Part shown: one piece after another, positions 1 through 64,000 of the stretch | How positions within the stretch are numbered: position 1 is the first letter of the stretch | How the letters are laid out: the number at the start of each line of letters is the position of its first letter | From: Janthinobacterium silvisoli | GTDB lineage: Bacteria; Pseudomonadota; Gammaproteobacteria; Burkholderiales; Burkholderiaceae_D | NCBI RefSeq assembly: GCF_014200725.1 | Contig: NZ_JACHCL010000003.1 | Location: 310,001 to 374,000, forward strand | Direction: 5' to 3' | DNA: 64,000 nt | Made by a program: the position numbers and the translations under genes | The notes under the pieces: model-generated | Database searches by the model: none | The model's input: only the letters and a program-made list of their open reading frames with translations | Told to the model about the DNA's origin: nothing

Positions 1-196
1 CTAATTTCACCACTTGATATGGCGCAAGCGGCCATGACAGGCACTGAACATTCGTCGCGACGGATACTCTTACTTATGCTAGCCACAGCGACGTCCAGGA
101 TGCACTATGCAGTATGTAATATACGATCAGCCATCTGCCATCGCCTCGCGGTTATCCCCCTGTCTTTAACCCTATCTTTAGCATAAGGAGACCAAG

Positions 197-691
197 ATGA
201 GATCGAAAAACACCATGTTGTTGACTGGTTTGCTGTGTACCGTATTGGCTGCCTGCCACTCTACCGACGGCACCAGCCTGACGCGCAGCAGCAGCGGCGA
301 TAATGCCTACAACACGACTGCTGGCGCCAGTACGCAAAGCAGCATGCCCGGCAGTAATACCAGCAACACTGGCAGCACCGCCACTACCACCTCCACCGCC
401 AGCGATATGAGCACGGGCAGCGATGCCAGCCAGTCCGGCATGAACATCACTGCGGCGACCGTACAAACGATAGAAACCGTGCCACGCAGCATGGATCAAG
501 GCAGCGGCGACATGCAGACAGGAACCTCGGGAACGGGCGGAACAGGAGGTGCAGCGCTGAACAATATGCTGTACCGCGTGACCTTGCGGCTTGACGATGG
601 CTCGACGCGCACCCTCATGCAAACCACCCAGCCCGGCTTTCAGATTGGTGACCGGGTCAGCGTGCAAAGGGGTGCGATACAGCGCTATTGA
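197..691 (+). CDS. Small Ser/Thr/Gly-rich lipoprotein, function unknown
   Basis: The 164-residue product begins with a lipoprotein signal peptide ending in the lipobox LAAC (Cys about residue 20), so it is probably anchored to a membrane facing the periplasm. The middle (residues 25-120) is low-complexity Ser/Thr/Gly/Met sequence and looks disordered. The last 40 residues form a compact piece (YRVTLRLDDGSTRTL ... FQIGDRVSVQ) that resembles the short C-terminal beta domain of SlyB/glycine-zipper outer-membrane lipoproteins, but the glycine zipper itself is absent. A purine-rich AAGGAG lies just before the ATG. The gene is convergent with the M24-like gene, with 7 bp between the stops. The function is unknown and the SlyB resemblance is only an impression. 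Confidence 0.75.
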   Translation: MRSKNTMLLTGLLCTVLAACHSTDGTSLTRSSSGDNAYNTTAGASTQSSMPGSNTSNTGSTATTTSTASDMSTGSDASQSGMNITAATVQTIETVPRSMDQGSGDMQTGTSGTGGTGGAALNNMLYRVTLRLDDGSTRTLMQTTQPGFQIGDRVSVQRGAIQRY

Positions 692-698
692 TCACAGC

Positions 699-1970
699 TC
701 ATCCCAGCACCAAGGTCAACGGCCGCCGTCGCCCCTGTATCAGGGTTGACGGCCAGGCAGGGTCATAGGTGAGATTACGCAAGTGATCGCCGTCGATCAG
801 GAAAGTGTCTTCGACCATGCCGCAAGGCAAACTGGGATGCAAAGCTGCAGCCATACCACGCTTGAGGGTGATTTCCGTATGGGCACTAGCCATCACTTCC
901 GGCGCGAGATAACCCTGAATGCCGCCCTGGCGATGACGAAGCGCCGTATCGGGGTGGCCGGCATAGGCATACGCGCTATCGAGCGCATGGTAAACCATGC
1001 TCAAGGCATTGCCCGCGACACAGGTATCGAGCGCGACAGCCTCCAGGGCAAGTAGGGTCGCATCGTCATGCGCCACACTGCTGTGGTCGGTAATGGCGCC
1101 AGTCGCGCCGTTACCGGTGCTGCCAGGAGCAGCGCTATTGCTGCCGTTATCGATATTATTACCGTTATCGATACCGTTATCGATACCGTTATTAGCACCG
1201 TTTTTTACGCCGTTTTTTGTAATATTGTGGCCATGACGAAGTATCTGCCCAGCATGTTCGAAACGCACCTGACGGCTCAGGCTGGCACACAAGCCATGGC
1301 GCCTCGCACACACGGCCAGCACGGCGCGCGCCCCCAGTGTAGTCGCGCTGGCTGGTGCGCGGCGGTAGAGCGACTGCCGCTGTGCACCCAATGCAATAAT
1401 ATGCACCTCTTGCACCCCCCTCAGCCACAGTGCGCGGACGCAGGCGGCCGCCAATTCCCGCTCGGTCCAGTCCGGGCGCGCCTTGCGCAAGGCCTCGCTT
1501 GCCGCGCTGGCCACCAACTGGCCCAGGTGCAGGTAGCGCTGCTGCTCCGCTTGCAGCAAAACCAGGCGTTCTTCACGCATGCTGGTGGGCAAGCCGCATT
1601 CGTGCAGGCGAGGCAAGTCCGATAGCACAGATGCACCGCCAGCCGCATGCTGCACGAAATGCTCGCGCAATTCATGGAGCTGCGGCTGCATCCATGGCGA
1701 CACTTGCCACGTCCACGGTCCGTGCAGCGCGTCCTCGCGCAAACAGGGCGCTTCCGCTTCATCGCTGAGGATATACGCCCGGTCACGCGTAACGAGCAGC
1801 TCGGCGCCACCGCACGGGGACATCGGGTTTTGACTGTTCGACGCCCCTGCCGTGGCCCAGGCAAACCAGTCCGCGCCGCGCAAACGTATGCCTCCAGCGC
1901 GCTGCTGTTCCAACCAGCCCCGCATCTGCGCCAGCTTGTGCTCCACCTCCAGCTCTGTTGGCCAGTTCAT
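699..1970 (-). CDS. M24 (pita-bread) peptidase-like protein, probably inactive
   Basis: The 423-residue protein has the layout of aminopeptidase P/M24 proteins: an N-terminal domain (1-160) and a C-terminal pita-bread domain (160-423). Familiar landmarks are visible but altered. The usual metal-binding VD.G....SD.TR segment reads VLAVCARRHGLCASLSR, so both Asp ligands are missing. The His/Gly segment reads RHRQGG, and a Glu is kept in GMVEDTFLI. An Asn/Gly/Asp-rich stretch encoded by 12-bp tandem repeats (1143-1220) is inserted in the catalytic domain. It lies 141 bp downstream of the M20 peptidase gene on the same strand, so cotranscription is possible. Family membership is fairly clear. Loss of activity is inferred from the missing ligands. 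Confidence 0.7.
   Translation of the reverse strand: MNWPTELEVEHKLAQMRGWLEQQRAGGIRLRGADWFAWATAGASNSQNPMSPCGGAELLVTRDRAYILSDEAEAPCLREDALHGPWTWQVSPWMQPQLHELREHFVQHAAGGASVLSDLPRLHECGLPTSMREERLVLLQAEQQRYLHLGQLVASAASEALRKARPDWTERELAAACVRALWLRGVQEVHIIALGAQRQSLYRRAPASATTLGARAVLAVCARRHGLCASLSRQVRFEHAGQILRHGHNITKNGVKNGANNGIDNGIDNGNNIDNGSNSAAPGSTGNGATGAITDHSSVAHDDATLLALEAVALDTCVAGNALSMVYHALDSAYAYAGHPDTALRHRQGGIQGYLAPEVMASAHTEITLKRGMAAALHPSLPCGMVEDTFLIDGDHLRNLTYDPAWPSTLIQGRRRPLTLVLG
1143..1220. repeat. 12-bp tandem repeat inside the M24-like gene
   Basis: Units of the form ACCGTTATCGAT recur with drift: 1143-1154, then after a 6-bp interruption 1161-1172, 1173-1184, 1185-1196, 1197-1208 and 1209-1220. 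The last units drift to a T-rich form. On the coding (minus) strand they give an Asn-Gly/Ile-Asp-rich run. All units are multiples of 3, so copy-number change keeps the frame. Confidence 0.75.
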
Positions 1971-2111
1971 GGCGCCGCCGTGCTGGCCGGGCTACATTCT
2001 TGTCTGCCGTAATGCTCCATGGCCGTCCCCTCGAATCACATGGAGACGTATGACTCCAGTCTTCAATAAAGGTTCCAGCTCTCAAGCAAACTCTGTCACC
2101 TGCAAAGAACC

Positions 2112-3635
2112 CTATTTCGCCAGTTCAATCAGCACGGCCGTGTACATCTGCAAGTTCAGCAGCAGCTGTTTTTCCGTGATGAATTCATGTTCGGAGTGTC
2201 CCGTGTACACCGTATGCGGCATGGCGGGGCCGAAACTGACGGCGTTCGGGAACAGCCGCGAATTGGTGCCACCGCCGATGGCCACAGGCTGCGGATCAGC
2301 CACGCCCGTGTAATGCGAAAACACCCTCAGCAAGGTGGGGATCTGCGGCGCACTGGTTTGCAGCCATGGTTCACCTATCTGCACTTGCAGCTCGGCGGCC
2401 ACATGGCGCTGCGCCTTCCAGCCATTAAACGCGTCGAGGACTTGCTGACGCAAGGCATACGCCGTCTTGCCTTGCGGGCGGCGCAGATTGATGTTCAGTT
2501 CCAGCTCGCCATTATGTTGCTTGAGCACGGTGGGCGCCACCGTCATCGGTCCCATGAAGGCGTCGCGGTAAGCGATCTGGCCGAATTTCTCGCCATAAAG
2601 TCCGGTGCCCACCAGCTGGTTCAAAAAGGAGAGCATATCGGCCGCCTGCGTGCCCGTCCATGGCTGCACGTTCAGGGCGTCGGCCAGCATGCTGATGGCA
2701 TTCACACCGTTTTCCGGTTTCGACGAATGGGCCGATACTCCGAGCGCTTTCACGGTCAAACTCGTTCCCTGGCGTTCAAAAGTGTAGCGCATGCCTTGCT
2801 GCTGTTGCGCCCTTGCCCGTATCTGCGCTTCCAGCTCAGCAGTCGCGTGCTCGATGGTGGCCCTGGCGTCTTCCGGGATCTGGCTGCCGAAAAAGCCGCC
2901 CGTCAGGCTGCTCAAGACGGGCGCATCACCGCTCGGCAAGGCCGTACCTGCTGGCAGGCTCAGCTTGATCGAGCCATAACCTTTCTCGGCCGTCACCACC
3001 GGATATTCCGCGTCGATGGTGATATTGATGTCCGGCGGCGTGTGGGTCTTGAGAAATTGCTTCAACGGTTCCCAGTCCGATTCCTCGGCCATGTACACAT
3101 ACAATTCCACGCGCTTGCGCAGCGGCACCTTTTTATCCTGGATGGCTTTCATCGCATACAGGGCGGTGGCGATCGGCCCCTTGTCGTCTTCCGTACCGCG
3201 TCCCAGCAGCTTGCCCGGTTCGCTGGTACGGTCCAGCTCGAATGGCGAACGGGCCCATTTCGTGGGGTCCACCGGCTGTACATCGCCATGCGTGATCACA
3301 CCCACGCGCTCGCTGCCAGTTCCCATGCCGATCACCACCACGTGACCGTAATCGTGGAAATCAAAACCCAGGCGCTGTGCCTCTTGCTGCAGATAACGTT
3401 TGAAATCCGTGTGCTGTGGATTGCTCTCAAACGACACGGCTGGGTCAGCCACCGTATTGAAGCTGACCATCTTCGCCAAACTTCCTATCATCGCTTCGGG
3501 ATAGGTCGCCAGCGCATAGCGGGCCGTATCTTGCGCTTCAGCACTGACAGCGGCATCGGCAGCGTGGACGGGCAAGTGGAAAGCGCACTGGATCAGCAGC
3601 GGCAGCAAGGTACGCAGGGCAAGTTTTTTGAGCAT
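2112..3635 (-). CDS. Secreted M20 family dipeptidase
   Basis: This is a 507-residue zinc dipeptidase of the M20 family (PepV/carnosinase-like). A signal peptide (about residues 1-25, ending VHAADA) sends it to the periplasm. Metal-site motifs are intact: THGDVQPVDP (His and Asp with the catalytic Asp two residues on), GRGTEDDKGP (bridging Asp), MAEESDWE (catalytic Glu and ligand Glu), a later Asp in TIDAEYPV, and the C-terminal His in MPHTVYTGHSEHE. The lid domain sits between about residues 230 and 400. Length fits the family. It probably splits peptides taken into the periplasm. The M24-like gene follows downstream on the same strand. The 231 bp upstream hold no gene. Confidence 0.9.
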   Translation of the reverse strand: MLKKLALRTLLPLLIQCAFHLPVHAADAAVSAEAQDTARYALATYPEAMIGSLAKMVSFNTVADPAVSFESNPQHTDFKRYLQQEAQRLGFDFHDYGHVVVIGMGTGSERVGVITHGDVQPVDPTKWARSPFELDRTSEPGKLLGRGTEDDKGPIATALYAMKAIQDKKVPLRKRVELYVYMAEESDWEPLKQFLKTHTPPDINITIDAEYPVVTAEKGYGSIKLSLPAGTALPSGDAPVLSSLTGGFFGSQIPEDARATIEHATAELEAQIRARAQQQQGMRYTFERQGTSLTVKALGVSAHSSKPENGVNAISMLADALNVQPWTGTQAADMLSFLNQLVGTGLYGEKFGQIAYRDAFMGPMTVAPTVLKQHNGELELNINLRRPQGKTAYALRQQVLDAFNGWKAQRHVAAELQVQIGEPWLQTSAPQIPTLLRVFSHYTGVADPQPVAIGGGTNSRLFPNAVSFGPAMPHTVYTGHSEHEFITEKQLLLNLQMYTAVLIELAK

Positions 3636-3867
3636 CAGGGTATCGGTCAGGCAGGCAATATCGGGATGGTCACTCTAACATTGCCGTATTGAATTTCCAA
3701 TCAGCATGAGTTTTTTACCGATCAGTACGCAAAAAGCCGATTCGCATTATCATAGCGTCAGCCTTGTCTTTCCTTTATGGCCGGCGCCAGGTACTACAAC
3801 CCTGCGGCCATCAGGGGATAGACAAATCGTCCATTGTGATTTACCCCAATAGCCCGATATTGCTCTC

Positions 3868-4866
3868 ATGATTCCATTTTCCATACTCGATCTGGCCCCC
3901 ATCGCCGAAGGCAGCAGCGCTGCGATTTCTTTCAAGAACACGCTGGACCTGGCGCAGCATGGCGAACGCTGGGGCTTTAACCGCTACTGGCTGGCTGAAC
4001 ACCACGGCATGCCCGGCATCGCCAGCGCCGCCACGGCGGTGGTCATCGCCCACGTAGCGGCCGGCACCAAGACCATCCGCGTAGGCGCTGGCGGCGTGAT
4101 GCTGCCGAACCACTCGCCGCTGGTGATCGCCGAACAGTTCGGCACGCTGGAAGCGCTGTATCCAGGCCGCATCGACCTGGGCCTGGGCCGCGCGCCCGGC
4201 TCCGACCAGACCACCGCGCGCGCCTTGCGCCGCGATTTGCAATCGGATGCCGACCAGTTCCCGCAAGACGTGCTGGAATTGATGGACTATATGTCCGACG
4301 AGCCACGCCAGCGCGTGCTGGCCGTGCCAGGCAAGGGCTCCAATGTGCCTGTATGGATACTCGGTTCGAGCATGTTCGGCGCGCAACTGGCTGCCCACAT
4401 GGGCTTGCCTTATGCCTTTGCCTCGCATTTCGCGCCGCAGATGATGAAGATGGCCGTCGAGTACTACCGCGCCAACTTCAAGCCATCCAAACAGCTGGCC
4501 AAGCCGCACGTGATGCTGGGCTTTAACGTATTTGCCGCCGACACCGATGAAGAAGCGCACTTGCGCGCCACCTCGATGCAGCAAGCTTTTGTCAACCTGC
4601 GCACGGGCCGTCCATCGCGCTTGCAGCCACCGGTGCCCGGCTACCTGGAGCAGCTGGGACCGCAAGAACGGGCCATGCTCGATTCCGTGCTGTCGTGCAC
4701 CGCCATCGGTTCGCCGTCTACGGTAAAAGCGAAGATGGCAGCGTTTATCAAGGAAACCGGCGCCGACGAACTGATGATCACCTCGCAAATTTTCGACCAC
4801 CAGCACCGCTTGCGCTCCTACGAAATCACGGCGCACGTGCATGCTGAGCTGGCTGCGGAAGCGTAA
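3868..4866 (+). CDS. LLM class flavin-dependent oxidoreductase
   Basis: The 332-residue product is a bacterial luciferase-like monooxygenase (TIM barrel, FMNH2-dependent) of the MsnO8/YhbW subfamily. Typical markers are [11 protein letters not shown] at the N-terminus, [15 protein letters not shown], the [13 protein letters not shown] segment and [13 protein letters not shown]. It is a cytoplasmic enzyme. The substrate cannot be read from the sequence and these proteins are often annotated only by fold. Start codon choice is supported by the family N-terminus rather than by a clear ribosome site. A strong terminator follows at 4918-4951, so this is probably a one-gene unit. Confidence 0.9.
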
Positions 4867-4917
4867 CAAGGAATTTATCTGTTTATCCTCCTGGTATATC
4901 CCGCTATATACCTTTGT

Positions 4918-4951
4918 CCCGGCCATCATTCATGATCGCCGGGATTTTTTT
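4918..4951 (+). terminator. Rho-independent terminator after the LLM gene
   Basis: CCCGGC pairs with GCCGGG, extended inward by ATCAT/ATGAT across one mismatch, and is followed by a run of seven T. An ATG at 4914 that opens the next reading frame lies at the edge of this hairpin, so it cannot be the real start of the following gene. Confidence 0.85.
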
Positions 4952-5063
4952 GTCTTGTCACGATGACCAGTATCCCCGGCAAAACCAGCCATGCCCGGCA
5001 GGAAAACCGCCCGGGCGCTATCATGCTGGTCCAAAAGCGTCATTCCAAGAAAGCCGTACCGCA

Positions 5064-6275
5064 ATGAAATCAGCCAGTTCCAAGATCGACGCCAGCACCC
5101 TGCTGACCTCGACCCGCATCCTGTTGTTCGCCCTGTCCGCCGGCGTGCTTGTCGCCAGCCTGTATTACGTCCAGCCGTTGACGTCCATGCTGGCCGCCTC
5201 GTTCGGCGTCAGCGTCACCCACGCCGGCTACCTGGTGACCGCCACGCAAATCGGCTATGTATTGGGCATCGTCTTTTTAGTGCCGCTCAGCGACGTGCTG
5301 AACCGCCGCAAGCTGCTGACCTGGATGCTGCTGGCCAAAATCGCCGCCTTGCTGCTGGCTGCCACCAGCCAGAACATCTATATTTTCGCCATCGCCAGCG
5401 TGCTGATGGGCATCACGGCCAGCGCCCTGATGGTAGTCACGGCAATGGTGGCGTCCTATGCGCCCGACCATAGCCGTGGCCGCATGGTCGGTACCGTCAT
5501 GACGGGTTTACTGTTGGGAATCTTGCTGGCGCGCACGGTATCGGGCATCGTCGCCCACATCAGCGGCGGCTGGCGCAGCGTCTACGTGCTGGCTGCCATC
5601 GTTGTGCTGGCCCTGCTGCTGATGCTGCGCCACATCCTGCCCGATGAAGCGCCAAGGGGCAAACTGCAATACGGCAAGCTGATGGCGTCCCTGGGCGACA
5701 TCATCCGCCAGGAACCGCTGCTGCGCCAGCGCGCCCTGTTCGCCGGCCTGGGCCTGGGTACCTTCAGTGTGTTCTGGACCGGGCTAACCTTTTTGCTGAG
5801 CGGCGCGCCCTATCATTATTCCGAATTGCAGATCGGCATGTTCGGCCTGGCAGGCGCCACCGGTGCACTGGCCGCCAACACGGCGGGCCGCATGGCAGAC
5901 CGCGGTTATGCGCGCCAGGCAACCTGGCTGCTGGCCATCGCTTCTCTGGCGGGCTGGGCCTTTATCGGCCTGGGCGCATATTCGCTGACCTTGTTGCTGA
6001 TCGGTATCGTGCTGCTCGACGTGGGCGTGATGGGCTTGCAAGTGACGCACCAGTCCATCATCTACAAACTGGCGCCACAGGCGCGCGCCCGTGTCACCAC
6101 CGTATTTATCGCCTCCGGCTTTATCGGCGCCTCGGCCGGCTCGGCGCTGGCCAGCGCGAGCTTTGCCGCTGGCGGCTGGATGGCCCTGTGCGCCGTCGGC
6201 GGCGCCATGCCGCTGCTGATGCTGCTGGTATGGGGCAAATACAGTTTTGATCAGCGGCGCCTGGCCCAGGCGTAA
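5064..6275 (+). CDS. MFS transporter (DHA1-like, 12 TM)
   Basis: Major facilitator superfamily carrier of about 403 residues. I place the start at 5064 (MKSASSKIDAS), because the longer frame begins inside the upstream terminator and its extra 50 residues do not look like protein. An AAGAAAG lies 10 bp before this ATG. Twelve hydrophobic helices are visible. The loop 2-3 signature reads VPLSDVLNRRKLLT, a form of the MFS G-x-L-x-D-R motif, and a second copy GRMADRGYARQ opens the second half. The family exports drugs or sugars or imports small metabolites; which one is not readable. A bidirectional terminator follows. Confidence 0.88.
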   Translation: MKSASSKIDASTLLTSTRILLFALSAGVLVASLYYVQPLTSMLAASFGVSVTHAGYLVTATQIGYVLGIVFLVPLSDVLNRRKLLTWMLLAKIAALLLAATSQNIYIFAIASVLMGITASALMVVTAMVASYAPDHSRGRMVGTVMTGLLLGILLARTVSGIVAHISGGWRSVYVLAAIVVLALLLMLRHILPDEAPRGKLQYGKLMASLGDIIRQEPLLRQRALFAGLGLGTFSVFWTGLTFLLSGAPYHYSELQIGMFGLAGATGALAANTAGRMADRGYARQATWLLAIASLAGWAFIGLGAYSLTLLLIGIVLLDVGVMGLQVTHQSIIYKLAPQARARVTTVFIASGFIGASAGSALASASFAAGGWMALCAVGGAMPLLMLLVWGKYSFDQRRLAQA

Positions 6276-6287
6276 AAAGCACCGCGC

Positions 6288-6327
6288 AAAAAAAACCGCT
6301 CAGGTCATACAAGCTGAGCGGTTTTTT
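6288..6327. terminator. Bidirectional terminator between MFS and M28 genes
   Basis: An 8-bp stem CCGCTCAG/CTGAGCGG with a 10-nt loop is flanked by eight A on the left and six T on the right. It can stop both the plus-strand MFS transcript and the minus-strand M28 peptidase transcript. Confidence 0.88.
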
Positions 6328-6329
6328 AC

Positions 6330-7979
6330 TTATTGAGCTTGCTCGCGCACCTTGCCAAACGCATCGCCCGCCTTCCAGGCTGGCATCTTGGCGGCATTGG
6401 CCACCGCTTGCCCCAGGTTCAGGGTGAACTGGGCTTGCTGCGTCATGCCCGACAAATCCCAGCTAGCATCATATTCATCGGTCACCTGATGGTAGCGCGG
6501 GCCATAAGCGGCTGCCTTGGCTTTCGACGCTTCCACATCCTTGATGTACTCACGGCCGCCATTGATGGAAAACGCTGGCACGCCGGCCTTGGCAAAACTG
6601 AAGTGGTCGCTGCGGAAATAGCCACCCGCCAGGTCAGGGCGCGCTTGTGCGATATGCATGCCCATGGATTTTGCCACCGTGGCGGCCATGGCGCCCAGTT
6701 CCGTGCGTTCGCTGCCTTGCACGCCAATGTCGTGCGTGGCGCCCACGAAGTTCAGGCTATCGAGGTTCAGCGCGGCGGCCGTCTTGTTCAAAGGCCATAG
6801 CGGATCGGCCGCATACGCGGCGCTGCCCAGCAAGCCCTGCTCTTCGGCCGCTACCCACAGGAAAATCTGCGTGCGCCTGGCCGGCTTTTTCGCCGCTTCC
6901 TGCGCCATGGCCAGCAAGCCAGCCGTGCCGGACGCGTTATCGACGGCGCCGTTATAAATGATGTCGGCGCCCGGCTTGTCGCCTTCTTTCGGCTGCATGC
7001 CCAGGTGGTCCCAGTGGGCGCTGTAGATAACGGCCTCATCCTTCAACCTGGCATCGGTGCCCGGCACCATGCCGGCCACGTTGAATTGTTCGACCTTGCG
7101 CACGGCCGACTTCATCTCGCCGGCCAGTTTTGCATCCAGCGCGACAGCCTGGAAATCCTTACGCTCAGCCTTGGCTCGCAAGGCATCCAGATCTTGCCCG
7201 CCAGCGGCGAACAGGCGACGCGCCGCGTCTTCCGTGATCCAGCCCTGCAATGGCGTGCCCGGCGTGCGCTCGGCCAGCTGGAAGCGCTCGGTACCGCTCC
7301 AGCTGTTTTGCACCACGCTCCAGTCATACGAGGCCGATGGTTTTGTATGGATCAGCAACACGCCAGCGGCGCCCTGGCGCTTGGCTTCTTCGAATTTATA
7401 GGTCCAGCGGCCGTAATAGGTCAGCGCCTTGCCGGCGAAACGGTCCGGTTCCGCTTCGGTTGGCTGCGGATCATTGACCATCATGGCCACGATCTTGCCC
7501 TTGACGTCCGTGCCCTTGAAATCATTCCAGCCTTCTTCGGGCGCTGTGATGCCGTAGCCGACAAATACCAGCGGCGCATCGAATGTATGGGTGGCAACCG
7601 AATCACCGGTGGCCCACACCCAGTCCGGGCCGAAGGCCAGCGGCACGGGTTTGCCACCGGCAAGCGCTTGCAGGCTGCTTTCGGCAGGCAAGGATTTCAC
7701 GCCGGCGATCTGCACCGACTGGCGATAGCTGTTGCCGTGCACGGGCTTCAAGCCTGCCATCTGCGCCTGCGTTTCCAGATAAGCCACCGTCAGGTCGGCG
7801 CCGCGCTGGCCCGTGCCCCGGCCTTCGAGCAAGTCATTCGACAGGAAAGCCAGGTGGGCGCGCAAGGGCCCTTCCTGGACTAGCGGCAAGTTGGACGGGG
7901 TTGCCGCGTGGGCAGGGAAAGCCATGGCCAGGCTGGCGGCAAGCGCCGTGGCGGCCAGGGAAGAAAACAGCTTCTGCAT
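6330..7979 (-). CDS. Secreted M28 family aminopeptidase with PA domain
   Basis: The 549-residue product starts at 7979 (MQKLFSSLAATALAAS), where an AAAAGGAC ribosome site sits just upstream; the reading frame runs 24 codons further up without protein-like character. Signal peptide residues 1-25 end FPAHAA. A protease-associated (PA) insert follows (about 150-290). The M28 zinc core then shows YSAHWDHLG (His ligand), NGAVDNASGTA (bridging Asp), AAEEQGLLGS (catalytic and ligand Glu), LNLDSLN (Asp) and YFRSDHFSF (His). All five ligands are present, so an active di-zinc aminopeptidase is expected in the periplasm or outside. Convergent with the MFS gene across a shared terminator. Confidence 0.92.
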   Translation of the reverse strand: MQKLFSSLAATALAASLAMAFPAHAATPSNLPLVQEGPLRAHLAFLSNDLLEGRGTGQRGADLTVAYLETQAQMAGLKPVHGNSYRQSVQIAGVKSLPAESSLQALAGGKPVPLAFGPDWVWATGDSVATHTFDAPLVFVGYGITAPEEGWNDFKGTDVKGKIVAMMVNDPQPTEAEPDRFAGKALTYYGRWTYKFEEAKRQGAAGVLLIHTKPSASYDWSVVQNSWSGTERFQLAERTPGTPLQGWITEDAARRLFAAGGQDLDALRAKAERKDFQAVALDAKLAGEMKSAVRKVEQFNVAGMVPGTDARLKDEAVIYSAHWDHLGMQPKEGDKPGADIIYNGAVDNASGTAGLLAMAQEAAKKPARRTQIFLWVAAEEQGLLGSAAYAADPLWPLNKTAAALNLDSLNFVGATHDIGVQGSERTELGAMAATVAKSMGMHIAQARPDLAGGYFRSDHFSFAKAGVPAFSINGGREYIKDVEASKAKAAAYGPRYHQVTDEYDASWDLSGMTQQAQFTLNLGQAVANAAKMPAWKAGDAFGKVREQAQ

Positions 7980-8078
7980 AAAGTCCTTTTGGTAAGAGGA
8001 AGTGGTTCTGTCAGCGGACGGCGGATAGCCGAGCCGATGATTGTATGTCATGGTGAAAGATGCATCAAAATGCGGACG

Positions 8079-8108
8079 AAAAAAATCCCCGCCAGGCGCA
8101 ACGGGGAT
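8079..8108 (-). terminator. Terminator of the HDOD gene
   Basis: Read on the minus strand, ATCCCCG pairs with CGGGGAT and is followed by a run of T. It lies about 15 bp after the HDOD stop codon. Confidence 0.85.
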
Positions 8109-8123
8109 GTTGTGGGAAAAGTA

Positions 8124-8960
8124 TCAGACCAGCAAGGCCGCCGCCAGCGATTCGATCTCTTCAGCCGATTCGTCCAAAATAGTGTGCAGGGTGCTGCCGC
8201 CGATGCCAAAATCGATCTTGGCCGCTGCCAGCCGCCGCGCGGCGCTCTCGGGCGGATGCAAGGGTGAGCTGACTGGCGCCAGGTCGTTCGCCAGCACCAG
8301 GGTTGCGCCCAGGGTGCGCGGCGGGAATGGACTGCCGCCGTGCCACATGCCTTCCACCGCTTGCAGTACCAGGTCCGGTACTTCCAGCTGGCGCAGCACG
8401 CCGCGGCCGATCAGCTTTTCGCCGTATTCGATCCAGTCTTCCGTATTATCGTCGAGCAAACCCGGATATTCCTCGGCCCGCGACAGCAGATAAAAGCCGC
8501 CCACTTCGTGCACGATAGCGGCAAACATGGCCGTTTCCACATCGACATGCGTGACTTTTTTGGCAATCACCTGGCTCAGTGCCGCCACGTGGGCCGTGTG
8601 CTCCCATAACTTGGCGGCCTTGGCGCGCAACTGCGGATCGGTGATCTGGCTGCCCAGCTGGCGCACGATGACAGACGCCACCATCGATTTCAGGGTGGCA
8701 AACCCGAGCCGCGAGACGGCTGCGCGCACATTGGCGATTTCATTGCCCGAGCGGTTGTAGGCGGCCGAATTGGCCAGCGCCACGACTCTGGCCGACAGCA
8801 GCGGCTCGGCCATCACCATGCGCGCGGCCGCCTCGATATGGCAGTCGGGATCATCGAGCGCATCCTGCAGCTTCAAGGTTGCCTTGACGTTGGCGGGGAA
8901 AGTCAGCTCGCCCTTACTTGCCTGCAACGCAATGATTTTAAATACTGCCAATCGTTCCAT
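8124..8960 (-). CDS. HDOD domain protein
   Basis: The 278-residue cytoplasmic protein is a nearly pure HDOD domain (residues 15-215), a degenerate relative of HD phosphohydrolases used in bacterial signalling. Recognisable stretches are LLSARVVALANSAAYNR, the VRAAVSRLGFATLKSMV helix pair, and the EHTAHVAALSQVIAK / IVHEVGGFYLLSR segments, where HD-type metal residues are partly kept. HDOD proteins often take part in c-di-GMP or chemosensory output; the partner here is unknown. It has its own terminator and stands alone, divergent from the citrate-type MFS gene 289 bp away. Confidence 0.9.
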   Translation of the reverse strand: MERLAVFKIIALQASKGELTFPANVKATLKLQDALDDPDCHIEAAARMVMAEPLLSARVVALANSAAYNRSGNEIANVRAAVSRLGFATLKSMVASVIVRQLGSQITDPQLRAKAAKLWEHTAHVAALSQVIAKKVTHVDVETAMFAAIVHEVGGFYLLSRAEEYPGLLDDNTEDWIEYGEKLIGRGVLRQLEVPDLVLQAVEGMWHGGSPFPPRTLGATLVLANDLAPVSSPLHPPESAARRLAAAKIDFGIGGSTLHTILDESAEEIESLAAALLV

Positions 8961-9249
8961 GAATGACTCTCCGATACGGCCTTTGATGGCTCTGCTGTGC
9001 TATGGGGATAGGATGGGAACGCAGGCCGGCTAAGGGCCCGGCTCCCATTGCTATCAATATTACAGCAAGTTGTTATTCGTGGCATTTCCCCTGGGAAACT
9101 ATGAAGTGATCCCGCGCCAGCGTGGTAAACCCTCATACACAGCGAACGTAAAAAACGGTAATAATGTGGGGGCAACCGTGGCTGCAACCGGGCCACCACC
9201 AAAGCCGCCTGCAACAAGATAGGCGGTTGATAACATTACTGAGACTTAA
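8961..9249. other. Divergent intergenic region
   Basis: Carries the promoters of the HDOD gene and the MFS gene. A 14-bp palindrome TTTCCC-CT-GGGAAA lies at 9085-9098 and could be a regulator site. No gene is seen. Confidence 0.45.
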
Positions 9250-10575
9250 ATGACCACCCTCTCCCCTCCTGCGCAGTCGAAGTTCGGCACCGTGATACGT
9301 GTCACCAGCGGCAACTTCATGGAAATGTTCGACTTTTTCCTGTTCGGTTTTTACGCCAACTATATTTCCCAGACATTCTTTCCAGCCGGTGATGCCTATG
9401 CCTCGCTGATGCTGACCTTCATGACCTTCGGCGCCGGCTTCCTGATGCGTCCGCTGGGCGCCATCTTGCTAGGCGCCTACGTCGACCGCGTCGGCCGCCG
9501 CCAGGGCCTGATCGTCACCCTGGCACTGATGGCTACCGGCACCATGCTGATCGCCTTCGTGCCCGGTTATGCCACCATCGGCTACCTGGCACCGTTCCTG
9601 GTCTTGACCGGGCGGCTGCTGCAAGGCTTTTCGGCTGGCGTGGAACTCGGTGGCGTCTCCGTCTACCTGTCGGAAATGGCCACACCGGGCCGCAAGGGCT
9701 TTTATGTCAGCTGGCAATCAGCCAGCCAGCAAGTGGCGATCATCGTCGCGGCAGCGCTCGGTTATGGCCTGAACCAGGTACTGACCCCGCTGCAAGTCGG
9801 TGCATGGGGCTGGCGCATACCCTTCTTTGTCGGTTGCATGATCGTGCCCATCCTGTTCATCATCCGCCGCTCGCTGCAGGAAACCGAGGAATTCAAGCAG
9901 CGCAAGCACCGCCCGGAATTGAAAGCCATCTTCCAGTCCATGGTCAGCAACTGGCGTTTGGTGGTGGCCGGCATGATGCTGGTCTCGTTTACCACCGTGT
10001 CGTTTTACCTGATCACCGTCTACACGCCGACCTTCGGCAAGACCGTGCTGAAACTGAGCACCAGCGATAGCCTGATCGTCACCTTCTGCATCGGCATTTC
10101 CAACTTCATCTGGCTGCCGATCATGGGCTCCTTGTCCGACCGCATCGGCCGCAAGCCTTTGTTGCTGTGCTTCAGCCTGCTGGCCATCCTCAGCACCTAT
10201 CCTGCGCTGAGCTGGCTGGTGCACGATGCCAGCTTCCAGAAAATGCTGACCGTGGAACTGTGGTTGTCCTTCGTGTACGCCAGCTATAACGGCGCGATGG
10301 TGGTGGCGTTGACGGAAGTCATGCCAGTGGACGTGCGCACGGTCGGCTTCTCGCTCGCCTACAGCCTGGCCACCGCCATCTTCGGCGGCTTTACGCCGGC
10401 GATTGCTACCGGCCTGATCGAAGCAACCGGCGACAGCGCCGCCCCAGGCTTGTGGATGACCTTTGCCGCCATCTGCGGCTTGATCGCCACCTTGATACTG
10501 TACCGCAAGGGTGGTGCAGCGCCAGCCAGCATCGGCGACACCAAGGCGGCATCGGCAGTGGCGCGCAGTGCGTAA
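9250..10575 (+). CDS. MFS citrate/tricarballylate:proton symporter
   Basis: The 441-residue, 12-TM carrier belongs to the metabolite:H+ symporter branch of the MFS. Its N-terminus ([20 protein letters not shown]) and loop 2-3 ([14 protein letters not shown]) match CitA/TcuC citrate and tricarballylate transporters closely. The second-half loop [14 protein letters not shown] and the RSLQETEEF central loop are also typical. It would import tri- or dicarboxylates into the cytoplasm. No tricarballylate catabolic genes are adjacent, so the exact substrate is open. The C-terminal 20 residues are a short polar tail. Confidence 0.85.
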
Positions 10576-10680
10576 ATAGAGCGTAGCGCATTTGACACGC
10601 CGGAAAGCCTCTACGATACTGGCTCCCGGCTGTCACCCTCCATGGTACAGACTGTCTTCGCAACCGCCTTTTCAGCCTGA

Positions 10681-11601
10681 ATGAATACTCCTGTCTCCAA
10701 ACGGCCCTACATCGGCCGCTTCGCCCCCTCTCCCTCCGGCCCCTTGCACATGGGCTCACTCGTTGCCGCCATGGCCAGTTATCTGGATGCGAAAGTGCAT
10801 CAGGGGACATGGTTGCTGCGTATCGAGGATCTGGACTATGACCGCAATGTCGAGGGTGCGGATATGGCAATCCTGGCCAGCTTGCAGCGCTGCAAGATGT
10901 TGTGGGATGGCGAGGCGACGTGGCAGAGCCGGCGCTTGCCGCTGTATCAGGCGGCGTTGCAGCAATTAGAAAATGATGGGCTCGTGTATGCCTGCGGCTG
11001 TTCGCGCAAGGAAATTGCCGATTCGAATTTGCGGGCGGGTTCGCCAAAAAATGGCGTCGCCGTGTATCCGGGCACCTGCCGGCATGGTCTGGCGCCAGGC
11101 AAGGAAGCGCGGGCCTTGCGGCTGCGCGTTCCGCAGGCCACCCACGCTACCTACAGTTTCATCGACCGCTGGCAAGGCCACCAGCAGCAGGATATCAGCG
11201 CCGAGGTGGGCGACTTTATCGTGCTGCGCGGCGATGGTTTCTGGGCTTATCAATTGGCGGTGGTGGTCGATGATGGCGCACAAGCGATCACGCATGTGGT
11301 ACGCGGGGCCGACCTGCTCGACTCCACGCCACGCCAGCTGTATCTGCAAGAGGCGCTGGGCTTGCCCCATCCGCAATTCATGCACGTGCCGGTTGTCAAT
11401 AACGCGCTCGGTGAAAAATTGTCCAAGCAGACCGGCGCGCTGGCCTTCGATACGGGCACGGACGCGGCGAGCCTGCTGTCGGTGGCACTGCTGCCGGCTG
11501 CGCGTTTTCTTGGCCTCGATGTGCGCGCAGACAATATCGACGACTTCTGGCGGCAAGCGATACCCGCCTGGGCGCAACTGCTGTCGCGCTTGCCCAAGTA
11601 A
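10681..11601 (+). CDS. gluQ: Glutamyl-Q tRNA(Asp) synthetase
   Basis: A 306-residue protein corresponding to the catalytic half of GluRS without the anticodon-binding domain. It activates glutamate and attaches it to the queuosine base of tRNA-Asp. The class I signature HMGS is at residues 23-26 within RFAPSPSGPLHMGSL, and the KMSKS counterpart is KLSKQ (246-250). Zinc ligands Cys105, Cys107, Tyr129 and Cys133 are in place. RIEDLD and the DSTPRQ-LYLQEALGLP segment are standard. The length is normal for the family. The gene stands alone between the MFS gene and the convergent TonB receptor. Confidence 0.95.
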   Translation: MNTPVSKRPYIGRFAPSPSGPLHMGSLVAAMASYLDAKVHQGTWLLRIEDLDYDRNVEGADMAILASLQRCKMLWDGEATWQSRRLPLYQAALQQLENDGLVYACGCSRKEIADSNLRAGSPKNGVAVYPGTCRHGLAPGKEARALRLRVPQATHATYSFIDRWQGHQQQDISAEVGDFIVLRGDGFWAYQLAVVVDDGAQAITHVVRGADLLDSTPRQLYLQEALGLPHPQFMHVPVVNNALGEKLSKQTGALAFDTGTDAASLLSVALLPAARFLGLDVRADNIDDFWRQAIPAWAQLLSRLPK

Positions 11602-11612
11602 AATCAAGCCAT

Positions 11613-11648
11613 AAAAAAACCCGCTGCGGCGCGAGCCAGCAACGGGTT
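11613..11648 (-). terminator. Terminator of the first TonB receptor gene
   Basis: On the minus strand AACCCG(TTG)CTG pairs with CAGCGGGTT and is followed by seven T. It lies between the convergent gluQ and receptor genes. Confidence 0.8.
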
Positions 11649-11690
11649 GAATCAAACGCCAGCCGCAATGACTGGCGCTTGTAAGCGGGC

Positions 11691-13967
11691 TTAGAAATTG
11701 CCCTTGAACTGCACACCCCATTGACGAGGATCATTGACGAAGCCGGTCAGGTTGTCGAAGTCGATGGCTCCCGTCACGCGGCGGGTGTTGGTGATGTTGC
11801 GGCCGAACAATGCCACTTCATACTTGCCACCATCCCAGTTGTAACCGGTGCGCAAGCCGCCTTCCAGCAGCGGTTTGCCGGTGAACTCGGTCGACTGGTA
11901 CAGGAAGAAGTTGATTTCGCTGCGGTACGACCAATCCGTGAAGACGAAGAATTCGCCGTTATCGGTCGGGATCGAGTAGCGGCCCGTGGCCGTCAGGGTC
12001 CACTTCGGCGCTTGCGGCAGCGGATTGCCATTGATGACGACGTTGCCGGCAGCGTTGATCGGGTTCAGCACCGTGCAGCTGGCGCACTTGGCGACCGCCA
12101 GGGTAGGATCCTTGATTTCCGTAAAGTTGTAGCTGCCGCCAAAGGACATCTTCAGGCTAGGCGTCACGAAACCTTCCAGTTCCAGTTCAGCACCGCGGCC
12201 ATCCGTCTTGGCGGCGTTGATCAGGCGCGTCACGTTCGAATTACCGCCGACCACTGTCAGTTGCTGGTTCTTGATCTGGTAATCGTACAGGCTGAACGAC
12301 AGGCGGGCGCGGCGGTCGAACAGGTCAGCCTTGATACCGGCTTCATACGAGGTGATCGTTTCTGCATCGGCAACCGTCACAGGCACGCTGGTGCTGGCAG
12401 GCGCAATACTTGGCGCACGGAAGCCCGTGGCGATACGGCCGTAGAAGTTCACGTCCTTGTTGTACTTGTAGGTACCGCTCAAGTCCCAGTTGACCTTGCC
12501 TTTGCTGACGTCGGCGCTGGTCGGATTGACTTGCACGATGTTATCTGCAGCAACCGTGGTGAAGTCTTTCTTGTCCTTGGTGTAGCGCAAGCCGGCACGC
12601 AGCATGAAGTCATCGCTGACAGCATAGTTGACGGAACCGAAGGTCGCCCACGCCGTATTCTTTTGGCGGCTGGCCAAATGATTCTTCAGTAAATGGGTGT
12701 CGGTGAAATAGTCGTCCGAATAACCGTTCGCGTCTTCGTTGAAGTAGTACAAACCTGCCTGCCAGTTCAGCGGGCCGGCATTCTTCGATTCAGCGCGGAA
12801 TTCTTGCGAGTATTGCTTCACGCTCGTGATACCGCCTTGCGTTTCAACCTGGAATGGGATGAAACCGGGACCGTTCGGTGTGCCGCCATCGATGTCGCCA
12901 TGCGACGCATATTGGCCAACGTGCTCGAAGCCGGTGATCGAATACAGCTTGATGCCGTCCAGATCCCAGCTCAGGCGGGCGCTGGCGCCATTGGTGCTCA
13001 GGCTCTGGAAGTTGGGCGCATTGATGCTGATCTTGGTCGGATCGAAACCATCGACGATATCGTTGGTGCCTGGCTTGATCAGGTTCGCGAAGAACAGGCG
13101 CGCGCTGCCAGCGGTTGTGCGTTGATGCACGTTGAACAGGGCGTTGAAGCCGCTGCCAGTTGGTGCGTACAGCAATTGCACGCGCTCGGCGTGTTCGTTG
13201 TAGCCGTCGAGTGCGTTTTTCTGGCCGGTGTAGGTATTGTCGACATAATCGTCGCGGTGCTGGCGCAGGGTCGAGAAACGCATCGCCCACTCTTTGCTCA
13301 GCGGCACGTTCACGGCGCCATCGAAGTTGCTGGTGTTGTGGGTCGCGGTGGAAACGTTGTAATAACCTTCGACCTTGTCCAGATTAGGCTTGACCGATTC
13401 AAACTTGACCACGCCAGCGGGAGTGTTACGGCCGAACAAGGTGCCTTGTGGGCCGCGCAAGACTTCCACGCCAGCCACGTCGAACAATGGGTAGCCTTTC
13501 AGGATCGGGTTTTCCTGCACCACGTCGTCGTAAATCAGGGAAACGGGTTGCGAAGCAAAGATGTTGAAGTCGGTATTGCCGTAGCCGCGGATGTAGAAAC
13601 GCGGGAAGGTACGGCCATTCGACGATTCCACGTTCAGGCTAGGCACTTTGCCGGCCAGCATGCGGATATCCTGACCGCCGGAGACCAGCACGTCCAGCTT
13701 TTCATCACGCAGCAGGGACACGGAGACCGGCACGTCGCGGATGTTTTCCTTGCGGCGCTGTGCCGTCACGGTCACCGTTTCCAGCTGGCCAGCTGCAGGC
13801 GCGGCAGCATCGGTAGCGGCGGCAGGTGCCGCATCGCTGCTAATGGCAGCAGGCGCAGCAGCGACTTCGTCAGCGTACGCCGTACCGATAGGCAAGACTG
13901 CCGACAGTGCCAGCATGGCAGCGCTTTTGGCGCATAGCCGCTTGTGCATCTTGGACATTTTGATCAT
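11691..13967 (-). CDS. TonB-dependent outer membrane receptor
   Basis: The 758-residue receptor starts at 13967 (MIKMSKMHKRLC), where GGGAA precedes the ATG by 7 bp; the open frame continues 72 codons upstream through a GC-rich leader that does not look coding. A signal peptide (to about residue 35, TAYADE) is followed by an Ala-rich stretch, a TonB box-like ETVTVTAQRRKENIRDVPV, the plug (to about 240, with VEVLRGPQGTLFGRNTPAG) and a 22-strand barrel ending in GNF with the terminal Phe. It belongs to the large group with VTAQRR-type TonB boxes; the ligand is unknown. No sigma/anti-sigma pair is adjacent. Confidence 0.9.
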   Translation of the reverse strand: MIKMSKMHKRLCAKSAAMLALSAVLPIGTAYADEVAAAPAAISSDAAPAAATDAAAPAAGQLETVTVTAQRRKENIRDVPVSVSLLRDEKLDVLVSGGQDIRMLAGKVPSLNVESSNGRTFPRFYIRGYGNTDFNIFASQPVSLIYDDVVQENPILKGYPLFDVAGVEVLRGPQGTLFGRNTPAGVVKFESVKPNLDKVEGYYNVSTATHNTSNFDGAVNVPLSKEWAMRFSTLRQHRDDYVDNTYTGQKNALDGYNEHAERVQLLYAPTGSGFNALFNVHQRTTAGSARLFFANLIKPGTNDIVDGFDPTKISINAPNFQSLSTNGASARLSWDLDGIKLYSITGFEHVGQYASHGDIDGGTPNGPGFIPFQVETQGGITSVKQYSQEFRAESKNAGPLNWQAGLYYFNEDANGYSDDYFTDTHLLKNHLASRQKNTAWATFGSVNYAVSDDFMLRAGLRYTKDKKDFTTVAADNIVQVNPTSADVSKGKVNWDLSGTYKYNKDVNFYGRIATGFRAPSIAPASTSVPVTVADAETITSYEAGIKADLFDRRARLSFSLYDYQIKNQQLTVVGGNSNVTRLINAAKTDGRGAELELEGFVTPSLKMSFGGSYNFTEIKDPTLAVAKCASCTVLNPINAAGNVVINGNPLPQAPKWTLTATGRYSIPTDNGEFFVFTDWSYRSEINFFLYQSTEFTGKPLLEGGLRTGYNWDGGKYEVALFGRNITNTRRVTGAIDFDNLTGFVNDPRQWGVQFKGNF

Positions 13968-14493
13968 GTTGTTTCCCAGAAGTTTAAATAAAAATGACGT
14001 AACCTGTTCTGCAAACTTGTCTCCGGGATTTCTTCTGTGCGGCGCCTTGTATCGGCCTGCACCTTCGTGGTGCGGCAGCGCGAGCGGGTGTCCCCCCACT
14101 CTCGGCGTCACTGGCTCTGCCTCAGCTGCCGTGGTCACGGCAGCGGTCCTGGCCGCATCTCTGGGATGTCTGATTGACGCCAACTTTCAAGCAAGGCGCC
14201 AATGTAATTCAAGCCGCTTATACGCTGCAAGAATATTGTTATCTGAAATATTCAATCGACAATAAGAAACGGCTAACTAGTGGTTATTCAGCCACAATTT
14301 GCACAAAAAATAGGCATTTTGGTGATTTTTACGATTTTTCTTGACAGAAGCTATCAGATATTCATACAGCAAGACATGGTTTGCAGGACAGGCCTGCGGG
14401 CGTAAATGGTTGTAATATCAGCATATGTATACAGGCTCAGCCATGCCCAAATCTTGTGCGAAAATAACTGCGTTGCACCAATACCGACCTCTC
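13968..14493. promoter_or_regulatory. Divergent control region with a 20-bp palindrome
   Basis: This long gap lies between the TonB receptor and the histidine kinase. The part nearest the receptor (14000-14200) is GC-rich and holds GCTGCCGTG-GT-CACGGCAGC at 14125-14144, a perfect inverted repeat with a 2-nt centre, better suited to a protein-binding site or cruciform than to an RNA hairpin. The part nearest the kinase (14210-14420) is AT-rich and probably carries both promoters. No ORF here looks real and no known riboswitch core was recognised. Confidence 0.4.
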
Positions 14494-17493
14494 ATGCCCC
14501 AATCCAGCCAGCCCGACAGCGCCACCTCCTCACCTGCCTGGTATGCCTACGAGCACAGCGCCGACCCGATGTTCACCATCGATCCCCAAGGCGCTGTCGG
14601 CGCGCCCAATGCGGCCGCGCGGTCTTGCCTTTTAGGAACACATTGGCCGCAGTTGTGGACAGGTGACAACCGCGCAGCAGCGGAACAGGCCTTGCAGCGC
14701 GCCCGGGAAAGCGGCGCTGCAGAATGGTCGACGACCCTGGCTGGCGATGGCACATACTGGCAAGCGAAATTGACCCTCCTGCCAGCGCCGCAGGAGATTG
14801 GCAGCGCCAGCGTGCTGGCCATCCTGCATGACATCAGCGGCCCCATGAATGCCGCCCGCCACCTGGCGGAAAGCGAACAACGCGCACGCCTCTTGCTGGG
14901 CGCACACTGCGATATCGTCTGGAGCACGCGCACCTTTGGCCAGTTCGACGCCGACCAGCCCAGCTGGCGCGCCTACACGGGCCAGAGCGAAACTGAAATG
15001 CTGGGGCGCGGCTGGCTCAACGCCGTGCATCCCGATGACAGGGCCTTGCCCTACGTGATGCCATCGAACCTGAGCCGCGTATTTGAAGCCGAATACCGGC
15101 TGCGCCATGTGAGCGGCGCCTACCGCAACGTCGTGGTGCGCATGCTGCCCGTCTACGCTCCCGACGGCGGCATCCGCGAATGGGTAGGCTCCCATTGCGA
15201 CGTGACGGAACAGCGCCAGACGGAGCAGCGCTTGCGCCTGGCCATGCAGGGCGGCCGCATGGGTACCTGGGAAATCGACCTGGGCAGCGGCAGCATGGAA
15301 TGTTCCGATGCCTGCAAGGCCAACTTCGGCTTTCCGCCAGATGCCCGTATCGACTATCGCCACCTGACGGGCGCCATGCTCGACGGTGACCAGACACATT
15401 GGCGCGAAGTGGTCCATGCGGCGATCGCCAAGGCTAGCGATTTCGAAATCGAGGTGCGCGTGCGCTGGCCCGACGGCTCGCTGCACTGGGTCCATCTGCG
15501 CGGCACTTGCACCAGCGATGGGGCCGGCAACGTGATCGCCCTGTCCGGCATCTCGCTCGACCTCACCATCAGCAAACAAAATGAAGAAGCCTTGCGCCTG
15601 ACCCTGGCAGCCGGCGAAGTGGCCATCTGGAACTGGGATATCGCGGCCGACCGGGTCACGGCCGACAGCAACATGGCACGCCTGTTTGCCATCGACACCA
15701 CACAGCCGGCACAGCCGCTGGCGCACTATATGGAGCAGATCCACCCTGACGACCGCGCCAGGCTAGCTACACTGATCAGGCAAGCGATAAGCCAGCACCA
15801 GCCATTCGAGGCCGACTACCGCGTGCTGGGCGTTCACGGCCACTACCGCCACGTGCTGGCGCGGGGCCGGGTCGAATACGGTCAGGACGGTACGCCCTTG
15901 CAACTGCCGGGTGTGATACTCGACATTACGCGCCAGAAACAGGTAGAAGATGCACTGCGCAGCAGCGAGGAGCGCTACAGCACCTTGATCGCGCTGATGG
16001 ACCAGGCGTTCTGCATCATTGAAATGCTGTACGACGACCAAGGCCATCCCGTTGATTTCCGCTATCTGGAAGGCAACGCTGCCTTTGTCAAGCAATCGGG
16101 CCTGGAAAACGCCATCGGCCGCACGATACGCGAGATGGTGCCCGATCACGACCAGCACTGGTTCACCGTGTATGACCAGGTGGTCAAGACCGGGCAAGCC
16201 GTACGGTATGAAAACGAAGCACACGCGATGGACCGCTGGTTCGATATCTTCGCGGCGCGTGTGGGCGACGCGGGCAGCCGCAAGCTGGCCGTGCTGTTCA
16301 GCGATATTTCAGAACGCAAACGTTCGGAGCGGCAATTACGCCAGCTGGCCGATAATCTGTCGGAAATGGACCGGCGCAAGACCGAATTCCTGGCCACCCT
16401 GGCGCACGAATTGCGCAACCCGCTGGCGCCCATCCGCAACGGTTTGCAAATCATGCGCCTGGCGGCCGACCAGCCCGCCACGGTAACGCGCGTGCGCGAC
16501 GTGATGGAACGGCAGGTCAACCAGATGGTGCATCTGGTGAATGACTTGCTCGACGTGGCCCGTATCACGCGGGGGCAGATCGAACTCAAGCTGGAACGGG
16601 TCGAGCTGAAAACCGTGATCGCCGCCGCCGTGGAAACGGGCATGCCGCTGATCGACGCCAACCTGCACCAGTTGCAGGTCGAACTCGATGAACAGCCGCT
16701 GCCGCTCGATGCCGACCCCACGCGTTTGGCGCAAGTGCTGGGCAACCTGCTTAATAATGCCGCCAAGTACACGCCAGCCGGCGGCCAACTCACTGTCAGC
16801 GCAAAACGCGATGGTGGTGATGCCGTGATCCAGGTACGCGACAGCGGTATCGGCATCCCTGCCGACGCGCTGGACACTATCTTTGACATGTTCACGCAAG
16901 TGGGACAAAACATGGGTCGCGCCCAGGGTGGCCTGGGCATCGGACTGTCGCTGGTGCGGCGCCTGGCCGAATTGCATGGCGGCAGCGCCACGGCGGCCAG
17001 CAACGGCGCCGGCCAGGGCAGTACTTTTACCGTGCGCCTGCCGCTGGCCGTCACCTTGCCGGTATTGCCCGACAAGCAGGATGCCACGCCGGCTGCACCA
17101 GAACACCATTTCCGCGTGCTGGTGGTCGATGACAATATCGATGCAGCCGACACCCTGGCCGCCGTACTCGACATGATGGGCCATGCGACGCAAGTGGCGA
17201 ACGATGGCGCGCAGGCGCTGGCGGTGGCGCCGCAATTTGCACCCGACGTGGTCTTCCTCGATATCGGCCTGCCCGGCATGAGCGGTTATGACGTGGCGCG
17301 CGCGCTGCGCCAGACGCCTGCGGGCGCGCAACTGGTGCTGGTCGCGCTGACCGGCTGGGGGGCAGAAAACGACCGTAGCTTATCGAGTGCGGCCGGCTTC
17401 GATCATCATTTGACCAAACCGGCCAACCTGCAGGCGATCGCCGAATTGCTGGCCACCCTATCCTTATCTCATCATCGAGACCAACATGACTGA
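14494..17493 (+). CDS. Hybrid sensor histidine kinase with multiple PAS domains
   Basis: About 999 residues from the ATG at 14494; in-frame ATGs at 14425 and 14443 are possible and none has a clear ribosome site. No membrane segment is seen, so it is a cytoplasmic sensor. Roughly five PAS/PAC units occupy residues 1-610 (repeated IHPDD..R, W.G...DVTEQR and LDITRQKQ linkers). HisKA follows with FLATLAHELRNPLAPI (phospho-acceptor His), then HATPase_c with NLLNNAAKYTP, DSGIGIP and GGLGIGLSLVRRLAELHGG. A C-terminal receiver (VLVVDDNIDAAD, FLDIGLPGMSG, ALTGWG, KP) completes it. The stop overlaps the start of the beta-lactamase gene by 8 bp, which implies translational coupling. Confidence 0.93.
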   Translation: MPQSSQPDSATSSPAWYAYEHSADPMFTIDPQGAVGAPNAAARSCLLGTHWPQLWTGDNRAAAEQALQRARESGAAEWSTTLAGDGTYWQAKLTLLPAPQEIGSASVLAILHDISGPMNAARHLAESEQRARLLLGAHCDIVWSTRTFGQFDADQPSWRAYTGQSETEMLGRGWLNAVHPDDRALPYVMPSNLSRVFEAEYRLRHVSGAYRNVVVRMLPVYAPDGGIREWVGSHCDVTEQRQTEQRLRLAMQGGRMGTWEIDLGSGSMECSDACKANFGFPPDARIDYRHLTGAMLDGDQTHWREVVHAAIAKASDFEIEVRVRWPDGSLHWVHLRGTCTSDGAGNVIALSGISLDLTISKQNEEALRLTLAAGEVAIWNWDIAADRVTADSNMARLFAIDTTQPAQPLAHYMEQIHPDDRARLATLIRQAISQHQPFEADYRVLGVHGHYRHVLARGRVEYGQDGTPLQLPGVILDITRQKQVEDALRSSEERYSTLIALMDQAFCIIEMLYDDQGHPVDFRYLEGNAAFVKQSGLENAIGRTIREMVPDHDQHWFTVYDQVVKTGQAVRYENEAHAMDRWFDIFAARVGDAGSRKLAVLFSDISERKRSERQLRQLADNLSEMDRRKTEFLATLAHELRNPLAPIRNGLQIMRLAADQPATVTRVRDVMERQVNQMVHLVNDLLDVARITRGQIELKLERVELKTVIAAAVETGMPLIDANLHQLQVELDEQPLPLDADPTRLAQVLGNLLNNAAKYTPAGGQLTVSAKRDGGDAVIQVRDSGIGIPADALDTIFDMFTQVGQNMGRAQGGLGIGLSLVRRLAELHGGSATAASNGAGQGSTFTVRLPLAVTLPVLPDKQDATPAAPEHHFRVLVVDDNIDAADTLAAVLDMMGHATQVANDGAQALAVAPQFAPDVVFLDIGLPGMSGYDVARALRQTPAGAQLVLVALTGWGAENDRSLSSAAGFDHHLTKPANLQAIAELLATLSLSHHRDQHD

Positions 17494-18376
17494 TACCCTG
17501 TCCAACGCGCAACGCCGCCATTATCTGCTGGCCGCCGGCGCCGCCCTCTTCTTCCCATCCGGTCTATTGCTGGCCAGCACCACGCCCGCTTCCGCACACG
17601 CACAACTGGCGGCGCTGGAACAGCAAGCGGGCGGACGCCTCGGTGTTTCCGCCTGGCGCACGGATGGCGGCGCGCGCATCGTCCATCGGGCCGATGAGCG
17701 CTTTCCCATATGCAGCACCTTCAAGGCCATGCTGGCCGCCGCCGTGCTGGCCCGCAGCGTCAGCGAGCAAGGCTTGCTGGAAAAAACCATACGCTATACG
17801 GCGCAGGAACTGGTCACGTATTCGCCGCTGACGGAAAAACACCTGGCGGACGGCATGACGGTGGCCGCACTGTGCGCCGCCGCCTTGCAATACAGCGACA
17901 ACAGCGCTGCCAATTTCCTGATGAAACTACTGGGTGGCCCGCAAGCCGTCACGGCCTTTGCACGCAGCATCGGCAACCAGACATTCCAGCTGGAACGCTG
18001 GGAAACGGAATTGAATAGCGCGATTCCCGGCGAAACGCGCGACACGGCCAGCCCCGCGTCGATGGCGCACAGCTTGCAGCAATTATTATTGGGGAACAGC
18101 TTGCCTGCGCCGCAGCGCCAGCAACTGGAAACATGGATGCGCGGCAACACGACCGGCGACCAGCGCATCCGTGCCGGCCTGCCTGCCGGCTGGAGCGTGG
18201 CCGATAAAACGGGCTCGGGCGCCTACGGCACCGTCAACGATATCGGCGTGGCCTGGTCAGCCAGCGGATCACCGCTGGTGATCGCCGTGTACTACACGCG
18301 CGAACAAAAAGATGCGCCAAGCAACCAGGACATCATCACGGCAGCCACGCGCATCGTGGTGAACGCGTTGAGGTAA
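17486..18376 (+). CDS. Class A beta-lactamase with Tat-like signal
   Basis: The 296-residue serine beta-lactamase hydrolyses beta-lactams in the periplasm. Catalytic motifs are complete: CSTFK (nucleophile Ser77, Lys80), SDN (137-139), the omega-loop WETELN (Glu173, Asn177) and KTG (241-243). The N-terminus QRRHYLLAAG has the twin-arginine pattern, as in several class A enzymes of environmental bacteria. Cys76, next to the nucleophile, is the position of one disulfide partner in KPC/NMC-type carbapenemases, but the partner after KTG is Gly here (KTGSGAYG), so that disulfide cannot form. Closest by eye to the PenA/L2 group. Spectrum cannot be told. Its ATG lies inside the end of the histidine kinase gene. 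Confidence 0.93.
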   Translation: MTDTLSNAQRRHYLLAAGAALFFPSGLLLASTTPASAHAQLAALEQQAGGRLGVSAWRTDGGARIVHRADERFPICSTFKAMLAAAVLARSVSEQGLLEKTIRYTAQELVTYSPLTEKHLADGMTVAALCAAALQYSDNSAANFLMKLLGGPQAVTAFARSIGNQTFQLERWETELNSAIPGETRDTASPASMAHSLQQLLLGNSLPAPQRQQLETWMRGNTTGDQRIRAGLPAGWSVADKTGSGAYGTVNDIGVAWSASGSPLVIAVYYTREQKDAPSNQDIITAATRIVVNALR

Positions 18377-18380
18377 AACT

Positions 18381-18815
18381 TTACTTGGGCAGCGCGGCCA
18401 TGAAGCCGGAATAGGTAGCCCAGGCGGGATCGGAGGCGCTGCGAATTTCAATCGGGAACTTCGGACGGTCGGCCAGCGCCGTGTTGAGACGGTTGAAAAA
18501 GTCTTCGCCCGACTGCGTGTAATAAATCCATTCACGCAGGTTTTCACCAGTCGATACCAGCGCCAGGGTGGCAAAGCCATCTTGCTCGACTACCGGTTCC
18601 AGCGCCGCTTCCAGCTCTTCCATGTGCTCGCGTTCGTTCGGCGCCGGCATGCCGGTTTCATCTTCATAACGCCAGGCGATGATGATGCGGTCCGGCTGGG
18701 ACGACAAGTCCCAGTCCTCATGAAAGGTATCGACATAACGGTAGATGATGGCCATCTCGTCGCTATGTGTCACGATGGTGCCCCAGCTGCGGGCGGAAGT
18801 GGAATTCGGGTTCAT
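18381..18815 (-). CDS. DUF695 family protein
   Basis: A 144-residue cytoplasmic protein with the alpha/beta pattern of DUF695, marked by DRIIIAWRYEDETGMPAPNEREHMEELE (two blocks) and GENLREWIYYTQSGEDFFNRLNTAL. Such proteins are small and of unknown function; the ENLREWIYY segment is the best-kept part of the family. An alternative start at 18755 (MAIIYRYVDTF) is possible. Convergent with the beta-lactamase gene, with 4 bp between stops. Confidence 0.8.
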   Translation of the reverse strand: MNPNSTSARSWGTIVTHSDEMAIIYRYVDTFHEDWDLSSQPDRIIIAWRYEDETGMPAPNEREHMEELEAALEPVVEQDGFATLALVSTGENLREWIYYTQSGEDFFNRLNTALADRPKFPIEIRSASDPAWATYSGFMAALPK

Positions 18816-18857
18816 AAGTGCAAGATTCAGTGTGAGGATCGATAACAGGCACGCAGC

Positions 18858-19523
18858 TTACAGCATCGGCGGACAAGTCACATTCCAGGCATCATATTGC
18901 CCTGCGCTCTTGCGCAGCCAGACCCGTGCATAGCTGTCGCGGTCGCTCTTGAACACCAGCGCATAACGCTCTTCCTCCTGGCGCACGGACGCGCCCACAT
19001 CGACCGCCGCCAGACTGAACTTCAGTGAGCGCAGCGGCGCGCAGGCTGTATTGCCCGCCATCAAGAGCCGTGCCCGTTCCAGCAGCGGCTTCTGGTACAG
19101 CAAGACGCCTTCCAGCTCCGTATCGGGCACCCTCTGCAGCAAGCGCACCGGTTCAGCTACGGGCCGGCACGTGCCCCTGTCCAGCCAGGCGTAATACTCG
19201 ATGCCTGCCTCTTGCCAACGTTCCTGCTTGCCCGTTCCCTGCAGCACGAATTTCGTGCGCTGCGTACGGCACAGCGCGCCATGTCCGCGATACGGCGCCG
19301 TTTCCACGCTGCCGACCAGTTCGCGACCATGACCGCCCACCACCGGCACGCTTTGGAACACCGTGCGCGCAGCCGGCTGGTCCGGGTATTGCTGTCCATA
19401 AAATTGCAACAGCGACGCGCGCTCTGCGGCGGTCGCCGTCACGTCATCGGCAACGGCGCTGGCCGATACCAGGGTGGCCGACAAGACAAAAAGCGCCAGC
19501 GGGCGCACGAGGCATGCTTGCAT
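18858..19523 (-). CDS. Hypothetical exported protein
   Basis: The 221-residue product has a signal peptide (residues 1-25, ending SASAVADD) and is likely periplasmic. Four or five Cys residues in the mature part could form disulfides. No catalytic motif or family was recognised. AAGGAA lies 6 bp before the ATG. It shares the minus strand with the downstream DUF695 gene, with a 42-bp gap. Confidence 0.7.
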   Translation of the reverse strand: MQACLVRPLALFVLSATLVSASAVADDVTATAAERASLLQFYGQQYPDQPAARTVFQSVPVVGGHGRELVGSVETAPYRGHGALCRTQRTKFVLQGTGKQERWQEAGIEYYAWLDRGTCRPVAEPVRLLQRVPDTELEGVLLYQKPLLERARLLMAGNTACAPLRSLKFSLAAVDVGASVRQEEERYALVFKSDRDSYARVWLRKSAGQYDAWNVTCPPML

Positions 19524-19618
19524 ATCATTCCTTCAGAACAGGGATCAAAAGCGGGCACGGCCCAGGCGCAGATTATAGCGCCAGCGGATGATGCCGTGAC
19601 GCCACCTTGCCATGCACT

Positions 19619-20506
19619 TTATCCGCCTGATGCCGCCGCCGATTTCAGACGCAAGACATCCTGCAGCAACTGGCGTTTGGCCGACAGCGCCGCATCGTCG
19701 CGCGTCCACTGATCCAGCCGCGCCGCATACACCGGCGTCATCATCCAGCCAAACACTTCCGCCTTGTCTTCCTCGGGGCCATATTCGGCGTACATGCTGA
19801 CCATGCCCGCATGCGGGTGGCCCAGGTTCTGGAAGCCTTTGCCATAGGCCGTCACGCCGCCGTGGCCATATTTGGTGTCGGGCGGATTCAGGGCCAGCCA
19901 GACGGGGTCGCGGTAATAGAAATCGTTGTATTGGCGGTATTCGATGAAATGGTAAAACTCGTGGTGCACGCGCATTTCCATGCCGGCCGGACATAGCGCG
20001 GCCAGCATATTGTCGGCATACACCACGCTATCGATTTCAGGCGCCGGCATGGCCAGGCGGCGCTGGCCGTCCACGCTCAAGTCTTTCACCAGCACCACAT
20101 GGCGCAAGCCCGTCTGCGCAAACACGCTGACGGGATAACGTTCCAGCGCGGGCAGCACTATGCTCAGCAGCAATTGCAGGCCGGCACGGTCTTGCGCGCT
20201 ATCGGTGAAGCTGTGCGCCTGGCTCTCGGGCATATCCAGTTGCCAGGCTGGTGTCAGGTGCAAGGCTGCCAGGCGGCTGGTGGCGATCGCCTTTAACTGG
20301 GCCACCGTGGCGCCCGGCACTGCGACCGGCGCGTAATGCACGCTCCAGTCGCACTCGGCGCGCATGCTGTCCTGGCTGGCCGCCTGCTCGAAGGCAGCTG
20401 CATATTCCGCCGAAGGCGACTCCATGCCGAGACTGGCGCAGCCGCCCAGCAGGAATAAGCACACGGCTAAGGACACGGCGGCAGGCAATAGACGGGAAGG
20501 CAACAT
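19619..20506 (-). CDS. Zincin-like lipoprotein (putative metallopeptidase)
   Basis: About 295 residues from the ATG at 20506 (MLPSRLLPAAV); the frame runs 11 codons further up without a better start. A lipoprotein signal ends at LLGGC. The core holds VHHEFYHFIEY, a zincin HExxH motif (HEFYH), with a possible third ligand Glu in EEDKAEVFGWM about 70 residues on, and NDFYYRDPVWLALN between. This pattern fits the putative zinc-binding metallopeptidase families found as lipoproteins in Proteobacteria. The protein is probably periplasmic-side and membrane-anchored. It is divergent from the nucleoside hydrolase gene, 95 bp away. Peptidase activity is inferred only from the motif. Confidence 0.72.
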   Translation of the reverse strand: MLPSRLLPAAVSLAVCLFLLGGCASLGMESPSAEYAAAFEQAASQDSMRAECDWSVHYAPVAVPGATVAQLKAIATSRLAALHLTPAWQLDMPESQAHSFTDSAQDRAGLQLLLSIVLPALERYPVSVFAQTGLRHVVLVKDLSVDGQRRLAMPAPEIDSVVYADNMLAALCPAGMEMRVHHEFYHFIEYRQYNDFYYRDPVWLALNPPDTKYGHGGVTAYGKGFQNLGHPHAGMVSMYAEYGPEEDKAEVFGWMMTPVYAARLDQWTRDDAALSAKRQLLQDVLRLKSAAASGG

Positions 20507-20601
20507 AACAGCTTTCACATGGATAAGGGTGTCAACCATTGTACCCAGTCTGTGCCTGCCTGCTAAAATCGGCCCGCCCCCACTACTTCCCCAGGTCGAC
20601 C

Positions 20602-21579
20602 ATGTTACTGCGCCGTCTTTTGCTTCGTTCTTTGCTTCCCCTGTTAGCCGCCACCCTGTGCGTCAACGCATCGTTTGCCGCACCGGCTGTCCAGCCCGCC
20701 CATAAAGTCATCGTCGATATGGATATCGGCGACGATATCGACGACGCCTTCGCGCTGGCCCTGCTGCTGCAAAGCCCCGATATCGAAATCGTCGGCATCA
20801 CCACGGCGTGGGGCGACACGGCCTTGCGCGGCCGCCTGCTGGAACGCCTGCTGCGCGAAACCGGCCATGCCGGCATTCCGGTCGCGCAAGGCATCGTGAC
20901 CACCAACAACCCTACACCCTTCACCCAAGCGCGTTATGCGCAGCGGGGACAGGCGCCGGCGCCGCAAGTAAGTGCCGTCGATTTCATCTTGCGCGAAGCG
21001 GCGCGCCAGCCCGGCCAGATCACCTTGCTGGCCCTGGGACCGCTGACCAACGTGGGCGCCGCCATCGCGCGCGACAAAGCGTCTTTCGGCGCCTTGAAAC
21101 AAGTGGTCATGATGGGCGGCTCGGTGCGCGCCGGCTACCGCAAATCGCAGTATGTTCCGAGCCGCCCAGCCGACAAGGAATACAACATCGCCTCCGACGT
21201 CAAGGGAGCGCAGGCGCTGTTCAACTCCGGCGTGCCCATCGTCATGACGCCGCTCGACTCGACCCAGATACGCCTCGATGAAGTCGAGCGCAACGCCATC
21301 TTCGGCCACGGCTCGCCGGTGACGGACGCCATCACCCTGCTGTATCACCAGTGGATAGATGCATATCAACCGTGGTCCAGCAATATGCCGTCGCTATTCG
21401 ACGTGGTGCCGGTCACCTACCTGATCGACCCTGCCAGCTGCCCCGTCACGCCACTGCACATTACGGTCACCGATGAGGGCTACACGCGCGAGGGCGCGGG
21501 CAAGCCCAACGCCCAGGTGTGCCTGGCCTCGGACCAGCCGCGCTTCTTCAATGTCTTCATGCAGCGGCTGCTGAAGTAA
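20602..21579 (+). CDS. Exported nucleoside hydrolase
   Basis: The 325-residue enzyme starts at 20602 (MLLRRLLLRSLLPLL); the upstream 21 codons of open frame lack a start of protein-like quality. A signal peptide (to about residue 28) is unusual for this family and points to periplasmic salvage. The calcium-site signature reads DMDIGDDIDDAFAL, a standard DxDxxxDDxxA motif. LLALGPLTNVGAAI, VMMGGSVRAG and EYNIASDVKGAQALF are the expected later motifs. It cleaves ribonucleosides into ribose and base; base specificity is not readable. Convergent with the esterase gene, with 13 bp between stops. Confidence 0.9.
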   Translation: MLLRRLLLRSLLPLLAATLCVNASFAAPAVQPAHKVIVDMDIGDDIDDAFALALLLQSPDIEIVGITTAWGDTALRGRLLERLLRETGHAGIPVAQGIVTTNNPTPFTQARYAQRGQAPAPQVSAVDFILREAARQPGQITLLALGPLTNVGAAIARDKASFGALKQVVMMGGSVRAGYRKSQYVPSRPADKEYNIASDVKGAQALFNSGVPIVMTPLDSTQIRLDEVERNAIFGHGSPVTDAITLLYHQWIDAYQPWSSNMPSLFDVVPVTYLIDPASCPVTPLHITVTDEGYTREGAGKPNAQVCLASDQPRFFNVFMQRLLK

Positions 21580-21592
21580 TTTCTCAACTGGT

Positions 21593-22588
21593 TCAGCGCT
21601 GGTAATTCTTGAAGAAATTCCAGCTGATGGTGGTAGCGTCCGGGCCCAGTTCATCGCTGAAAGGCCAGCCCGGAGGGCCACCGCTCCACGCGTGGTTCAT
21701 GCCTTCCACCGTGTATTTCTGTGCGACCACAATCCCGTTGGAAATATAGGTGTCGATGGTGTAGCTGCGGCCATACGGCACCGTCTGGCGCACGATGCTG
21801 TCGGCCCGGTAGCGCACACTGTCATTGTCCAGGCCATCGTCGCCGTAATCGCTGGTCTGCAAAAATTGCTCGATGGTTTGTTCGCCATTGATCGGATTGA
21901 CGACGATGTCAAACGTGCCGTGAAACACCATCGTCGGCATCAAGCGGCGCGGTGAACCGGAACAGCGCCAGGCATCCTTGCCACGCACCTTAGGGTCGAA
22001 AGAACTGCCGTTGAACAAGGAATCGGCCGCCGTCACCAAGCCCGTAGCGCCCTTGTACATGCCGCCCGAATGCACCATCACGGCAGCGAACACATCGGAG
22101 TAGCAAGCCGCCATGATGGAGGCCATGGCGCCGCCGGCCGAAATGCCCGTGACATACACGCGGTGCTCGTCAACGCTGTATTTATTTTTGACCTTGTTCA
22201 AGATACCCATGAAGACGGCCGGCTCGCCCGTGCCCCGTTCCTGGTTCAGCGGCAACATGAAATTCCAGCAGCGCATGGGATTGGCCGTGACGTTCTGGCG
22301 CGGATAAACGACGATGAAATTCTCGCGGTCGGCCAGTTCATTGTAGCGGCTGACGGCCGCCATGCTGTTCGGCTCGGAACCGCAGCCATGCAGCATCAGC
22401 ACCACGGGCAAGGGTGTGCCCGACTGGTAGTTGGTCGGCAGCCACACCTGGTATTCGCGCGAGCCCCACAGGCTGGTGTAGAGGCCAAAATCCCATTGGC
22501 CTGCCGACGCGGGCATTGCCGCCAGCAAGCCGCAGGCGGCGATAAAGGTGAGAAAAAAGTGACGCAGATGCAAATGCAGATATGCCAT
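21593..22588 (-). CDS. Extracellular PHB-depolymerase family esterase
   Basis: The 331-residue product starts at 22588 (MAYLHLHLRH) because GGAG sits 6 bp upstream of that ATG; the ATG four codons earlier has no ribosome site. The signal peptide ends about residue 30 (MPASAGQ). The alpha/beta hydrolase core shows the oxyanion segment LMLHGCGSEP, nucleophile GISAGGAM, acid HGTFDIVV and the His in GMNHAWSGG, as in LpqC/PhaZ-type esterases and feruloyl esterases. It lies 86 bp downstream of the second TonB receptor on the same strand, so secreted ester cleavage coupled to outer-membrane uptake is plausible. True polymer activity is unproven. Confidence 0.88.
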   Translation of the reverse strand: MAYLHLHLRHFFLTFIAACGLLAAMPASAGQWDFGLYTSLWGSREYQVWLPTNYQSGTPLPVVLMLHGCGSEPNSMAAVSRYNELADRENFIVVYPRQNVTANPMRCWNFMLPLNQERGTGEPAVFMGILNKVKNKYSVDEHRVYVTGISAGGAMASIMAACYSDVFAAVMVHSGGMYKGATGLVTAADSLFNGSSFDPKVRGKDAWRCSGSPRRLMPTMVFHGTFDIVVNPINGEQTIEQFLQTSDYGDDGLDNDSVRYRADSIVRQTVPYGRSYTIDTYISNGIVVAQKYTVEGMNHAWSGGPPGWPFSDELGPDATTISWNFFKNYQR

Positions 22589-22674
22589 GCCAGTCTCCAT
22601 GATTGTTATTGGTTACGAAAACAGCGACAACAGGCCAGCTTGATGCAAGACAAACCGGCCACTTTTACAACGCT

Positions 22675-24870
22675 TTAAAACTTATAGCCAGCCTTGGCAA
22701 TAATCTGGCGCGGTGGCCCATAAAAACCGTCGAGGATAAACAGGGCCGGGATGTTGTAGCCATCCGTGCGGTAGCGCTTATTGCCCAGGTTGCTTCCGTG
22801 CAGGCTGAAAGTCCAGTTCTTAGCCCCTTCCCACACCACACCGGCCGTCCACAAGCTGTAGCCGCCCTGCGCCAGCACTTCGCTCAAGTCGGTGGTCGGA
22901 TACACCTTGCTGCGGTAGCCAAAGCCGACCAGGCTGCGCAAGGTACCACCCAGGACGGCGCGGTCGGTGCGCGTGAGATTCAAGCCCACTTGCCGGCTCG
23001 GTGTATTGCTGAACTTTTGCGTAGACGCAATGTTCTGCCCACCGCTGAGGAACTCGCCATAGCTTGCGCTCAGCAGCGCCACGAAACCATTCACATCCCA
23101 CTGGCGGTTCGGCCGCCACGAGAATTCAAATTCCGCGCCTTTCACGGTGGCCTTGCCCGCGTTCGTGAAGTCGCCATAAAAACCGGGCAAGCCACCGGGC
23201 TGTACATAGCTGGTAAACACCGACAATTGAATATCCTTGTAGCGGTTATAGAACAGGGCCACGTTGACGTCCAGGGTGTCGTCCGGCTTGGCGTACTTCA
23301 GACCCACTTCCAGCGCATCGAGTGTTTCATCGCGGTAAGGGCGAGCCGAATCGGGCACCACCAGATTGTTGGCGCGCACGTTGTAGCCGCCCGACTTGAA
23401 ACCGCGCGATACGTTGCCATACAGATTGGTCGTACTCGACGCCTGGTAGCGCAAGGACAGTTTCGGCGAGGTATTGCTGACCGACAGCGACTTGTCGAAG
23501 TCGGCCGCCGTCTGGATAGGCCGCGTAAAGCCCACATCGGCAAAGGCGCGGTTGAGCACGATGGCGCGCTTTTCTTCGCGCGTGTGGCGCAAGCCTGCAT
23601 TCAGGCTCCACCACTGGCCCAGCGGCCAGGTCCAGTCCGTGTACAGCGCCGTGCTGTCGGTCTCTACCGTGCTGACGGCGGCCGTGAATTGCCTACCCAG
23701 AAAGTTGTTGTAGATGCCGCCGCCAGCCGTGCCCTCGAAGCGGTACAGGCCAATCACGCCAGCGCCATAATCGCCACTGTACGACGCTTGCAATTCCAGG
23801 CTTTTCTGGTCGTCGTGCGAATCGCCAAACACGTCGGCGATCGGCTGCGGCAAGCCATCGAAATCGATGGTTTGTTCGGACGTGCTGCGCCGCTTGGCGC
23901 CGATGACCTTCAGCGACCAGTCGTTCGATACCGTGTAATTGGCGACCAGCGAGCCGCCCCGGTTATGCGTAAAGTTATTTCCCGGCATGCCACTCTGGAT
24001 ATCGTAGGCGCTGGTGCTCGGTGGACGCCTGAGCGGATCGAAAGCGCTCACGCCCATGCGCTGGAAGCCGCGCACGCCCGACTTGTCGTCGGTGGCGTCC
24101 AGGCTCAGCACCACGGTGAGCGGTAGCTCTTGCGGAAAATAGCCGACGGATATGCGCGCCGCCGTGCTGTCCTGGTCGCTGACCTGTTCGCCGTTAAAGG
24201 TGTTGCGGCCAAAGCCGTCGCGGTCCAGCTTGGCGGCAGCCAGGCGCGCGCGCCAGGTGCCGCTCTCGTTGGCCAGATTGAAGGCAGCCTTGAAATTGCG
24301 CTGATTGTAGTTGCCGATACCCACTTCCGCCGAAGCGCCGTTTTCCCTGGCCAGCGGACGCGAAATATATTTGATGGCGCCGCCAATGGTGTTCTTGCCG
24401 TACAGCGTGCCTTGTGGTCCGCGCAGCACTTCGATGCGCTGCACGTCGAACACGTCGAGCAAGGCGCCTTGCGGCCGGGCCATATAAACGTCATCGAAAT
24501 AAATCCCCACGCCCGGATCCACGCCCCATACCGGATCGGCCTGGCCCACGCCGCGGATGAACGCCGTCAGGGTGGTATTGGTGCCGCGCGAAGCGTACAC
24601 GGTGAGGTTCGGCACCCGTTCCTGCAAGTCGGCCAGGTTCTGGATATTCGCCCGTTCCAATGCCTTGGCAGAAAACGCCGTGACCGCCAGCGGCACATCC
24701 TGCAAGCGCTCCTCGCGGCGGCGGGCCGAGACTGTGACGGTGTCCATGCGCTCTTGCGCCTGAGCATCGTCGCTGGACGGGGCCGTCTGCTGAGCATGGG
24801 CCACGCTGGCCAGGCTGAAAGCTCCTGCAACAGCCAGGCTTATCGGTATCAGTTGTGTAGCAAGTTTCAT
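22675..24870 (-). CDS. TonB-dependent outer membrane receptor
   Basis: The 731-residue receptor starts at 24870 (MKLATQLIPISLAVAG), with AGGAGA 6 bp upstream; 32 further codons of open frame above it are not coding. The signal peptide ends at VAHAQQ. The TonB box region MDTVTVSARRREERLQDVPLAV, plug motif IEVLRGPQGTLYGKNTIGG and barrel with a C-terminal KF are typical. The VSARRREERLQDVP type is frequent in receptors for plant-derived or aromatic compounds in Sphingomonads and Oxalobacteraceae. It is followed by the esterase gene and preceded by an alpha/beta hydrolase and a TetR gene on the same strand, which suggests a small ester-degradation locus. Confidence 0.9.
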   Translation of the reverse strand: MKLATQLIPISLAVAGAFSLASVAHAQQTAPSSDDAQAQERMDTVTVSARRREERLQDVPLAVTAFSAKALERANIQNLADLQERVPNLTVYASRGTNTTLTAFIRGVGQADPVWGVDPGVGIYFDDVYMARPQGALLDVFDVQRIEVLRGPQGTLYGKNTIGGAIKYISRPLARENGASAEVGIGNYNQRNFKAAFNLANESGTWRARLAAAKLDRDGFGRNTFNGEQVSDQDSTAARISVGYFPQELPLTVVLSLDATDDKSGVRGFQRMGVSAFDPLRRPPSTSAYDIQSGMPGNNFTHNRGGSLVANYTVSNDWSLKVIGAKRRSTSEQTIDFDGLPQPIADVFGDSHDDQKSLELQASYSGDYGAGVIGLYRFEGTAGGGIYNNFLGRQFTAAVSTVETDSTALYTDWTWPLGQWWSLNAGLRHTREEKRAIVLNRAFADVGFTRPIQTAADFDKSLSVSNTSPKLSLRYQASSTTNLYGNVSRGFKSGGYNVRANNLVVPDSARPYRDETLDALEVGLKYAKPDDTLDVNVALFYNRYKDIQLSVFTSYVQPGGLPGFYGDFTNAGKATVKGAEFEFSWRPNRQWDVNGFVALLSASYGEFLSGGQNIASTQKFSNTPSRQVGLNLTRTDRAVLGGTLRSLVGFGYRSKVYPTTDLSEVLAQGGYSLWTAGVVWEGAKNWTFSLHGSNLGNKRYRTDGYNIPALFILDGFYGPPRQIIAKAGYKF

Positions 24871-25020
24871 GGCGTCTCCTGTTATCAGGCTCGCTGGCAG
24901 CAAAGGCAGATGGCTGGGTTGCAAAATCGCAAGACGTAACGGTCCCCGCACGCACCTGGCGAGCACCTTTCCTGCAATGACAAAACCCGATCCCTGCCGT
25001 TACAGCAGTGGCCTGTTTAT

Positions 25021-25842
25021 TTATTTTGAATGTGAACTAAGGAAGGACCGCAACAAGGTATTCACACGCTGCGCCTGGTCCAGGGGCGTGGCATGACGCG
25101 AATTCGCAATCACCTCGAATTCGCAGTGTGGAAACTGTGCCGCAAAGGCCCGCTTGCTTGCGACAGGCGTGTAATCCTGGTCGGCCGCCAGGATCTTTAC
25201 CGGCATCAATAAGCTCTCAAAGCATGGCTGTATCTGCCAGTGAAAGATGGCGTCCAGCGCAGCCAGGTAAGCGCGTTTATGCATGCCCGCCATCTGCGCG
25301 GCGAAGCGCTCCACCAGCGCTTGCTGCGCCGGATCGGGAAAGAGTTTTTTGCCGATAATCTTGCCCATGGCTTTCAAACCGAAGGTGGCGATCACCGTGC
25401 GGCGTAGCCAGTAAGCAAATAGCAGCGCGGGCGGCTTGCTGCCCTGGAACGGTTGCGAATTGATCAGACACAAGCTGGCGATGCGGCCAGGGGCGCGGTT
25501 GGCCATTTCCAGGCCCACCATGCCGCCCAGCGAAAAGCCGACGACATGCGCACGCGGTACATCGAGCTGGTCCATCAGATTGAAAATATCGTTGGCAAAG
25601 TCGGCAATCTGCCACACGCCATCGGGAGCCGGGCTGCGGCCATGGCCGCGCATATCGGGCACGATCAAACGATAAGTGGGGGATAGCGCCTCGATCTGCG
25701 GCTGCCAGTCTTGCGCGCAGGAACCCAGGCCATGCAGCAGCAAGATCGGTTCATGATGCGTGGGCTCACTCTCCGCGCCAGGTTTACCGAGGCCAAGGTC
25801 GAGGTAATGCAATGGAACATCGGATGTCGTGTGACGCCGCAT
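25021..25842 (-). CDS. Alpha/beta hydrolase
   Basis: The 273-residue enzyme starts at 25842 (MRRHTTSDVPLHY), with a strong AAGGAG 6 bp upstream; the frame continues 32 codons upstream through the control region. There is no signal peptide, so it is cytoplasmic. Motifs: LLLHGLGSCAQDW (oxyanion), DMRGHGRS, nucleophile elbow VVGFSLGGMVG, acid LAADQDYTP and His in ANSRHATPLDQ. This is the lipase/3-oxoadipate enol-lactonase-like fold; the substrate is unknown. The TetR gene lies upstream on the same strand with a palindrome between them. Confidence 0.87.
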   Translation of the reverse strand: MRRHTTSDVPLHYLDLGLGKPGAESEPTHHEPILLLHGLGSCAQDWQPQIEALSPTYRLIVPDMRGHGRSPAPDGVWQIADFANDIFNLMDQLDVPRAHVVGFSLGGMVGLEMANRAPGRIASLCLINSQPFQGSKPPALLFAYWLRRTVIATFGLKAMGKIIGKKLFPDPAQQALVERFAAQMAGMHKRAYLAALDAIFHWQIQPCFESLLMPVKILAADQDYTPVASKRAFAAQFPHCEFEVIANSRHATPLDQAQRVNTLLRSFLSSHSK

Positions 25843-25859
25843 TCTGTCTCCTTGCTGTT

Positions 25860-25931
25860 GAACATGCTTTGTGTTCAGCACAGGGATATTTTTCCCTGCT
25901 GTTGGAAATATAATACGGAATCCGAATTCCG
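25860..25931 (-). promoter_or_regulatory. Candidate TetR operator before the hydrolase gene
   Basis: The inverted repeat CGGAAT-CCGA-ATTCCG lies at 25916-25931, 75-90 bp upstream of the hydrolase start. Its GGAA...TTCC frame recurs before the tetR gene (26619-26632). A second imperfect pair GAACA-7nt-TGTTC lies at 25860-25876, nearer the start. Confidence 0.5.
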
Positions 25932-25956
25932 ATTTCAAGTTAAATCGCTAAATATC

Positions 25957-26595
25957 TCAAGTCAGGTAATTTAAAGCAACACGCACCAGTTCCTCTTGCA
26001 GCGCCGCCGCCGATAAAAACGACAGCGAGCCCGTCAAGGTATGCTGATTCAAAATGCCCAGCAGCACGGGCGGTATCACCATCATCGCTTGCGTAGGATC
26101 GGGGTGGCGGATGCTGGCTGATTTACTGGCCAGCACGGCCACCGTGCGTTGCGAAATCAAATGATTGATCTGGTGCACGCGGTCGCGGAATTGCGCATCC
26201 TGAGAGGAACGCGTGATCAGTGCGCGCAGCACACCGCGCCGGCCACCGTTGACGCCGACAAACATGGCTACCATGGCGCGGATGAAGTCTTCCAGGCTGC
26301 GCCCTTCCCATTGATGCAGTTCCGTCAGGGTTTCGACTTGCTCCACCATATCGGAAAAAAAGCGCTGCAGCAGCAAGCGGCTCAAGGTGTCCTTGTCGCC
26401 CAGCAAGCGGTAAAAAGTGCCCACGGACGTTTCGGCCAGCCTGGCCAGGTCAGCCACGCCGATTTCATCGAAGCGGTTTTCAGCCAGCAACTGCTCCCCC
26501 ACTTGCAGCAAGCGTTCAAACGCCTGCTTGCTGCGCGCCTGCGTGGGTTCCGGTGGAACGATCATTTGCGGGAAAGGAATCGGGGATGGGGGCAT
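25957..26595 (-). CDS. TetR/AcrR family regulator
   Basis: About 212 residues from the ATG at 26595 (MPPSPIPFPQMIV); the open frame runs 31 codons higher across a palindrome and into sequence that is not protein-like. The DNA-binding domain is at about residues 20-70 (QARSKQAFERLL ... IGVADLARLAETSVGTFYRLLGDKD, the standard HTH). The C-terminal ligand domain has no assignable ligand. It is probably self-regulating through the palindrome at 26619-26632 and is placed to control the hydrolase gene downstream. Confidence 0.88.
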   Translation of the reverse strand: MPPSPIPFPQMIVPPEPTQARSKQAFERLLQVGEQLLAENRFDEIGVADLARLAETSVGTFYRLLGDKDTLSRLLLQRFFSDMVEQVETLTELHQWEGRSLEDFIRAMVAMFVGVNGGRRGVLRALITRSSQDAQFRDRVHQINHLISQRTVAVLASKSASIRHPDPTQAMMVIPPVLLGILNQHTLTGSLSFLSAAALQEELVRVALNYLT

Positions 26596-26618
26596 GCTCG
26601 CCTGTGTCTCGTGATAGT

Positions 26619-26632
26619 GGAACCGAGGTTCC
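26619..26632. promoter_or_regulatory. Candidate TetR autoregulatory operator
   Basis: Perfect palindrome GGAACC-GA-GGTTCC, 24 bp upstream of the tetR start. It shares the outer half-sites GGAA/TTCC and the 14-bp size with the site at 25917-25930 and matches 12 of 14 positions of the site at 28188-28201. Confidence 0.55.
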
Positions 26633-26708
26633 GTTATGAGGGAGACATATTGTAACGCGAGAGGCGCAAAATGGGGTTCGTTCTGCAAGCGTGCACCCTG
26701 CTACCCGC

Positions 26709-27665
26709 TCAGGGATGGCCGCGCCACTCCATATAAACATCGGCCCGCTGATAATGGACTTCGCCCTCGGGCCGCGCCACATGCACAAAGCCTGTGCTCT
26801 CATATAACTGTATGGCAGGCAATAACTTGCTATTCGATTCCAGGAACAGCAGTTTCACGCTGCTGGCTTCGAACGCCTGCAATGCCCGCAGCAGCAGGCG
26901 GCGCGCAATACCCAATCCCTGGCAGGCGGGCGTGACGGCCATCTTCGACAGTTCAAAGCTGTCGGCGCTGGCCCGTATCAAGCTGCAAGTGCCGACGATG
27001 CGGCCTTCGAGCCGCGCCAGAAATATTTGCCCGCCGCCATCGAGTATGGACGCTTGCGGGTTGGACAGCACCTGGTCATCGAGCGCCTCGACATAGAAAT
27101 AGCGCTCCAGCCACTCGATATTCAAACGCTTGAAGTCCGGCGCGTATTGCGCTTCGTAATCGATGATATCGACGGCTGCCCGCTCGCGCTGGCGCCGGCA
27201 TGCCGCGATCACGTCGCCGAAGGCCTTGTCTTGCAAGTGGGCCTCTATCTTCTCCAGATTGGCGATCCACGCATCTGTATTGCCTCCCAACACCACATCG
27301 ATAGCCGCCTTGACATCGATCCACAGCGGTTCCATGGTATGCAGCAAACCCTGCCCCGCTTCCGACAGCGCCAGCAGCCGGCGCCGCTCATCTTTCGGCT
27401 CGAACATTTCCACCACTACGCCAGCATCGAGCAACTTGCGCCCCAGTTGCACCACGACAGGATGCGTCTGCCCTATCTGCGCGGCCAGCACCGTGATCGA
27501 GGTGGGACCATTGTCGCGCAGCAGCAATAACAAGGGAAAGCAGCGCGAACTCAGTTCGACGCCAGCAGCCAGATAGCTGCTATCGACACCGGCATACAGT
27601 TGATCGGAAAGACGACGCAGGCGGCTGCCCAGCATCAGGGAGCCATAAGTTTGCAGAGTGGACAT
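26709..27665 (-). CDS. MarR-type HTH fused to GNAT acetyltransferase
   Basis: The 318-residue product starts at 27665 (MSTLQTYGSLMLG). Residues 1-150 form a MarR winged helix (TSITVLAAQIGQTHPVVVQ, then DERRRLLALSEAG wing). Residues 165-318 form a GNAT domain with the acetyl-CoA motif A AVTPACQGLGIARRLL and the motif B segment LFLESNSKLLPAIQLYESTGF. Such fusions are known (bifunctional helix-turn-helix/GNAT proteins) and probably sense and acetylate a small molecule while controlling transcription. A perfect palindrome lies 15 bp upstream, ideal for autoregulation. Confidence 0.9.
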   Translation of the reverse strand: MSTLQTYGSLMLGSRLRRLSDQLYAGVDSSYLAAGVELSSRCFPLLLLLRDNGPTSITVLAAQIGQTHPVVVQLGRKLLDAGVVVEMFEPKDERRRLLALSEAGQGLLHTMEPLWIDVKAAIDVVLGGNTDAWIANLEKIEAHLQDKAFGDVIAACRRQRERAAVDIIDYEAQYAPDFKRLNIEWLERYFYVEALDDQVLSNPQASILDGGGQIFLARLEGRIVGTCSLIRASADSFELSKMAVTPACQGLGIARRLLLRALQAFEASSVKLLFLESNSKLLPAIQLYESTGFVHVARPEGEVHYQRADVYMEWRGHP

Positions 27666-27680
27666 AGGGTTTATCATAGA

Positions 27681-27698
27681 TACGTAAGAAGTTACGTA
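27681..27698. promoter_or_regulatory. Candidate MarR operator
   Basis: TACGTAA-GAAG-TTACGTA is a perfect 7-bp inverted repeat directly upstream of the MarR-GNAT gene; a further half-site TAACGTA lies at 27704-27710. The stop codon of the upstream hypothetical gene falls inside it. Confidence 0.6.
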
Positions 27699-28156
27699 TA
27701 CCCTAACGTAAACGGCGATTTGGCGTCAAGCAGACCATCGAGCTCAGTCGTCGCCCGCCACCGGGCCTGGAATACCGTCTCGGCCAGTTCCCCCAGCCCG
27801 GGCCAGACCTGCGCCAGCCAGCGCTTGCCCTCTGCGCCGGGCTCCACATACGCTACGCTGCATGTGGCACAGGCCAGGCCAAGAGCGATGACTTGCCCCG
27901 CATCTTCCAGGCCGCCGGCGATCATGGCGTCGATCGGCAAGGCAATCAGGGCCGCTGTCAGGTGCGGACGCAGCAGGCAGGCGGATGCGATGATAGCGAA
28001 TGACGCCTCGACATAGCTCCAGCAATTGCTGGGCCAATGGGCATTTTTGACGGCTTGCACGAAGGCCGCATCGCTGACCGCATCAGGGTGGGCTCGCACA
28101 TGCTCATAGAAGGCGGCGAGCGCGACGAGTTGCGGTGGGGAAGTCCAGGTGGGCAT
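27692..28156 (-). CDS. Hypothetical protein
   Basis: The 154-residue soluble protein is rich in Ala and Leu helices (CWSYVEASFAIIASACLLRPHLTAALIALPIDAMIAGG). No family was recognised. It is upstream of the MarR-GNAT gene on the same strand, and its stop lies within that gene's palindrome. A third GGAA/TTCC-like palindrome lies 32 bp before its start, so it may be under control of the nearby TetR protein. Confidence 0.6.
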   Translation of the reverse strand: MPTWTSPPQLVALAAFYEHVRAHPDAVSDAAFVQAVKNAHWPSNCWSYVEASFAIIASACLLRPHLTAALIALPIDAMIAGGLEDAGQVIALGLACATCSVAYVEPGAEGKRWLAQVWPGLGELAETVFQARWRATTELDGLLDAKSPFTLGYT

Positions 28157-28187
28157 GATAGATGGAAGCAGGAGGGCTGGCGAACGC

Positions 28188-28201
28188 AGAACCGAAGTTC
28201 C
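28188..28201. promoter_or_regulatory. Third TetR-like palindrome
   Basis: AGAACCGAAGTTCC matches the tetR promoter palindrome at 12 of 14 positions, and its core GAAC-CGAA-GTTC is self-complementary at the ends. It lies upstream of the hypothetical gene starting at 28156. Confidence 0.4.
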
Positions 28202-28222
28202 GTGTTCGCCATATTACATCAC

Positions 28223-30166
28223 TTAATTTGACGTGAAGTCTGCGTTATAAACGAAAGACTGCCCCGTTTCCGCCACAAAAAACTTGTAGCTCAGTCTAGC
28301 CGTTGCGCCATTTGTCCTTGGCGAGACGAGCGAAAAATTAACGCTGCTACCAGCGGAAATGACCTGGCCCGACACCAAACCAACGATGGCTGGAACAACT
28401 CTACCGGTACTGTCGACAGCCGTCACATTGGTAATCATGAAGCTCGTACCGGACGCAGCCACTTTGAAAGTATCCACAGTAAAGTTGGCGGTACACGTAC
28501 CTGTGCACGTTTGCTGCGCGCCCGCATTGGCAGCGTAGGGCAAGCCGACCTTCGTCTCGATCAGTCCGGCCAGGCTGTCCTGCACCTGATATAAATTGAG
28601 CAGATTCGGCGTCGCGGTTACCGTCATATTATCTTCGCTACTGTTCACCGAGCCATCATTGACAATTAATGTAGCGACATAATCGCCTGCCAAGTCAGCG
28701 ATAAATGTCGGCTGCGCGGCAGCAAGCGATGAAAGCACTGCCTTGCTGCCGGCAGGCTTGGCCTTCAATTGCCATCGATATGTCAATGGATCGTGGTCCG
28801 CATCAGTACTACCAAGTCCACTCAAGCGCACAGTCGTTCCCGGCGCGACAACCTGATCTAGGCCCGCATTAGCCATCGGCACCGCATTCGTCAAGCCTGC
28901 CGTAGCGATAATGGTAGAGGTCGACGGAGCACTATCGACCGTACCGTCATTGACAACCAGGCTGACGACGTAAGTTCCCGGTACATTTGCCCAAAATCTC
29001 GCTACTTCATTAGTGCGAGCCAATTCATTGGAAAACGGCTGCAGCATGCTATTGGGCGGCACGGAGATGAACGTCCATTTGTAGCGCAAACTATCGCCGT
29101 CCGCATCCGTACTGCCCCTGCCGTCCAGGAAAACACCATTCGCGCCTGCCAGCACATGCTGATCCACGCCAGCATGCGCCACAGGAGCGGCATTCGTGGA
29201 CGTCGCCATAATAGTGACGCTTGCCGAAGAACTATAAATAGCGTTTTTCACAAACAACACAGCGAGGTATATGCCAGCCTTGTCGGCAATAAATGAGGGT
29301 TTCACCAAATCGACGGAAGACAGGGTGGCGGTACTCCCGTCAGGACGGGAAGCCAGAGTCCAGTAATAAGTCAGGGTATTGCCATTCGGATCGGAACTTG
29401 CGCTACCGTCAAGAATGACGGTGCTACCTTTAAGTACGTGCTGCGACACGCCCGCATTGGCCAGTGGCGGAGCATTGACGGCAACCACCGTGACGGTCAC
29501 GCGCGATACCTCGCTATCCACTTGGCCATCGTTGACCACCAGGCCAACTTCATATGCACCAGGCACATCTACACGAAGGTACGGGCGAGCCGAGGTGGCG
29601 TCGACCAATTGTACGGCGCTGCCGTCCGGCTTTGATAACAGGCTCCATTTATAGGTGAGACTATCGCCATTCGCATCGCTGCTTGCGCTACCGTCCAGCA
29701 TTACCCCTAAAACGCCAGCAACGACGGTTATTGCATTGCCAGCGTAGGCGACTGGCGGGGCATTCGCCACCGATGCGGTAATGGTGACAGACGATAATTC
29801 GCTATTGACCTTGCCGTCATTGACAACCAGTGTGGCGACGTAACTGCCAGCCACATCAGCGACAAAAGTCGGTTTCACGGCGGAGAGGGAATCCAGGACG
29901 GCGGCACTGGATACGGGTTTGGAGTTTAATACCCATTTATAGGTCAAGGCATCGCCATCGACATCGGAACTGGCACTGGCGTCAAGGGTTACGACGCTAC
30001 CGGCAATCACACTTTGGGCAAGCCCCGCGTGCGCGACTGGGGCCGTATTAACCACGGTGACCGGAGGCGTCACGGTACCGGGATTTTCCGTCACATCATT
30101 CCCGCCACCACCGCAGGCCGATAAGAATGCAACCACGCCCATACACCATAAAATTCTACTATTCAT
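28223..30166 (-). CDS. PKD-repeat surface lipoprotein
   Basis: The 647-residue protein has a lipoprotein signal (VAFLSACGGGG). Five tandem PKD/K319-like immunoglobulin-type domains of about 95 residues fill residues 40-520. Each begins APVAxAGxxQxVxxG, continues LDGSASSDxxGDxLTYxW and ends VATLVVNDGxVxS. A unique C-terminal domain of about 120 residues contains a CTGTC motif. Such proteins usually sit on the outer surface or periplasmic face and bind carbohydrate or protein. The coding sequence is visibly less GC-rich than its neighbours. No enzyme domain is present. Confidence 0.87.
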   Translation of the reverse strand: MNSRILWCMGVVAFLSACGGGGNDVTENPGTVTPPVTVVNTAPVAHAGLAQSVIAGSVVTLDASASSDVDGDALTYKWVLNSKPVSSAAVLDSLSAVKPTFVADVAGSYVATLVVNDGKVNSELSSVTITASVANAPPVAYAGNAITVVAGVLGVMLDGSASSDANGDSLTYKWSLLSKPDGSAVQLVDATSARPYLRVDVPGAYEVGLVVNDGQVDSEVSRVTVTVVAVNAPPLANAGVSQHVLKGSTVILDGSASSDPNGNTLTYYWTLASRPDGSTATLSSVDLVKPSFIADKAGIYLAVLFVKNAIYSSSASVTIMATSTNAAPVAHAGVDQHVLAGANGVFLDGRGSTDADGDSLRYKWTFISVPPNSMLQPFSNELARTNEVARFWANVPGTYVVSLVVNDGTVDSAPSTSTIIATAGLTNAVPMANAGLDQVVAPGTTVRLSGLGSTDADHDPLTYRWQLKAKPAGSKAVLSSLAAAQPTFIADLAGDYVATLIVNDGSVNSSEDNMTVTATPNLLNLYQVQDSLAGLIETKVGLPYAANAGAQQTCTGTCTANFTVDTFKVAASGTSFMITNVTAVDSTGRVVPAIVGLVSGQVISAGSSVNFSLVSPRTNGATARLSYKFFVAETGQSFVYNADFTSN

Positions 30167-30643
30167 GTAATTCCTATCAGGTTAATTATTTTGCATTTAA
30201 CCCAATTATTCACGATAAATAATAAATATGATAGACAAAACAATTGAAAAGAAAAATATTTCAATCCCATGTTCCCCCTTCATCTATTTAAAAAAAGAAA
30301 AACTGGCGCTCATTGCAAGTATCAAATAATTGAAATTTTTAACGGCGAGTTAGCGATGATGGGGAAATGAATAATAAGCAGAACAGCAAGTAGTGATTTA
30401 GCATCGTAAAAAATCTGTCACCATCAAGATAGTTCTACTCAACGACCTGCAAACCATGAAGACCCTCCCGTCGAGATCTTCTCAGTCGCTCTCTGTCACG
30501 ATCATGCGAACGCAGGAAAATCGTGCATCTCTTAGCGGGCAGGGCAGCACCACATGGTGCTTTGGCTATCACGCTTATTGCAGCGTCCAGACGCACGCAT
30601 TGCCGCGCTTGATCGCCAAAGTGCGCTGGCGAAGGCTCACGGC
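30167..30643. other. AT-rich gap with no convincing gene
   Basis: The part next to the PKD gene is strongly AT-rich and should carry its promoter. Between about 30,430 and 30,640 base composition returns to GC-rich and short frames exist on both strands, but none has protein-like character. This may be decayed coding sequence belonging to the broken genes that follow. Confidence 0.35.
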
Positions 30644-31142
30644 TTAGCCAGCGCTGCAGTGCTTGAACACCACAGTAGCGCGCGGCTGGGCATTGCGCTC
30701 CAGGTGGTACGTGAGGATCGTGCCATCGGCGCTGATGCTGATGCTCCACACCTTCGTGGCCGCGCCCTTGACCAACCTGGCCGTGTAGTACGATTGCGAC
30801 AAGGTCGAACCCGTTGTACTGGCCATGCCGCCATACATGGTCACGGCGTCGGGCGTGCCGTCCGCGTGGCGATGGTCGTGCTGCAAGGCCAAGCCCGCCG
30901 GCGTGCGGATGATGATCCAGGTGCGCGACTTGTCCGCTCCCACCTGGAATGGCATCTTGATTTGCCGCTCGCTGCAGGCGGCAAAGTCCGCCTGCAGGCG
31001 CTTGCCGGCGAAATCATGCTGGGGATCCTTGGGATAGACCAGCACACCTTCGAATTGCTGGCCGCACAGGCTTTTCAGGGTGGCGAAAAATTGACCTCGC
31101 CCATCTTTCGCTTGCGCAGCGGCTGGCAGCAGGCCCGGCAAG
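30644..31142 (-). pseudogene. 5'-truncated gene for an exported protein
   Basis: Minus-strand coding sequence with good protein character runs from GLLPAAAQAKDGRGQFFATL, which looks like the end of a signal peptide and the start of a mature protein, to a stop at 30644. The mature part (about 160 residues) has paired Cys and ends VVFKHCSAG. No start codon with a plausible N-terminus exists: the open frame continues upstream only as the antisense of the DUF1993 fragment. The 5' end has therefore been lost at about 31,143. The family was not recognised. Confidence 0.55.
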
Positions 31143-31406
31143 AAGGCAAAAGTAGCGGCAACCCTGGCCAAGCTGGCCGGCGCTGACCAAGCCTCAATCG
31201 ACGACGGTGCCGAGCGGCAAGTATCGATCACGCTGGCCGATGGATTAGTCTTTGACATGACGGGCCAGGAATACGCCGTCAACTGGGCCACGCCACAGTT
31301 CTATTTCCACCTGGTGACGGCGTACAACATCCTGCGCCACAACGGCGTGCCGCTCGGCAAGGCGGAATATGTGCAGCATATGTTTGCCTATTTACGCCAA
31401 CCTTGA
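31143..31406 (+). pseudogene. 5'-truncated DUF1993 family gene
   Basis: The plus-strand frame read from about 31,143 gives the C-terminal 85 or so residues of a DUF1993 protein, with the family hallmarks TPQFYFHLVTAYNILRHNG and VPLGKAEYVQHMF, ending at TGA 31404-31406. The N-terminal half is absent and there is no start codon. It abuts, head to head, another gene that has also lost its 5' end. Confidence 0.7.
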
Positions 31407-31416
31407 AGTTTCAGGC

Positions 31417-31533
31417 TTAACGCATCCATTGATATTGACCATCTCGATGATGGCCTGGGCGGGCGTAGCCATGCCCTCCGCGATCCACTACAGCTTGGCG
31501 CCCGCTGCTGGCGCCTGTCACGATGATCTTCAT
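31417..31533 (-). pseudogene. Short-chain dehydrogenase-like remnant
   Basis: A GGGAGA ribosome site precedes ATG at 31533, and the first residues MKIIVTGASSG are the Rossmann start of an SDR-type enzyme. The frame then turns to nonsense and stops after 38 codons. In another frame the 3' part reads GMATPAQAIIEMVNINGC, which looks like a C-terminal segment, so most of the gene appears to have been deleted between the two. Confidence 0.5.
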
Positions 31534-31891
31534 GCTGTCTCCCATTTATTAAATTGATTCGAAGCAAATCATAAAAGTGTTTTGTTCAGTACAACTGGGA
31601 TACCCGGTGACCCTTGCCACATCAAAAGCTGAAAACCTGTTTCACATCGCGAAAACACGACCACTCATCGACCACACACACGCTCTCACTTTTTGAAAAT
31701 TCATTCCATATTCTGAAATTTTCATATCAAGCCATTGAAAAACAAGGAATTAATTTAAGTTATATGTCTTATATAAGACTTGATGATCCTGATCGAAAAG
31801 CCTACTATTAATTCATGCAGGCGCTACAAACAGACGTGGCGGCACACTCGACGATTTTCTCAAACTTAGTTTTTTTCTTCAGGAGATAGAC
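31534..31891 (+). promoter_or_regulatory. Leader/promoter region of aceA
   Basis: This 358-bp AT-rich gap precedes aceA. A 65-codon frame at 31614-31811 lacks a ribosome site and protein character. AGGAGATAGAC just before the aceA ATG is its ribosome site. No operator was identified. Confidence 0.4.
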
Positions 31892-33472
31892 ATGTCCCAA
31901 TATCAAGACGACATCAAGGCAGTTGCCGGTTTGAAAGAGCAACAAGGCAGCGCATGGAACGCCATCAATCCCGAGTCGGCCGCCCGCATGCGTGCCCAGA
32001 ACCGTTTCAAGACGGGTCTGGACATTGCCAGATACACGGCAAAAATCATGCGCGCCGACATGGCTGCCTACGATGCGGACCCCTCGAAATACACGCAGTC
32101 GCTGGGCTGCTGGCACGGTTTCATTGGCCAGCAAAAGATGATCTCGATCAAGAAACACTTCAACAGCACCGACCGCCGCTACCTCTACCTGTCCGGCTGG
32201 ATGGTGGCCGCGCTGCGCTCCGAGTTCGGCCCGCTGCCCGACCAGTCGATGCATGAAAAAACGGCAGTCACCAGCCTGATCCGCGAGCTCTACACTTTCT
32301 TGCGCCAGGCCGATGCGCGCGAACTGGGCGGCCTGTTCCGCCAGCTCGATGCCGCCGAAGGCAGCGCCAAGCAAGCGATCCAGGCAAAAATCGATAACCA
32401 CGTCACGCACGTGGTGCCCATCATCGCCGACATCGACGCCGGTTTCGGCAATGCCGAAGCAACCTATCTGCTGGCCAAACAGTTTATCGAAGCGGGCGCC
32501 TGCTGCATCCAGATCGAAAACCAGGTGTCCGATGAAAAACAATGCGGTCACCAGGACGGTAAAGTCACGGTGCCGCACGAAGATTTCCTGGCCAAGATCC
32601 GCGCCATCCGCTACGCCTTCCTGGAGCTGGGCGTGGATGACGGCATCATCGTGGCCCGCACCGATTCGCTGGGCGCCGGCCTGACCAAGCAGATCGCCGT
32701 GACAGCCACGCCAGGCGACCTGGGCGACCAATACAATAGCTTCCTCGATTGCGAAGAAGTCTCGGCCGATGCGCTGGGCAATGGCGACGTGATCATCAAG
32801 CGCGACGGCAAGCTGCTGCGCCCTAAACGCTTGCCCAGCAACCTGTTCCAGTTCCGCGCCGGTACCGGCGAAGCACGCTGCGTACTCGATTCCATCACCT
32901 CGCTGCAAAACGGCGCCGACCTGCTGTGGATCGAAACGGAAAAACCGCATATCGCACAAATCGGCGGCATGGTCAGCGAGATCCGCAAGGTGATTCCAAA
33001 TGCCAAGCTGGTGTACAACAACAGCCCATCGTTCAACTGGACCCTGAACTTCCGCCAGCAAGTCTACGACGCGATGAAAGCGGAGGGCAAGGACGTGTCC
33101 GCCTACGAACGCAGCCAATTGATGAGCGTGGAATACGACCAGAGCGAACTGGCGGCCACGGCCGATGAAAAGATCCGCACCTTCCAGGCCGATTCGGCCC
33201 GCGAAGCCGGCATCTTCCACCACCTGATCACCTTGCCGACTTATCACACGGCCGCCTTGTCGACCGACAACCTGGCCAGGGAATACTTTGGCGACCAGGG
33301 CATGCTGGGCTACGTGGCTGGCGTGCAGCGCAAGGAAATCCGCCAGGGCATCGCCTGCGTCAAGCACCAGAACATGTCGGGCTCCGACATCGGTGATGAC
33401 CACAAGGATTATTTCAGCGGCGAAGCAGCACTGAAAGCGGCCGGCAAGGACAACACCATGAACCAGTTCTGA
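31892..33472 (+). CDS. aceA: Isocitrate lyase
   Basis: The 526-residue enzyme cleaves isocitrate to succinate and glyoxylate, the first glyoxylate-shunt step needed for growth on acetate or fatty acids. The catalytic loop reads KQCGH (216-220) within ENQVSDEKQCGHQDGK, with ADIDAGFGNAEAT before it and NNSPSFNW after it. The length and the QDGK form identify the long AceA type known from Pseudomonas and Burkholderiales rather than the 430-residue E. coli type. Malate synthase is not in the window. acsA and a fumarase lie 15-20 kb away and would work in the same acetate pathway. A strong terminator follows. Confidence 0.96.
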   Translation: MSQYQDDIKAVAGLKEQQGSAWNAINPESAARMRAQNRFKTGLDIARYTAKIMRADMAAYDADPSKYTQSLGCWHGFIGQQKMISIKKHFNSTDRRYLYLSGWMVAALRSEFGPLPDQSMHEKTAVTSLIRELYTFLRQADARELGGLFRQLDAAEGSAKQAIQAKIDNHVTHVVPIIADIDAGFGNAEATYLLAKQFIEAGACCIQIENQVSDEKQCGHQDGKVTVPHEDFLAKIRAIRYAFLELGVDDGIIVARTDSLGAGLTKQIAVTATPGDLGDQYNSFLDCEEVSADALGNGDVIIKRDGKLLRPKRLPSNLFQFRAGTGEARCVLDSITSLQNGADLLWIETEKPHIAQIGGMVSEIRKVIPNAKLVYNNSPSFNWTLNFRQQVYDAMKAEGKDVSAYERSQLMSVEYDQSELAATADEKIRTFQADSAREAGIFHHLITLPTYHTAALSTDNLAREYFGDQGMLGYVAGVQRKEIRQGIACVKHQNMSGSDIGDDHKDYFSGEAALKAAGKDNTMNQF

Positions 33473-33490
33473 TGTTGTTGTCTTGATCAG

Positions 33491-33520
33491 AATAAGCTCG
33501 CTGCGGCGAGCTTATTTTTT
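33491..33520 (+). terminator. Terminator of aceA
   Basis: An 11-bp stem AATAAGCTCGC/GCGAGCTTATT with a TGCG tetraloop is followed by T, and can also work on the opposite strand. Confidence 0.9.
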
Positions 33521-33532
33521 GGGAGTGAAGAC

Positions 33533-33943
33533 TTAGGGCTGCAACGCTTGCGCCACGGCATAGCTGTCTTCCAGCATATGACAGCGCACGATCAAGCCAT
33601 CACGCACGGTCAGATCAAAAGCAAACGCCGTCTCCATCAGCTTGCCGGTGCTGCGCGCACGCGAAGCCAGTTGCCCCAGCACCACGCCACGCTCGCCTTC
33701 GGCCAAAATGGCGTGCAACTCGAAGCGCTCTGAAATGAGCTGGTCGCGTATCTGCTGATAAAACTCGGCCACGCCGGCCCGCCCCACCTTGCGGCCTATC
33801 CAGGGCACGCTGGCTACGTCGCCGGCGATATTCCAATCGATATCTACACTAAACAGCGTAGCGATCTGTTCAGGGCTGGCGCCACCGCCCACGGTGGCAA
33901 ATAAATTCTCGATCGTCTCGCGCGTGCTGCGTTGATTGCTCAT
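33533..33943 (-). CDS. NTF2-like (SnoaL-type) protein
   Basis: The 136-residue product starts at 33943 (MSNQRSTRETI). The cone-shaped NTF2/SnoaL fold is indicated by the N-terminal helix, the FSVDIDWNIAG and VPWIGRKVGRAGVAEFY segments, and a final strand DGLIVRCHMLEDSYAVAQAL. Such proteins are small cytoplasmic binding proteins or isomerases; the ligand is unknown. It is divergent from a TetR gene with a 112-bp gap, so that regulator probably controls it. Confidence 0.85.
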   Translation of the reverse strand: MSNQRSTRETIENLFATVGGGASPEQIATLFSVDIDWNIAGDVASVPWIGRKVGRAGVAEFYQQIRDQLISERFELHAILAEGERGVVLGQLASRARSTGKLMETAFAFDLTVRDGLIVRCHMLEDSYAVAQALQP

Positions 33944-34055
33944 GCTGATTCCATTTATGTAGTCAATATTAAACAATTATCCAAGCCCGCCACCACGTAT
34001 GTCAATGATTTCTGTATGATGCGTTACAAAAATAAAACGATAGAGGAAAAACACG

Positions 34056-34676
34056 ATGACCATCCGAGGCCGCCCGCGCGCGTTTGACCGTGAGCAAGCG
34101 TTGCAAACCGCATTGATCACATTCTGGGAAAAAGGCTACGACCTGACCCAGGTTGCCGACCTGACGGCCGCCATGGGCATCAAACCGCCCAGCTTCTACG
34201 CCGCCTTTGGCTCCAAGCAAGCCGCATTCAACGAAGCCATCGACCTGTACCTGCGCACAGTCGGCAGCAAGACCATCCACGTACTCGAACAGACGCCGGC
34301 AGTCAACGACGCCATCCGCGCCATGCTGGCTGAAAGCATCAACGCCGCCTTGAGCGCGCCCGCTGGCGGCTGCCTGCTGATCCTGGGCGTAATCCACCGC
34401 ACGCCAGACAACGCCCAGCTGTGCCAGCGCCTGGAAGACATACGCATAAGCAACGTCGATAGCATCCGCAACCGTCTGCAGCGTGCTGCTGAAGAAGGAG
34501 AGCTAGCCGCCACAGCTGTGGAGGGATTGACGCAGTTGATTGCGACGGTGCTGCAAGGCTTGTCTTTAAGGGCGCGCGATGGGGCAACGCGGGAGGAGCT
34601 GGAGCTGGCTGTGGAGGGGGCGATGGCAGTGTTTGAGCAATTAGCTGGCGGCAAGAGGCAGGCATCTGCACAGTAA
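34056..34676 (+). CDS. TetR/AcrR family regulator
   Basis: The 206-residue regulator opens with TIRGRPRAFDREQALQTAL and the HTH DLTQVADLTAAMGIKPPSFYAAFGSK. The C-terminal domain has GGCLLILGVIH, typical of the branch controlling oxidoreductase or NTF2-like genes. GAGGAAAAAC is the ribosome site. It is divergent from the NTF2-like gene and probably represses it. No clear palindrome was found in the 112 bp between them. Confidence 0.9.
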   Translation: MTIRGRPRAFDREQALQTALITFWEKGYDLTQVADLTAAMGIKPPSFYAAFGSKQAAFNEAIDLYLRTVGSKTIHVLEQTPAVNDAIRAMLAESINAALSAPAGGCLLILGVIHRTPDNAQLCQRLEDIRISNVDSIRNRLQRAAEEGELAATAVEGLTQLIATVLQGLSLRARDGATREELELAVEGAMAVFEQLAGGKRQASAQ

Positions 34677-34843
34677 GCGTGCGCTGGTCTGAGCATGACT
34701 AAGCCGGTGCAAGCCCCCTGATACTTCCTTCACCAACAGGCAACTTTGAGCTGTGCTAATCTTTGCCTCCCCTACTCGGCCCACACAAAGACAGCGTGCT
34801 GGCATGTTGCCGGGCTTAACATTATTTCTTCTGGAGTTATAAC

Positions 34844-35476
34844 GTGCCTGATGCAAGCGCCTTACTGATGTTTGGACTCGTCGCGCTGGGCATGGCCTTG
34901 ACGCCCGGCCCCAATATGATTTATCTGATTTCCCGTTCCATCAGCCAGGGCCGGCGCGCAGGTTTTATTTCACTTGGCGGCGTGGCGCTGGGCTTCCTGT
35001 TCTACATGCTGTGCGCGGCATTCGGCATCACCGCTTTTGTATTTGCCGTGCCCTATGCTTATGATCTGTTACGCTTCGGCGGCGCGGCCTATTTGCTGTA
35101 TCTTGCCTGGCAAGCCCTCAAGCCAGGTGGGCGCTCCGCGTTTGCCGTGCGCGATTTGCCGGTTGACGGCCCACGCAAGCTCTTTCTCATGGGCTTTATC
35201 ACCAACCTGGCCAATCCCAAGATTGCAGTCATGTATTTGTCGCTGCTGCCGCAGTTTATTAGCCCTGGACATGGCAGCGTGCTAACGCAATCAATAGCGC
35301 TGGGCTGCGTTCAAATCATCGTCAGCGTGACAGTCAATGGCGTGATTGCCGTGATGGCGGGATCGATTGCAGGATTTTTGGCGCGGCGGCCAGGGTGGGT
35401 GTTGCTGCAGCGCTGGATGATGGGTGGCGTGCTGACGGGCCTGGCAGTGAGGATGGCCTGGGAAGGCAAAAAATAA
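34844..35476 (+). CDS. LysE family amino-acid exporter
   Basis: The 210-residue membrane protein starts at a GTG (34844), supported by GGAG 8 bp upstream. Six hydrophobic segments are visible. The family signature is complete: MALTPGPNMIYLISRSISQGRRAG (two blocks), then GGAAYLLYLAWQAL and FLMGFITNLANPKIAVMYLSLLPQF. RhtB/LysE proteins export amino acids or homoserine lactone-like compounds by proton exchange across the inner membrane; the substrate is not readable. Confidence 0.92.
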   Translation: MPDASALLMFGLVALGMALTPGPNMIYLISRSISQGRRAGFISLGGVALGFLFYMLCAAFGITAFVFAVPYAYDLLRFGGAAYLLYLAWQALKPGGRSAFAVRDLPVDGPRKLFLMGFITNLANPKIAVMYLSLLPQFISPGHGSVLTQSIALGCVQIIVSVTVNGVIAVMAGSIAGFLARRPGWVLLQRWMMGGVLTGLAVRMAWEGKK

Positions 35477-35568
35477 ATCCAGGGATTTTGGCTTTCTCCC
35501 TTGATTGCAAAGAACTGTATCACTGCCTGTCTTGCTACTCCTTGCGGCACCATCCATCACGCTCATTC

Positions 35569-35593
35569 TGTATCCACCGTAAAGGTGGATACA
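35569..35593. terminator. Perfect hairpin between convergent genes
   Basis: TGTATCCACC-GTAAA-GGTGGATACA is a perfect 10-bp stem with a 5-nt loop between the ends of the LysE and beta-propeller genes. No T run follows on either strand, so it may be a weak terminator or a 3'-end stabiliser. Confidence 0.5.
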
Positions 35594-35614
35594 ATTCAAT
35601 ATCAAGCCAGCTAG

Positions 35615-36787
35615 TTAAACCCCAGCCAGACCCTGCAAACTGATACCAGACTTGCTGTGCACAATCTGTTCACCGCTGCGCTTGAGCGAGCCATCGCTGC
35701 CGATGGCGTACACGACGATCTTGTCGTTGCCGGCAAAGTCCTGGTACAGGAACTTGCCATCCGGGCTGACCCAGGCATCGGCTGCGAAGCTCGATGTACC
35801 AGCGGTAATTGCCGGTTCGACAGCGGCGGCGGCATTGACCAGTGTCAAATGGCCCGCCGCATCAAGCGAGAACTGGGAAATGGCGCCGCTGCCGTTGCTC
35901 ACATACACAAAACGATTGTCTGGCGTGATGGCGATCCAGCACGGCGCCATCTGGCCCGTCACGGTAATCGGAGCGCCCAGGGAACTGAAGCTGCCGCCAG
36001 CCGTAAAATTGTAGGAGCTGGCGGTGGTACCGGCGGCGTCCGCCGTCAGGTACACATTCGATTGCGCGCCATGGCCGAAGACGCCGCCAAACGGGCCCAC
36101 GCCTACCGTGGCCGAGTTGACTGGATTGGCCAAGGTGCCATCGCTATTGATAGCGAAAACGAGCAGCGTATTGCCCGGCGTGACCGGCGACAATGACTTC
36201 AGGAAACCGTTGACGACCACGAATTTATGGTCCGGGCTGATCGACACCTCGGTCGGCAGCGCATCTTGCTGCAGCACGGCATAGGAGCCCAGCTGCGTCA
36301 GCTTGCCATCGGCGCCGACACGGTAAGCACCCAGCTCATTGACACCTTGCTGATGCGTCACGTACAAAACACCGTTATTGAAAGCCAGCGAAGTAGGCCG
36401 GATACCGCCAGTGGACGACACGCCCAGCAAGGTCAAACCGCCAGTCGGCGCAATCGTGAAGACGCTGACGGTATTGTCGCCTGCATTGGCCACGAACAGC
36501 TGCTTGCCATCGTCGGACACCACCACGCTGTGGTTACTGGTCAGCGCATCAGGCGCGACCGTATTGCCCATGAAATAGTTCACGCCATTGGTGCCCTTGC
36601 CACCCGTCGCGACTGGCGCCATTGCGGTCAGCGTGCCATCCGTGTTGCGCAGATATTGCACCACCATATTGGTGTTGTCATTGGTCTGGGCAAACAATTG
36701 CGAGGCCGCTGGCGCCTGGCTGCTGCTGCCGCCGCACGCTGCCAACAGGGTCGCTACCGCACTGGCGATTAAAAAATTCTTGATCAT
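35615..36787 (-). CDS. Seven-bladed beta-propeller lipoprotein (lactonase-like)
   Basis: The 390-residue protein has a lipoprotein signal (VATLLAACGG). The rest is a beta-propeller with repeated blades of about 50 residues (SDDGKQLFVANAGDNTVSVF, SPDHKFVVVNG, TPDNRFVYVSNGSGAISQF, SPDGKFLYQDFAGNDKIVVY), matching the lactonase/6-phosphogluconolactonase-like family. It is probably attached to a membrane in the periplasm. GGAGA lies before the ATG. Catalytic activity in such secreted relatives is mostly unproven. Confidence 0.85.
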   Translation of the reverse strand: MIKNFLIASAVATLLAACGGSSSQAPAASQLFAQTNDNTNMVVQYLRNTDGTLTAMAPVATGGKGTNGVNYFMGNTVAPDALTSNHSVVVSDDGKQLFVANAGDNTVSVFTIAPTGGLTLLGVSSTGGIRPTSLAFNNGVLYVTHQQGVNELGAYRVGADGKLTQLGSYAVLQQDALPTEVSISPDHKFVVVNGFLKSLSPVTPGNTLLVFAINSDGTLANPVNSATVGVGPFGGVFGHGAQSNVYLTADAAGTTASSYNFTAGGSFSSLGAPITVTGQMAPCWIAITPDNRFVYVSNGSGAISQFSLDAAGHLTLVNAAAAVEPAITAGTSSFAADAWVSPDGKFLYQDFAGNDKIVVYAIGSDGSLKRSGEQIVHSKSGISLQGLAGV

Positions 36788-37004
36788 TTGTTTCTCCGCT
36801 AAGTTTTATCTGGCGCAGCCGGAATGGACGACGCCGTTGTGATTCCATGGGCCAAGAGGGGATGGCTTGGGGTTGCGGAGGGTACTTCGGTGGGGATAAG
36901 GAATTAGTTACAGGGCGGGAGGAATTTCTTGGAATAATCTACGAACAGCCCACAATTCTTCAATGCCAGCGATACAGCACTGGCATTCAAAAACGCCAAC
37001 AATA
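36788..37004. other. Intergenic region with one hairpin
   Basis: AATGCCAG and CTGGCATT pair across a 10-nt loop at about 36962-36988, just downstream of the OmpA-family gene on the minus strand. There is no T run. No gene is seen. Confidence 0.4.
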
Positions 37005-38042
37005 TCAGCGTTTTACCAATTCGACACGGCGGTTCTTGGCCCTGCCTGCCTCATTAGCATTGTCTTGCAATGGCCGCTCGGCGCCCAAACCAAGGGCATT
37101 GAGGCGCGTGGCATCGATGCCTTGCGCAGTGATGGCTTTCACAACAGCTTGCGCACGCGCAAGTGACAAGGTTTTATTATGCGCGGCGGCGCCAACATTG
37201 TCGGTATGGCCTTCGATATTCAATTGCAACTTGCTGTCCGCGCGTAGCAGCTTGACGATCTCATCGACTGCTGTTTTACCTTCTGCCTTGATCACGTCGC
37301 TGTCGGTGTCAAAAGGCAGATACAGCGCGACGTGGCCTTGCGTTTGCAAGCTCGCCGCCATGGCATCGGCCTTGATGAAGCCAACGCTTTGCTGCAGCGG
37401 TTTTTCTTCTACAGTCAGCAGCCAGGTTAAATTATCGTCATCGAAGATCGACACGACAAACCAGATATTGGTCTTGTCCGTGCGCAGCAGATAGACATGG
37501 TAATTCTTGCCACCATTACTAATGCCGGGCAAGTGCATTTTTTGCGCCAGCACACTATCTTGTTCAGGATGTAATTTTCTAAATTCCGGGTCCGCTGGCA
37601 CGATGTCATTGACCAGCACACCACCCAGCAATTTGATCGCATTTTCGTGATTTTTTACGGAACCGATGGCTGACATTCCTATCGTGTTATGCGGAAAGAA
37701 GCGACGGGAAACCTTGCCTTCTACCGTACGCAAATCATGGCCGGCGATCAGCTGGACTTCGTCAAAATCGGAGTCTTGCGTATTGTGCTTATAGCCGTCA
37801 TCCAGCTTGTCTGGGTAGGCCAGATAAGGAAACGGCGGCAATGCCACGCTCGATACCGGCACACTATTGATATCGAATCCCGGCTTGGCAGCCATGGACG
37901 ACGCGACCTGGACAGTATCCGCACTACTGACACTGGCAGCGCTGGCGTTACTGGCAGGTGCTTCTGCCGGTTTTTTCTTGCAAGCGGCCAAGCTTAACGC
38001 TGCAAGCAGACAGACGGTAAATGACAAAGTATAAAGGCGCAT
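37005..38042 (-). CDS. OmpA family lipoprotein
   Basis: The 345-residue protein has a lipoprotein signal (LAALSLAACKKK). A unique N-terminal region (40-225) is followed by an OmpA/MotB peptidoglycan-binding domain (about 235-345) with ALYLPFDTDSDVIK, LNIEGHTDNVGAAAHNKTLSLARA and the AGRAKNRRVEL end. The NIEGHTDNVG Asp and the RRVE Arg that bind diaminopimelate are present. It would tether an outer-membrane lipid to the cell wall from the periplasm. The middle region carries no recognised domain. Confidence 0.9.
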   Translation of the reverse strand: MRLYTLSFTVCLLAALSLAACKKKPAEAPASNASAASVSSADTVQVASSMAAKPGFDINSVPVSSVALPPFPYLAYPDKLDDGYKHNTQDSDFDEVQLIAGHDLRTVEGKVSRRFFPHNTIGMSAIGSVKNHENAIKLLGGVLVNDIVPADPEFRKLHPEQDSVLAQKMHLPGISNGGKNYHVYLLRTDKTNIWFVVSIFDDDNLTWLLTVEEKPLQQSVGFIKADAMAASLQTQGHVALYLPFDTDSDVIKAEGKTAVDEIVKLLRADSKLQLNIEGHTDNVGAAAHNKTLSLARAQAVVKAITAQGIDATRLNALGLGAERPLQDNANEAGRAKNRRVELVKR

Positions 38043-38378
38043 AGTGGATGGGAAGAATAAGTGAGAAAGTCAACGCGAGGGAGTCAGCCAAATACTGAGT
38101 AAAGCCTTGCGTGATGTATGAGTGAGAAATTGAATCTCTACATTGAGATACAGTAGAAAATAACGCAATACTTATCGAAACGCCAGTGATAAATGTGTAA
38201 TGCGGATAGCTGTCTCGGGGGGAGTGGCTGGTATGCCGGGAAGCTGCTTCAATCGCCAGCTGATTTGACAAGAAGATACCTGGTGCAGACGTCAGCCTTC
38301 ACCAGGTATTAGACGCTGCCCCCCCCCTGCCACACGTGCCAGTGACCGGGGTTTGTAATGGATGGCTTGATGGCGAAC
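38043..38378. other. Intergenic region, no gene seen
   Basis: AT-rich sequence holding the promoter of the OmpA-family gene, followed by a run of C at about 38320-38330. No ORF, RNA or convincing repeat was recognised. Confidence 0.4.
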
Positions 38379-39122
38379 TTATTTTGCCTTACCGCGAAAA
38401 GTGACGCTTTGACGAGCAATGGTCTGGGTCACAAAATCAGCGTCGTTCGGAATCGGTTCCCAGAAATAAGGATGTTTAAAAAAGGGAATCCACTCAAATT
38501 TGCGCGAACGGAAAATCCAGCGGTTTTTCTTGAATTCACTGTAGCGGTCGCCCTTGTAGCGCGGGTCTACCGAAGTAAACGGCAGCAAGCGTTCGGCAAT
38601 ATCGGTAAATTCCAGGGTTGGATGCGCATCTTTGAATTGTTCAAAAACGTCAAATTGATCGCGGCAAATCACTTGTATCGCTGTTTCCGGAAACCGATAG
38701 CGCTGCGCCCACAGCACATGCCAGCCTGACTCTGTTTTGTTAATGAAGTCGGCCAGTTTCTGGCTCAAAACAAAAGCATCCGATTCGATATGAATAATCT
38801 TGTCGGCGCCGAGGGCCTTGGCCACCTCGATCGAATGCAGAAAACTGCGCCACCAGCCAGGATAAGCCTCGATGCTTTGCCGTCCCAGATTATCCTCGAA
38901 ACGTATCAGGATATTTTTATCATCCACTCCGGCCAAAGGTGCATCGTGCGCAACGCTCTTGATGACCTCCTGCGGCGGGATGTACGGAGAACCGTCATCG
39001 ATCAGGATACGTTTGACGACATCGATGGGAACGTCCTGGTAATAATCGAGCCACCGCTGATAACGACTTTCCCAGGAGTGGACATCTCTGGAAAAACTGG
39101 TACAAAACATAATGCTTTTCAT
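38379..39122 (-). CDS. Glycosyltransferase-like hypothetical protein
   Basis: The 247-residue cytoplasmic protein starts MKSIMFCTSFSRD. The order of segments suggests a GT-A-type nucleotide-sugar fold: an N-terminal strand, IDDGSPY, then GADKIIHIESDAFVLSQ in the position of a DxD metal motif, and GWHVLWAQRYRFPETAIQV. It is not an exact family match. The C-terminal part is rich in aromatic and basic residues. It stands alone, with no sugar-synthesis genes around it. Assignment is tentative. Confidence 0.55.
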   Translation of the reverse strand: MKSIMFCTSFSRDVHSWESRYQRWLDYYQDVPIDVVKRILIDDGSPYIPPQEVIKSVAHDAPLAGVDDKNILIRFEDNLGRQSIEAYPGWWRSFLHSIEVAKALGADKIIHIESDAFVLSQKLADFINKTESGWHVLWAQRYRFPETAIQVICRDQFDVFEQFKDAHPTLEFTDIAERLLPFTSVDPRYKGDRYSEFKKNRWIFRSRKFEWIPFFKHPYFWEPIPNDADFVTQTIARQSVTFRGKAK

Positions 39123-39478
39123 GGTGGCGATGGGTGATTTTCTTCGGACGTTGCCAGGACTGGGGACTATTTTACGGCCGAGATGAGGGGATTAAAAGGA
39201 TAGTGATGGGGGCAATCTGGATAGCAACTGGCGTGTTCTTACACCGCTGTTTGTTCGTCTGCTGGCTTGGGCTGGATTGACTGATGTTTGCAGTATAGGC
39301 CAGGCGCCGGTCAGTTTCCGGGATGTTATCACAGATGCACTAGGCAACTTTGGGAAAAGTTGTTGGGGGAGTGGGTAACTGGCTGGCTTGTGGGCTGATG
39401 AAAACTACGAGCAGGCGCCTGGAGGGTGTGGAGGCTAAGGTACTGAGCAGGCTGTGCATGCATGGCGGAACTGGCCTT
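39123..39478. other. Intergenic region, no gene seen
   Basis: No convincing coding or RNA feature. A longer plus-strand frame beginning at 39350 runs into the higB remnant, but its first 55 codons do not resemble a toxin. Confidence 0.35.
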
Positions 39479-39518
39479 GGCTCCTGTTGGCTCCTGTTGG
39501 TTTCTGTTGGTTGCTGTG
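39479..39518. repeat. Four 10-bp tandem repeats before the higB remnant
   Basis: GGCTCCTGTT occurs twice exactly (39479-39498), followed by GGTTTCTGTT and GGTTGCTGTG. The array ends exactly where recognisable HigB coding sequence begins. Confidence 0.7.
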
Positions 39519-39628
39519 AAATAGGCGGAAACAAGTATCGCATCATCGCTGCGATACACTGCAATCGGCAGCTCCTCTACGTTCGAAACGTGTACACCCA
39601 TAAGGAATATGACGCATGGCAGCCCTGA
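39518..39628 (+). pseudogene. 5'-deleted HigB-type toxin gene
   Basis: The 36 codons read EIGGNKYRIIAAIHCNRQ then LLYVRNVYTHKEYDAWQP. This is the C-terminal third of HigB-family mRNA interferases, including the conserved GNKYR and THKEYD. The N-terminal two thirds are missing, and the upstream sequence is a short tandem repeat. The stop overlaps the start of higA by 13 bp, the normal toxin-first arrangement. The toxin should be inactive. Confidence 0.75.
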
Positions 39629-40041
39629 TGGATCACAAAGTGGTCGAACAAATCACTACGCATTACCAAGCATTATCGACGCTGGTGCCCCTTCACCCAC
39701 TAAACGATGAGGCAGATTATGAGCGCGCAGTCGGTATCTTGAACGGCCTGCTCGATGCCGGCGCCGCCGATGAAAATCATCCCTTGGCCATGCTCGTTGA
39801 CACGCTCGGCATGTTGATCAGTAAATATGACGATCAGCACTATCCCGCTCCGCCAGTCTCGCCTGCGGCAGTGATACGCTCGCTGATGGAACAGCATCAA
39901 TTGACTCAAAGGGACTTGGCTGAGATCGGCAGCCAAGGCGTCGTATCCGAAGTCTTGAGTGGGAAGCGGAAACTCAATATTCGTCAGGTGAAGGCATTGG
40001 CTAGGCGGTTTGATTTGCCTGTGGGGGTGTTTGTTGGTTGA
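39616..40041 (+). CDS. higA: HigA-type antitoxin
   Basis: The 141-residue antitoxin has a toxin-binding N-terminal half (residues 1-75) and a C-terminal Xre-type HTH (SLMEQHQLTQRDLAEIGSQG, VVSEVLSGKRKLNIRQVKAL), the layout of the larger HigA proteins that repress their own promoter. It appears intact while its toxin partner is truncated, so it is an orphan antitoxin. It may still bind DNA or neutralise related toxins. Confidence 0.88.
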   Translation: MAALMDHKVVEQITTHYQALSTLVPLHPLNDEADYERAVGILNGLLDAGAADENHPLAMLVDTLGMLISKYDDQHYPAPPVSPAAVIRSLMEQHQLTQRDLAEIGSQGVVSEVLSGKRKLNIRQVKALARRFDLPVGVFVG

Positions 40042-40186
40042 TGGGGGGGGTGTTGGTGCAACTCGTTATACACAAGTCTGCCAGTCGCGCCGTGGTACTG
40101 AAAATCAATTTACTTTCAATGACTTGCCAGCCCCCCTTGTAAAGGCTTGCGAAATCGCGTTTACTTTCGTCCTTTGCGTGGCGTAA

Positions 40187-40477
40187 ATGGCAGGCAAGTC
40201 GAGAGCATGGACGGACTCGGAGTTTGAGCAACTCGACTTGGGCGATGCGCGCCTGAACCGGCAAGCGAGGACACTGACGGAAAGTATGGCGGCGACACCG
40301 ACGGCGAGCGTGCCAAAGGCGTGTAACGGCTGGGGCGAAACGATGGCGGCATATCGTTTCTTCGACAATGAAAGCGTTGAGTGGCGTGCAATCCTGGAGC
40401 CGCACTGGCAGCAAACGGAACAGTGGATGGCCGCGCAGACGGCCAGCGAGGCTGGTCCGAAGGAAAGCCTGCGCTGA
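40187..40477 (+). pseudogene. IS4-family (Tn5-like) transposase N-terminal fragment
   Basis: The 96-residue frame starts MAGKSRAWTDSEFEQLDLGDARLNRQ and matches the DNA-binding N-terminal domain of Tn5/IS50-like transposases, with ACNGWGETMAAYRFFDNESVEW the hallmark. The normal protein is about 450 residues and the DDE domain is missing; the frame ends at a stop right before a terminator. It marks the left flank of the AT-rich island. Confidence 0.78.
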
Positions 40478-40487
40478 ATCCGTTATG

Positions 40488-40524
40488 AAAGCCCCGAAAG
40501 TTGGCATCCGGCTTTCGGGGCTTT
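40488..40524. terminator. Strong hairpin after the IS4 fragment
   Basis: A 13-bp stem AAAGCCCCGAAAG/CTTTCGGGGCTTT with an 11-nt loop. The short T and A tracts on the flanks allow use in both directions. Confidence 0.75.
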
Positions 40525-40688
40525 ATTCCAAAAAAAGATAGGTTAAGAGACAGCGTTGCCAGCTAGATTGCGCCACAATGAAAAAGCTCGTAGTTATGCG
40601 GGCTTGGCGGTGTTTTGCTGCTTGGAATTGCCATTGTTTACGCAACGAAGAGGATAGCCAAGTTTTCAGTGCAACTTAATATCAACGA

Positions 40689-41138
40689 TTAATTGATCTT
40701 ATTGGCGATCACTGCATCCTGACTGGTCGGCTGAATTTCACCACCTTCAACTTTACCCCCTGCCCCAATTACGGCTCGAAACATTACAGGTGCGATTGTC
40801 CCTTTTGACGTATCAAAGCCGAAAAATTGGACATTAAGTGCGTTAGGCAGGCAAGCCACTCCCAATCTACCGTAGAGCGAACGATTATTGATACTATGTC
40901 CAAGCGCAGTATCGCTAACATCAACCTGCTGCTGATCTGCCTTAAACCACAGCCTCTTGCTAACTCTCTGAAAACGAATTTCATACTTACGATTGTCGCA
41001 TTCAGCACTGTAGGCGATTTCATCCGCGTTTGACAGCTTAGGACCAGGTCCACTAGTCACTGATACAGACTCTGCACTGGCGAAATTCGCGCCACCGAAC
41101 AAGATGGCGACGAGGGTGGCAGCTTTAAAAATTTTCAT
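40689..41138 (-). CDS. Small exported protein, candidate immunity or accessory factor
   Basis: The 149-residue product starts at 41138 (MKIFKAATLVAILFGG), with a Sec signal peptide ending FASAES; the ATG 13 codons above lacks a signal-like N-terminus. The mature part (about 125 residues) has two Cys (SAECDNRKYEIRF and GVACLPNALN) and a beta-rich look. No family was recognised. It is the last gene of the HlyD/Fic/effector/ABC group, 92 bp after the ABC gene on the same strand, and shares the AT-rich composition. A periplasmic immunity or helper role is a guess from position. Confidence 0.6.
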   Translation of the reverse strand: MKIFKAATLVAILFGGANFASAESVSVTSGPGPKLSNADEIAYSAECDNRKYEIRFQRVSKRLWFKADQQQVDVSDTALGHSINNRSLYGRLGVACLPNALNVQFFGFDTSKGTIAPVMFRAVIGAGGKVEGGEIQPTSQDAVIANKIN

Positions 41139-41230
41139 ACAATTCCTGTAAGGTTGATTTACTGGGGGGGATTGCAAGACTTCGTCTCTACAATGCTGAT
41201 TACTATGCGTTTATGACTGCCAGAGCGGTC

Positions 41231-43312
41231 TTAACTTGTCTGCTTCAGACGATCAAAGATAACAACACCTTGATCTATACCAATAATTCGATCAGCCGCG
41301 TCAATAGTTTCCTTACGATGAGCAACGATAATACGAGTGATAGCTAGCTGTTTTAGTGCGATATTAATGCTGCTTTCGCGCTCGGCATCCAATGATGACG
41401 TCGCTTCATCAAGAATCAGGATTTGTGGCTCACGATAAAGTGCGCGCGCAAGCAGCATTCGCTGTTTTTGTCCTCCTGAGAGCGTTGAACCTAAGTCACC
41501 AACTAATGTTTCAGCTCGCATTGGCATCGTATTCACTTCGTCGTACAGGGCAGCAGCGCGCAAGCAACGCCATACTTTGTCAATATCGATGCAATCGTCA
41601 AAAAATGCGACATTTTCCGCAATAGAACCAGAAAGCAATTCATCATCTTGCATAACTACCCCAAGAGAGCGACGTACAGCACGCGTGCCCCAAGAGCGCA
41701 AACTCTGGCCATCTATCAGTATTTCGCCAGCTGCTACCGGATACAATCCACAAATTATTTTAAGCAGTGTCGACTTGCCAGTTCCGGAAGGACCGACAAT
41801 TGCGACAAACTCTCCCTTTTTAATGCTGAACGAAATATTCGAAAGTATGTACTTTTCTTGGACAGCGTATGTGAAGTACAAACCACGCACATCAACGTTT
41901 CCTTCAATGACACGGTCGATCATGCCCCCCCCGGTCAAGCCATCTTCCTGTTTCGTCAGTACGATATCTGCCAGGCGGTAACTATAGATTCCGGTATTAC
42001 GCCATTTGACGTATTGATCAAATAAAGCATTAGCTTTTGACGAAAATTGCGTCTGGTAGCTTAAGAATGCATATAGCACTCCTATACTCATCTGGTGCTG
42101 CATGACCGATTTGACGCCAAGGTAGATAAGAAAAATTTTTACTAGGCCATCAACGAGTGACTGTAATGTTCCGAACCCCAAATTTACTATAGAGAGTGCT
42201 TGGTCACGCTTGATTGTTTCTGCAAATTTGTTAGCCCATTCGCTCTCCCGCTCGTTTTCTGCTCCCATTATCTTAATGGTCTGGATCGCACGAATAGACT
42301 CAATACGTTTTCCACTCTCCGCTATCTTCGCCATCATTGCCGCCGCACCCAGTTTTATCGTGACTGGTATGGAAATTAATCTCAGGAATATATAACACAT
42401 GAAACCTGCGATCACGATTAAACCCAAGCGCAAGTCATACAGCAGCATCATTGCCAAAGTTACCAAAGCCAAAGTTCCATCAACGATAGCAGATACCAGA
42501 CTTCCAGATAGTATATCCCTAACTGGCGAAATGGCATCAAAACGCGACAAGACATCGGCTAACCGCCGTTTTTGAAACCAGGGTAGCGGGAGGCGAATGA
42601 GATGCCTGAACAAGCGTAGACTCATGTCCCAATTCAGCAGTGACGTTAAATTAGTTGTTACTACGCCGCGCAAAAATGTAGCTCCGGCATTGAACACGCA
42701 GAACATGGCGAATCCAACTGCAAGTGCTCCCAAAATTTTGTCGTCACCTTTCAATGCGGCTTGGTCTATCGCTGTCTGCAAGTAGAATGGCGTGGCTATG
42801 ACGTATGCCTGCAAGACAAAAGAAAGAAAGATGATTTGTCCAAGGGGGGTCCACATTTCGCGAGAAAATTTGAACCAAGATGAAAGCGACAGTTCGCTTG
42901 GCCGACGTCGCCTGACAAAACTTGCGGCAGGTGTTAGTTCAAGTGCTACACCAGTAAATTTGCTAGATATATCTTTGATCGATGGATAATATGTTCCAAA
43001 GGCAGGATCAAACACCAGGTATTTGTTGCGTTTAACTTTTTCAAGCACGACGAAATGTTGAAAGTTCCAGTGCAAAATGGCGGGAGTTTTCAAATCAGCA
43101 AGTTCATCCACCTCACAACTTACAGCCCTACCTACCAATCCAATATCAGCAGCGATATCCTTCATCTCACGCAGATTTAGGCCTCTATTTGAAACGGGGT
43201 ACTTCCTCCTTAGCTCATTTAGCGCTTCGTTGCCGCCTAGCTTGCTCGAAACGTGAGCCAGGCAGACTAATCCACACTCAGACAGCTCATCTTGCAGTAG
43301 AAGTTTTTTCAT
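41231..43312 (-). CDS. C39 peptidase-containing ABC exporter (PCAT)
   Basis: About 693 residues from the ATG at 43312 (MKKLLLQDELSECGL), the usual family start; a further ATG at 43354 is in frame. Residues 1-130 are a C39 cysteine peptidase with Cys13, His86 (QHFVVL) and Asp102 (FDPAFG), so the catalytic triad is intact and it should cut double-glycine leaders. Six membrane helices (about 150-440) precede a nucleotide-binding domain with VGPSGTGKST, LSGGQKQRMLLARAL and ILILDEATSSLD. It would process and export a substrate across the inner membrane with the HlyD-type protein encoded upstream. The gene directly upstream encodes a double-glycine-leader protein. Confidence 0.93.
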   Translation of the reverse strand: MKKLLLQDELSECGLVCLAHVSSKLGGNEALNELRRKYPVSNRGLNLREMKDIAADIGLVGRAVSCEVDELADLKTPAILHWNFQHFVVLEKVKRNKYLVFDPAFGTYYPSIKDISSKFTGVALELTPAASFVRRRRPSELSLSSWFKFSREMWTPLGQIIFLSFVLQAYVIATPFYLQTAIDQAALKGDDKILGALAVGFAMFCVFNAGATFLRGVVTTNLTSLLNWDMSLRLFRHLIRLPLPWFQKRRLADVLSRFDAISPVRDILSGSLVSAIVDGTLALVTLAMMLLYDLRLGLIVIAGFMCYIFLRLISIPVTIKLGAAAMMAKIAESGKRIESIRAIQTIKIMGAENERESEWANKFAETIKRDQALSIVNLGFGTLQSLVDGLVKIFLIYLGVKSVMQHQMSIGVLYAFLSYQTQFSSKANALFDQYVKWRNTGIYSYRLADIVLTKQEDGLTGGGMIDRVIEGNVDVRGLYFTYAVQEKYILSNISFSIKKGEFVAIVGPSGTGKSTLLKIICGLYPVAAGEILIDGQSLRSWGTRAVRRSLGVVMQDDELLSGSIAENVAFFDDCIDIDKVWRCLRAAALYDEVNTMPMRAETLVGDLGSTLSGGQKQRMLLARALYREPQILILDEATSSLDAERESSINIALKQLAITRIIVAHRKETIDAADRIIGIDQGVVIFDRLKQTS

Positions 43313-43373
43313 TAGTGATCGAGATTTCGAGATGGCCGTTCTGTTAGCCGGCATAACAAAACGGCACGCTCAA

Positions 43374-44054
43374 TTAGTGGTCGGTGCTAATATTATTGCC
43401 AAGATGGTTTGTATTCGGGCTCACCGTGTGATCGTACTCATAAGTAGAGTGCGTTGCTTCGTCAACGATATACATCAGCGCATTTGGATCGACGGCAGAT
43501 GTATTAGCTGTCAAAGTGCGAATGCTCTGTACGTCTGTTTTCGAAGGGAAAGCCTCATTTACACCGGGCGTTTCCGGATGATCGTGTATCCAGGCAACCA
43601 CCTTTTCGCCCTGGCTCAAATCTGCAGTTGCAGTATTGCTATCTTCATTTCCAGTACTGATTGGTCCAGTGCGGAGAGTTCCGTCAACCGCACGAATAAT
43701 CAGTGCACCATGTTCGTTACCATCAATTTTTGTCATTGCCGCCAACTGCTTGCCGAGATCATCAGCAACATTACGCAAATGATTCAGATCCACATTCTCA
43801 GGAACATGGGCTGGAGCTGGTGATGAGTGCTGCGTGGTGCTACTGCTGCTGCCACCACTTCCATGGTCCCCGCCAGAATCGCTAGGCGAATCACTGCCCG
43901 GATCTGGATTCCAACCGCCGTCGCCACCACCGTCGTCGCCACCGTTACCGGATGCCGAGACGGTTACGCTAGGGATACCGGTAGTGTCAGTATTAGCAGC
44001 AGCCTGGCGACCGCCAGCTACAAGATCAAGAATGTCGTCAGGAATAATACGCAT
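43374..44054 (-). CDS. Double-glycine-leader protein with JAMM-like domain (putative exported effector)
   Basis: The 226-residue protein opens with MRIIPDDILDLVAGG|RQ, an N-terminal double-glycine leader of the type cut by C39 peptidases. Residues 30-80 are a Gly/Ser/Asp-rich linker. Residues 85-215 form a globular domain with a JAMM/MPN-like metal pattern: Glu114 (NEHGALI), His157 and His159 (WIHDHP), then Ser171 and Asp174 (FPSKTD). The HxH-to-S spacing is 11 instead of the usual 7, closer to DUF4329/JAB domains of polymorphic toxins. There is no Sec signal. The C39 exporter gene follows and the Fic gene precedes it by 11 bp. This is most likely the cargo of the system; proteolytic or toxin activity is inferred. 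Confidence 0.75.
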   Translation of the reverse strand: MRIIPDDILDLVAGGRQAAANTDTTGIPSVTVSASGNGGDDGGGDGGWNPDPGSDSPSDSGGDHGSGGSSSSTTQHSSPAPAHVPENVDLNHLRNVADDLGKQLAAMTKIDGNEHGALIIRAVDGTLRTGPISTGNEDSNTATADLSQGEKVVAWIHDHPETPGVNEAFPSKTDVQSIRTLTANTSAVDPNALMYIVDEATHSTYEYDHTVSPNTNHLGNNISTDH

Positions 44055-44065
44055 TGGTTCTCCAT

Positions 44066-45262
44066 CTATTTAAAATCATAAATAAGTAACAGTGCATCAT
44101 TGACATCACATATCTCCGTCAAATAAAACGTAGATATATTTATGATAATTTTCGCATCAATTACTGGATCATTGGTCCTAATTAATAATTCAAAAATATC
44201 TATCTCTGGCAAACTATATCGTATTTCACGAAATAGCGCTCTTAACTCCTCCCCTCTTTCCGAATTAACAACAAAAGTAATAGCCGTGCGGTTTGCATTT
44301 TCCTCGAAAACCGAAAGCAGGGAAAAAGCGTATTCTATTTCCCCAAACTCTAGAATCTTTCTGGCAGCCTCTTGGATCAAATCGATAGATTTTGAAGACG
44401 GAATCTGTTCGCATAGTTCGCCCCAAGAAATGGTAAATGGTGAAATGGCATTAAGATCAAATTGACGCTCTCGGAAGTTGTTAACCTTATTACTATTAAT
44501 GAAATCAATAGCAATAGGATCTTTTACACATATAATTTCTGAGGCATACTTAATATATTGCTCAAATAAATCAACAAGAAAAATTGTGAGAGGATAATAG
44601 TTACCATCGGCATGGCCACGCGCCAGCATCTCCTCAAATATCCCTTTAGAACATCTAAGAATTTCAGATAGTGGCATGATATGCGCATCGAAACCTGCGC
44701 GATCACGTAAAAATGCATTAACTAATACACGTCCTGTTCGTCCATTTCCATCGGAAAATGGATGAGAAACCAACATGATGATAAAAATATTAATTGCATC
44801 CCAAATAGGATTAGCACTGTTAAAAACTTTAAATGAATGAAAGACAGGATCGGATTTCCCCGGTGGAGGAATTCGGAGCCATGGCAAGTGCTTTATTGAG
44901 AGGTCACTGGTACGAAGGGGCTCACTGGAACCAAAAAGGTGGACCCGTATAGCACAAGCAACATCATAAATTTTCCCATCGCTGAAATTTTGAGGTTGTT
45001 TTCTTAAAAGACTGAGAACAGACTTTTCCATTCCAAGTCCGAATGCTGGCTCTTCTTTCAATTTCGCTGTGGCGACTATAGATTCACGAACATCCGGATC
45101 GGAAGACTGGATAAATATAAATCCATCAAGTTGCACATACGTCAAGGAAACAGATCGAATCGCCTTGTAATTCTGATACAACTTGTGCAGGCGAGCTTTG
45201 GTATGATTATCCAGATCTCTCCAGCGCAAGGGGAAGAATGGTGGACTAATTTTTGATTTCAT
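44066..45262 (-). CDS. Fic domain protein (putative AMP transferase)
   Basis: The 398-residue protein carries an exact Fic core HPFSDGNGRTGR (167-178) with catalytic His167, preceded by the NPIWDAINIFIIMLVS helix. Fic enzymes transfer AMP or related groups to hydroxyls of target proteins. I see no obvious [S/T]xxxE[G/N] inhibitory motif before the core, and no separate small antitoxin gene. The C-terminal 200 residues resemble no family I can name. There is no signal peptide or double-glycine leader. Its ATG begins 2 bp after the HlyD stop, so it is translated as part of the exporter operon. Its target could be the effector, the exporter, or recipient proteins. Confidence 0.85.
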   Translation of the reverse strand: MKSKISPPFFPLRWRDLDNHTKARLHKLYQNYKAIRSVSLTYVQLDGFIFIQSSDPDVRESIVATAKLKEEPAFGLGMEKSVLSLLRKQPQNFSDGKIYDVACAIRVHLFGSSEPLRTSDLSIKHLPWLRIPPPGKSDPVFHSFKVFNSANPIWDAINIFIIMLVSHPFSDGNGRTGRVLVNAFLRDRAGFDAHIMPLSEILRCSKGIFEEMLARGHADGNYYPLTIFLVDLFEQYIKYASEIICVKDPIAIDFINSNKVNNFRERQFDLNAISPFTISWGELCEQIPSSKSIDLIQEAARKILEFGEIEYAFSLLSVFEENANRTAITFVVNSERGEELRALFREIRYSLPEIDIFELLIRTNDPVIDAKIIINISTFYLTEICDVNDALLLIYDFK

Positions 45263-45264
45263 AA

Positions 45265-46569
45265 TTAATTAAAAAAACGTTTATTTGCCGCACGTAGTGG
45301 TTCAAAAAGAAGTTGAAGCAGCGATTGTTTTTCTAAAATCAAATCTGCCTTGAGTAACATACCAGGCGTCAAATTCCAATCTGAACCAAATGCAGTCAGG
45401 CTCGACTGCGCAATACGTACTCTCACGCGGAATAACTGCTCTTTCGTTTCAATCGAAGATGGAATTTCCCTGGGCTGGATAGCTGAGCCTGAAATTTCGA
45501 CTACCACTCCCTCGCCTGCGCCGAAGGTCTCATAAGGAAATGAGTCATACATCAGACGCACCTTATTCCCAGGTTTGACAAAGCCGATTGCACGTGAAGG
45601 AGCCCAGAGTTCAACCTCCAGCGGTGTGCTTAACTTGGCCGTCCCGGCAGGGACGATAATCGCAATTGTGTCCTCTGGTGATACAATTGCTCCTTCACGA
45701 ATTTTTAGTGCTGTAACAAATCCCGAAATTGGCGCGAGTAATTTTTCCGATAAATGAGAACCTGTATTTAGTTCTTTCTCTTTAAGAGACTCACGCGCGC
45801 CCAAGGCTTCAGATCGCGCCTGCTCGCCCTCTGCAACCAGACGTCCCAGTTGAGATCCAATCTGCTCTATTTGTGTCTGCTGTTGCGAGCGATCGCGCTC
45901 CGCCTGTTCCAGTTGTTGTTGAAGAGCCAGTCCTGCATCTTCCAACTGTCGAATTACGACTTCTGAAACCATGCCCTTCTCAGCAAGTTGCTGATTTGAC
46001 CGCACGGTGTCTCTTTGTAAATTTATGCGTTTCATTAGTAAAGCCTTGAGATCTTCTAGTTTTTCTATATCACGCGCTAAACCTGTACGCCGAGTATGAA
46101 GCTCTTGAATCTGTTGTTCAATTTGAGTGAAGTGAGCAGAAGCTTGTTTCTCCTGCGCAGAACGTTGTGATTCCTGAATAGACTTCAATGCTTCCTCAAG
46201 AGAAACTCCATTCCTTAAAGTTTGATTTGCTGCTATCAGAGCAATTGGCGTGCCGACAGATACAAAATCTCCTTCACGCACATAAATATTAGTTGCCGCC
46301 CCACTTAACTGAGAAGCAATACGAAAAGATCCGGCTGCTGGCGTAATTTGGCCAGCCACCGTCTCACGCCGTGAGTATTTTGATGAGGCCAAAAATACTC
46401 CGGCTCCAATTAATATAAAAACAAAAAACCCAGTTAAAATCCAACCAGATAAAATTAATTGTTTTATAGGTGCACCCTTTATAGCTCTTACCTCATCTAG
46501 TGCATTTTTACGAAAAATTGACAACAGTAAGTCTTTCTCCGAGGTTCGGAGCTTTTTCTCTTGAGTCAT
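45265..46569 (-). CDS. HlyD family periplasmic adaptor (MFP)
   Basis: The 434-residue adaptor has one N-terminal membrane helix (about 37-62, LILSGWILTGFFVFILIGAG), a lipoyl half (VAGQITPAAG), a long coiled-coil hairpin (about 125-270, rich in Gln/Glu) and the second lipoyl/beta-barrel half (LLAPISGFVTALKI, PGNKVRLMYDSFPYETFG, LTPGMLLKADLILEK). This is the form found with colicin V-type exporters (CvaA-like). It links the ABC exporter to an outer-membrane tunnel; no TolC-like gene is in the window. It is the first gene of the operon. No clear ribosome site precedes the ATG at 46569. Confidence 0.92.
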   Translation of the reverse strand: MTQEKKLRTSEKDLLLSIFRKNALDEVRAIKGAPIKQLILSGWILTGFFVFILIGAGVFLASSKYSRRETVAGQITPAAGSFRIASQLSGAATNIYVREGDFVSVGTPIALIAANQTLRNGVSLEEALKSIQESQRSAQEKQASAHFTQIEQQIQELHTRRTGLARDIEKLEDLKALLMKRINLQRDTVRSNQQLAEKGMVSEVVIRQLEDAGLALQQQLEQAERDRSQQQTQIEQIGSQLGRLVAEGEQARSEALGARESLKEKELNTGSHLSEKLLAPISGFVTALKIREGAIVSPEDTIAIIVPAGTAKLSTPLEVELWAPSRAIGFVKPGNKVRLMYDSFPYETFGAGEGVVVEISGSAIQPREIPSSIETKEQLFRVRVRIAQSSLTAFGSDWNLTPGMLLKADLILEKQSLLQLLFEPLRAANKRFFN

Positions 46570-46829
46570 CGTTAATTAACAAAGTTTTATCGGGATAAAG
46601 TCTATCAAACATCCTCTTTAACATTCTCACAAAAAGTCACACAACACAGTACGTTACAAATGAAAGATTATCGAATATTACAATTTCGTAATCTAATACT
46701 TGTATGGCTTGAATAAAATAAAATCCAACCCAAGCTACTCAATCTTTGAAAATTCTGCTTATTTATTTTTTCAAAAAAAATGGATGCACAAAGTGATCAC
46801 CAGACGCGCCCATGGGATGAGGGTCAGTT
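46570..46829 (-). promoter_or_regulatory. AT-rich upstream region of the secretion operon
   Basis: Strongly AT-rich sequence between the HlyD start and the IS3-family element. It must hold the operon promoter unless the IS separated it from one. I cannot single out convincing -35/-10 boxes or an operator. Confidence 0.35.
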
Positions 46830-46887
46830 TGAGCTAGTCCGGTTTTCATGGACATCCTCAGGGGACAATGTTCCCCGGAGGATACTC

Positions 46888-47247
46888 ATGAAGAAAAAAC
46901 AATTACCCTCGAAGCGGGAGATCATTCCCGCGTCACCGAAATTAGCACCGAAGTCGCGTGTGACATTCACCGATTCGTTCAAGCGCGATGCAGTGGCGCG
47001 GCTGCGCGCAGGCAATCAAAGTGCCACGGATCTGGCGGTAGAGCTGGGGCTGCGTCGTAATCAGCTCTATAAATGGGCCAAGAAGCTGGACGAGCAATCA
47101 TCCGAGGACTCCTTGCGCTCTCCTGGCCGCCCCCCGGCCGGTGATCTGAGCGAAGTCGAGCAATTACGACGCGACCTTGCCAGTGCCCAGGAGGAGCTGG
47201 CCATCTTAAAAAAGTTAGATGCGTACTTAACTCTCCTAAAGAAGTGA
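46888..47247 (+). CDS. IS3-family transposase OrfA
   Basis: The 119-residue OrfA starts at 46888 (MKKKQLPSKREII), with GGAGG 7 bp upstream. It has an HTH (FKRDAVARLRAGNQSATDLAVELGL, in two blocks, then RRNQLYKWAKKLDE) and a leucine-zipper-like end (EVEQLRRDLASAQEELAILKK). The run AAAAAAG at 47208-47214 is a standard -1 frameshift site. Reading on in the -1 frame gives KKVRCVLNSPKEVRYAVID and joins OrfB to make OrfAB. Confidence 0.88.
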   Translation: MKKKQLPSKREIIPASPKLAPKSRVTFTDSFKRDAVARLRAGNQSATDLAVELGLRRNQLYKWAKKLDEQSSEDSLRSPGRPPAGDLSEVEQLRRDLASAQEELAILKKLDAYLTLLKK

Positions 47248-48110
47248 GGTACGCCGTCATTGATGCGCATCGCAGCGAGTTTTCAGTCAAGTCGCTATGT
47301 CGCGTGCTCGATATCAGCCGCAGCCTGTACTACGCCTTCAAACAGGATCGGCCAAGCTTGCGCAGCCAGCAGGATTTGGCCTTGCGTGCCAGGATCGTTG
47401 CCATCAATACAGCGCATCGCTGGGCGCCTGGCGCCGTGAAGATGTGGCATTTGCTCAAGGCCGAAGGCATCCAATGTGGGAAGCACCGGGTAATTAGACT
47501 GCGCAAACTGGAAGGCATTCAGACGACCCGCATGAAACGTTTCCGTGTCATGCAAGCGAAGGAGCGTGTGCAGCCGCCAGCGCCTGATCTGGTCAAGCGT
47601 GCTTTTCAGGTCGATGCCCCAAACAAGGTTTGGGTGGGAGACATCACGTCCTTGCGCACCAGAGAAGGATGGGTTCACCTGGCAATCGTACTCGATTTAT
47701 TTGCCCGTCGCGTGGTCGGCTGGGCCATGAATAGTACCCAAGCCGCGACGCTGCCGATGGCGGCGTTGAGCATGGCATTAGCTCAGCGGCAGCCCCGTGC
47801 AGGACTCATTTTCCACAGCGATCAAGGTACGGTTTATGGGTGCAATGACTACCGTGAACTGCTGCAAAAACATGGTGTGCTGGCGAGCATGAGCCGTAAA
47901 GGCAACTGTCACGACAATGCCGTGGCCGAAAGCTTCTTTTCCAATCTGAAAAACGAAGTGATGCACGATCACCTGTTTGCATGCAGAGAGGAAGCGAGGG
48001 CGGTGGTAAATGATTACATCGAGATGTATTACAATCGAAGCAGGCTACATCAAACCCTGGGTTATCAAACGCCGGTACAAGTGGAGGCACAGTTTCGTGT
48101 GCTTAATTAA
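47244..48110 (+). CDS. IS3-family transposase OrfB (rve integrase core)
   Basis: The 288-residue frame overlaps the end of OrfA and is normally made as an OrfAB fusion by -1 slippage. It has an HTH_21 region (SVKSLCRVLDISRSLYYAFK) and a complete DDE catalytic core: Asp in VGDITSL, Asp in FHSDQGT, Glu in NAVAESFFSNLKNE. It ends with YYNRSRLHQTLGYQTP, typical of the family. Nothing suggests inactivation. Confidence 0.9.
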   Translation: MRYAVIDAHRSEFSVKSLCRVLDISRSLYYAFKQDRPSLRSQQDLALRARIVAINTAHRWAPGAVKMWHLLKAEGIQCGKHRVIRLRKLEGIQTTRMKRFRVMQAKERVQPPAPDLVKRAFQVDAPNKVWVGDITSLRTREGWVHLAIVLDLFARRVVGWAMNSTQAATLPMAALSMALAQRQPRAGLIFHSDQGTVYGCNDYRELLQKHGVLASMSRKGNCHDNAVAESFFSNLKNEVMHDHLFACREEARAVVNDYIEMYYNRSRLHQTLGYQTPVQVEAQFRVLN

Positions 48111-48136
48111 CTGTCCTGAAAATCCGAACTACCTCA

Positions 48137-48496
48137 GTTCTGCCATTCGGACACAACCTCATCCATCATAAATCAAAGCAGAACAGCAATATGCCCCGGC
48201 CCAAGTCGCAAGCAAGGGTTCTCCGGGCCCAGCGGGTCTGAAAAATGGTCAGGGCAAGGCGCGCGGGCGCAGACAGTACGCATGTACGGCAAGCCCAAGC
48301 AACGCAGCCATGGCCATTTTCTCAGGCCCGCGATTCAGGCCCGCACTTCAAGTGCAGCAGAGCCTGTTCTGCCATTCAGACACGGACTGATGCATGGGGC
48401 GCAGTAGAAGCTAACTCAGTCGAAACCTGATCAGAACCACGAACGCGCGCCGGAGGCGCGCGAAGCTGCCGCGTAGCGGCAGCAGTTGGTCGATTC
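48137..48496. other. Gene-free stretch between the IS and tRNA-Ser
   Basis: No gene is seen. It contains an imperfect direct repeat (GTTCTGCCATTC at 48137 and 48366, 17 of 18 bases over the longer copy), a 95-bp element with inverted ends (48234-48328), and two GC-rich hairpins at about 48445-48461 and 48465-48483. Confidence 0.5.
48234..48328. repeat. 95-bp element with inverted repeat ends
   Basis: GGGTCTGAAAAATGG on the left is matched by CCATTTTCTCAGGCCC on the right in inverted orientation with one gap and few mismatches. The centre contains the palindrome GTACGCATGTAC. It resembles the structured intergenic repeats common in Oxalobacteraceae; genome copy number cannot be checked here. 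Confidence 0.5.
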
Positions 48497-48570
48497 GGAG
48501 AGGGCCGGGCCGGTAGGCCCGACCCTTCGAATCCCCCGCGCAGGGCGCGCAGGCGCCCTGCTTCTCTCCG
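48497..48570 (+). other. tRNA-Ser-like degenerate sequence in inverted orientation
   Basis: GGAGAGG at 48497-48503 and TCTCTCC at 48563-48569 can form the same 7-bp acceptor stem as the real tRNA-Ser on the other strand, followed by the discriminator G. An internal TTCGAATCCCCC matches the T-arm. The anticodon region is replaced by GC-rich hairpins, so it is not a working tRNA. Confidence 0.5.
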
Positions 48571-48585
48571 CCGGACACAAAAACA

Positions 48586-48611
48586 AAAAGGCCACCCGAA
48601 GGTGGCCTTTT
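48586..48611. terminator. Bidirectional terminator after tRNA-Ser
   Basis: AAAAGGCCACC-CGAA-GGTGGCCTTTT is a perfect stem with a tetraloop and A/T tracts on both sides. It lies 14 bp past the 3' end of tRNA-Ser. Confidence 0.88.
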
Positions 48612-48624
48612 GCTTTTGTGTCTG

Positions 48625-48715
48625 TGGCGGAGAGAGGGGGATTCGAACCCCCGATAGGCTATGAACCTATACACGCTTTCCAGGCGTGCGACTTCAACCA
48701 CTCATCCACCTCTCC
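48625..48715 (-). tRNA. tRNA-Ser (GGA), CCA encoded
   Basis: Read on the minus strand it starts GGAGAGGTGGATGAGTGG, has the loop CTGGAAA with anticodon GGA, a long variable arm (class II), the T-arm GGGTTCGAATCCCC, and ends TCTCTCC-G-CCA. The acceptor stem pairs over 7 bp with one G-T. The 3' end faces the AT-rich island, so this tRNA is a likely integration site. Confidence 0.95.
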
Positions 48716-48841
48716 TGCATGCAATTTCTTGCTTACTGCATCTCGCTTGTCGCGAAGCCGCAGATTATAGCAAAGATTCTACAGAGTGCCAAAGATATTT
48801 ACCCTAGGGTAAAGTTTGATACGACCAAGCCAGTAACTGCT

Positions 48842-48868
48842 GGGGTCAGACCCGGCGGGTCTGACCCC
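48842..48868. repeat. 27-bp palindromic repeat after acsA (copy 1)
   Basis: GGGGTCAGACCC-GGC-GGGTCTGACCCC is a perfect 12-bp stem with a 3-nt centre, 18 bp past the acsA stop. An almost identical copy, differing only in the centre, lies inside murI at 53525-53551. Confidence 0.88.
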
Positions 48869-48886
48869 GGATGTTGGTTTGGCTTA

Positions 48887-50893
48887 TTAAGACGCCTCTT
48901 TGAGCTGCTCCAGAATCGCCGGGTTTTCCAGCGTCGACACATCCTGCGTAATCGTCTCGCCCTTGGCCAGCACGCGCAGCAAACGGCGCATGATTTTGCC
49001 GGAGCGGGTTTTTGGCAGGTTGTCGCCGAAGCGGATTTCCTTGGGTTTCGCGATCGGGCCGATTTCCTTGCCGACCCAGTTGCGCAGCTCCAATGCGAGT
49101 TTTTTCGCTTCCTCGCCGGTGGGGCGGGCTTGCTTCAGGACCACGAAGGCGCAGATCGATTCGCCCGTCGTGTCGTCCGGGCGGCCTACCACGGCTGCTT
49201 CGGCTACCAGCGGGTTGGCCACCAGGGCCGATTCGATTTCCATCGTGCCCATGCGGTGACCGGAAACGTTCAGCACGTCATCTATGCGGCCCGTGATCGT
49301 GAAGTAGCCGGTGTCCTTGTTGCGGATGGCGCCGTCGCCGGCCAGATACATCTTGCCGCCCAGTTCTTCCGGGAAATAGCTGGCCTTGAAACGGTCCGGG
49401 TTGTTCCAGATCGTGCGTATCATCGATGGCCATGGGCGTTTCACGACCAGAATGCCGCCCTGGCCGTTCGGCACGTCATGGCCTGCTTCGTCGACGATGG
49501 CGGCCATGATGCCGGGCAATGGCAGGGTACAGGAGCCGGGCACCATCGGCGTGGCGCCTGGCAATGGGGTGATCATGTGGCCACCCGTTTCCGTTTGCCA
49601 GAAGGTGTCGACGATCGGGCATTTTTCGCCGCCGATGTTTTTGTAGTACCACATCCATGCTTCCGGGTTGATCGGTTCGCCCACCGTGCCCAGCAGGCGC
49701 AGGCTGGACAGGTCGTAGTGGCTCGGGTGAACTTTCGGGTCCACGTCGGCTGCCTTGATCAGCGAACGGATGGCGGTAGGCGCCGTGTAGAAGATGCTGA
49801 CCTTGTGCTTTTTGATGGTTTCCCAGAAACGGCCAGCGTTCGGGTAGGTCGGGATGCCCTCGAATACCACTTGCGTGGCGCCCACGGCCATCGGACCATA
49901 GGCGATGTAGCTGTGGCCCGTCACCCAGCCGATGTCGGCCGTGCACCAGAACACATCGGTCGGCTTGATGTCGAAACTCCATTTCATCGTCAGCGCGGCC
50001 CACAGCAGGTAGCCGCCGCTGGAATGCTGCACGCCTTTCGGGGTGCCGGTCGAGCCGGAGGTGTACAAAATGAACAGAGGATGCTCGGCATCAACCCATT
50101 CCGGCTCGCACTGCGCGCTCTGGCCTTCGACCAGATCGTGCAGCCAGGTATCGCGGCCGGCCTGCATCGGCAGCTCGCTGCCCGTGCGTTGGTAGACAAT
50201 CACGTTTTTGACGGACTCGCAGCCGCCCAGCGCCAGCGCTTCGTCGACGATGGATTTCAATGGCAGCTTCTTGCCGCCGCGCAGTTGTTCATCGCCGGTG
50301 ATGACGGCCACGGCGCCTGCGTCGATGATGCGCTCTTGCAAGGATTTGGCGGAGAAGCCACCGAACACGACGGAATGGGTCGCGCCGATGCGCGCGCAGG
50401 CTTGCATGGCGGCCACGCCTTCAACCGACATCGACATATAGATGATGACGCGGTCGCCCTTGGCTATCCCCTTGGATTTCAGGCCGTTGGCGAATTTGCA
50501 GACTTTTTCATGCAGTTCTTTGTAGCTTGCTTTGGTGACGGTGCCGTCGTCGGCTTCGAAGATGATGGCGGTCTTGTCGCCCAGGCCATTGTCGATGTTG
50601 CGGTCCAGGCAGTTGTAGGACACGTTCAGCTGGCCGTCTTCGAACCATTTGTAGAATGGCGCGTTGTCTTCGTTCAGGGTGCGGGTGAACGGCTTTTTCC
50701 AGCTCAGGTTTTCGCGCGCCAGCTTGGCCCAGAAACCTTCGTAGTCGCGCTCGGCGTCGGCCACCATCGCGTGGTAGGCGTCCATGCCCGAAATTGTTGC
50801 TTGTGCGGCGAATGCCGCCGATGGATCAAATACGCGCGACTCTTCTGGTCCTTGCTGCTGCGTGCCCTGCCCTTGGTTTTCTGTACCGGCCAT
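48887..50893 (-). CDS. acsA: Acetyl-CoA synthetase
   Basis: The 668-residue AMP-forming enzyme converts acetate, ATP and CoA to acetyl-CoA in the cytoplasm. Landmarks: the P-loop-like [60 protein letters not shown] and [12 protein letters not shown], whose Lys is the acetylation-controlled catalytic residue. The length is normal. It feeds the glyoxylate shunt, whose aceA lies at 31.9 kb. The 27-bp palindrome follows its stop and may act in 3'-end formation. The start MAGTENQGQ is preceded by a GAGAC-type ribosome site. Confidence 0.96.
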
Positions 50894-51186
50894 GCTTGTC
50901 TCCAGTGTAGTAATTGTTTGCTAACACGATAAGCGCAGTGCCTTACGGACGCCTTACATGCAGCGTTTCCTCTGTCAAGACTAACAGTAATCGCCATCCG
51001 CAACAGGCGTCAAGGGGGCGCAACGCAGTATTTTTGATGGAAAATTAAAGAATGTACCGAATAGTTAATACCACTTTGTCTTTCATCAAGGTCAACAATC
51101 CAGATCAAGGCCAAGCGCATTGCCCGCCAGCCCGTGTAAAATATCGGGCGTAGCAAAAAATTGCATTAATCTCAGGAAGCCCCCAG

Positions 51187-51798
51187 ATGACAGACCACCA
51201 GAAAAAAACCATACCAACTAAATTGCACCCTTTATCCGCCTTCATCTTCATGTCGCGCTGGTTGCAACTGCCGCTGTACCTGGGTTTGATCCTGGCCCAG
51301 TGCGTGTATGTATTTCATTTCTGGGTCGAACTGTCGGACCTGATCGGCGCCGTGTTCGGCAATGATGCCGCCTTGCAGCACGTGCTGACGGCTGTTGCCG
51401 TGCCGGGTGCACCGCTGCCGACCAAGCTCAATGAAACGTCCATCATGCTGGTGGTGCTGGGCCTGATCGACGTGGTGATGATTTCGAACCTGTTGATCAT
51501 GGTCATCATCGGCGGCTATGAAACTTTCGTATCGCGCATGCACCTGGACGACCATCCTGACCAGCCGGAATGGCTGTCGCACGTCAATGCGTCGGTGCTG
51601 AAAACCAAGCTGGCCATGGCCATCATCGGCATCTCGTCGATCCACCTGCTGAAGACTTTCATCAACGCCAGTTCGTACAAGCTGGATGTGATCATTGCGC
51701 AAACGGTGATCCATATGGTCTTCATCATTTCAGCCATGGCGATTGCTTATACAGACCGGATCATGACCGTGACGCAAAACCAGGCGCGTCCCCACTAA
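51187..51798 (+). CDS. YqhA/UPF0114 family membrane protein
   Basis: The 203-residue inner-membrane protein has four hydrophobic segments (LQLPLYLGLILAQCVYVF, IMLVVLGLIDVVMISNLLIM, KLAMAIIGISSIHLLKTF, VIHMVFIISAMAIAYTD). The order and the GGYETFVS and HLDDHPDQPEWL linkers identify the TIGR00645/UPF0114 family. Its role is unknown. It has its own strong terminator. Confidence 0.9.
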   Translation: MTDHQKKTIPTKLHPLSAFIFMSRWLQLPLYLGLILAQCVYVFHFWVELSDLIGAVFGNDAALQHVLTAVAVPGAPLPTKLNETSIMLVVLGLIDVVMISNLLIMVIIGGYETFVSRMHLDDHPDQPEWLSHVNASVLKTKLAMAIIGISSIHLLKTFINASSYKLDVIIAQTVIHMVFIISAMAIAYTDRIMTVTQNQARPH

Positions 51799-51806
51799 AC
51801 CTCAAA

Positions 51807-51840
51807 CCCACGACCGCCAGCGGCGCGTGGGCTTTTTTTT
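51807..51840 (+). terminator. Terminator of the UPF0114 gene
   Basis: CCCACG pairs with CGTGGG around a 13-nt loop and is followed by C and eight T. Confidence 0.85.
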
Positions 51841-51885
51841 GATGCAGTAACAAGTCTTACCCTTCTTATCCCTCGCGAGAACACC

Positions 51886-53427
51886 ATGACTGTCATAAAG
51901 CAAGAAGACCTGATCGAATCCGTCGCCGCAGCGTTGCAGTACATTAGCTACTACCACCCTGCTGATTACATCGAGCACCTGGCGCGTGCCTACGAGACCG
52001 AGCAAAGCCCGGCGGCCAAGGATGCGATCGCGCAAATCCTGACCAACTCGCGCATGTGCGCGGAAGGCAAGCGCCCGATCTGCCAGGATACCGGCATCGT
52101 CAACGTCTTCCTGAAAATCGGCATGGGCGTGCGCTTCGAAGGTTTTACCGGCACCGTGACCGACGCCGTCAACGAAGGCGTGCGCCGCGCCTACAATTTC
52201 GATGACAACAAGCTGCGCGCTTCCATCGTGGCCGACCCGCATTTCGACCGCAAGAACACCAAGGACAACACGCCAGCCGTGGTCCATATGGAATTGGTCG
52301 AAGGAAATACGGTCGACGTGAAAGTCGCGGCCAAGGGCGGCGGCTCGGAAAACAAGTCGAAGATGATCATGATGAATCCATCCGATTCGCTGGTGGACTG
52401 GGTCATGAAAACCGTGCCGACCATGGGCGCCGGCTGGTGCCCGCCTGGCATGCTGGGTATCGGTATCGGCGGCACGGCCGAAAAAGCCATGCTGATGGCA
52501 AAAGAAGTGTTGATGGAAGACATCGACATGTATGAGCTGAAACAACGCGGCCCGCAAAACAAGCTGGAAGAATTGCGCATCGAACTGTGCGACAAGATCA
52601 ACTCGCTGGGCATCGGCGCGCAGGGCCTGGGCGGCCTGACCACCGTGCTGGACGTCAAGATCATGATGCACCCGACGCACGCTGCATCGAAACCGGTCGC
52701 CATGATCCCAAACTGCGCGGCCACCCGCCACGGCCACTTCGTGCTGGACGGTTCGGGCCCTGCCTACATGACCCCGCCAGCGCTGTCGACCTGGCCTGAC
52801 GTGAGCTGGGCGCCGGACACGGAAAAATCCAAGCGCGTCGACTTGAATACCCTGACCAAGGAAGAAGTTGCTTCCTGGACGCCAGGCCAGACCCTGCTGC
52901 TGAACGGCAAGATGCTGACCGGCCGCGACGCTGCCCACAAACGTATCCAGGACATGCTGGCCCGTGGCGAAGAACTGCCAGTCGACTTCAAGAACCGCGT
53001 GATTTATTACGTTGGTCCGGTCGATCCGGTGCGTGACGAAGTGGTAGGCCCAGCCGGCCCGACCACCGCCACCCGCATGGACAAGTTCACCGACATGATG
53101 CTGGAAAAAACCGGCCTGATCGCCATGATCGGCAAGGCCGAGCGCGGCCCGGTCGCCATCGAGTCTATCCAGAAACACCAATCGGCCTACCTGATGGCCG
53201 TCGGCGGTTCCGCTTACCTGGTGTCGAAAGCCATCAAGGGCGCCAAGGTGCTGGGCTTTGCCGACATGGGCATGGAAGCGATCTATGAATTCGACGTGGT
53301 CGACATGCCGGTCACGGTGGCCGTCGATGCCAAGGGTACTTCGGTGCACAACACGGGTCCGAAAGAATGGCAAGCGAAGATCGAGCAACTCAATAGCGTC
53401 AGCAAGATTCCCGTGACTGTCGCTTAA
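51886..53427 (+). CDS. fumA: Fumarate hydratase, class I (iron-sulfur)
   Basis: The 513-residue single-chain class I fumarase interconverts fumarate and malate in the TCA cycle using an oxygen-sensitive [4Fe-4S] cluster. The N-terminal alpha part has RPICQDTG (cluster Cys), GGSENKSKMIMMNPSDS, WCPPGMLGIGIGG and PNCAATRHGHF; the C-terminal beta part has GPAGPTTATRMDKF, MIGKAERG and the GFADMGMEAIYEF block. The gene name follows the family; the single copy here could also be called fumB. A GCGAGAA site precedes the ATG. A terminator follows. Confidence 0.94.
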   Translation: MTVIKQEDLIESVAAALQYISYYHPADYIEHLARAYETEQSPAAKDAIAQILTNSRMCAEGKRPICQDTGIVNVFLKIGMGVRFEGFTGTVTDAVNEGVRRAYNFDDNKLRASIVADPHFDRKNTKDNTPAVVHMELVEGNTVDVKVAAKGGGSENKSKMIMMNPSDSLVDWVMKTVPTMGAGWCPPGMLGIGIGGTAEKAMLMAKEVLMEDIDMYELKQRGPQNKLEELRIELCDKINSLGIGAQGLGGLTTVLDVKIMMHPTHAASKPVAMIPNCAATRHGHFVLDGSGPAYMTPPALSTWPDVSWAPDTEKSKRVDLNTLTKEEVASWTPGQTLLLNGKMLTGRDAAHKRIQDMLARGEELPVDFKNRVIYYVGPVDPVRDEVVGPAGPTTATRMDKFTDMMLEKTGLIAMIGKAERGPVAIESIQKHQSAYLMAVGGSAYLVSKAIKGAKVLGFADMGMEAIYEFDVVDMPVTVAVDAKGTSVHNTGPKEWQAKIEQLNSVSKIPVTVA

Positions 53428-53442
53428 ACAAGCACTACCATG

Positions 53443-53475
53443 AACGCCGCGCAGCAACCTAGCGCGGCGTTTTTT
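53443..53475 (+). terminator. Terminator of the fumarase gene
   Basis: A 10-bp stem AACGCCGCGC/GCGCGGCGTT with a 9-nt loop, followed by T. Confidence 0.88.
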
Positions 53476-53492
53476 ATACTCACCAGTTATAT

Positions 53493-54374
53493 ATGACTTT
53501 GAACACACCTCATGGCGTAAAACTGGGGTCAGACCCGACGGGTCTGACCCCGGCAGTCAAGCTGCCTATCGGCGTCTTCGATTCCGGCGTGGGCGGCCTG
53601 TCGGTGCTGCGCCATATCCGCACGCAGCTGCCGCAGGAAGACCTGATCTACTTTGCCGATTCCGGCTACGCGCCGTATGGCGACAGGACGGAGCAGCAAG
53701 TCATCGATCGTTCGCTGGCGATTGCCGCCTATCTGCTGGACCAAGGCGCCAAGGCCATCGTTGTCGCCTGCAACACCGCCACCGTGGCCGCCATCAAGGC
53801 GCTGCGCGCGCGCTACCCTGACTTACCGCTGGTCGGAGTCGAACCCGGCTTGAAACCTGCCGCAGCGGTCACGCGCAATGGCAAGGTGGGTGTACTGGCG
53901 ACCAGCCGCACCTTGTCCGGTGAAAAGTTTTTGCTACTGCGCGAACAGATCAGCGCCGCCAGCCAGGCGCAATTCCTGCTGCAGCCCTGCGTAGGCCTGG
54001 TCGAGCTGATCGAGCAATGCTCGCTGGGCCAGGACAGCAACGACGCCACCAGCGTCATGCTCGAACGCTACATCGCGCCACTGCTGGCACAAGGCGTCGA
54101 CACCCTGGTACTCGGCTGCACCCACTACCCCTTCGTGCAAGACGCCATCGAGCGCACGGTGCGCGCCCATTCGGCTAGCCCAATCACCCTGGTCGATACG
54201 GGCGAAGCGGTCGCCCGGCAACTGGCCCGCCTGCTCGATGCGGCCAGCTTGCGCCGCGACGGCAACCCTGCACCGCAACTGCACGGCTATACGACGGCCG
54301 GGGTCGACATGCTGGAGCAAGCATTTGCCGGATTGCTGGACTTGCATCCCCCGGTGGAACATCTGTCCGTATAG
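53493..54374 (+). CDS. murI: Glutamate racemase with repeat-derived N-terminus
   Basis: The 293-residue enzyme makes D-glutamate for peptidoglycan. Catalytic Cys93 (ACNTAT) and Cys209 (LGCTHYPF) are present, with IGVFDSGVGGLSVLR and YFADSGYAPYG. The first 24 residues are an unusual extension: codons 11-20 (LGSDPTGLTP) are encoded by a 27-bp palindromic repeat that occurs elsewhere in the window as intergenic DNA. No start codon lies between the repeat and the usual family start at about residue 25 (PIGVFDSG), so the repeat must be translated unless a rare start is used. Confidence 0.93.
   Translation: MTLNTPHGVKLGSDPTGLTPAVKLPIGVFDSGVGGLSVLRHIRTQLPQEDLIYFADSGYAPYGDRTEQQVIDRSLAIAAYLLDQGAKAIVVACNTATVAAIKALRARYPDLPLVGVEPGLKPAAAVTRNGKVGVLATSRTLSGEKFLLLREQISAASQAQFLLQPCVGLVELIEQCSLGQDSNDATSVMLERYIAPLLAQGVDTLVLGCTHYPFVQDAIERTVRAHSASPITLVDTGEAVARQLARLLDAASLRRDGNPAPQLHGYTTAGVDMLEQAFAGLLDLHPPVEHLSV
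53525..53551. repeat. 27-bp palindromic repeat inside murI (copy 2)
   Basis: GGGGTCAGACCC-GAC-GGGTCTGACCCC, identical in both arms to the copy after acsA (48842-48868), is placed in frame within the first 20 codons of murI. The strong stem lies 32 bp past the ATG and could slow translation initiation. Confidence 0.9.
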
Positions 54375-54534
54375 GGAAAAGCAGGGGAATTAGAGGGCTT
54401 TCGAGGCAATCTTTCGAATAGTTGAAAAAGACTGGATTTAGATTTGCCACTTTGCCGAATCCTTTGTATAATTCGGCACCTGTTCAGCAAAACAGCTAAA
54501 TAGCTGAAGTAGTGAAGCAGATTTGTAAGACAGT

Positions 54535-54611
54535 GGTGGCTGTAGCTCAGTTGGTAGAGTCCAGGATTGTGATTCCTGTTGTCGTGGGTTCGAGCCCCAT
54601 CAGCCACCCCA
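54535..54611 (+). tRNA. tRNA-His (GTG), CCA encoded
   Basis: G-1 at 54535 pairs with C73 at 54608, the tRNA-His hallmark. Acceptor GTGGCTG/CAGCCAC, D-arm AGCTCAGTTGGTAGAGT, anticodon stem-loop CAGGA-TTGTGAT-TCCTG (anticodon GTG) and T-arm GTGGGTTCGAGCCCCAT are regular. CCA is at 54609-54611. Confidence 0.97.
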
Positions 54612-54630
54612 CAGAATTGTAGGAAAATTA

Positions 54631-54667
54631 AAGGGTTACATGCTTCGGCTTGTAACCCTTTTTTTTT
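54631..54667 (+). terminator. Terminator after tRNA-His
   Basis: An 11-bp stem AAGGGTTACA/TGTAACCCTT (plus flanking A-T) with a 10-nt loop, followed by nine T. Confidence 0.9.
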
Positions 54668-54710
54668 GCATTTTCCAACGGGTTTTCGTATTTTCCAACG
54701 AGATCAAATT

Positions 54711-55442
54711 TCAGCGCTTCCACTGCGCAGGGCCAGTTCGGGCGGCCGCCGCTTTTTCCAGCTCCGCTTGAGTGGTGATCACCGCAGTTGCCGTATCTCC
54801 ATCAAATGGCACCAGTACCCATCCAGGCCGCTGATCGGCCAGAATCTCCGCCGCCCCCCCCCCAGGCCATTGCGAAATGAGCCATGGTCATAGGATTAAT
54901 TTCAAATCCACGCACCCGCAACTGCCCATTCCCCACCCACACAATGGCAGCGTCATACAATGGCGGAAGTATGAAGTCTCTTCCGCCACCAATTGGCATC
55001 AATTTCGCCACACGCAAGCTCGGCTTCTGTGCGGCGATGCTCGTGGCCAAGGCCATGATGCTCGCTTTGATTGGCCCGAATGCTGCAAGCGCGGCCGCGG
55101 TCGCCGTTTGAGCATAGGCTGACTTGCTCGCCAGATCGAGGATCGACTTGTTCTGGCTGGCGATGGCGCCGCGCAGCTCGCCATTTTTCGACAGTGCCTT
55201 GCCGCGCGCGCCCTCGGCCTTAGTCCGCTCCACGACGGCATTATCGCGTTCGCCGACCGCAGCGTGAACGGCGATGGGTTCTTCAATTTTGCCGACAGGT
55301 TCTTTACCTCATCGACTACTACCATCTTGGATAGCGACGTTAATGCCAGCGCCGTGGCGTACGGCAGTTGACGTTTAGCGAGGTCATTCAAGCCCCGCTC
55401 GAAATCAGCGAGATTGGTACGCACGGACACATCAAACGCCAT
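54711..55442 (-). pseudogene. Phage structural (tail-type) gene with two frameshifts
   Basis: A GGAG site and ATG at 55442 open a protein starting MAFDVSVRTNLADFERGL, then LNDLAKRQLPYATALALTSL, which resembles small phage head-tail/minor tail proteins. Good sequence passes to another frame near 55236 (NAVVERTKAEGARGKAL and on to FEINPMTMAHFAMAWGG). It returns to the first frame at a run of ten C (54854-54863) to finish AEILADQRPGWVLVPFDGDT ... AQWKR with a stop at 54711. The two shifts compensate each other. It sits just downstream of tRNA-His on the opposite strand, the only phage-like gene here. Confidence 0.65.
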
Positions 55443-55460
55443 GGATGCTCCGTTCAGGCT

Positions 55461-55478
55461 TGTGCAGACGTCTGCACA
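55461..55478. promoter_or_regulatory. 18-bp perfect palindrome upstream of the phage gene
   Basis: TGTGCAGACGTCTGCACA is fully self-complementary and lies 18 bp before the start codon of the phage-like gene. It has the form of a dimeric repressor site. Confidence 0.5.
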
Positions 55479-55658
55479 TATGACCCACAAGAAACGCCTT
55501 AGGCCGGTGGTTGATACGCACACGGTGGCGCACTATCATCAACACAAATAAAAAAGCACACCGAAGTGGGCAAGCACGAGAAACGAATGTATGCCCCGCT
55601 ATGGAGCGGATCGAGATAGATCACCTCTTTCGCTGTTGAGAAATTGTCTCGTCAAACG

Positions 55659-55684
55659 CAAAAAAGCCCGCTTGTGCAGGCTTT
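55659..55684 (-). terminator. Terminator of the coiled-coil gene
   Basis: Read on the minus strand, AAAGCC pairs with GGCTTT around a 10-nt loop and is followed by T, about 60 bp after the stop at 55746. Confidence 0.65.
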
Positions 55685-55745
55685 AGGCATTAATACTACG
55701 AGAATGACAGAAACACACCTGACTTGTAACAGGCACGTCAAGCTT

Positions 55746-56285
55746 TTATGGACGAGTTCTTATAACGCGCATATGAATGAAATCTATAGTCTCGGAGATT
55801 TTTGCAACATCTTTTTTTACTTTAGCAAGCTTTGCCTCCACATCAGAAACGGATATTTCCCCGACATTGCCAAGATTTCGAGAAAAAATCGACTTCAATT
55901 GCAACACCCTAATTATCTCCTCAAGAACCACCATCTCCCCTCTTGCAGCAGCAAGGCGATGTCTACATGCGGATTCTTGATCGATAAGCGCTTCAATATA
56001 TAGAAACCGCTGCCTCTCCAGCTGTTCCTTCATATCCAGGACATCTTCCACATGCCGTTCGGCTCCCGTGGATCGCTTGTTTGCGCTCGCCAAGAGCGTC
56101 TCGTGCTGGGACTTAATTACCATAAGTGCACTAGCCTGGTACTTATAGCGTCCCGTCTGTCCTTGGCAGTCAAGCATCCCACCAGGTTGCATCGCCATGA
56201 CTATGTACGGCTCAGCCTGCCCGCCTGTTAGTACAACCAAGTCACCAATTTCAATGCCGTTATAGCTGCTCATACCGTAGTGCAT
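55746..56285 (-). CDS. Hypothetical coiled-coil protein
   Basis: The 179-residue product starts at 56285 (MHYGMSSYNGIEIGDLV), with GAGGT 6 bp upstream; the open frame reaches 44 codons higher but that part contains no ribosome site. Residues 1-60 look like a small beta barrel (IEIGDLVVLTGGQAEPYIV). Residues 75-175 are helical with heptads (VLDMKEQLERQRFLYIEALI, VSDVEAKLAKVKKDVAKISE). No family was recognised. AT-richer than the core genome and placed between a phage remnant and an IS, so probably horizontally acquired. Confidence 0.6.
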   Translation of the reverse strand: MHYGMSSYNGIEIGDLVVLTGGQAEPYIVMAMQPGGMLDCQGQTGRYKYQASALMVIKSQHETLLASANKRSTGAERHVEDVLDMKEQLERQRFLYIEALIDQESACRHRLAAARGEMVVLEEIIRVLQLKSIFSRNLGNVGEISVSDVEAKLAKVKKDVAKISETIDFIHMRVIRTRP

Positions 56286-56484
56286 AGTTGACCTCGTATT
56301 TTTAGTTTGCAAAGCATACTTTATAGCAAGAATCATGGAAAAGAAGTAACCGATTACTGAAACCGTAAGCAGTCGCATTACAAAATGTCTGTCAATTATC
56401 TTAGGGAACCTCAACACCCCTGTAGTGGTTTAATGTACCCGGACACTGATTTAGGCGAGAATGCTCGCCATGGAGAGGTGTTTG

Positions 56485-56792
56485 ATGAGCAAGCAAAGAC
56501 GTACGTTTTCCCCTGAGTTCAAAGAGCAGGCCGCATGCCTGGTACTGGATCAAGGATATATCCATACAGAGGCAAGCCGGTCGGTCGGCATCGGCGAATC
56601 AGTGCTGCGCCGTTGGGTGCAGCAGCTGCAGTTGGAACGGCAAGGCATCACGCCGCAGAGCAAGGCAATGACGCCAGATCAGCAGCGAATACAGGAACTC
56701 GAAGCACGTATTGAGCGTCTCGAGCGGGAGAAGTCCATTTTAAAAAAGGCTACCGCGCTCTTGATGTCGGAAGGGATAGAACGTACGAGGTA

Positions 56793-56793
<1 letters not shown>
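56485..56793 (+). CDS. IS3-family transposase OrfA
   Basis: The 102-residue OrfA starts at 56485 (MSKQRRTFSPEFKEQAA) and has the HTH_Tnp_1 pattern (ASRSVGIGESVLRRWVQQLQ) plus a zipper (RIQELEARIERLEREKSILK). The A6G slip site at 56742-56748 leads in the -1 frame to KKGYRALDVGRDRTYEVID, the normal start of the OrfB part. OrfA itself is intact. Confidence 0.85.
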
Positions 56794-57649
<856 letters not shown>

Positions 57650-57657
57650 CCACTACA

Positions 57658-57813
57658 ACTTACGGTTTCGTTAATGGCTCACGGGTTCTGTTTAACGCAA
57701 ATACTAACAATGCTATGGTCGTCGATAAAGCCGGCCAGTTTGTGACCGGATTCAAACTGGCCCCTGGTACTCCACAGTATCAAAACTACCTGGCGAATGG
57801 GATACTGCGATGA
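57658..57813 (+). pseudogene. C-terminal tail of a colicin-D-like toxin
   Basis: Starting at the first base after the IS end, one frame reads TYGFVNGSRVLFNANTNNAM, then VVDKAGQFVTGFKLAPGTPQ and YQNYLANGILR, with TGA at 57811-57813. This has the shape of the C-terminus of colicin D-type (tRNA-cutting) toxin domains found at the ends of CdiA and Rhs proteins. The rest of the toxin has been removed. The stop overlaps the ATG of the immunity gene by four bases (ATGA). Confidence 0.55.
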
Positions 57814-58082
57814 GTGACAAGCTATTAGCTACGGTTGATTCCTACCTGGCCTCAGAACTGAGTCCTGAGGATTTTGTTGAACAGTTTATTTTGCAGTGGA
57901 AGGTTGAACGCGACAGTGGCTTATACAAGGCTGATCCAGCGAATCTGAGCGAACTTCTTTCCACCATATTTTGCTTGGCTGATCTGTTCAATGCTGCAGA
58001 TGATAGAGAGGACTACGAATTGAATGACGAAAACCTGAGGCTACGGATTCTAGCTTTGTTAAAGGCCGGTGAATGGCGTTGA
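57810..58082 (+). CDS. Colicin-D-type immunity protein
   Basis: The 90-residue acidic helical protein has the pattern of the colicin D immunity family: an N-terminal helix with LLATVDSYLASELSPEDFVE, then NLSELLSTIFCLADLF and the typical end DREDYELNDENLRLRILALL. It should bind and block a tRNase toxin in the cytoplasm. Its own toxin gene survives only as a 51-codon tail cut by the upstream IS element, so it is now an orphan immunity gene that could still protect against related attackers. Confidence 0.72.
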   Translation: MSDKLLATVDSYLASELSPEDFVEQFILQWKVERDSGLYKADPANLSELLSTIFCLADLFNAADDREDYELNDENLRLRILALLKAGEWR

Positions 58083-58085
58083 TTA

Positions 58086-58774
58086 GTGCTCGACTACCAG
58101 CGCACCATCCACACGGTGCAGCACCGCGGCAAGGCAGTACGCTACATCGAGGTGACAGCTGACGATATCAGCACCGCTAATCGCCTCGCGCATGACGTGC
58201 TGGGGCGTACCCTAGACGAGCTGCCGCCGCAAACTCGTAAGCTGCTGACAACTTTGCACGGCTGGGTCAAGGTGGAGGCAGGGCGGTTGGCGATGAAACC
58301 GGCCGACCTGCGCTTTAGCCACCGGCAGGTGCGGGAGCTTACTGGCTGGGGTGATACGCAGCTCAAGATACACCTGGCCAGGCTGGCCGAACTGGAATAC
58401 ATCCTGGCGCACCGCGTGGCCCGTGGCCAGGGACTGAAATACGAGCTGGTGTATGACGGCCAGGGCGATGCGGGTGGGCGCTTCCTGATGGGCTGGCCGA
58501 CATGGCGCAGCTCGATGGCAAGGCGGTCTTGCCTTACGACGCGCAGCGGTCGGGGGTAAATGGCGAGTGGTCGGCCCCCGGTCGGGGTGTGGTCGGGGTG
58601 CAGTCGGCCACTGGTCGGCATGATGAAATTGCCTTGATCGCCAATGCCGGCGCGGCCTGCAATGGATCGGACGAGATTGATGCGCAAAAGCCGCGTCAGG
58701 CCATCACGGCGCGCAGCCCGTCGTACCGTAGCGCAAGCGCCGTGCTTGCCACCAGTGCGACCGGCGACGCCTGA
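58086..58774 (+). pseudogene. 5'-truncated, frameshifted primase-associated/HTH gene
   Basis: The sequence begins without a proper start just after the immunity gene and reads YQRTIHTVQHRGKAVRYIEV, DISTANRLAHDVLGRTLDEL and the winged-helix-like LRFSHRQVRELTGWGDTQLK. One base is missing near 58490-58500, after which the frame continues ADMAQLDGKAVLPYDAQRSG to a stop at 58774 ([17 protein letters not shown]). I recognise this as the C-terminal part of a primase/replication-type gene that often lies directly before a tyrosine recombinase gene in integrative elements; this rests on recall. Confidence 0.5.
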
Positions 58775-58785
58775 GGGCAGCGACC

Positions 58786-59214
58786 ATGGCACGTAAAGGC
58801 CAGTCCACCATCAAGCCCGTGACCGGCGACGTGCGCGACCGCGACAGCCTGTACCACCACCTGCTGCGCTTCAACGCCTGGCAGCACGAGAAAAACTACT
58901 CGGTGGCCACCATCGAGACCCGCGAGGTCTACCTGCGCTACCTGTTCCTGTACCGGAAGGAGGATGGCCAGCCGCTCACCACGCGCAGCCAGCACACCCG
59001 CGTCACGCCGCTGCGCGCCTACTTTAAATGGTTAGCGCGGCATAACCACATCCTGTACAACCCGGCGTCCGAGCAGAAGCTGCCACGGCTGGAGCGCTGC
59101 CTGCCCAAGCACGTGCTGACGATCCGCGAGGCCGAGACGGTACTGGCCCAGCCCGACCTGAGCACGTCGACCGGCATCCGGGACAGGGCCATGCTGGAGA
59201 CCTTGTACAGCACC
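58786..59214 (+). pseudogene. Tyrosine recombinase, N-terminal fragment
   Basis: The first 143 codons ([20 protein letters not shown] ...) encode the N-terminal SAM-like DNA-binding domain of a XerC/D-type recombinase ([40 protein letters not shown]) and the start of the catalytic domain ([19 protein letters not shown]). The sequence then switches to Rhs sequence exactly where the first catalytic Arg should follow. Catalytic residues R, H, R and Y are missing. It is in frame with the Rhs part, so a chimeric protein could be made. Confidence 0.75.
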
Positions 59215-59985
59215 AGCAAGCGCCGCAGTATCACTGGCGACGCCATCCCGGACAGCCTCGATGGCGTAACGGACAACCGCGGCTTTACGGGCCATGAAAT
59301 GCTCGACAAGCTCGACTTGGTGCATATGAACGGGCGCATCTACGACCCCTTGCTGGCGCGCTTCATGAGCGCTGACCCACTGATCCAGGATCCGATGCAT
59401 AGCCAGAGTTACAACCGCTATACCTATGTGTGGAACAATCCGACGAATCTGACGGATCCCACCGGGTTTGCGGGGGAAGATTTGCCGGAAGAGCAACTGA
59501 AAAGGCAACTCGATGAACAGCGGCGGCTGAACGAGAAAAAGGCAGATTCGAGCAACCAGAACGGTAAAGGGAACGGCGATAAGCCGAAGCATGGCAAGGG
59601 TGACGAGTACGTAAGGCGAAATCCGCTGCCTGGGTACAATCTCGCCACCAACATTTTGCTGGCCGGTGCTGACACTGAAAGGATTGCTACTGGTTCAGCT
59701 GTGAAAGCTGCGGAAAGTCTTTCGAAGCCAGCAATTGGAGCAACGGGTAAGGTCGGCGAGGACGCGCTAAAGCTGTTGGGTGGGGATTCTCAAGTTTATT
59801 TCCGCACAAGCCAAGGTGGCCGATATATTGACCAACTTGTGAATGGTATCGGGCATGAATCAAAAGTTGGATACACGTCTCTGACTGCTGATATTCGTGT
59901 TCAGATTGCCAAAGATGTTGAGTTAATGGCGACGAAGCAAATTAGAGGCTCAACTTGGAATTTCTTTACAAGTCCAGTCACAGAA
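59215..59985 (+). pseudogene. Rhs C-terminus with nuclease-like toxin domain, truncated at both ends
   Basis: From about 59,215 the frame reads [17 protein letters not shown] and the Rhs core end [58 protein letters not shown] hydrophilic linker and a variable C-terminal domain follow. That domain has [20 protein letters not shown] then [10 protein letters not shown], an Asp...ExK pattern (Asp349, Glu358, Lys360 in the fused frame) typical of PD-(D/E)xK nuclease toxins. The sequence breaks at about 59,975-59,990 (NFFTSPVTE) into antisense of another gene. No immunity gene follows. Confidence 0.7.
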
Positions 59986-60267
59986 ATAATCGCGATGCAC
60001 CTGCATCGCCTGCGCGACATAGTGCTCAAGGGTACTGAAGCTCTCATCTTTTTTCAGCACATTCCATTGCCGCGTCTCACAACCGACGATCATGAGACGG
60101 CGCCTGGCAAGGTGCAAATTCGATGGCACGCTGGGCAGAAACAGGCCAGACAGGCGCTGTGCATCGACGCGTGGCGCATGGCGGTCCAGCAATTCGACGT
60201 TGAAGTCCAGCAGCACCCGGAGATAGCGGTCGGCCAGGCCGGCGGATGTCAACGGTGTGTCTGTCAT
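59986..60267 (-). pseudogene. 3'-truncated hypothetical gene
   Basis: The minus-strand frame from the ATG at 60267 ([20 protein letters not shown]) has good protein character for about 95 residues ([37 protein letters not shown]). It then runs into sequence shared with the broken Rhs gene on the other strand and stops at 59950. The 3' end is therefore missing. The family was not recognised. Confidence 0.55.
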
Positions 60268-60313
60268 GGTTTGCGCTCAGAATGGGGAGCACAAACCATA
60301 ACATGAAGAAATA

Positions 60314-60775
60314 TCATCCCGCCAGCACCGACTCCACCGTCGTCGCCAGGTCTTCCATGCGCACCGGCTTGACGAGGAAGTGGCGGAAGCCTACCGTCAA
60401 TGCATCGTCCATATACATGGGCAGGCTGTGGCCGGTGACGGCGATCAGTACGGCGTTGGCGGTGTCGGGATTGTTGCGCAGGCGGCGGCCGATTTCGATG
60501 CCGCTGATGCCGGGCATTTCGATGTCGAGGTAGACAGCGTCGGGTACGCGCAATTTGACTTGCTCGGCAGCCATCTGCCAGTTGCGCACCACCACCACCT
60601 GGTGGCCAAAGGTTTCCAGCAGCAGGGCCAGCGTTTCGCCCACTTCCTGATTGTCGTCCACCACCAGCAGGTGCAACTGGCGCTTGCCTTCTGCCTGATC
60701 GGCGCCCGCATGACGGCGCTCAGTGGGCGATACCTGTGGCGTCGTTTCCGCCTTGTTTTCCATTAGATAGCTCAT
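60314..60775 (-). CDS. Stand-alone receiver-domain response regulator
   Basis: The 153-residue protein starts at 60775 (MSYLMENKAETTPQ), with GAAGG 5 bp upstream; the frame continues 30 codons up without support. After a 35-residue polar N-terminus comes a single receiver: LLVVDDNQEVGETLALLLET with the acidic pair, phospho-acceptor Asp in AVYLDIEMPGISG, Thr in AVTGH and Lys in LVKPVRMEDL. There is no output domain, so it works by protein contact or phosphorelay. No kinase is adjacent. Confidence 0.9.
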   Translation of the reverse strand: MSYLMENKAETTPQVSPTERRHAGADQAEGKRQLHLLVVDDNQEVGETLALLLETFGHQVVVVRNWQMAAEQVKLRVPDAVYLDIEMPGISGIEIGRRLRNNPDTANAVLIAVTGHSLPMYMDDALTVGFRHFLVKPVRMEDLATTVESVLAG

Positions 60776-60928
60776 AGCACCTTCACGTCCAACAGCTGCA
60801 AAAACGGCAGTATACAAGAAGGACCACTGATACCTCCGCACCCCAGAAGAGTAGCTGAAAGGCAAGCAAAACCCGCATGGAGACTAACTTGCCTGCAAAT
60901 CTACGTAGTCTGTGTCATTGACGATAAA

Positions 60929-60948
60929 AATGGGAATCATTATCATTT
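60929..60948 (+). promoter_or_regulatory. Fur-box-like site before the FecA-like receptor
   Basis: AATGGGAATCATTATCATTT lies about 100 bp before the receptor start and keeps most of the Fur consensus, including the AATCATTATC core. It implies iron repression of the receptor. Confidence 0.65.
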
Positions 60949-61046
60949 GCATCCTTTAGCTGCCGGATGTCTACGCCACGCCATGTCACGTTGCGCCGTC
61001 TTACCGTCTGCGCAACCTTTCCCATCGGACTCATTGGAGCATATGC

Positions 61047-63221
61047 ATGGCCGCTGCACCTTATACCATTCCCCTGACACTGCGCCCTGCCGCGCTGGCC
61101 ATCGCCCTCGCCTGCCTGGCCATGCCGTATGCGGCCCAGGCAGAGGACGCCAGCAACAGCAACATCGGCGCCGATACCACTGCCGCTGCCGCAGTTGCCG
61201 ACAATACCGCCGCGCCGGGCAGTAGCGCCGACAATGCAGGCCCGGTGCTCGAAGCGATCCAGGTCAGCAGCAATCTGCTGGGCACTACCATGTCGGCCAG
61301 CACCAAGAACTTTGCCGGTGCGCGCACTGTGGTGCAAAAAGATGCCATCCAGAATTCGGGCGCGACCAGCGTCAGCGATGTAATGCGCCGTATTCCGGGC
61401 GTGCAGATCAGCGATAACTCGGGCAGCTCCGGTAGCGCCGTTTCGCTCAATATCGGCGTGCGCGGCCTGGCCGGCCGCTATTCGCCACGCAGCACGGTAT
61501 TGCTCGATGGCATACCGATGGCGGTGGCGCCATATGGCCAGCCGCAACTGTCGTTCGCGCCCGTCAGCCTGGCCAATATCGAAACGGTCGATGTGGTGCG
61601 CGGCGGTGGCGCAGTGCGCTTCGGCCCGCAAAACGTGGGCGGCATCATCAACTTCAAGACGCGCGCGATTCCCAATACGCCAGGCATCACGGGCGACGCC
61701 AGCGTGCGCTACAACAGTTATAGCGAGACGGGGCAGAATCAGCAGTACAGCGTGTTTGCCGGCGGCCAACTCGACAATGGCCTGGGCCTGGCCCTGCTGT
61801 ATTCGGGTGTACGCGGCAGCGACTGGCGCGTGGGCAGCGATGAAAAGGTCAACGACTTCGCGATCAAATACCACTATGACCTGAGCCCGACTTCCGAGAT
61901 CTATGGCAAGCTGTCCTACTACGACGTCAACTCGCGCACGCCAGGCGGCCTGACCGTGGCGCAGTACAAGGCCGACCCATACCAGAACACGCGCCCGACC
62001 GACTTCTGGAGCGGCGACCGCACGGCGTTCGATATCGGCTACCTCAATTCCATTTCCGCTACCCAGGAATTTGAAATCCGCAGCTATTACAACAACAGCT
62101 CGCGCCAAAGTACCCTGATCAATGGCCTGAACTTGGGCCACCAGCCGCGCAACTATGAAACCATCGCCATCGAGCCACGCTACACGCAGCGCTTCACGAC
62201 CGGCAAGGTGTCGCAAGATGTGACCGTCGGCTACCGCTATCTGCGGGAACGTGCTGACGAGACCGTCTACAACACGGTGCTTGCCACCAACGCGCAGCTG
62301 GCGCCAACGGCCTTCGCCAATAACTCCACCGATGCGCAATCGCTGTATATCGACGACAAGATCGCCATCGACTCCTGGCGCATCACGCCTGGCGTGCGCT
62401 ACGAACATATCAAGACGGTACGCGTCAATCACATACCGACCGACCAGGAAATCGCCCTGCTCAACAACAAGGCCTTGCCATCGATCAATGTCGCCTACTT
62501 GCTGAACAGTAACGTGACCCTGTTCACCGACTACAACAGCTCGTTTGGCGCCGTCCAAAACACCCAGCTCAACTCGCAGTCGGCAAATAACCCGCTGCAA
62601 CCGGAACTGGCAAAAACGGCCGAACTGGGCGCGCGCTGGAAAAGCGCACAACTGTCGGCCGAAGCCACCTTGTTCAATATCAAGTTCGACAACCAGATCC
62701 AGTCGGTCGGCAGCGGCATCAACACCATCTTTTTCAATATCGGCGCCACCCATCACCGCGGCCTGGAAACAGCAGTCGATTACCACTTCGACGATCATGG
62801 CCCACTGGCCGGCTGGAATACCTACGCCACCTACACCTACACCAAGGCCACCTTGCAGGATGGCGTGAATGCGGGCAATGACGTGTCCTTCTATTCGCGC
62901 AACACCGATACGCTGGGCGCCCACTACCAGCAAGGCGCCTGGGGCTTTGATTTATCGACCACGCATCAAAGCCGCCAGTTTGCCGATGAAGCCAATACCG
63001 TGCTGGAAAACGCGGCAGGCAACCTGGGCATTATCCCTGGCTACCGCACCTGGAATACCCAGGTGAAATGGAAAGTGCCAGGGCAAAAAGGACTGGAGCT
63101 GGTGGCTGGCGCGAATAACCTGACGAACAAAAGCTATTTCACGCGCACCTCAGACAGCAACCTGGGCAAGATGGTCGGTGCACCGCGCATGGTGTATCTG
63201 CAAGGCAGGTTGGCGTTCTAA
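61047..63221 (+). CDS. FecA-like TonB-dependent siderophore receptor
   Basis: The 724-residue outer-membrane receptor starts at 61047, with GGAG 8 bp upstream. The signal peptide ends at about residue 32 (YAAQAED), an Ala/Asp/Asn-rich stretch follows, and then the plug with IQVSSNLLG, VMRRIPGVQIS, IGVRGLAGRYSPRSTVLLDG and VDVVRGGGAVRFGPQNVGG, wording close to FecA of the ferric citrate system. The barrel ends YLQGRLAF with the terminal Phe. The N-terminal signalling domain of true FecA is absent and no fecIR pair is adjacent. Control is probably by Fur through the site at 60929-60948. Confidence 0.9.
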   Translation: MAAAPYTIPLTLRPAALAIALACLAMPYAAQAEDASNSNIGADTTAAAAVADNTAAPGSSADNAGPVLEAIQVSSNLLGTTMSASTKNFAGARTVVQKDAIQNSGATSVSDVMRRIPGVQISDNSGSSGSAVSLNIGVRGLAGRYSPRSTVLLDGIPMAVAPYGQPQLSFAPVSLANIETVDVVRGGGAVRFGPQNVGGIINFKTRAIPNTPGITGDASVRYNSYSETGQNQQYSVFAGGQLDNGLGLALLYSGVRGSDWRVGSDEKVNDFAIKYHYDLSPTSEIYGKLSYYDVNSRTPGGLTVAQYKADPYQNTRPTDFWSGDRTAFDIGYLNSISATQEFEIRSYYNNSSRQSTLINGLNLGHQPRNYETIAIEPRYTQRFTTGKVSQDVTVGYRYLRERADETVYNTVLATNAQLAPTAFANNSTDAQSLYIDDKIAIDSWRITPGVRYEHIKTVRVNHIPTDQEIALLNNKALPSINVAYLLNSNVTLFTDYNSSFGAVQNTQLNSQSANNPLQPELAKTAELGARWKSAQLSAEATLFNIKFDNQIQSVGSGINTIFFNIGATHHRGLETAVDYHFDDHGPLAGWNTYATYTYTKATLQDGVNAGNDVSFYSRNTDTLGAHYQQGAWGFDLSTTHQSRQFADEANTVLENAAGNLGIIPGYRTWNTQVKWKVPGQKGLELVAGANNLTNKSYFTRTSDSNLGKMVGAPRMVYLQGRLAF

Positions 63222-63280
63222 GCGAGGGATTTACTGCAAACTGATCAGATCGATAGTCGCCGAGCCACCCGGCACGCCAC

Positions 63281-63320
63281 AAAAACCTGCACCACTGTTG
63301 TTTTGGTGCAGGTTTTTTTT
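63281..63320. terminator. Terminator after the FecA-like gene
   Basis: A 12-13-bp stem AAAAACCTGCACC/GGTGCAGGTTTTT with an 11-nt loop and eight T. A-rich on the left, so usable in both directions. Confidence 0.9.
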
Positions 63321-63548
63321 CGCCCTCATGTTACAAAATTCCCCTGATGCAATTGAGACAAAAGCGCTGCTTACTCTGAGTCCTCGCCGCAGTTAATTCA
63401 CTGTGGAAATCAATTTCCACGTAGACATAAAACATTTCACAATTACATTTTTTTTAGCGAGCACCTGTTCTTTTAGTGAGTTTTGGTGATATTCTTTAAA
63501 TGTCATTTAGGAAATTAAATTAATCATTAAATAAGAGATCGACATATC

Positions 63549-64000
63549 ATGAAGACGCCTGCCATCTTGCTGAAAATCGCCGCATTGGCCACCCTGGCCG
63601 CCGCTGGCACCACCCATGCCGCGACCAATCTGGTGGTCAACGGCAGCTTTGAAGATAACCGCATCAGCTCGCCATATGCACAACTGAGCGCCGTCACTGG
63701 CTGGTCTTCATCGGTCAGCGGCAATGCGGCATTTGAAATCCAGAAAGGTGCCACCCAGGGTGGCTTGAGCGGCTTCAACCCGGTTGCGGCCGATGGCACG
63801 CAATATCTGGAATTGAATAGCGAGCGTCTGACGTCGGTATCGCAGACCGTCTCCACCACGGCGGGCGGTACTTATATCCTGTCGTTTTCCTACTCGGGCC
63901 GCCCTGACACGCCAGGCGGTGTCAACAGCTTGATGAATGTATATTGGGGCAACACTCTGCTGACGCCTAGCCCATTGAGCGGCAATACCAACGGCGTGTG
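63549..64000 (+). CDS. Secreted DUF642-like protein (partial)
   Basis: An open frame starting at 63549 (MKTPAILLKIAALATLAAAG) is cut by the window end after 150 codons. The signal peptide ends TTHAATN. The mature start NLVVNGSFEDN, GWSSSVSG, DGTQYLELNS and SQTVSTTAGGTYILSFSYSG are the hallmarks of DUF642/choice-of-anchor domains, which fold as galactose-binding-like jelly rolls. Members in this group often end in a PEP-CTERM anchor; that part is outside the window. Upstream 63420-63548 is AT-rich promoter-like sequence. Confidence 0.8.
   Translation, partial: MKTPAILLKIAALATLAAAGTTHAATNLVVNGSFEDNRISSPYAQLSAVTGWSSSVSGNAAFEIQKGATQGGLSGFNPVAADGTQYLELNSERLTSVSQTVSTTAGGTYILSFSYSGRPDTPGGVNSLMNVYWGNTLLTPSPLSGNTNGV

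What the first reader, a model, noticed from the sequence alone, without database searches (positions are those of the whole stretch)
40689..46569. Five-gene secretion operon with a built-in Fic enzyme and a JAMM-like double-glycine cargo
Seen: minus-strand genes in the order HlyD adaptor, Fic protein, double-glycine-leader protein, C39-peptidase ABC exporter, Sec-exported small protein, with gaps of 2, 11, 61 and 92 bp. The C39 triad (Cys13, His86, Asp102), the Fic core with its His, and the GG leader are all intact. Known: C39-ABC/HlyD pairs normally export small bacteriocins or RiPP-type peptides. Inference: here the cargo is a 226-residue enzyme-like protein, and an AMP-transferase is translated with the exporter. 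That combination is not one I know as a named system. The Fic protein could modify the cargo, keep it inactive before export, or act on the exporter.
Basis: partly seen in the sequence, partly recalled or inferred. Interest (0 to 1): 0.88.

Follow-up and report, generated by a model that had tools for sequence, protein, structure and literature searches.

The report
Exported JAB-like toxin operon with Fic enzyme
A rare, mobile set of bacterial genes appears to export a toxin-like enzyme together with its own antidote, and it carries a protein-modifying Fic enzyme that stays next to the toxin gene across genera, suggesting that the toxin is chemically modified before export.

Summary
The five genes are real, intact and in the stated order. 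The cargo has a 15-residue double-glycine leader, a Gly/Ser linker and a divergent JAB/JAMM-like domain; the nearest described family is DUF4329/Tox-JAB-2, matched below the Pfam cut-off. Cargo relatives were accepted in 5 of 294 genomes of the family, the window's own included (one hit rejected). All 5 have a Fic gene in the same gene string; only 3 have the exporter beside it. One relative keeps cargo-immunity-immunity-Fic, rearranged. Fic therefore follows the cargo, not the exporter. Best reading: a type-I-secreted antibacterial toxin/immunity operon whose Fic enzyme modifies the cargo, to mature or silence it. The Fic role, export and toxicity are inference. The operon lies in a strain-specific stretch near tRNA-Ser. 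Nine full-text searches listed no paper on this combination.

The parts
45265..46569 (-). HlyD-family periplasmic adaptor, 434 aa
   Evidence: Pfam HlyD_3 60.1 bits; 50% and 46% identical to the HlyD of the homologous operons L019 and L020
44066..45262 (-). Fic protein, 398 aa: Pfam Fic stretch 149-185 with HPFSDGNGRTGR at 167, and a C-terminal region of about 150 aa that aligns with three of the four relatives (absent from the short Fic of G171)
   Evidence: Pfam Fic 31.5 bits, cut-off 24; catalytic residues invariant in the five aligned sequences
43374..44054 (-). Cargo, 226 aa: GG leader 1-15, Gly/Ser/Pro linker about 16-75, HSSPAPAHVP motif 76-85, JAB/JAMM-like domain about 90-226 (E114, H157, H159, S171, D174)
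   Evidence: DUF4329 and Prok-JAB weak matches; conservation in five sequences and in three
44010..44054 (-). Double-glycine leader MRIIPDDILDLVAGG
   Evidence: same 15-residue type in L019 and L020
41231..43312 (-). C39-peptidase ABC exporter, 693 aa from the second ATG (707 from 43354)
   Evidence: Pfam Peptidase_C39, ABC_membrane, ABC_tran; Cys/His/Asp conserved; aligns over residues 19-699 with solved C39 exporters such as 4ry2 and 8vp3
40689..41138 (-). Small protein, 149 aa, signal-peptide-like N-terminus, two conserved cysteines (47, 96): candidate immunity protein
   Evidence: homologues beside the cargo in L019 (two copies), L020 and L022 (two copies); itself no Pfam match
46780..48110 (+). 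Transposase pair (46780-47247, 47244-48110) bordering the operon upstream; called IS3-type from reading the ORFs, not from a search
   Evidence: ORFs
40187..40474 (+). Transposase N-terminal fragment bordering the operon downstream
   Evidence: Pfam Tnp_DNA_bind 80 bits
48625..48715 (-). tRNA-Ser(GGA), candidate edge of the island
   Evidence: the flank shared with congeners begins at about 48.4-48.9 kb

Best explanation
This is a horizontally acquired type I secretion operon for one toxin-like enzyme. Step 1: the cargo (JAB/JAMM-like protein behind a Gly/Ser linker) is made with a double-glycine leader. Step 2: the Fic enzyme encoded just upstream nucleotidylates the cargo in the cytoplasm, perhaps at the linker or the conserved HSSPxPxxxP motif, keeping it inactive or maturing it. 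Step 3: the C39 domain cuts after Gly15 and the ABC/HlyD pair, with a TolC-type outer-membrane protein from elsewhere in the genome (not searched for), exports it. Step 4: the small exported two-cysteine protein protects the producer in its periplasm. Shown by sequence: gene content, intact motifs, conservation of the Fic-cargo-small protein set. Inferred: export, toxicity, immunity, and the substrate of Fic. Component probabilities: exported toxin plus immunity about 0.7; Fic acting on the cargo about 0.5.
For: HlyD-Fic-cargo-small protein(s)-C39 ABC recurs as one tight gene string in two other genera (L019, L020; gaps 7-116 bp), with cargo 42 and 35%, Fic 35 and 26%, small proteins 22-33% and exporter 61 and 59% identical. 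Five of five accepted cargo loci among 294 genomes have a Fic gene in the string; 3 of 5 have the exporter. In G171 the order is cargo-immunity-immunity-Fic with gaps of 32, 11 and 53 bp and no C39-ABC/HlyD pair recognised in the 19 kb read. E, HxH and an S..D are kept in 5 of 5 cargos, and the Fic core (HPF or HPY, then xDGNGRxxR) in 5 of 5 Fic proteins. Small proteins: hydrophobic N-termini and two cysteines 49-60 residues apart in the six scored, doubled in 2 of 5 loci, as expected of periplasmic immunity proteins. DUF4329 = Tox-JAB-2 is listed as a polymorphic-toxin domain, and the immunity protein of the other toxin-JAB clade, Tox-JAB-1 (Imm65), has a signal peptide and lipobox (PMC3482391, passages). 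The HSSPxPxxxP motif before the JAB domain is in 5 of 5 Fic-linked cargos and in 0 of 8 other DUF4329-type loci from 7 genomes.
Against: No biochemical test. The cargo is below the Pfam cut-offs and carries HDH where Tox-JAB-2 is described with H[ST]H. The immunity protein listed for Tox-JAB-2 itself is an NTF2-type protein, not noted there as exported. The MccV C39 exporter secreted 26-66-residue cargo but dropped abruptly at 116 residues (PMC10231218, section 7), so a 211-residue mature cargo is unusual. Two of five cargo loci have no adjacent exporter, the G171 cargo has no clear GG leader, and the G199 leader is less typical. The small protein of G199 does not align with the others. The short G171 Fic is only 16% identical to the window's over the whole alignment and could be a separate recruitment. 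The five loci may share one ancestral operon, so 5 of 5 is not five independent events. JAB relatives in other families of the phylum with similar small proteins show no Fic in the 19 kb read, so Fic is not needed for such proteins in general.
Confidence: 0.45

Rival explanations
1. Same exported toxin/immunity operon, but Fic modifies something other than the cargo: the exporter, the small protein before export, or a host regulator that times production.
For: Fic starts 2 bp after HlyD in the window and 10 and 7 bp after it in L019 and L020. The Fic C-terminal region of about 150 aa is conserved in the four long copies and could bind another partner.
Against: In G171 and G199 Fic stays in the same gene string as the cargo without an adjacent exporter, and the short G171 Fic lacks the C-terminal region. 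This speaks against the exporter as partner, not against the small protein or a host protein.
Confidence: 0.2
2. The exported JAB protein is not an antibacterial toxin but an extracellular enzyme (for instance processing a surface protein or acting on a eukaryote), and the small exported protein is a periplasmic chaperone or a second secreted component.
For: JAB domains were first shown to be peptidases of ubiquitin-like tails (stated in PMC3482391); no toxicity data.
Against: Nearest described domain is a polymorphic-toxin domain; the small protein evolves fast and is doubled in 2 of 5 loci, as immunity genes often are; two relatives in other families keep a JAB protein plus small exported protein(s) with no C39 exporter beside them.
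Confidence: 0.2
3. Fic is a hitch-hiker: a toxin-antitoxin remnant or second toxin that happened to land in an export operon.
For: Fic genes are common on mobile DNA (general knowledge); its G+C (38%) is the lowest of the five genes.
Against: Retention in 5 of 5 cargo loci, at 26-36% identity among the four long copies, with intact catalytic core and tight spacing; no GG leader seen on Fic; no conserved [ST]xxxE[GN] inhibitory motif and no antitoxin-like gene among the operon genes.
Confidence: 0.1

Closest known systems
C39-peptidase ABC / HlyD type I export of double-glycine microcins (MccV CvaAB)
   Same: C39-ABC with intact triad, HlyD adaptor, GG-leader cargo, small candidate immunity protein encoded beside it
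   Different: Cargo is a 211-residue (mature) JAB-like protein instead of a short peptide; a Fic gene is in the operon; no TolC gene in the operon
Polymorphic toxins with Tox-JAB-2 (DUF4329) and Tox-JAB-1/Imm65
   Same: JAB-type domain at the C-terminus; adjacent small protein with a signal-peptide-like start, comparable in that to Imm65
   Different: Trafficking listed there is T2SS, T6SS, T7SS or TcdB/TcaC, not C39 type I; the immunity listed for Tox-JAB-2 is NTF2-type (passages); cargo below the DUF4329 cut-off; the window's small protein matches no Pfam family
Fic AMP-transferases (SoFic, FICD, NmFic)
   Same: HPFxDGNGRxxR core; profile of the operon Fics matches their solved chains
   Different: Own C-terminal region; no conserved inhibitory motif found; located in an export operon
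RTX toxin operons with an activating acyltransferase (HlyC/HlyA), recalled from general knowledge, no call
   Same: Type I exporter, toxin and a dedicated cytoplasmic modifying enzyme in one operon
   Different: Different enzyme chemistry (Fic instead of acyltransferase), GG leader instead of C-terminal signal, C39 peptidase intact, immunity-type gene present

Membership tests
C39-peptidase type I exporter | N-terminal C39 domain with Cys, His, Asp | tested here: met
   Pfam 101.5 bits; residues conserved in the alignment with L019 and L020
C39-peptidase type I exporter | ABC membrane and ATPase domains plus adjacent HlyD adaptor | tested here: met
   ORF order
C39-peptidase type I exporter | Adjacent substrate with double-glycine leader | tested here: met
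   MRIIPDDILDLVAGG; V, L, I at -4, -7, -12
C39-peptidase type I exporter | Cleavage and export of the cargo | not testable with these tools
   needs experiment
C39-peptidase type I exporter | TolC-type outer-membrane channel | not tested
   none among the five genes; the rest of the genome was not searched for it
DUF4329 / Tox-JAB-2 | Score over the Pfam gathering cut-off | tested here: not met
   22.5 bits against 28.6; the four relatives 15.4, 16.8, no match and 21.1 bits
DUF4329 / Tox-JAB-2 | Residues E, H[ST]H, S, D | tested here: inconclusive
   E, HxH and S..D kept in 5 of 5, but x is D in the window and L019, S or T in the other three
Fic (PF02661) | Curated score and HxFx[DE]GNGRxxR core | tested here: met
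   31.5 bits against 24; HPFSDGNGRTGR
Fic classes with built-in inhibitory helix | [ST]xxxE[GN] motif, conserved | tested here: not met
   pattern in 2 of 5, far C-terminal to the core, not conserved; the motif itself is recalled
Toxin/immunity operon | Specific small protein encoded beside the toxin | tested here: met
   small exported-looking protein in 5 of 5 cargo loci (one gene away in the window); homologous in 4, not alignable in G199
Toxin/immunity operon | Toxicity and neutralisation | not testable with these tools
   needs experiment

The most novel reading that the evidence does not exclude
A Fic enzyme that nucleotidylates a type-I-secreted toxin in the producer cytoplasm, as cytosolic self-protection or as an activation step, while a second, exported immunity protein guards the periplasm: a two-compartment immunity scheme and an AMPylation counterpart of the HlyC/HlyA acylation system.
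Probability: 0.35. Interest if true: 0.82.

Novelty: new variant of a known kind. Interest (0 to 1): 0.62.

Why it matters
Known Fic enzymes act on host proteins, chaperones or topoisomerases (general knowledge). A Fic enzyme dedicated to an exported toxin would give AMPylation a new role in maturation or self-protection, testable by co-expression and mass spectrometry. It would also extend the cargo of C39 exporters from peptides to toxin-size enzymes, and give the poorly understood JAB toxin clade a compact experimental system.

Tried and rejected
Collection scans with cargo and Fic C-terminal alignments over genome contigs gave 17 and 99 pattern matches, none confirmed; viral contigs with the cargo, 41 matches, none confirmed. 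Those scans use narrow peptide patterns and may leave out the window's own genome, so they do not show absence. tblastn of cargo in plasmids and phages, and of Fic in plasmids, found nothing. The sixth cargo hit (G098) was rejected: it covers residues 32-130, mainly the Gly-rich linker, has stop codons, and G098 has no match in the domain-only searches. Single-sequence models: cargo mean pLDDT 37, useless; mature small protein pLDDT 60, mostly strands, 0 Foldseek matches with E up to 0.001. PDB profile search of the cargo domain gave only MtrB chains, best E=0.0026, judged chance because neither aligned stretch is significant alone; the small-protein profile gave only an antibody chain at E=0.41. 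In Pfam up to E=10, one of five small proteins matched NOMO_5th at 0.0046 and one MPI_cupin_dom at 0.14; not followed. The comparison of the small-protein family with those of the other families was suggestive only: hhalign E=0.0023, probability 13%. Promoter and terminator scans were at shuffle level, so co-transcription rests on spacing. PADLOC hits to Fic, JAB and ABC models are judged generic. I considered and dropped the idea that the small proteins are lipoproteins: LLAC and ALGC in relatives did not fit the lipobox pattern used.
Full report
Observation. The five minus-strand genes exist as described. HlyD and Fic are 2 bp apart, Fic and cargo 11 bp, cargo and ABC gene 61 or 19 bp depending on the start, ABC and small gene 92 bp. 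Pfam gives HlyD, Fic, C39, ABC-membrane and ABC-ATPase domains over their cut-offs, and weak, sub-cut-off DUF4329 (1.1e-4) and Prok-JAB (9.3e-4) matches for the cargo; the small protein matches nothing.

Anatomy of the cargo. Residues 1-15 are a double-glycine leader with hydrophobic -4, -7 and -12. A Gly/Ser/Pro linker follows to about residue 75, then an HSSPxPxxxP-type motif and a JAB/JAMM-like domain. Glu114 and both His of HDH (157, 159) are invariant in the five aligned sequences; Ser171 and Asp174 are invariant in the three closest, and the other two have an S..D after the HxH at another spacing.

Distribution. Names are not given for these genomes; 'family' and 'genus' are the tool's groupings. 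In 294 genomes of the same family, the window's own included, the long Fic is found in 4 and the cargo in 6, of which G098 is rejected as a linker artefact, leaving 5. The domain-only profile finds 5 of 398 genomes across the phylum (two of this family, three others), 2 of 399 in the order (both of this family) and 2 of 62 in the genus of G018. The Fic profile finds 2 of 398 in the phylum, 1 of 17 in the genus of G148 and 1 of 40 in the window's own genus. These sets overlap, and the first-look step scores only some candidates. The system is rare and patchy.

Neighbourhoods. G018 (L019): HlyD, Fic, cargo, two small proteins, C39 ABC. G148 (L020): HlyD, Fic, cargo, small protein, C39 ABC. Compared with the window the ABC is 61% and 59% identical, HlyD 50% and 46%, cargo 42% and 35%, Fic 35% and 26%, small proteins 28 and 22%, and 33%. 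In these two the small genes lie between cargo and ABC; in the window the small gene follows the ABC. G199 (L021, a 3.2-kb contig): Fic, cargo and a small exported-looking protein that does not align with the others; read by eye, the contig ends look like transposase pieces and no HlyD precedes Fic. The best C39-ABC of that genome is only 37% identical. G171 (L022): cargo, two small proteins, then a short Fic of 216 aa, gaps 32, 11 and 53 bp. In the 19 kb read there is no C39-ABC/HlyD pair, only another type of ABC ATPase and a 57-residue HlyD match judged chance; the best C39-ABC elsewhere is 28% identical. So a Fic gene is present in 5 of 5 cargo loci, a small exported-looking protein in 5 of 5, and the exporter in 3 of 5. 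The loci may be related by descent, so these counts are not independent; the retention at low identity (cargo 29-44%, long Fics 26-36%) is what carries weight. The short G171 Fic is 16% identical overall, with local matches of 33-46% around the Fic core, and may be a separate recruitment.

Outside the family. Two of the three other phylum hits are JAB-type proteins next to small exported-looking proteins with paired cysteines, without Fic or C39 exporter recognised in the 19 kb read: G686 (L050; GG leader MRELTSAEIAMVSGG, the gene has an in-frame stop, two small genes) and G596 (L051; no clear GG leader; other ABC ATPases are present). The third, G380 (L052), is a DUF4329 protein with a hydrophobic start in another setting. 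A Pfam DUF4329 search of 84 genomes in the family of G686 found 6 genomes with matches, 4 over the cut-off, and 0 of 14 control genomes. No Fic motif was seen in the ORFs listed for six 3.3-kb loci of five of those genomes. The HSSPxPxxxP motif is in 5 of 5 Fic-linked cargos and in 0 of 8 other loci from 7 genomes.

Mobility. The five genes have 38-51% G+C against 56.7% for the window. They are bordered by a transposase pair (46780-48110) and a transposase fragment (40187-40474), near tRNA-Ser(GGA). In eight congeners the acs gene next to that tRNA is present at 85-91% identity, but nothing of the operon was found in the 16 kb read; a wider look in the genus found the Fic in the window's own genome only, 1 of 40.

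Interpretation. A C39/HlyD exporter with an adjacent GG-leader protein is a type I export unit (established for microcins). The cargo's nearest described domain is Tox-JAB-2, a polymorphic-toxin domain partly overlapping DUF4329; that paper suggests that toxin JABs are nucleases rather than peptidases, lists an NTF2-type immunity protein for Tox-JAB-2, and gives Tox-JAB-1 an immunity protein with signal peptide and lipobox (PMC3482391, passages). A Salmonella survey lists Rhs-DUF4329 proteins as predicted RNase effectors (PMC10469887, passages). A small, fast-evolving, duplicated protein with an export-type start and a possible disulphide fits a periplasmic immunity protein. Because Fic stays with cargo and small genes when the exporter is missing and the gene order changes, its partner is more likely the cargo (or the small protein) than the exporter. 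Whether it matures or silences the cargo cannot be decided; silencing would solve the problem that a periplasmic immunity protein leaves the cytoplasm unguarded.

Limits. The MccV exporter secreted 26-66-residue cargo but much less at 116 residues (PMC10231218, abstract and section 7), so the long cargo here is a real question. Structures could not be modelled well. Not in print as far as looked: the searches listed no paper on a Fic gene in a C39/HlyD toxin operon; lists were capped at 20 where more papers matched (92, 145), only listings and the passages and sections named were read, and the library lacks most subscription papers.

Noticed in passing
window 40187-40474 and 46780-48110: Transposase fragment (Tnp_DNA_bind) and a transposase pair (IS3-type by reading) on the two sides of the operon.
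   Followed up: partly
window 33473-48370: Stretch next to tRNA-Ser(GGA) that was not found in the 16 kb read in eight congeners, apart from one 70-bp match.
   Followed up: partly
L023:8819-12301: A second C39-ABC/HlyD pair in the same genome, 38% and 26% identical to the operon's; no Fic or cargo match among the ORFs listed around it.
   Followed up: no
L050:8846-10456: GG-leader JAB gene with an in-frame stop in a genome of another family, followed by two open small-protein genes of the immunity type.
   Followed up: partly
L021:2399-2911: In G199 the place of the immunity gene is taken by a small exported-looking protein that does not align with the others.
   Followed up: partly
window 39616-40041: HTH_3 regulator gene downstream of the operon, matching a HipB-type antitoxin model weakly, far below its cut-off.
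   Followed up: no
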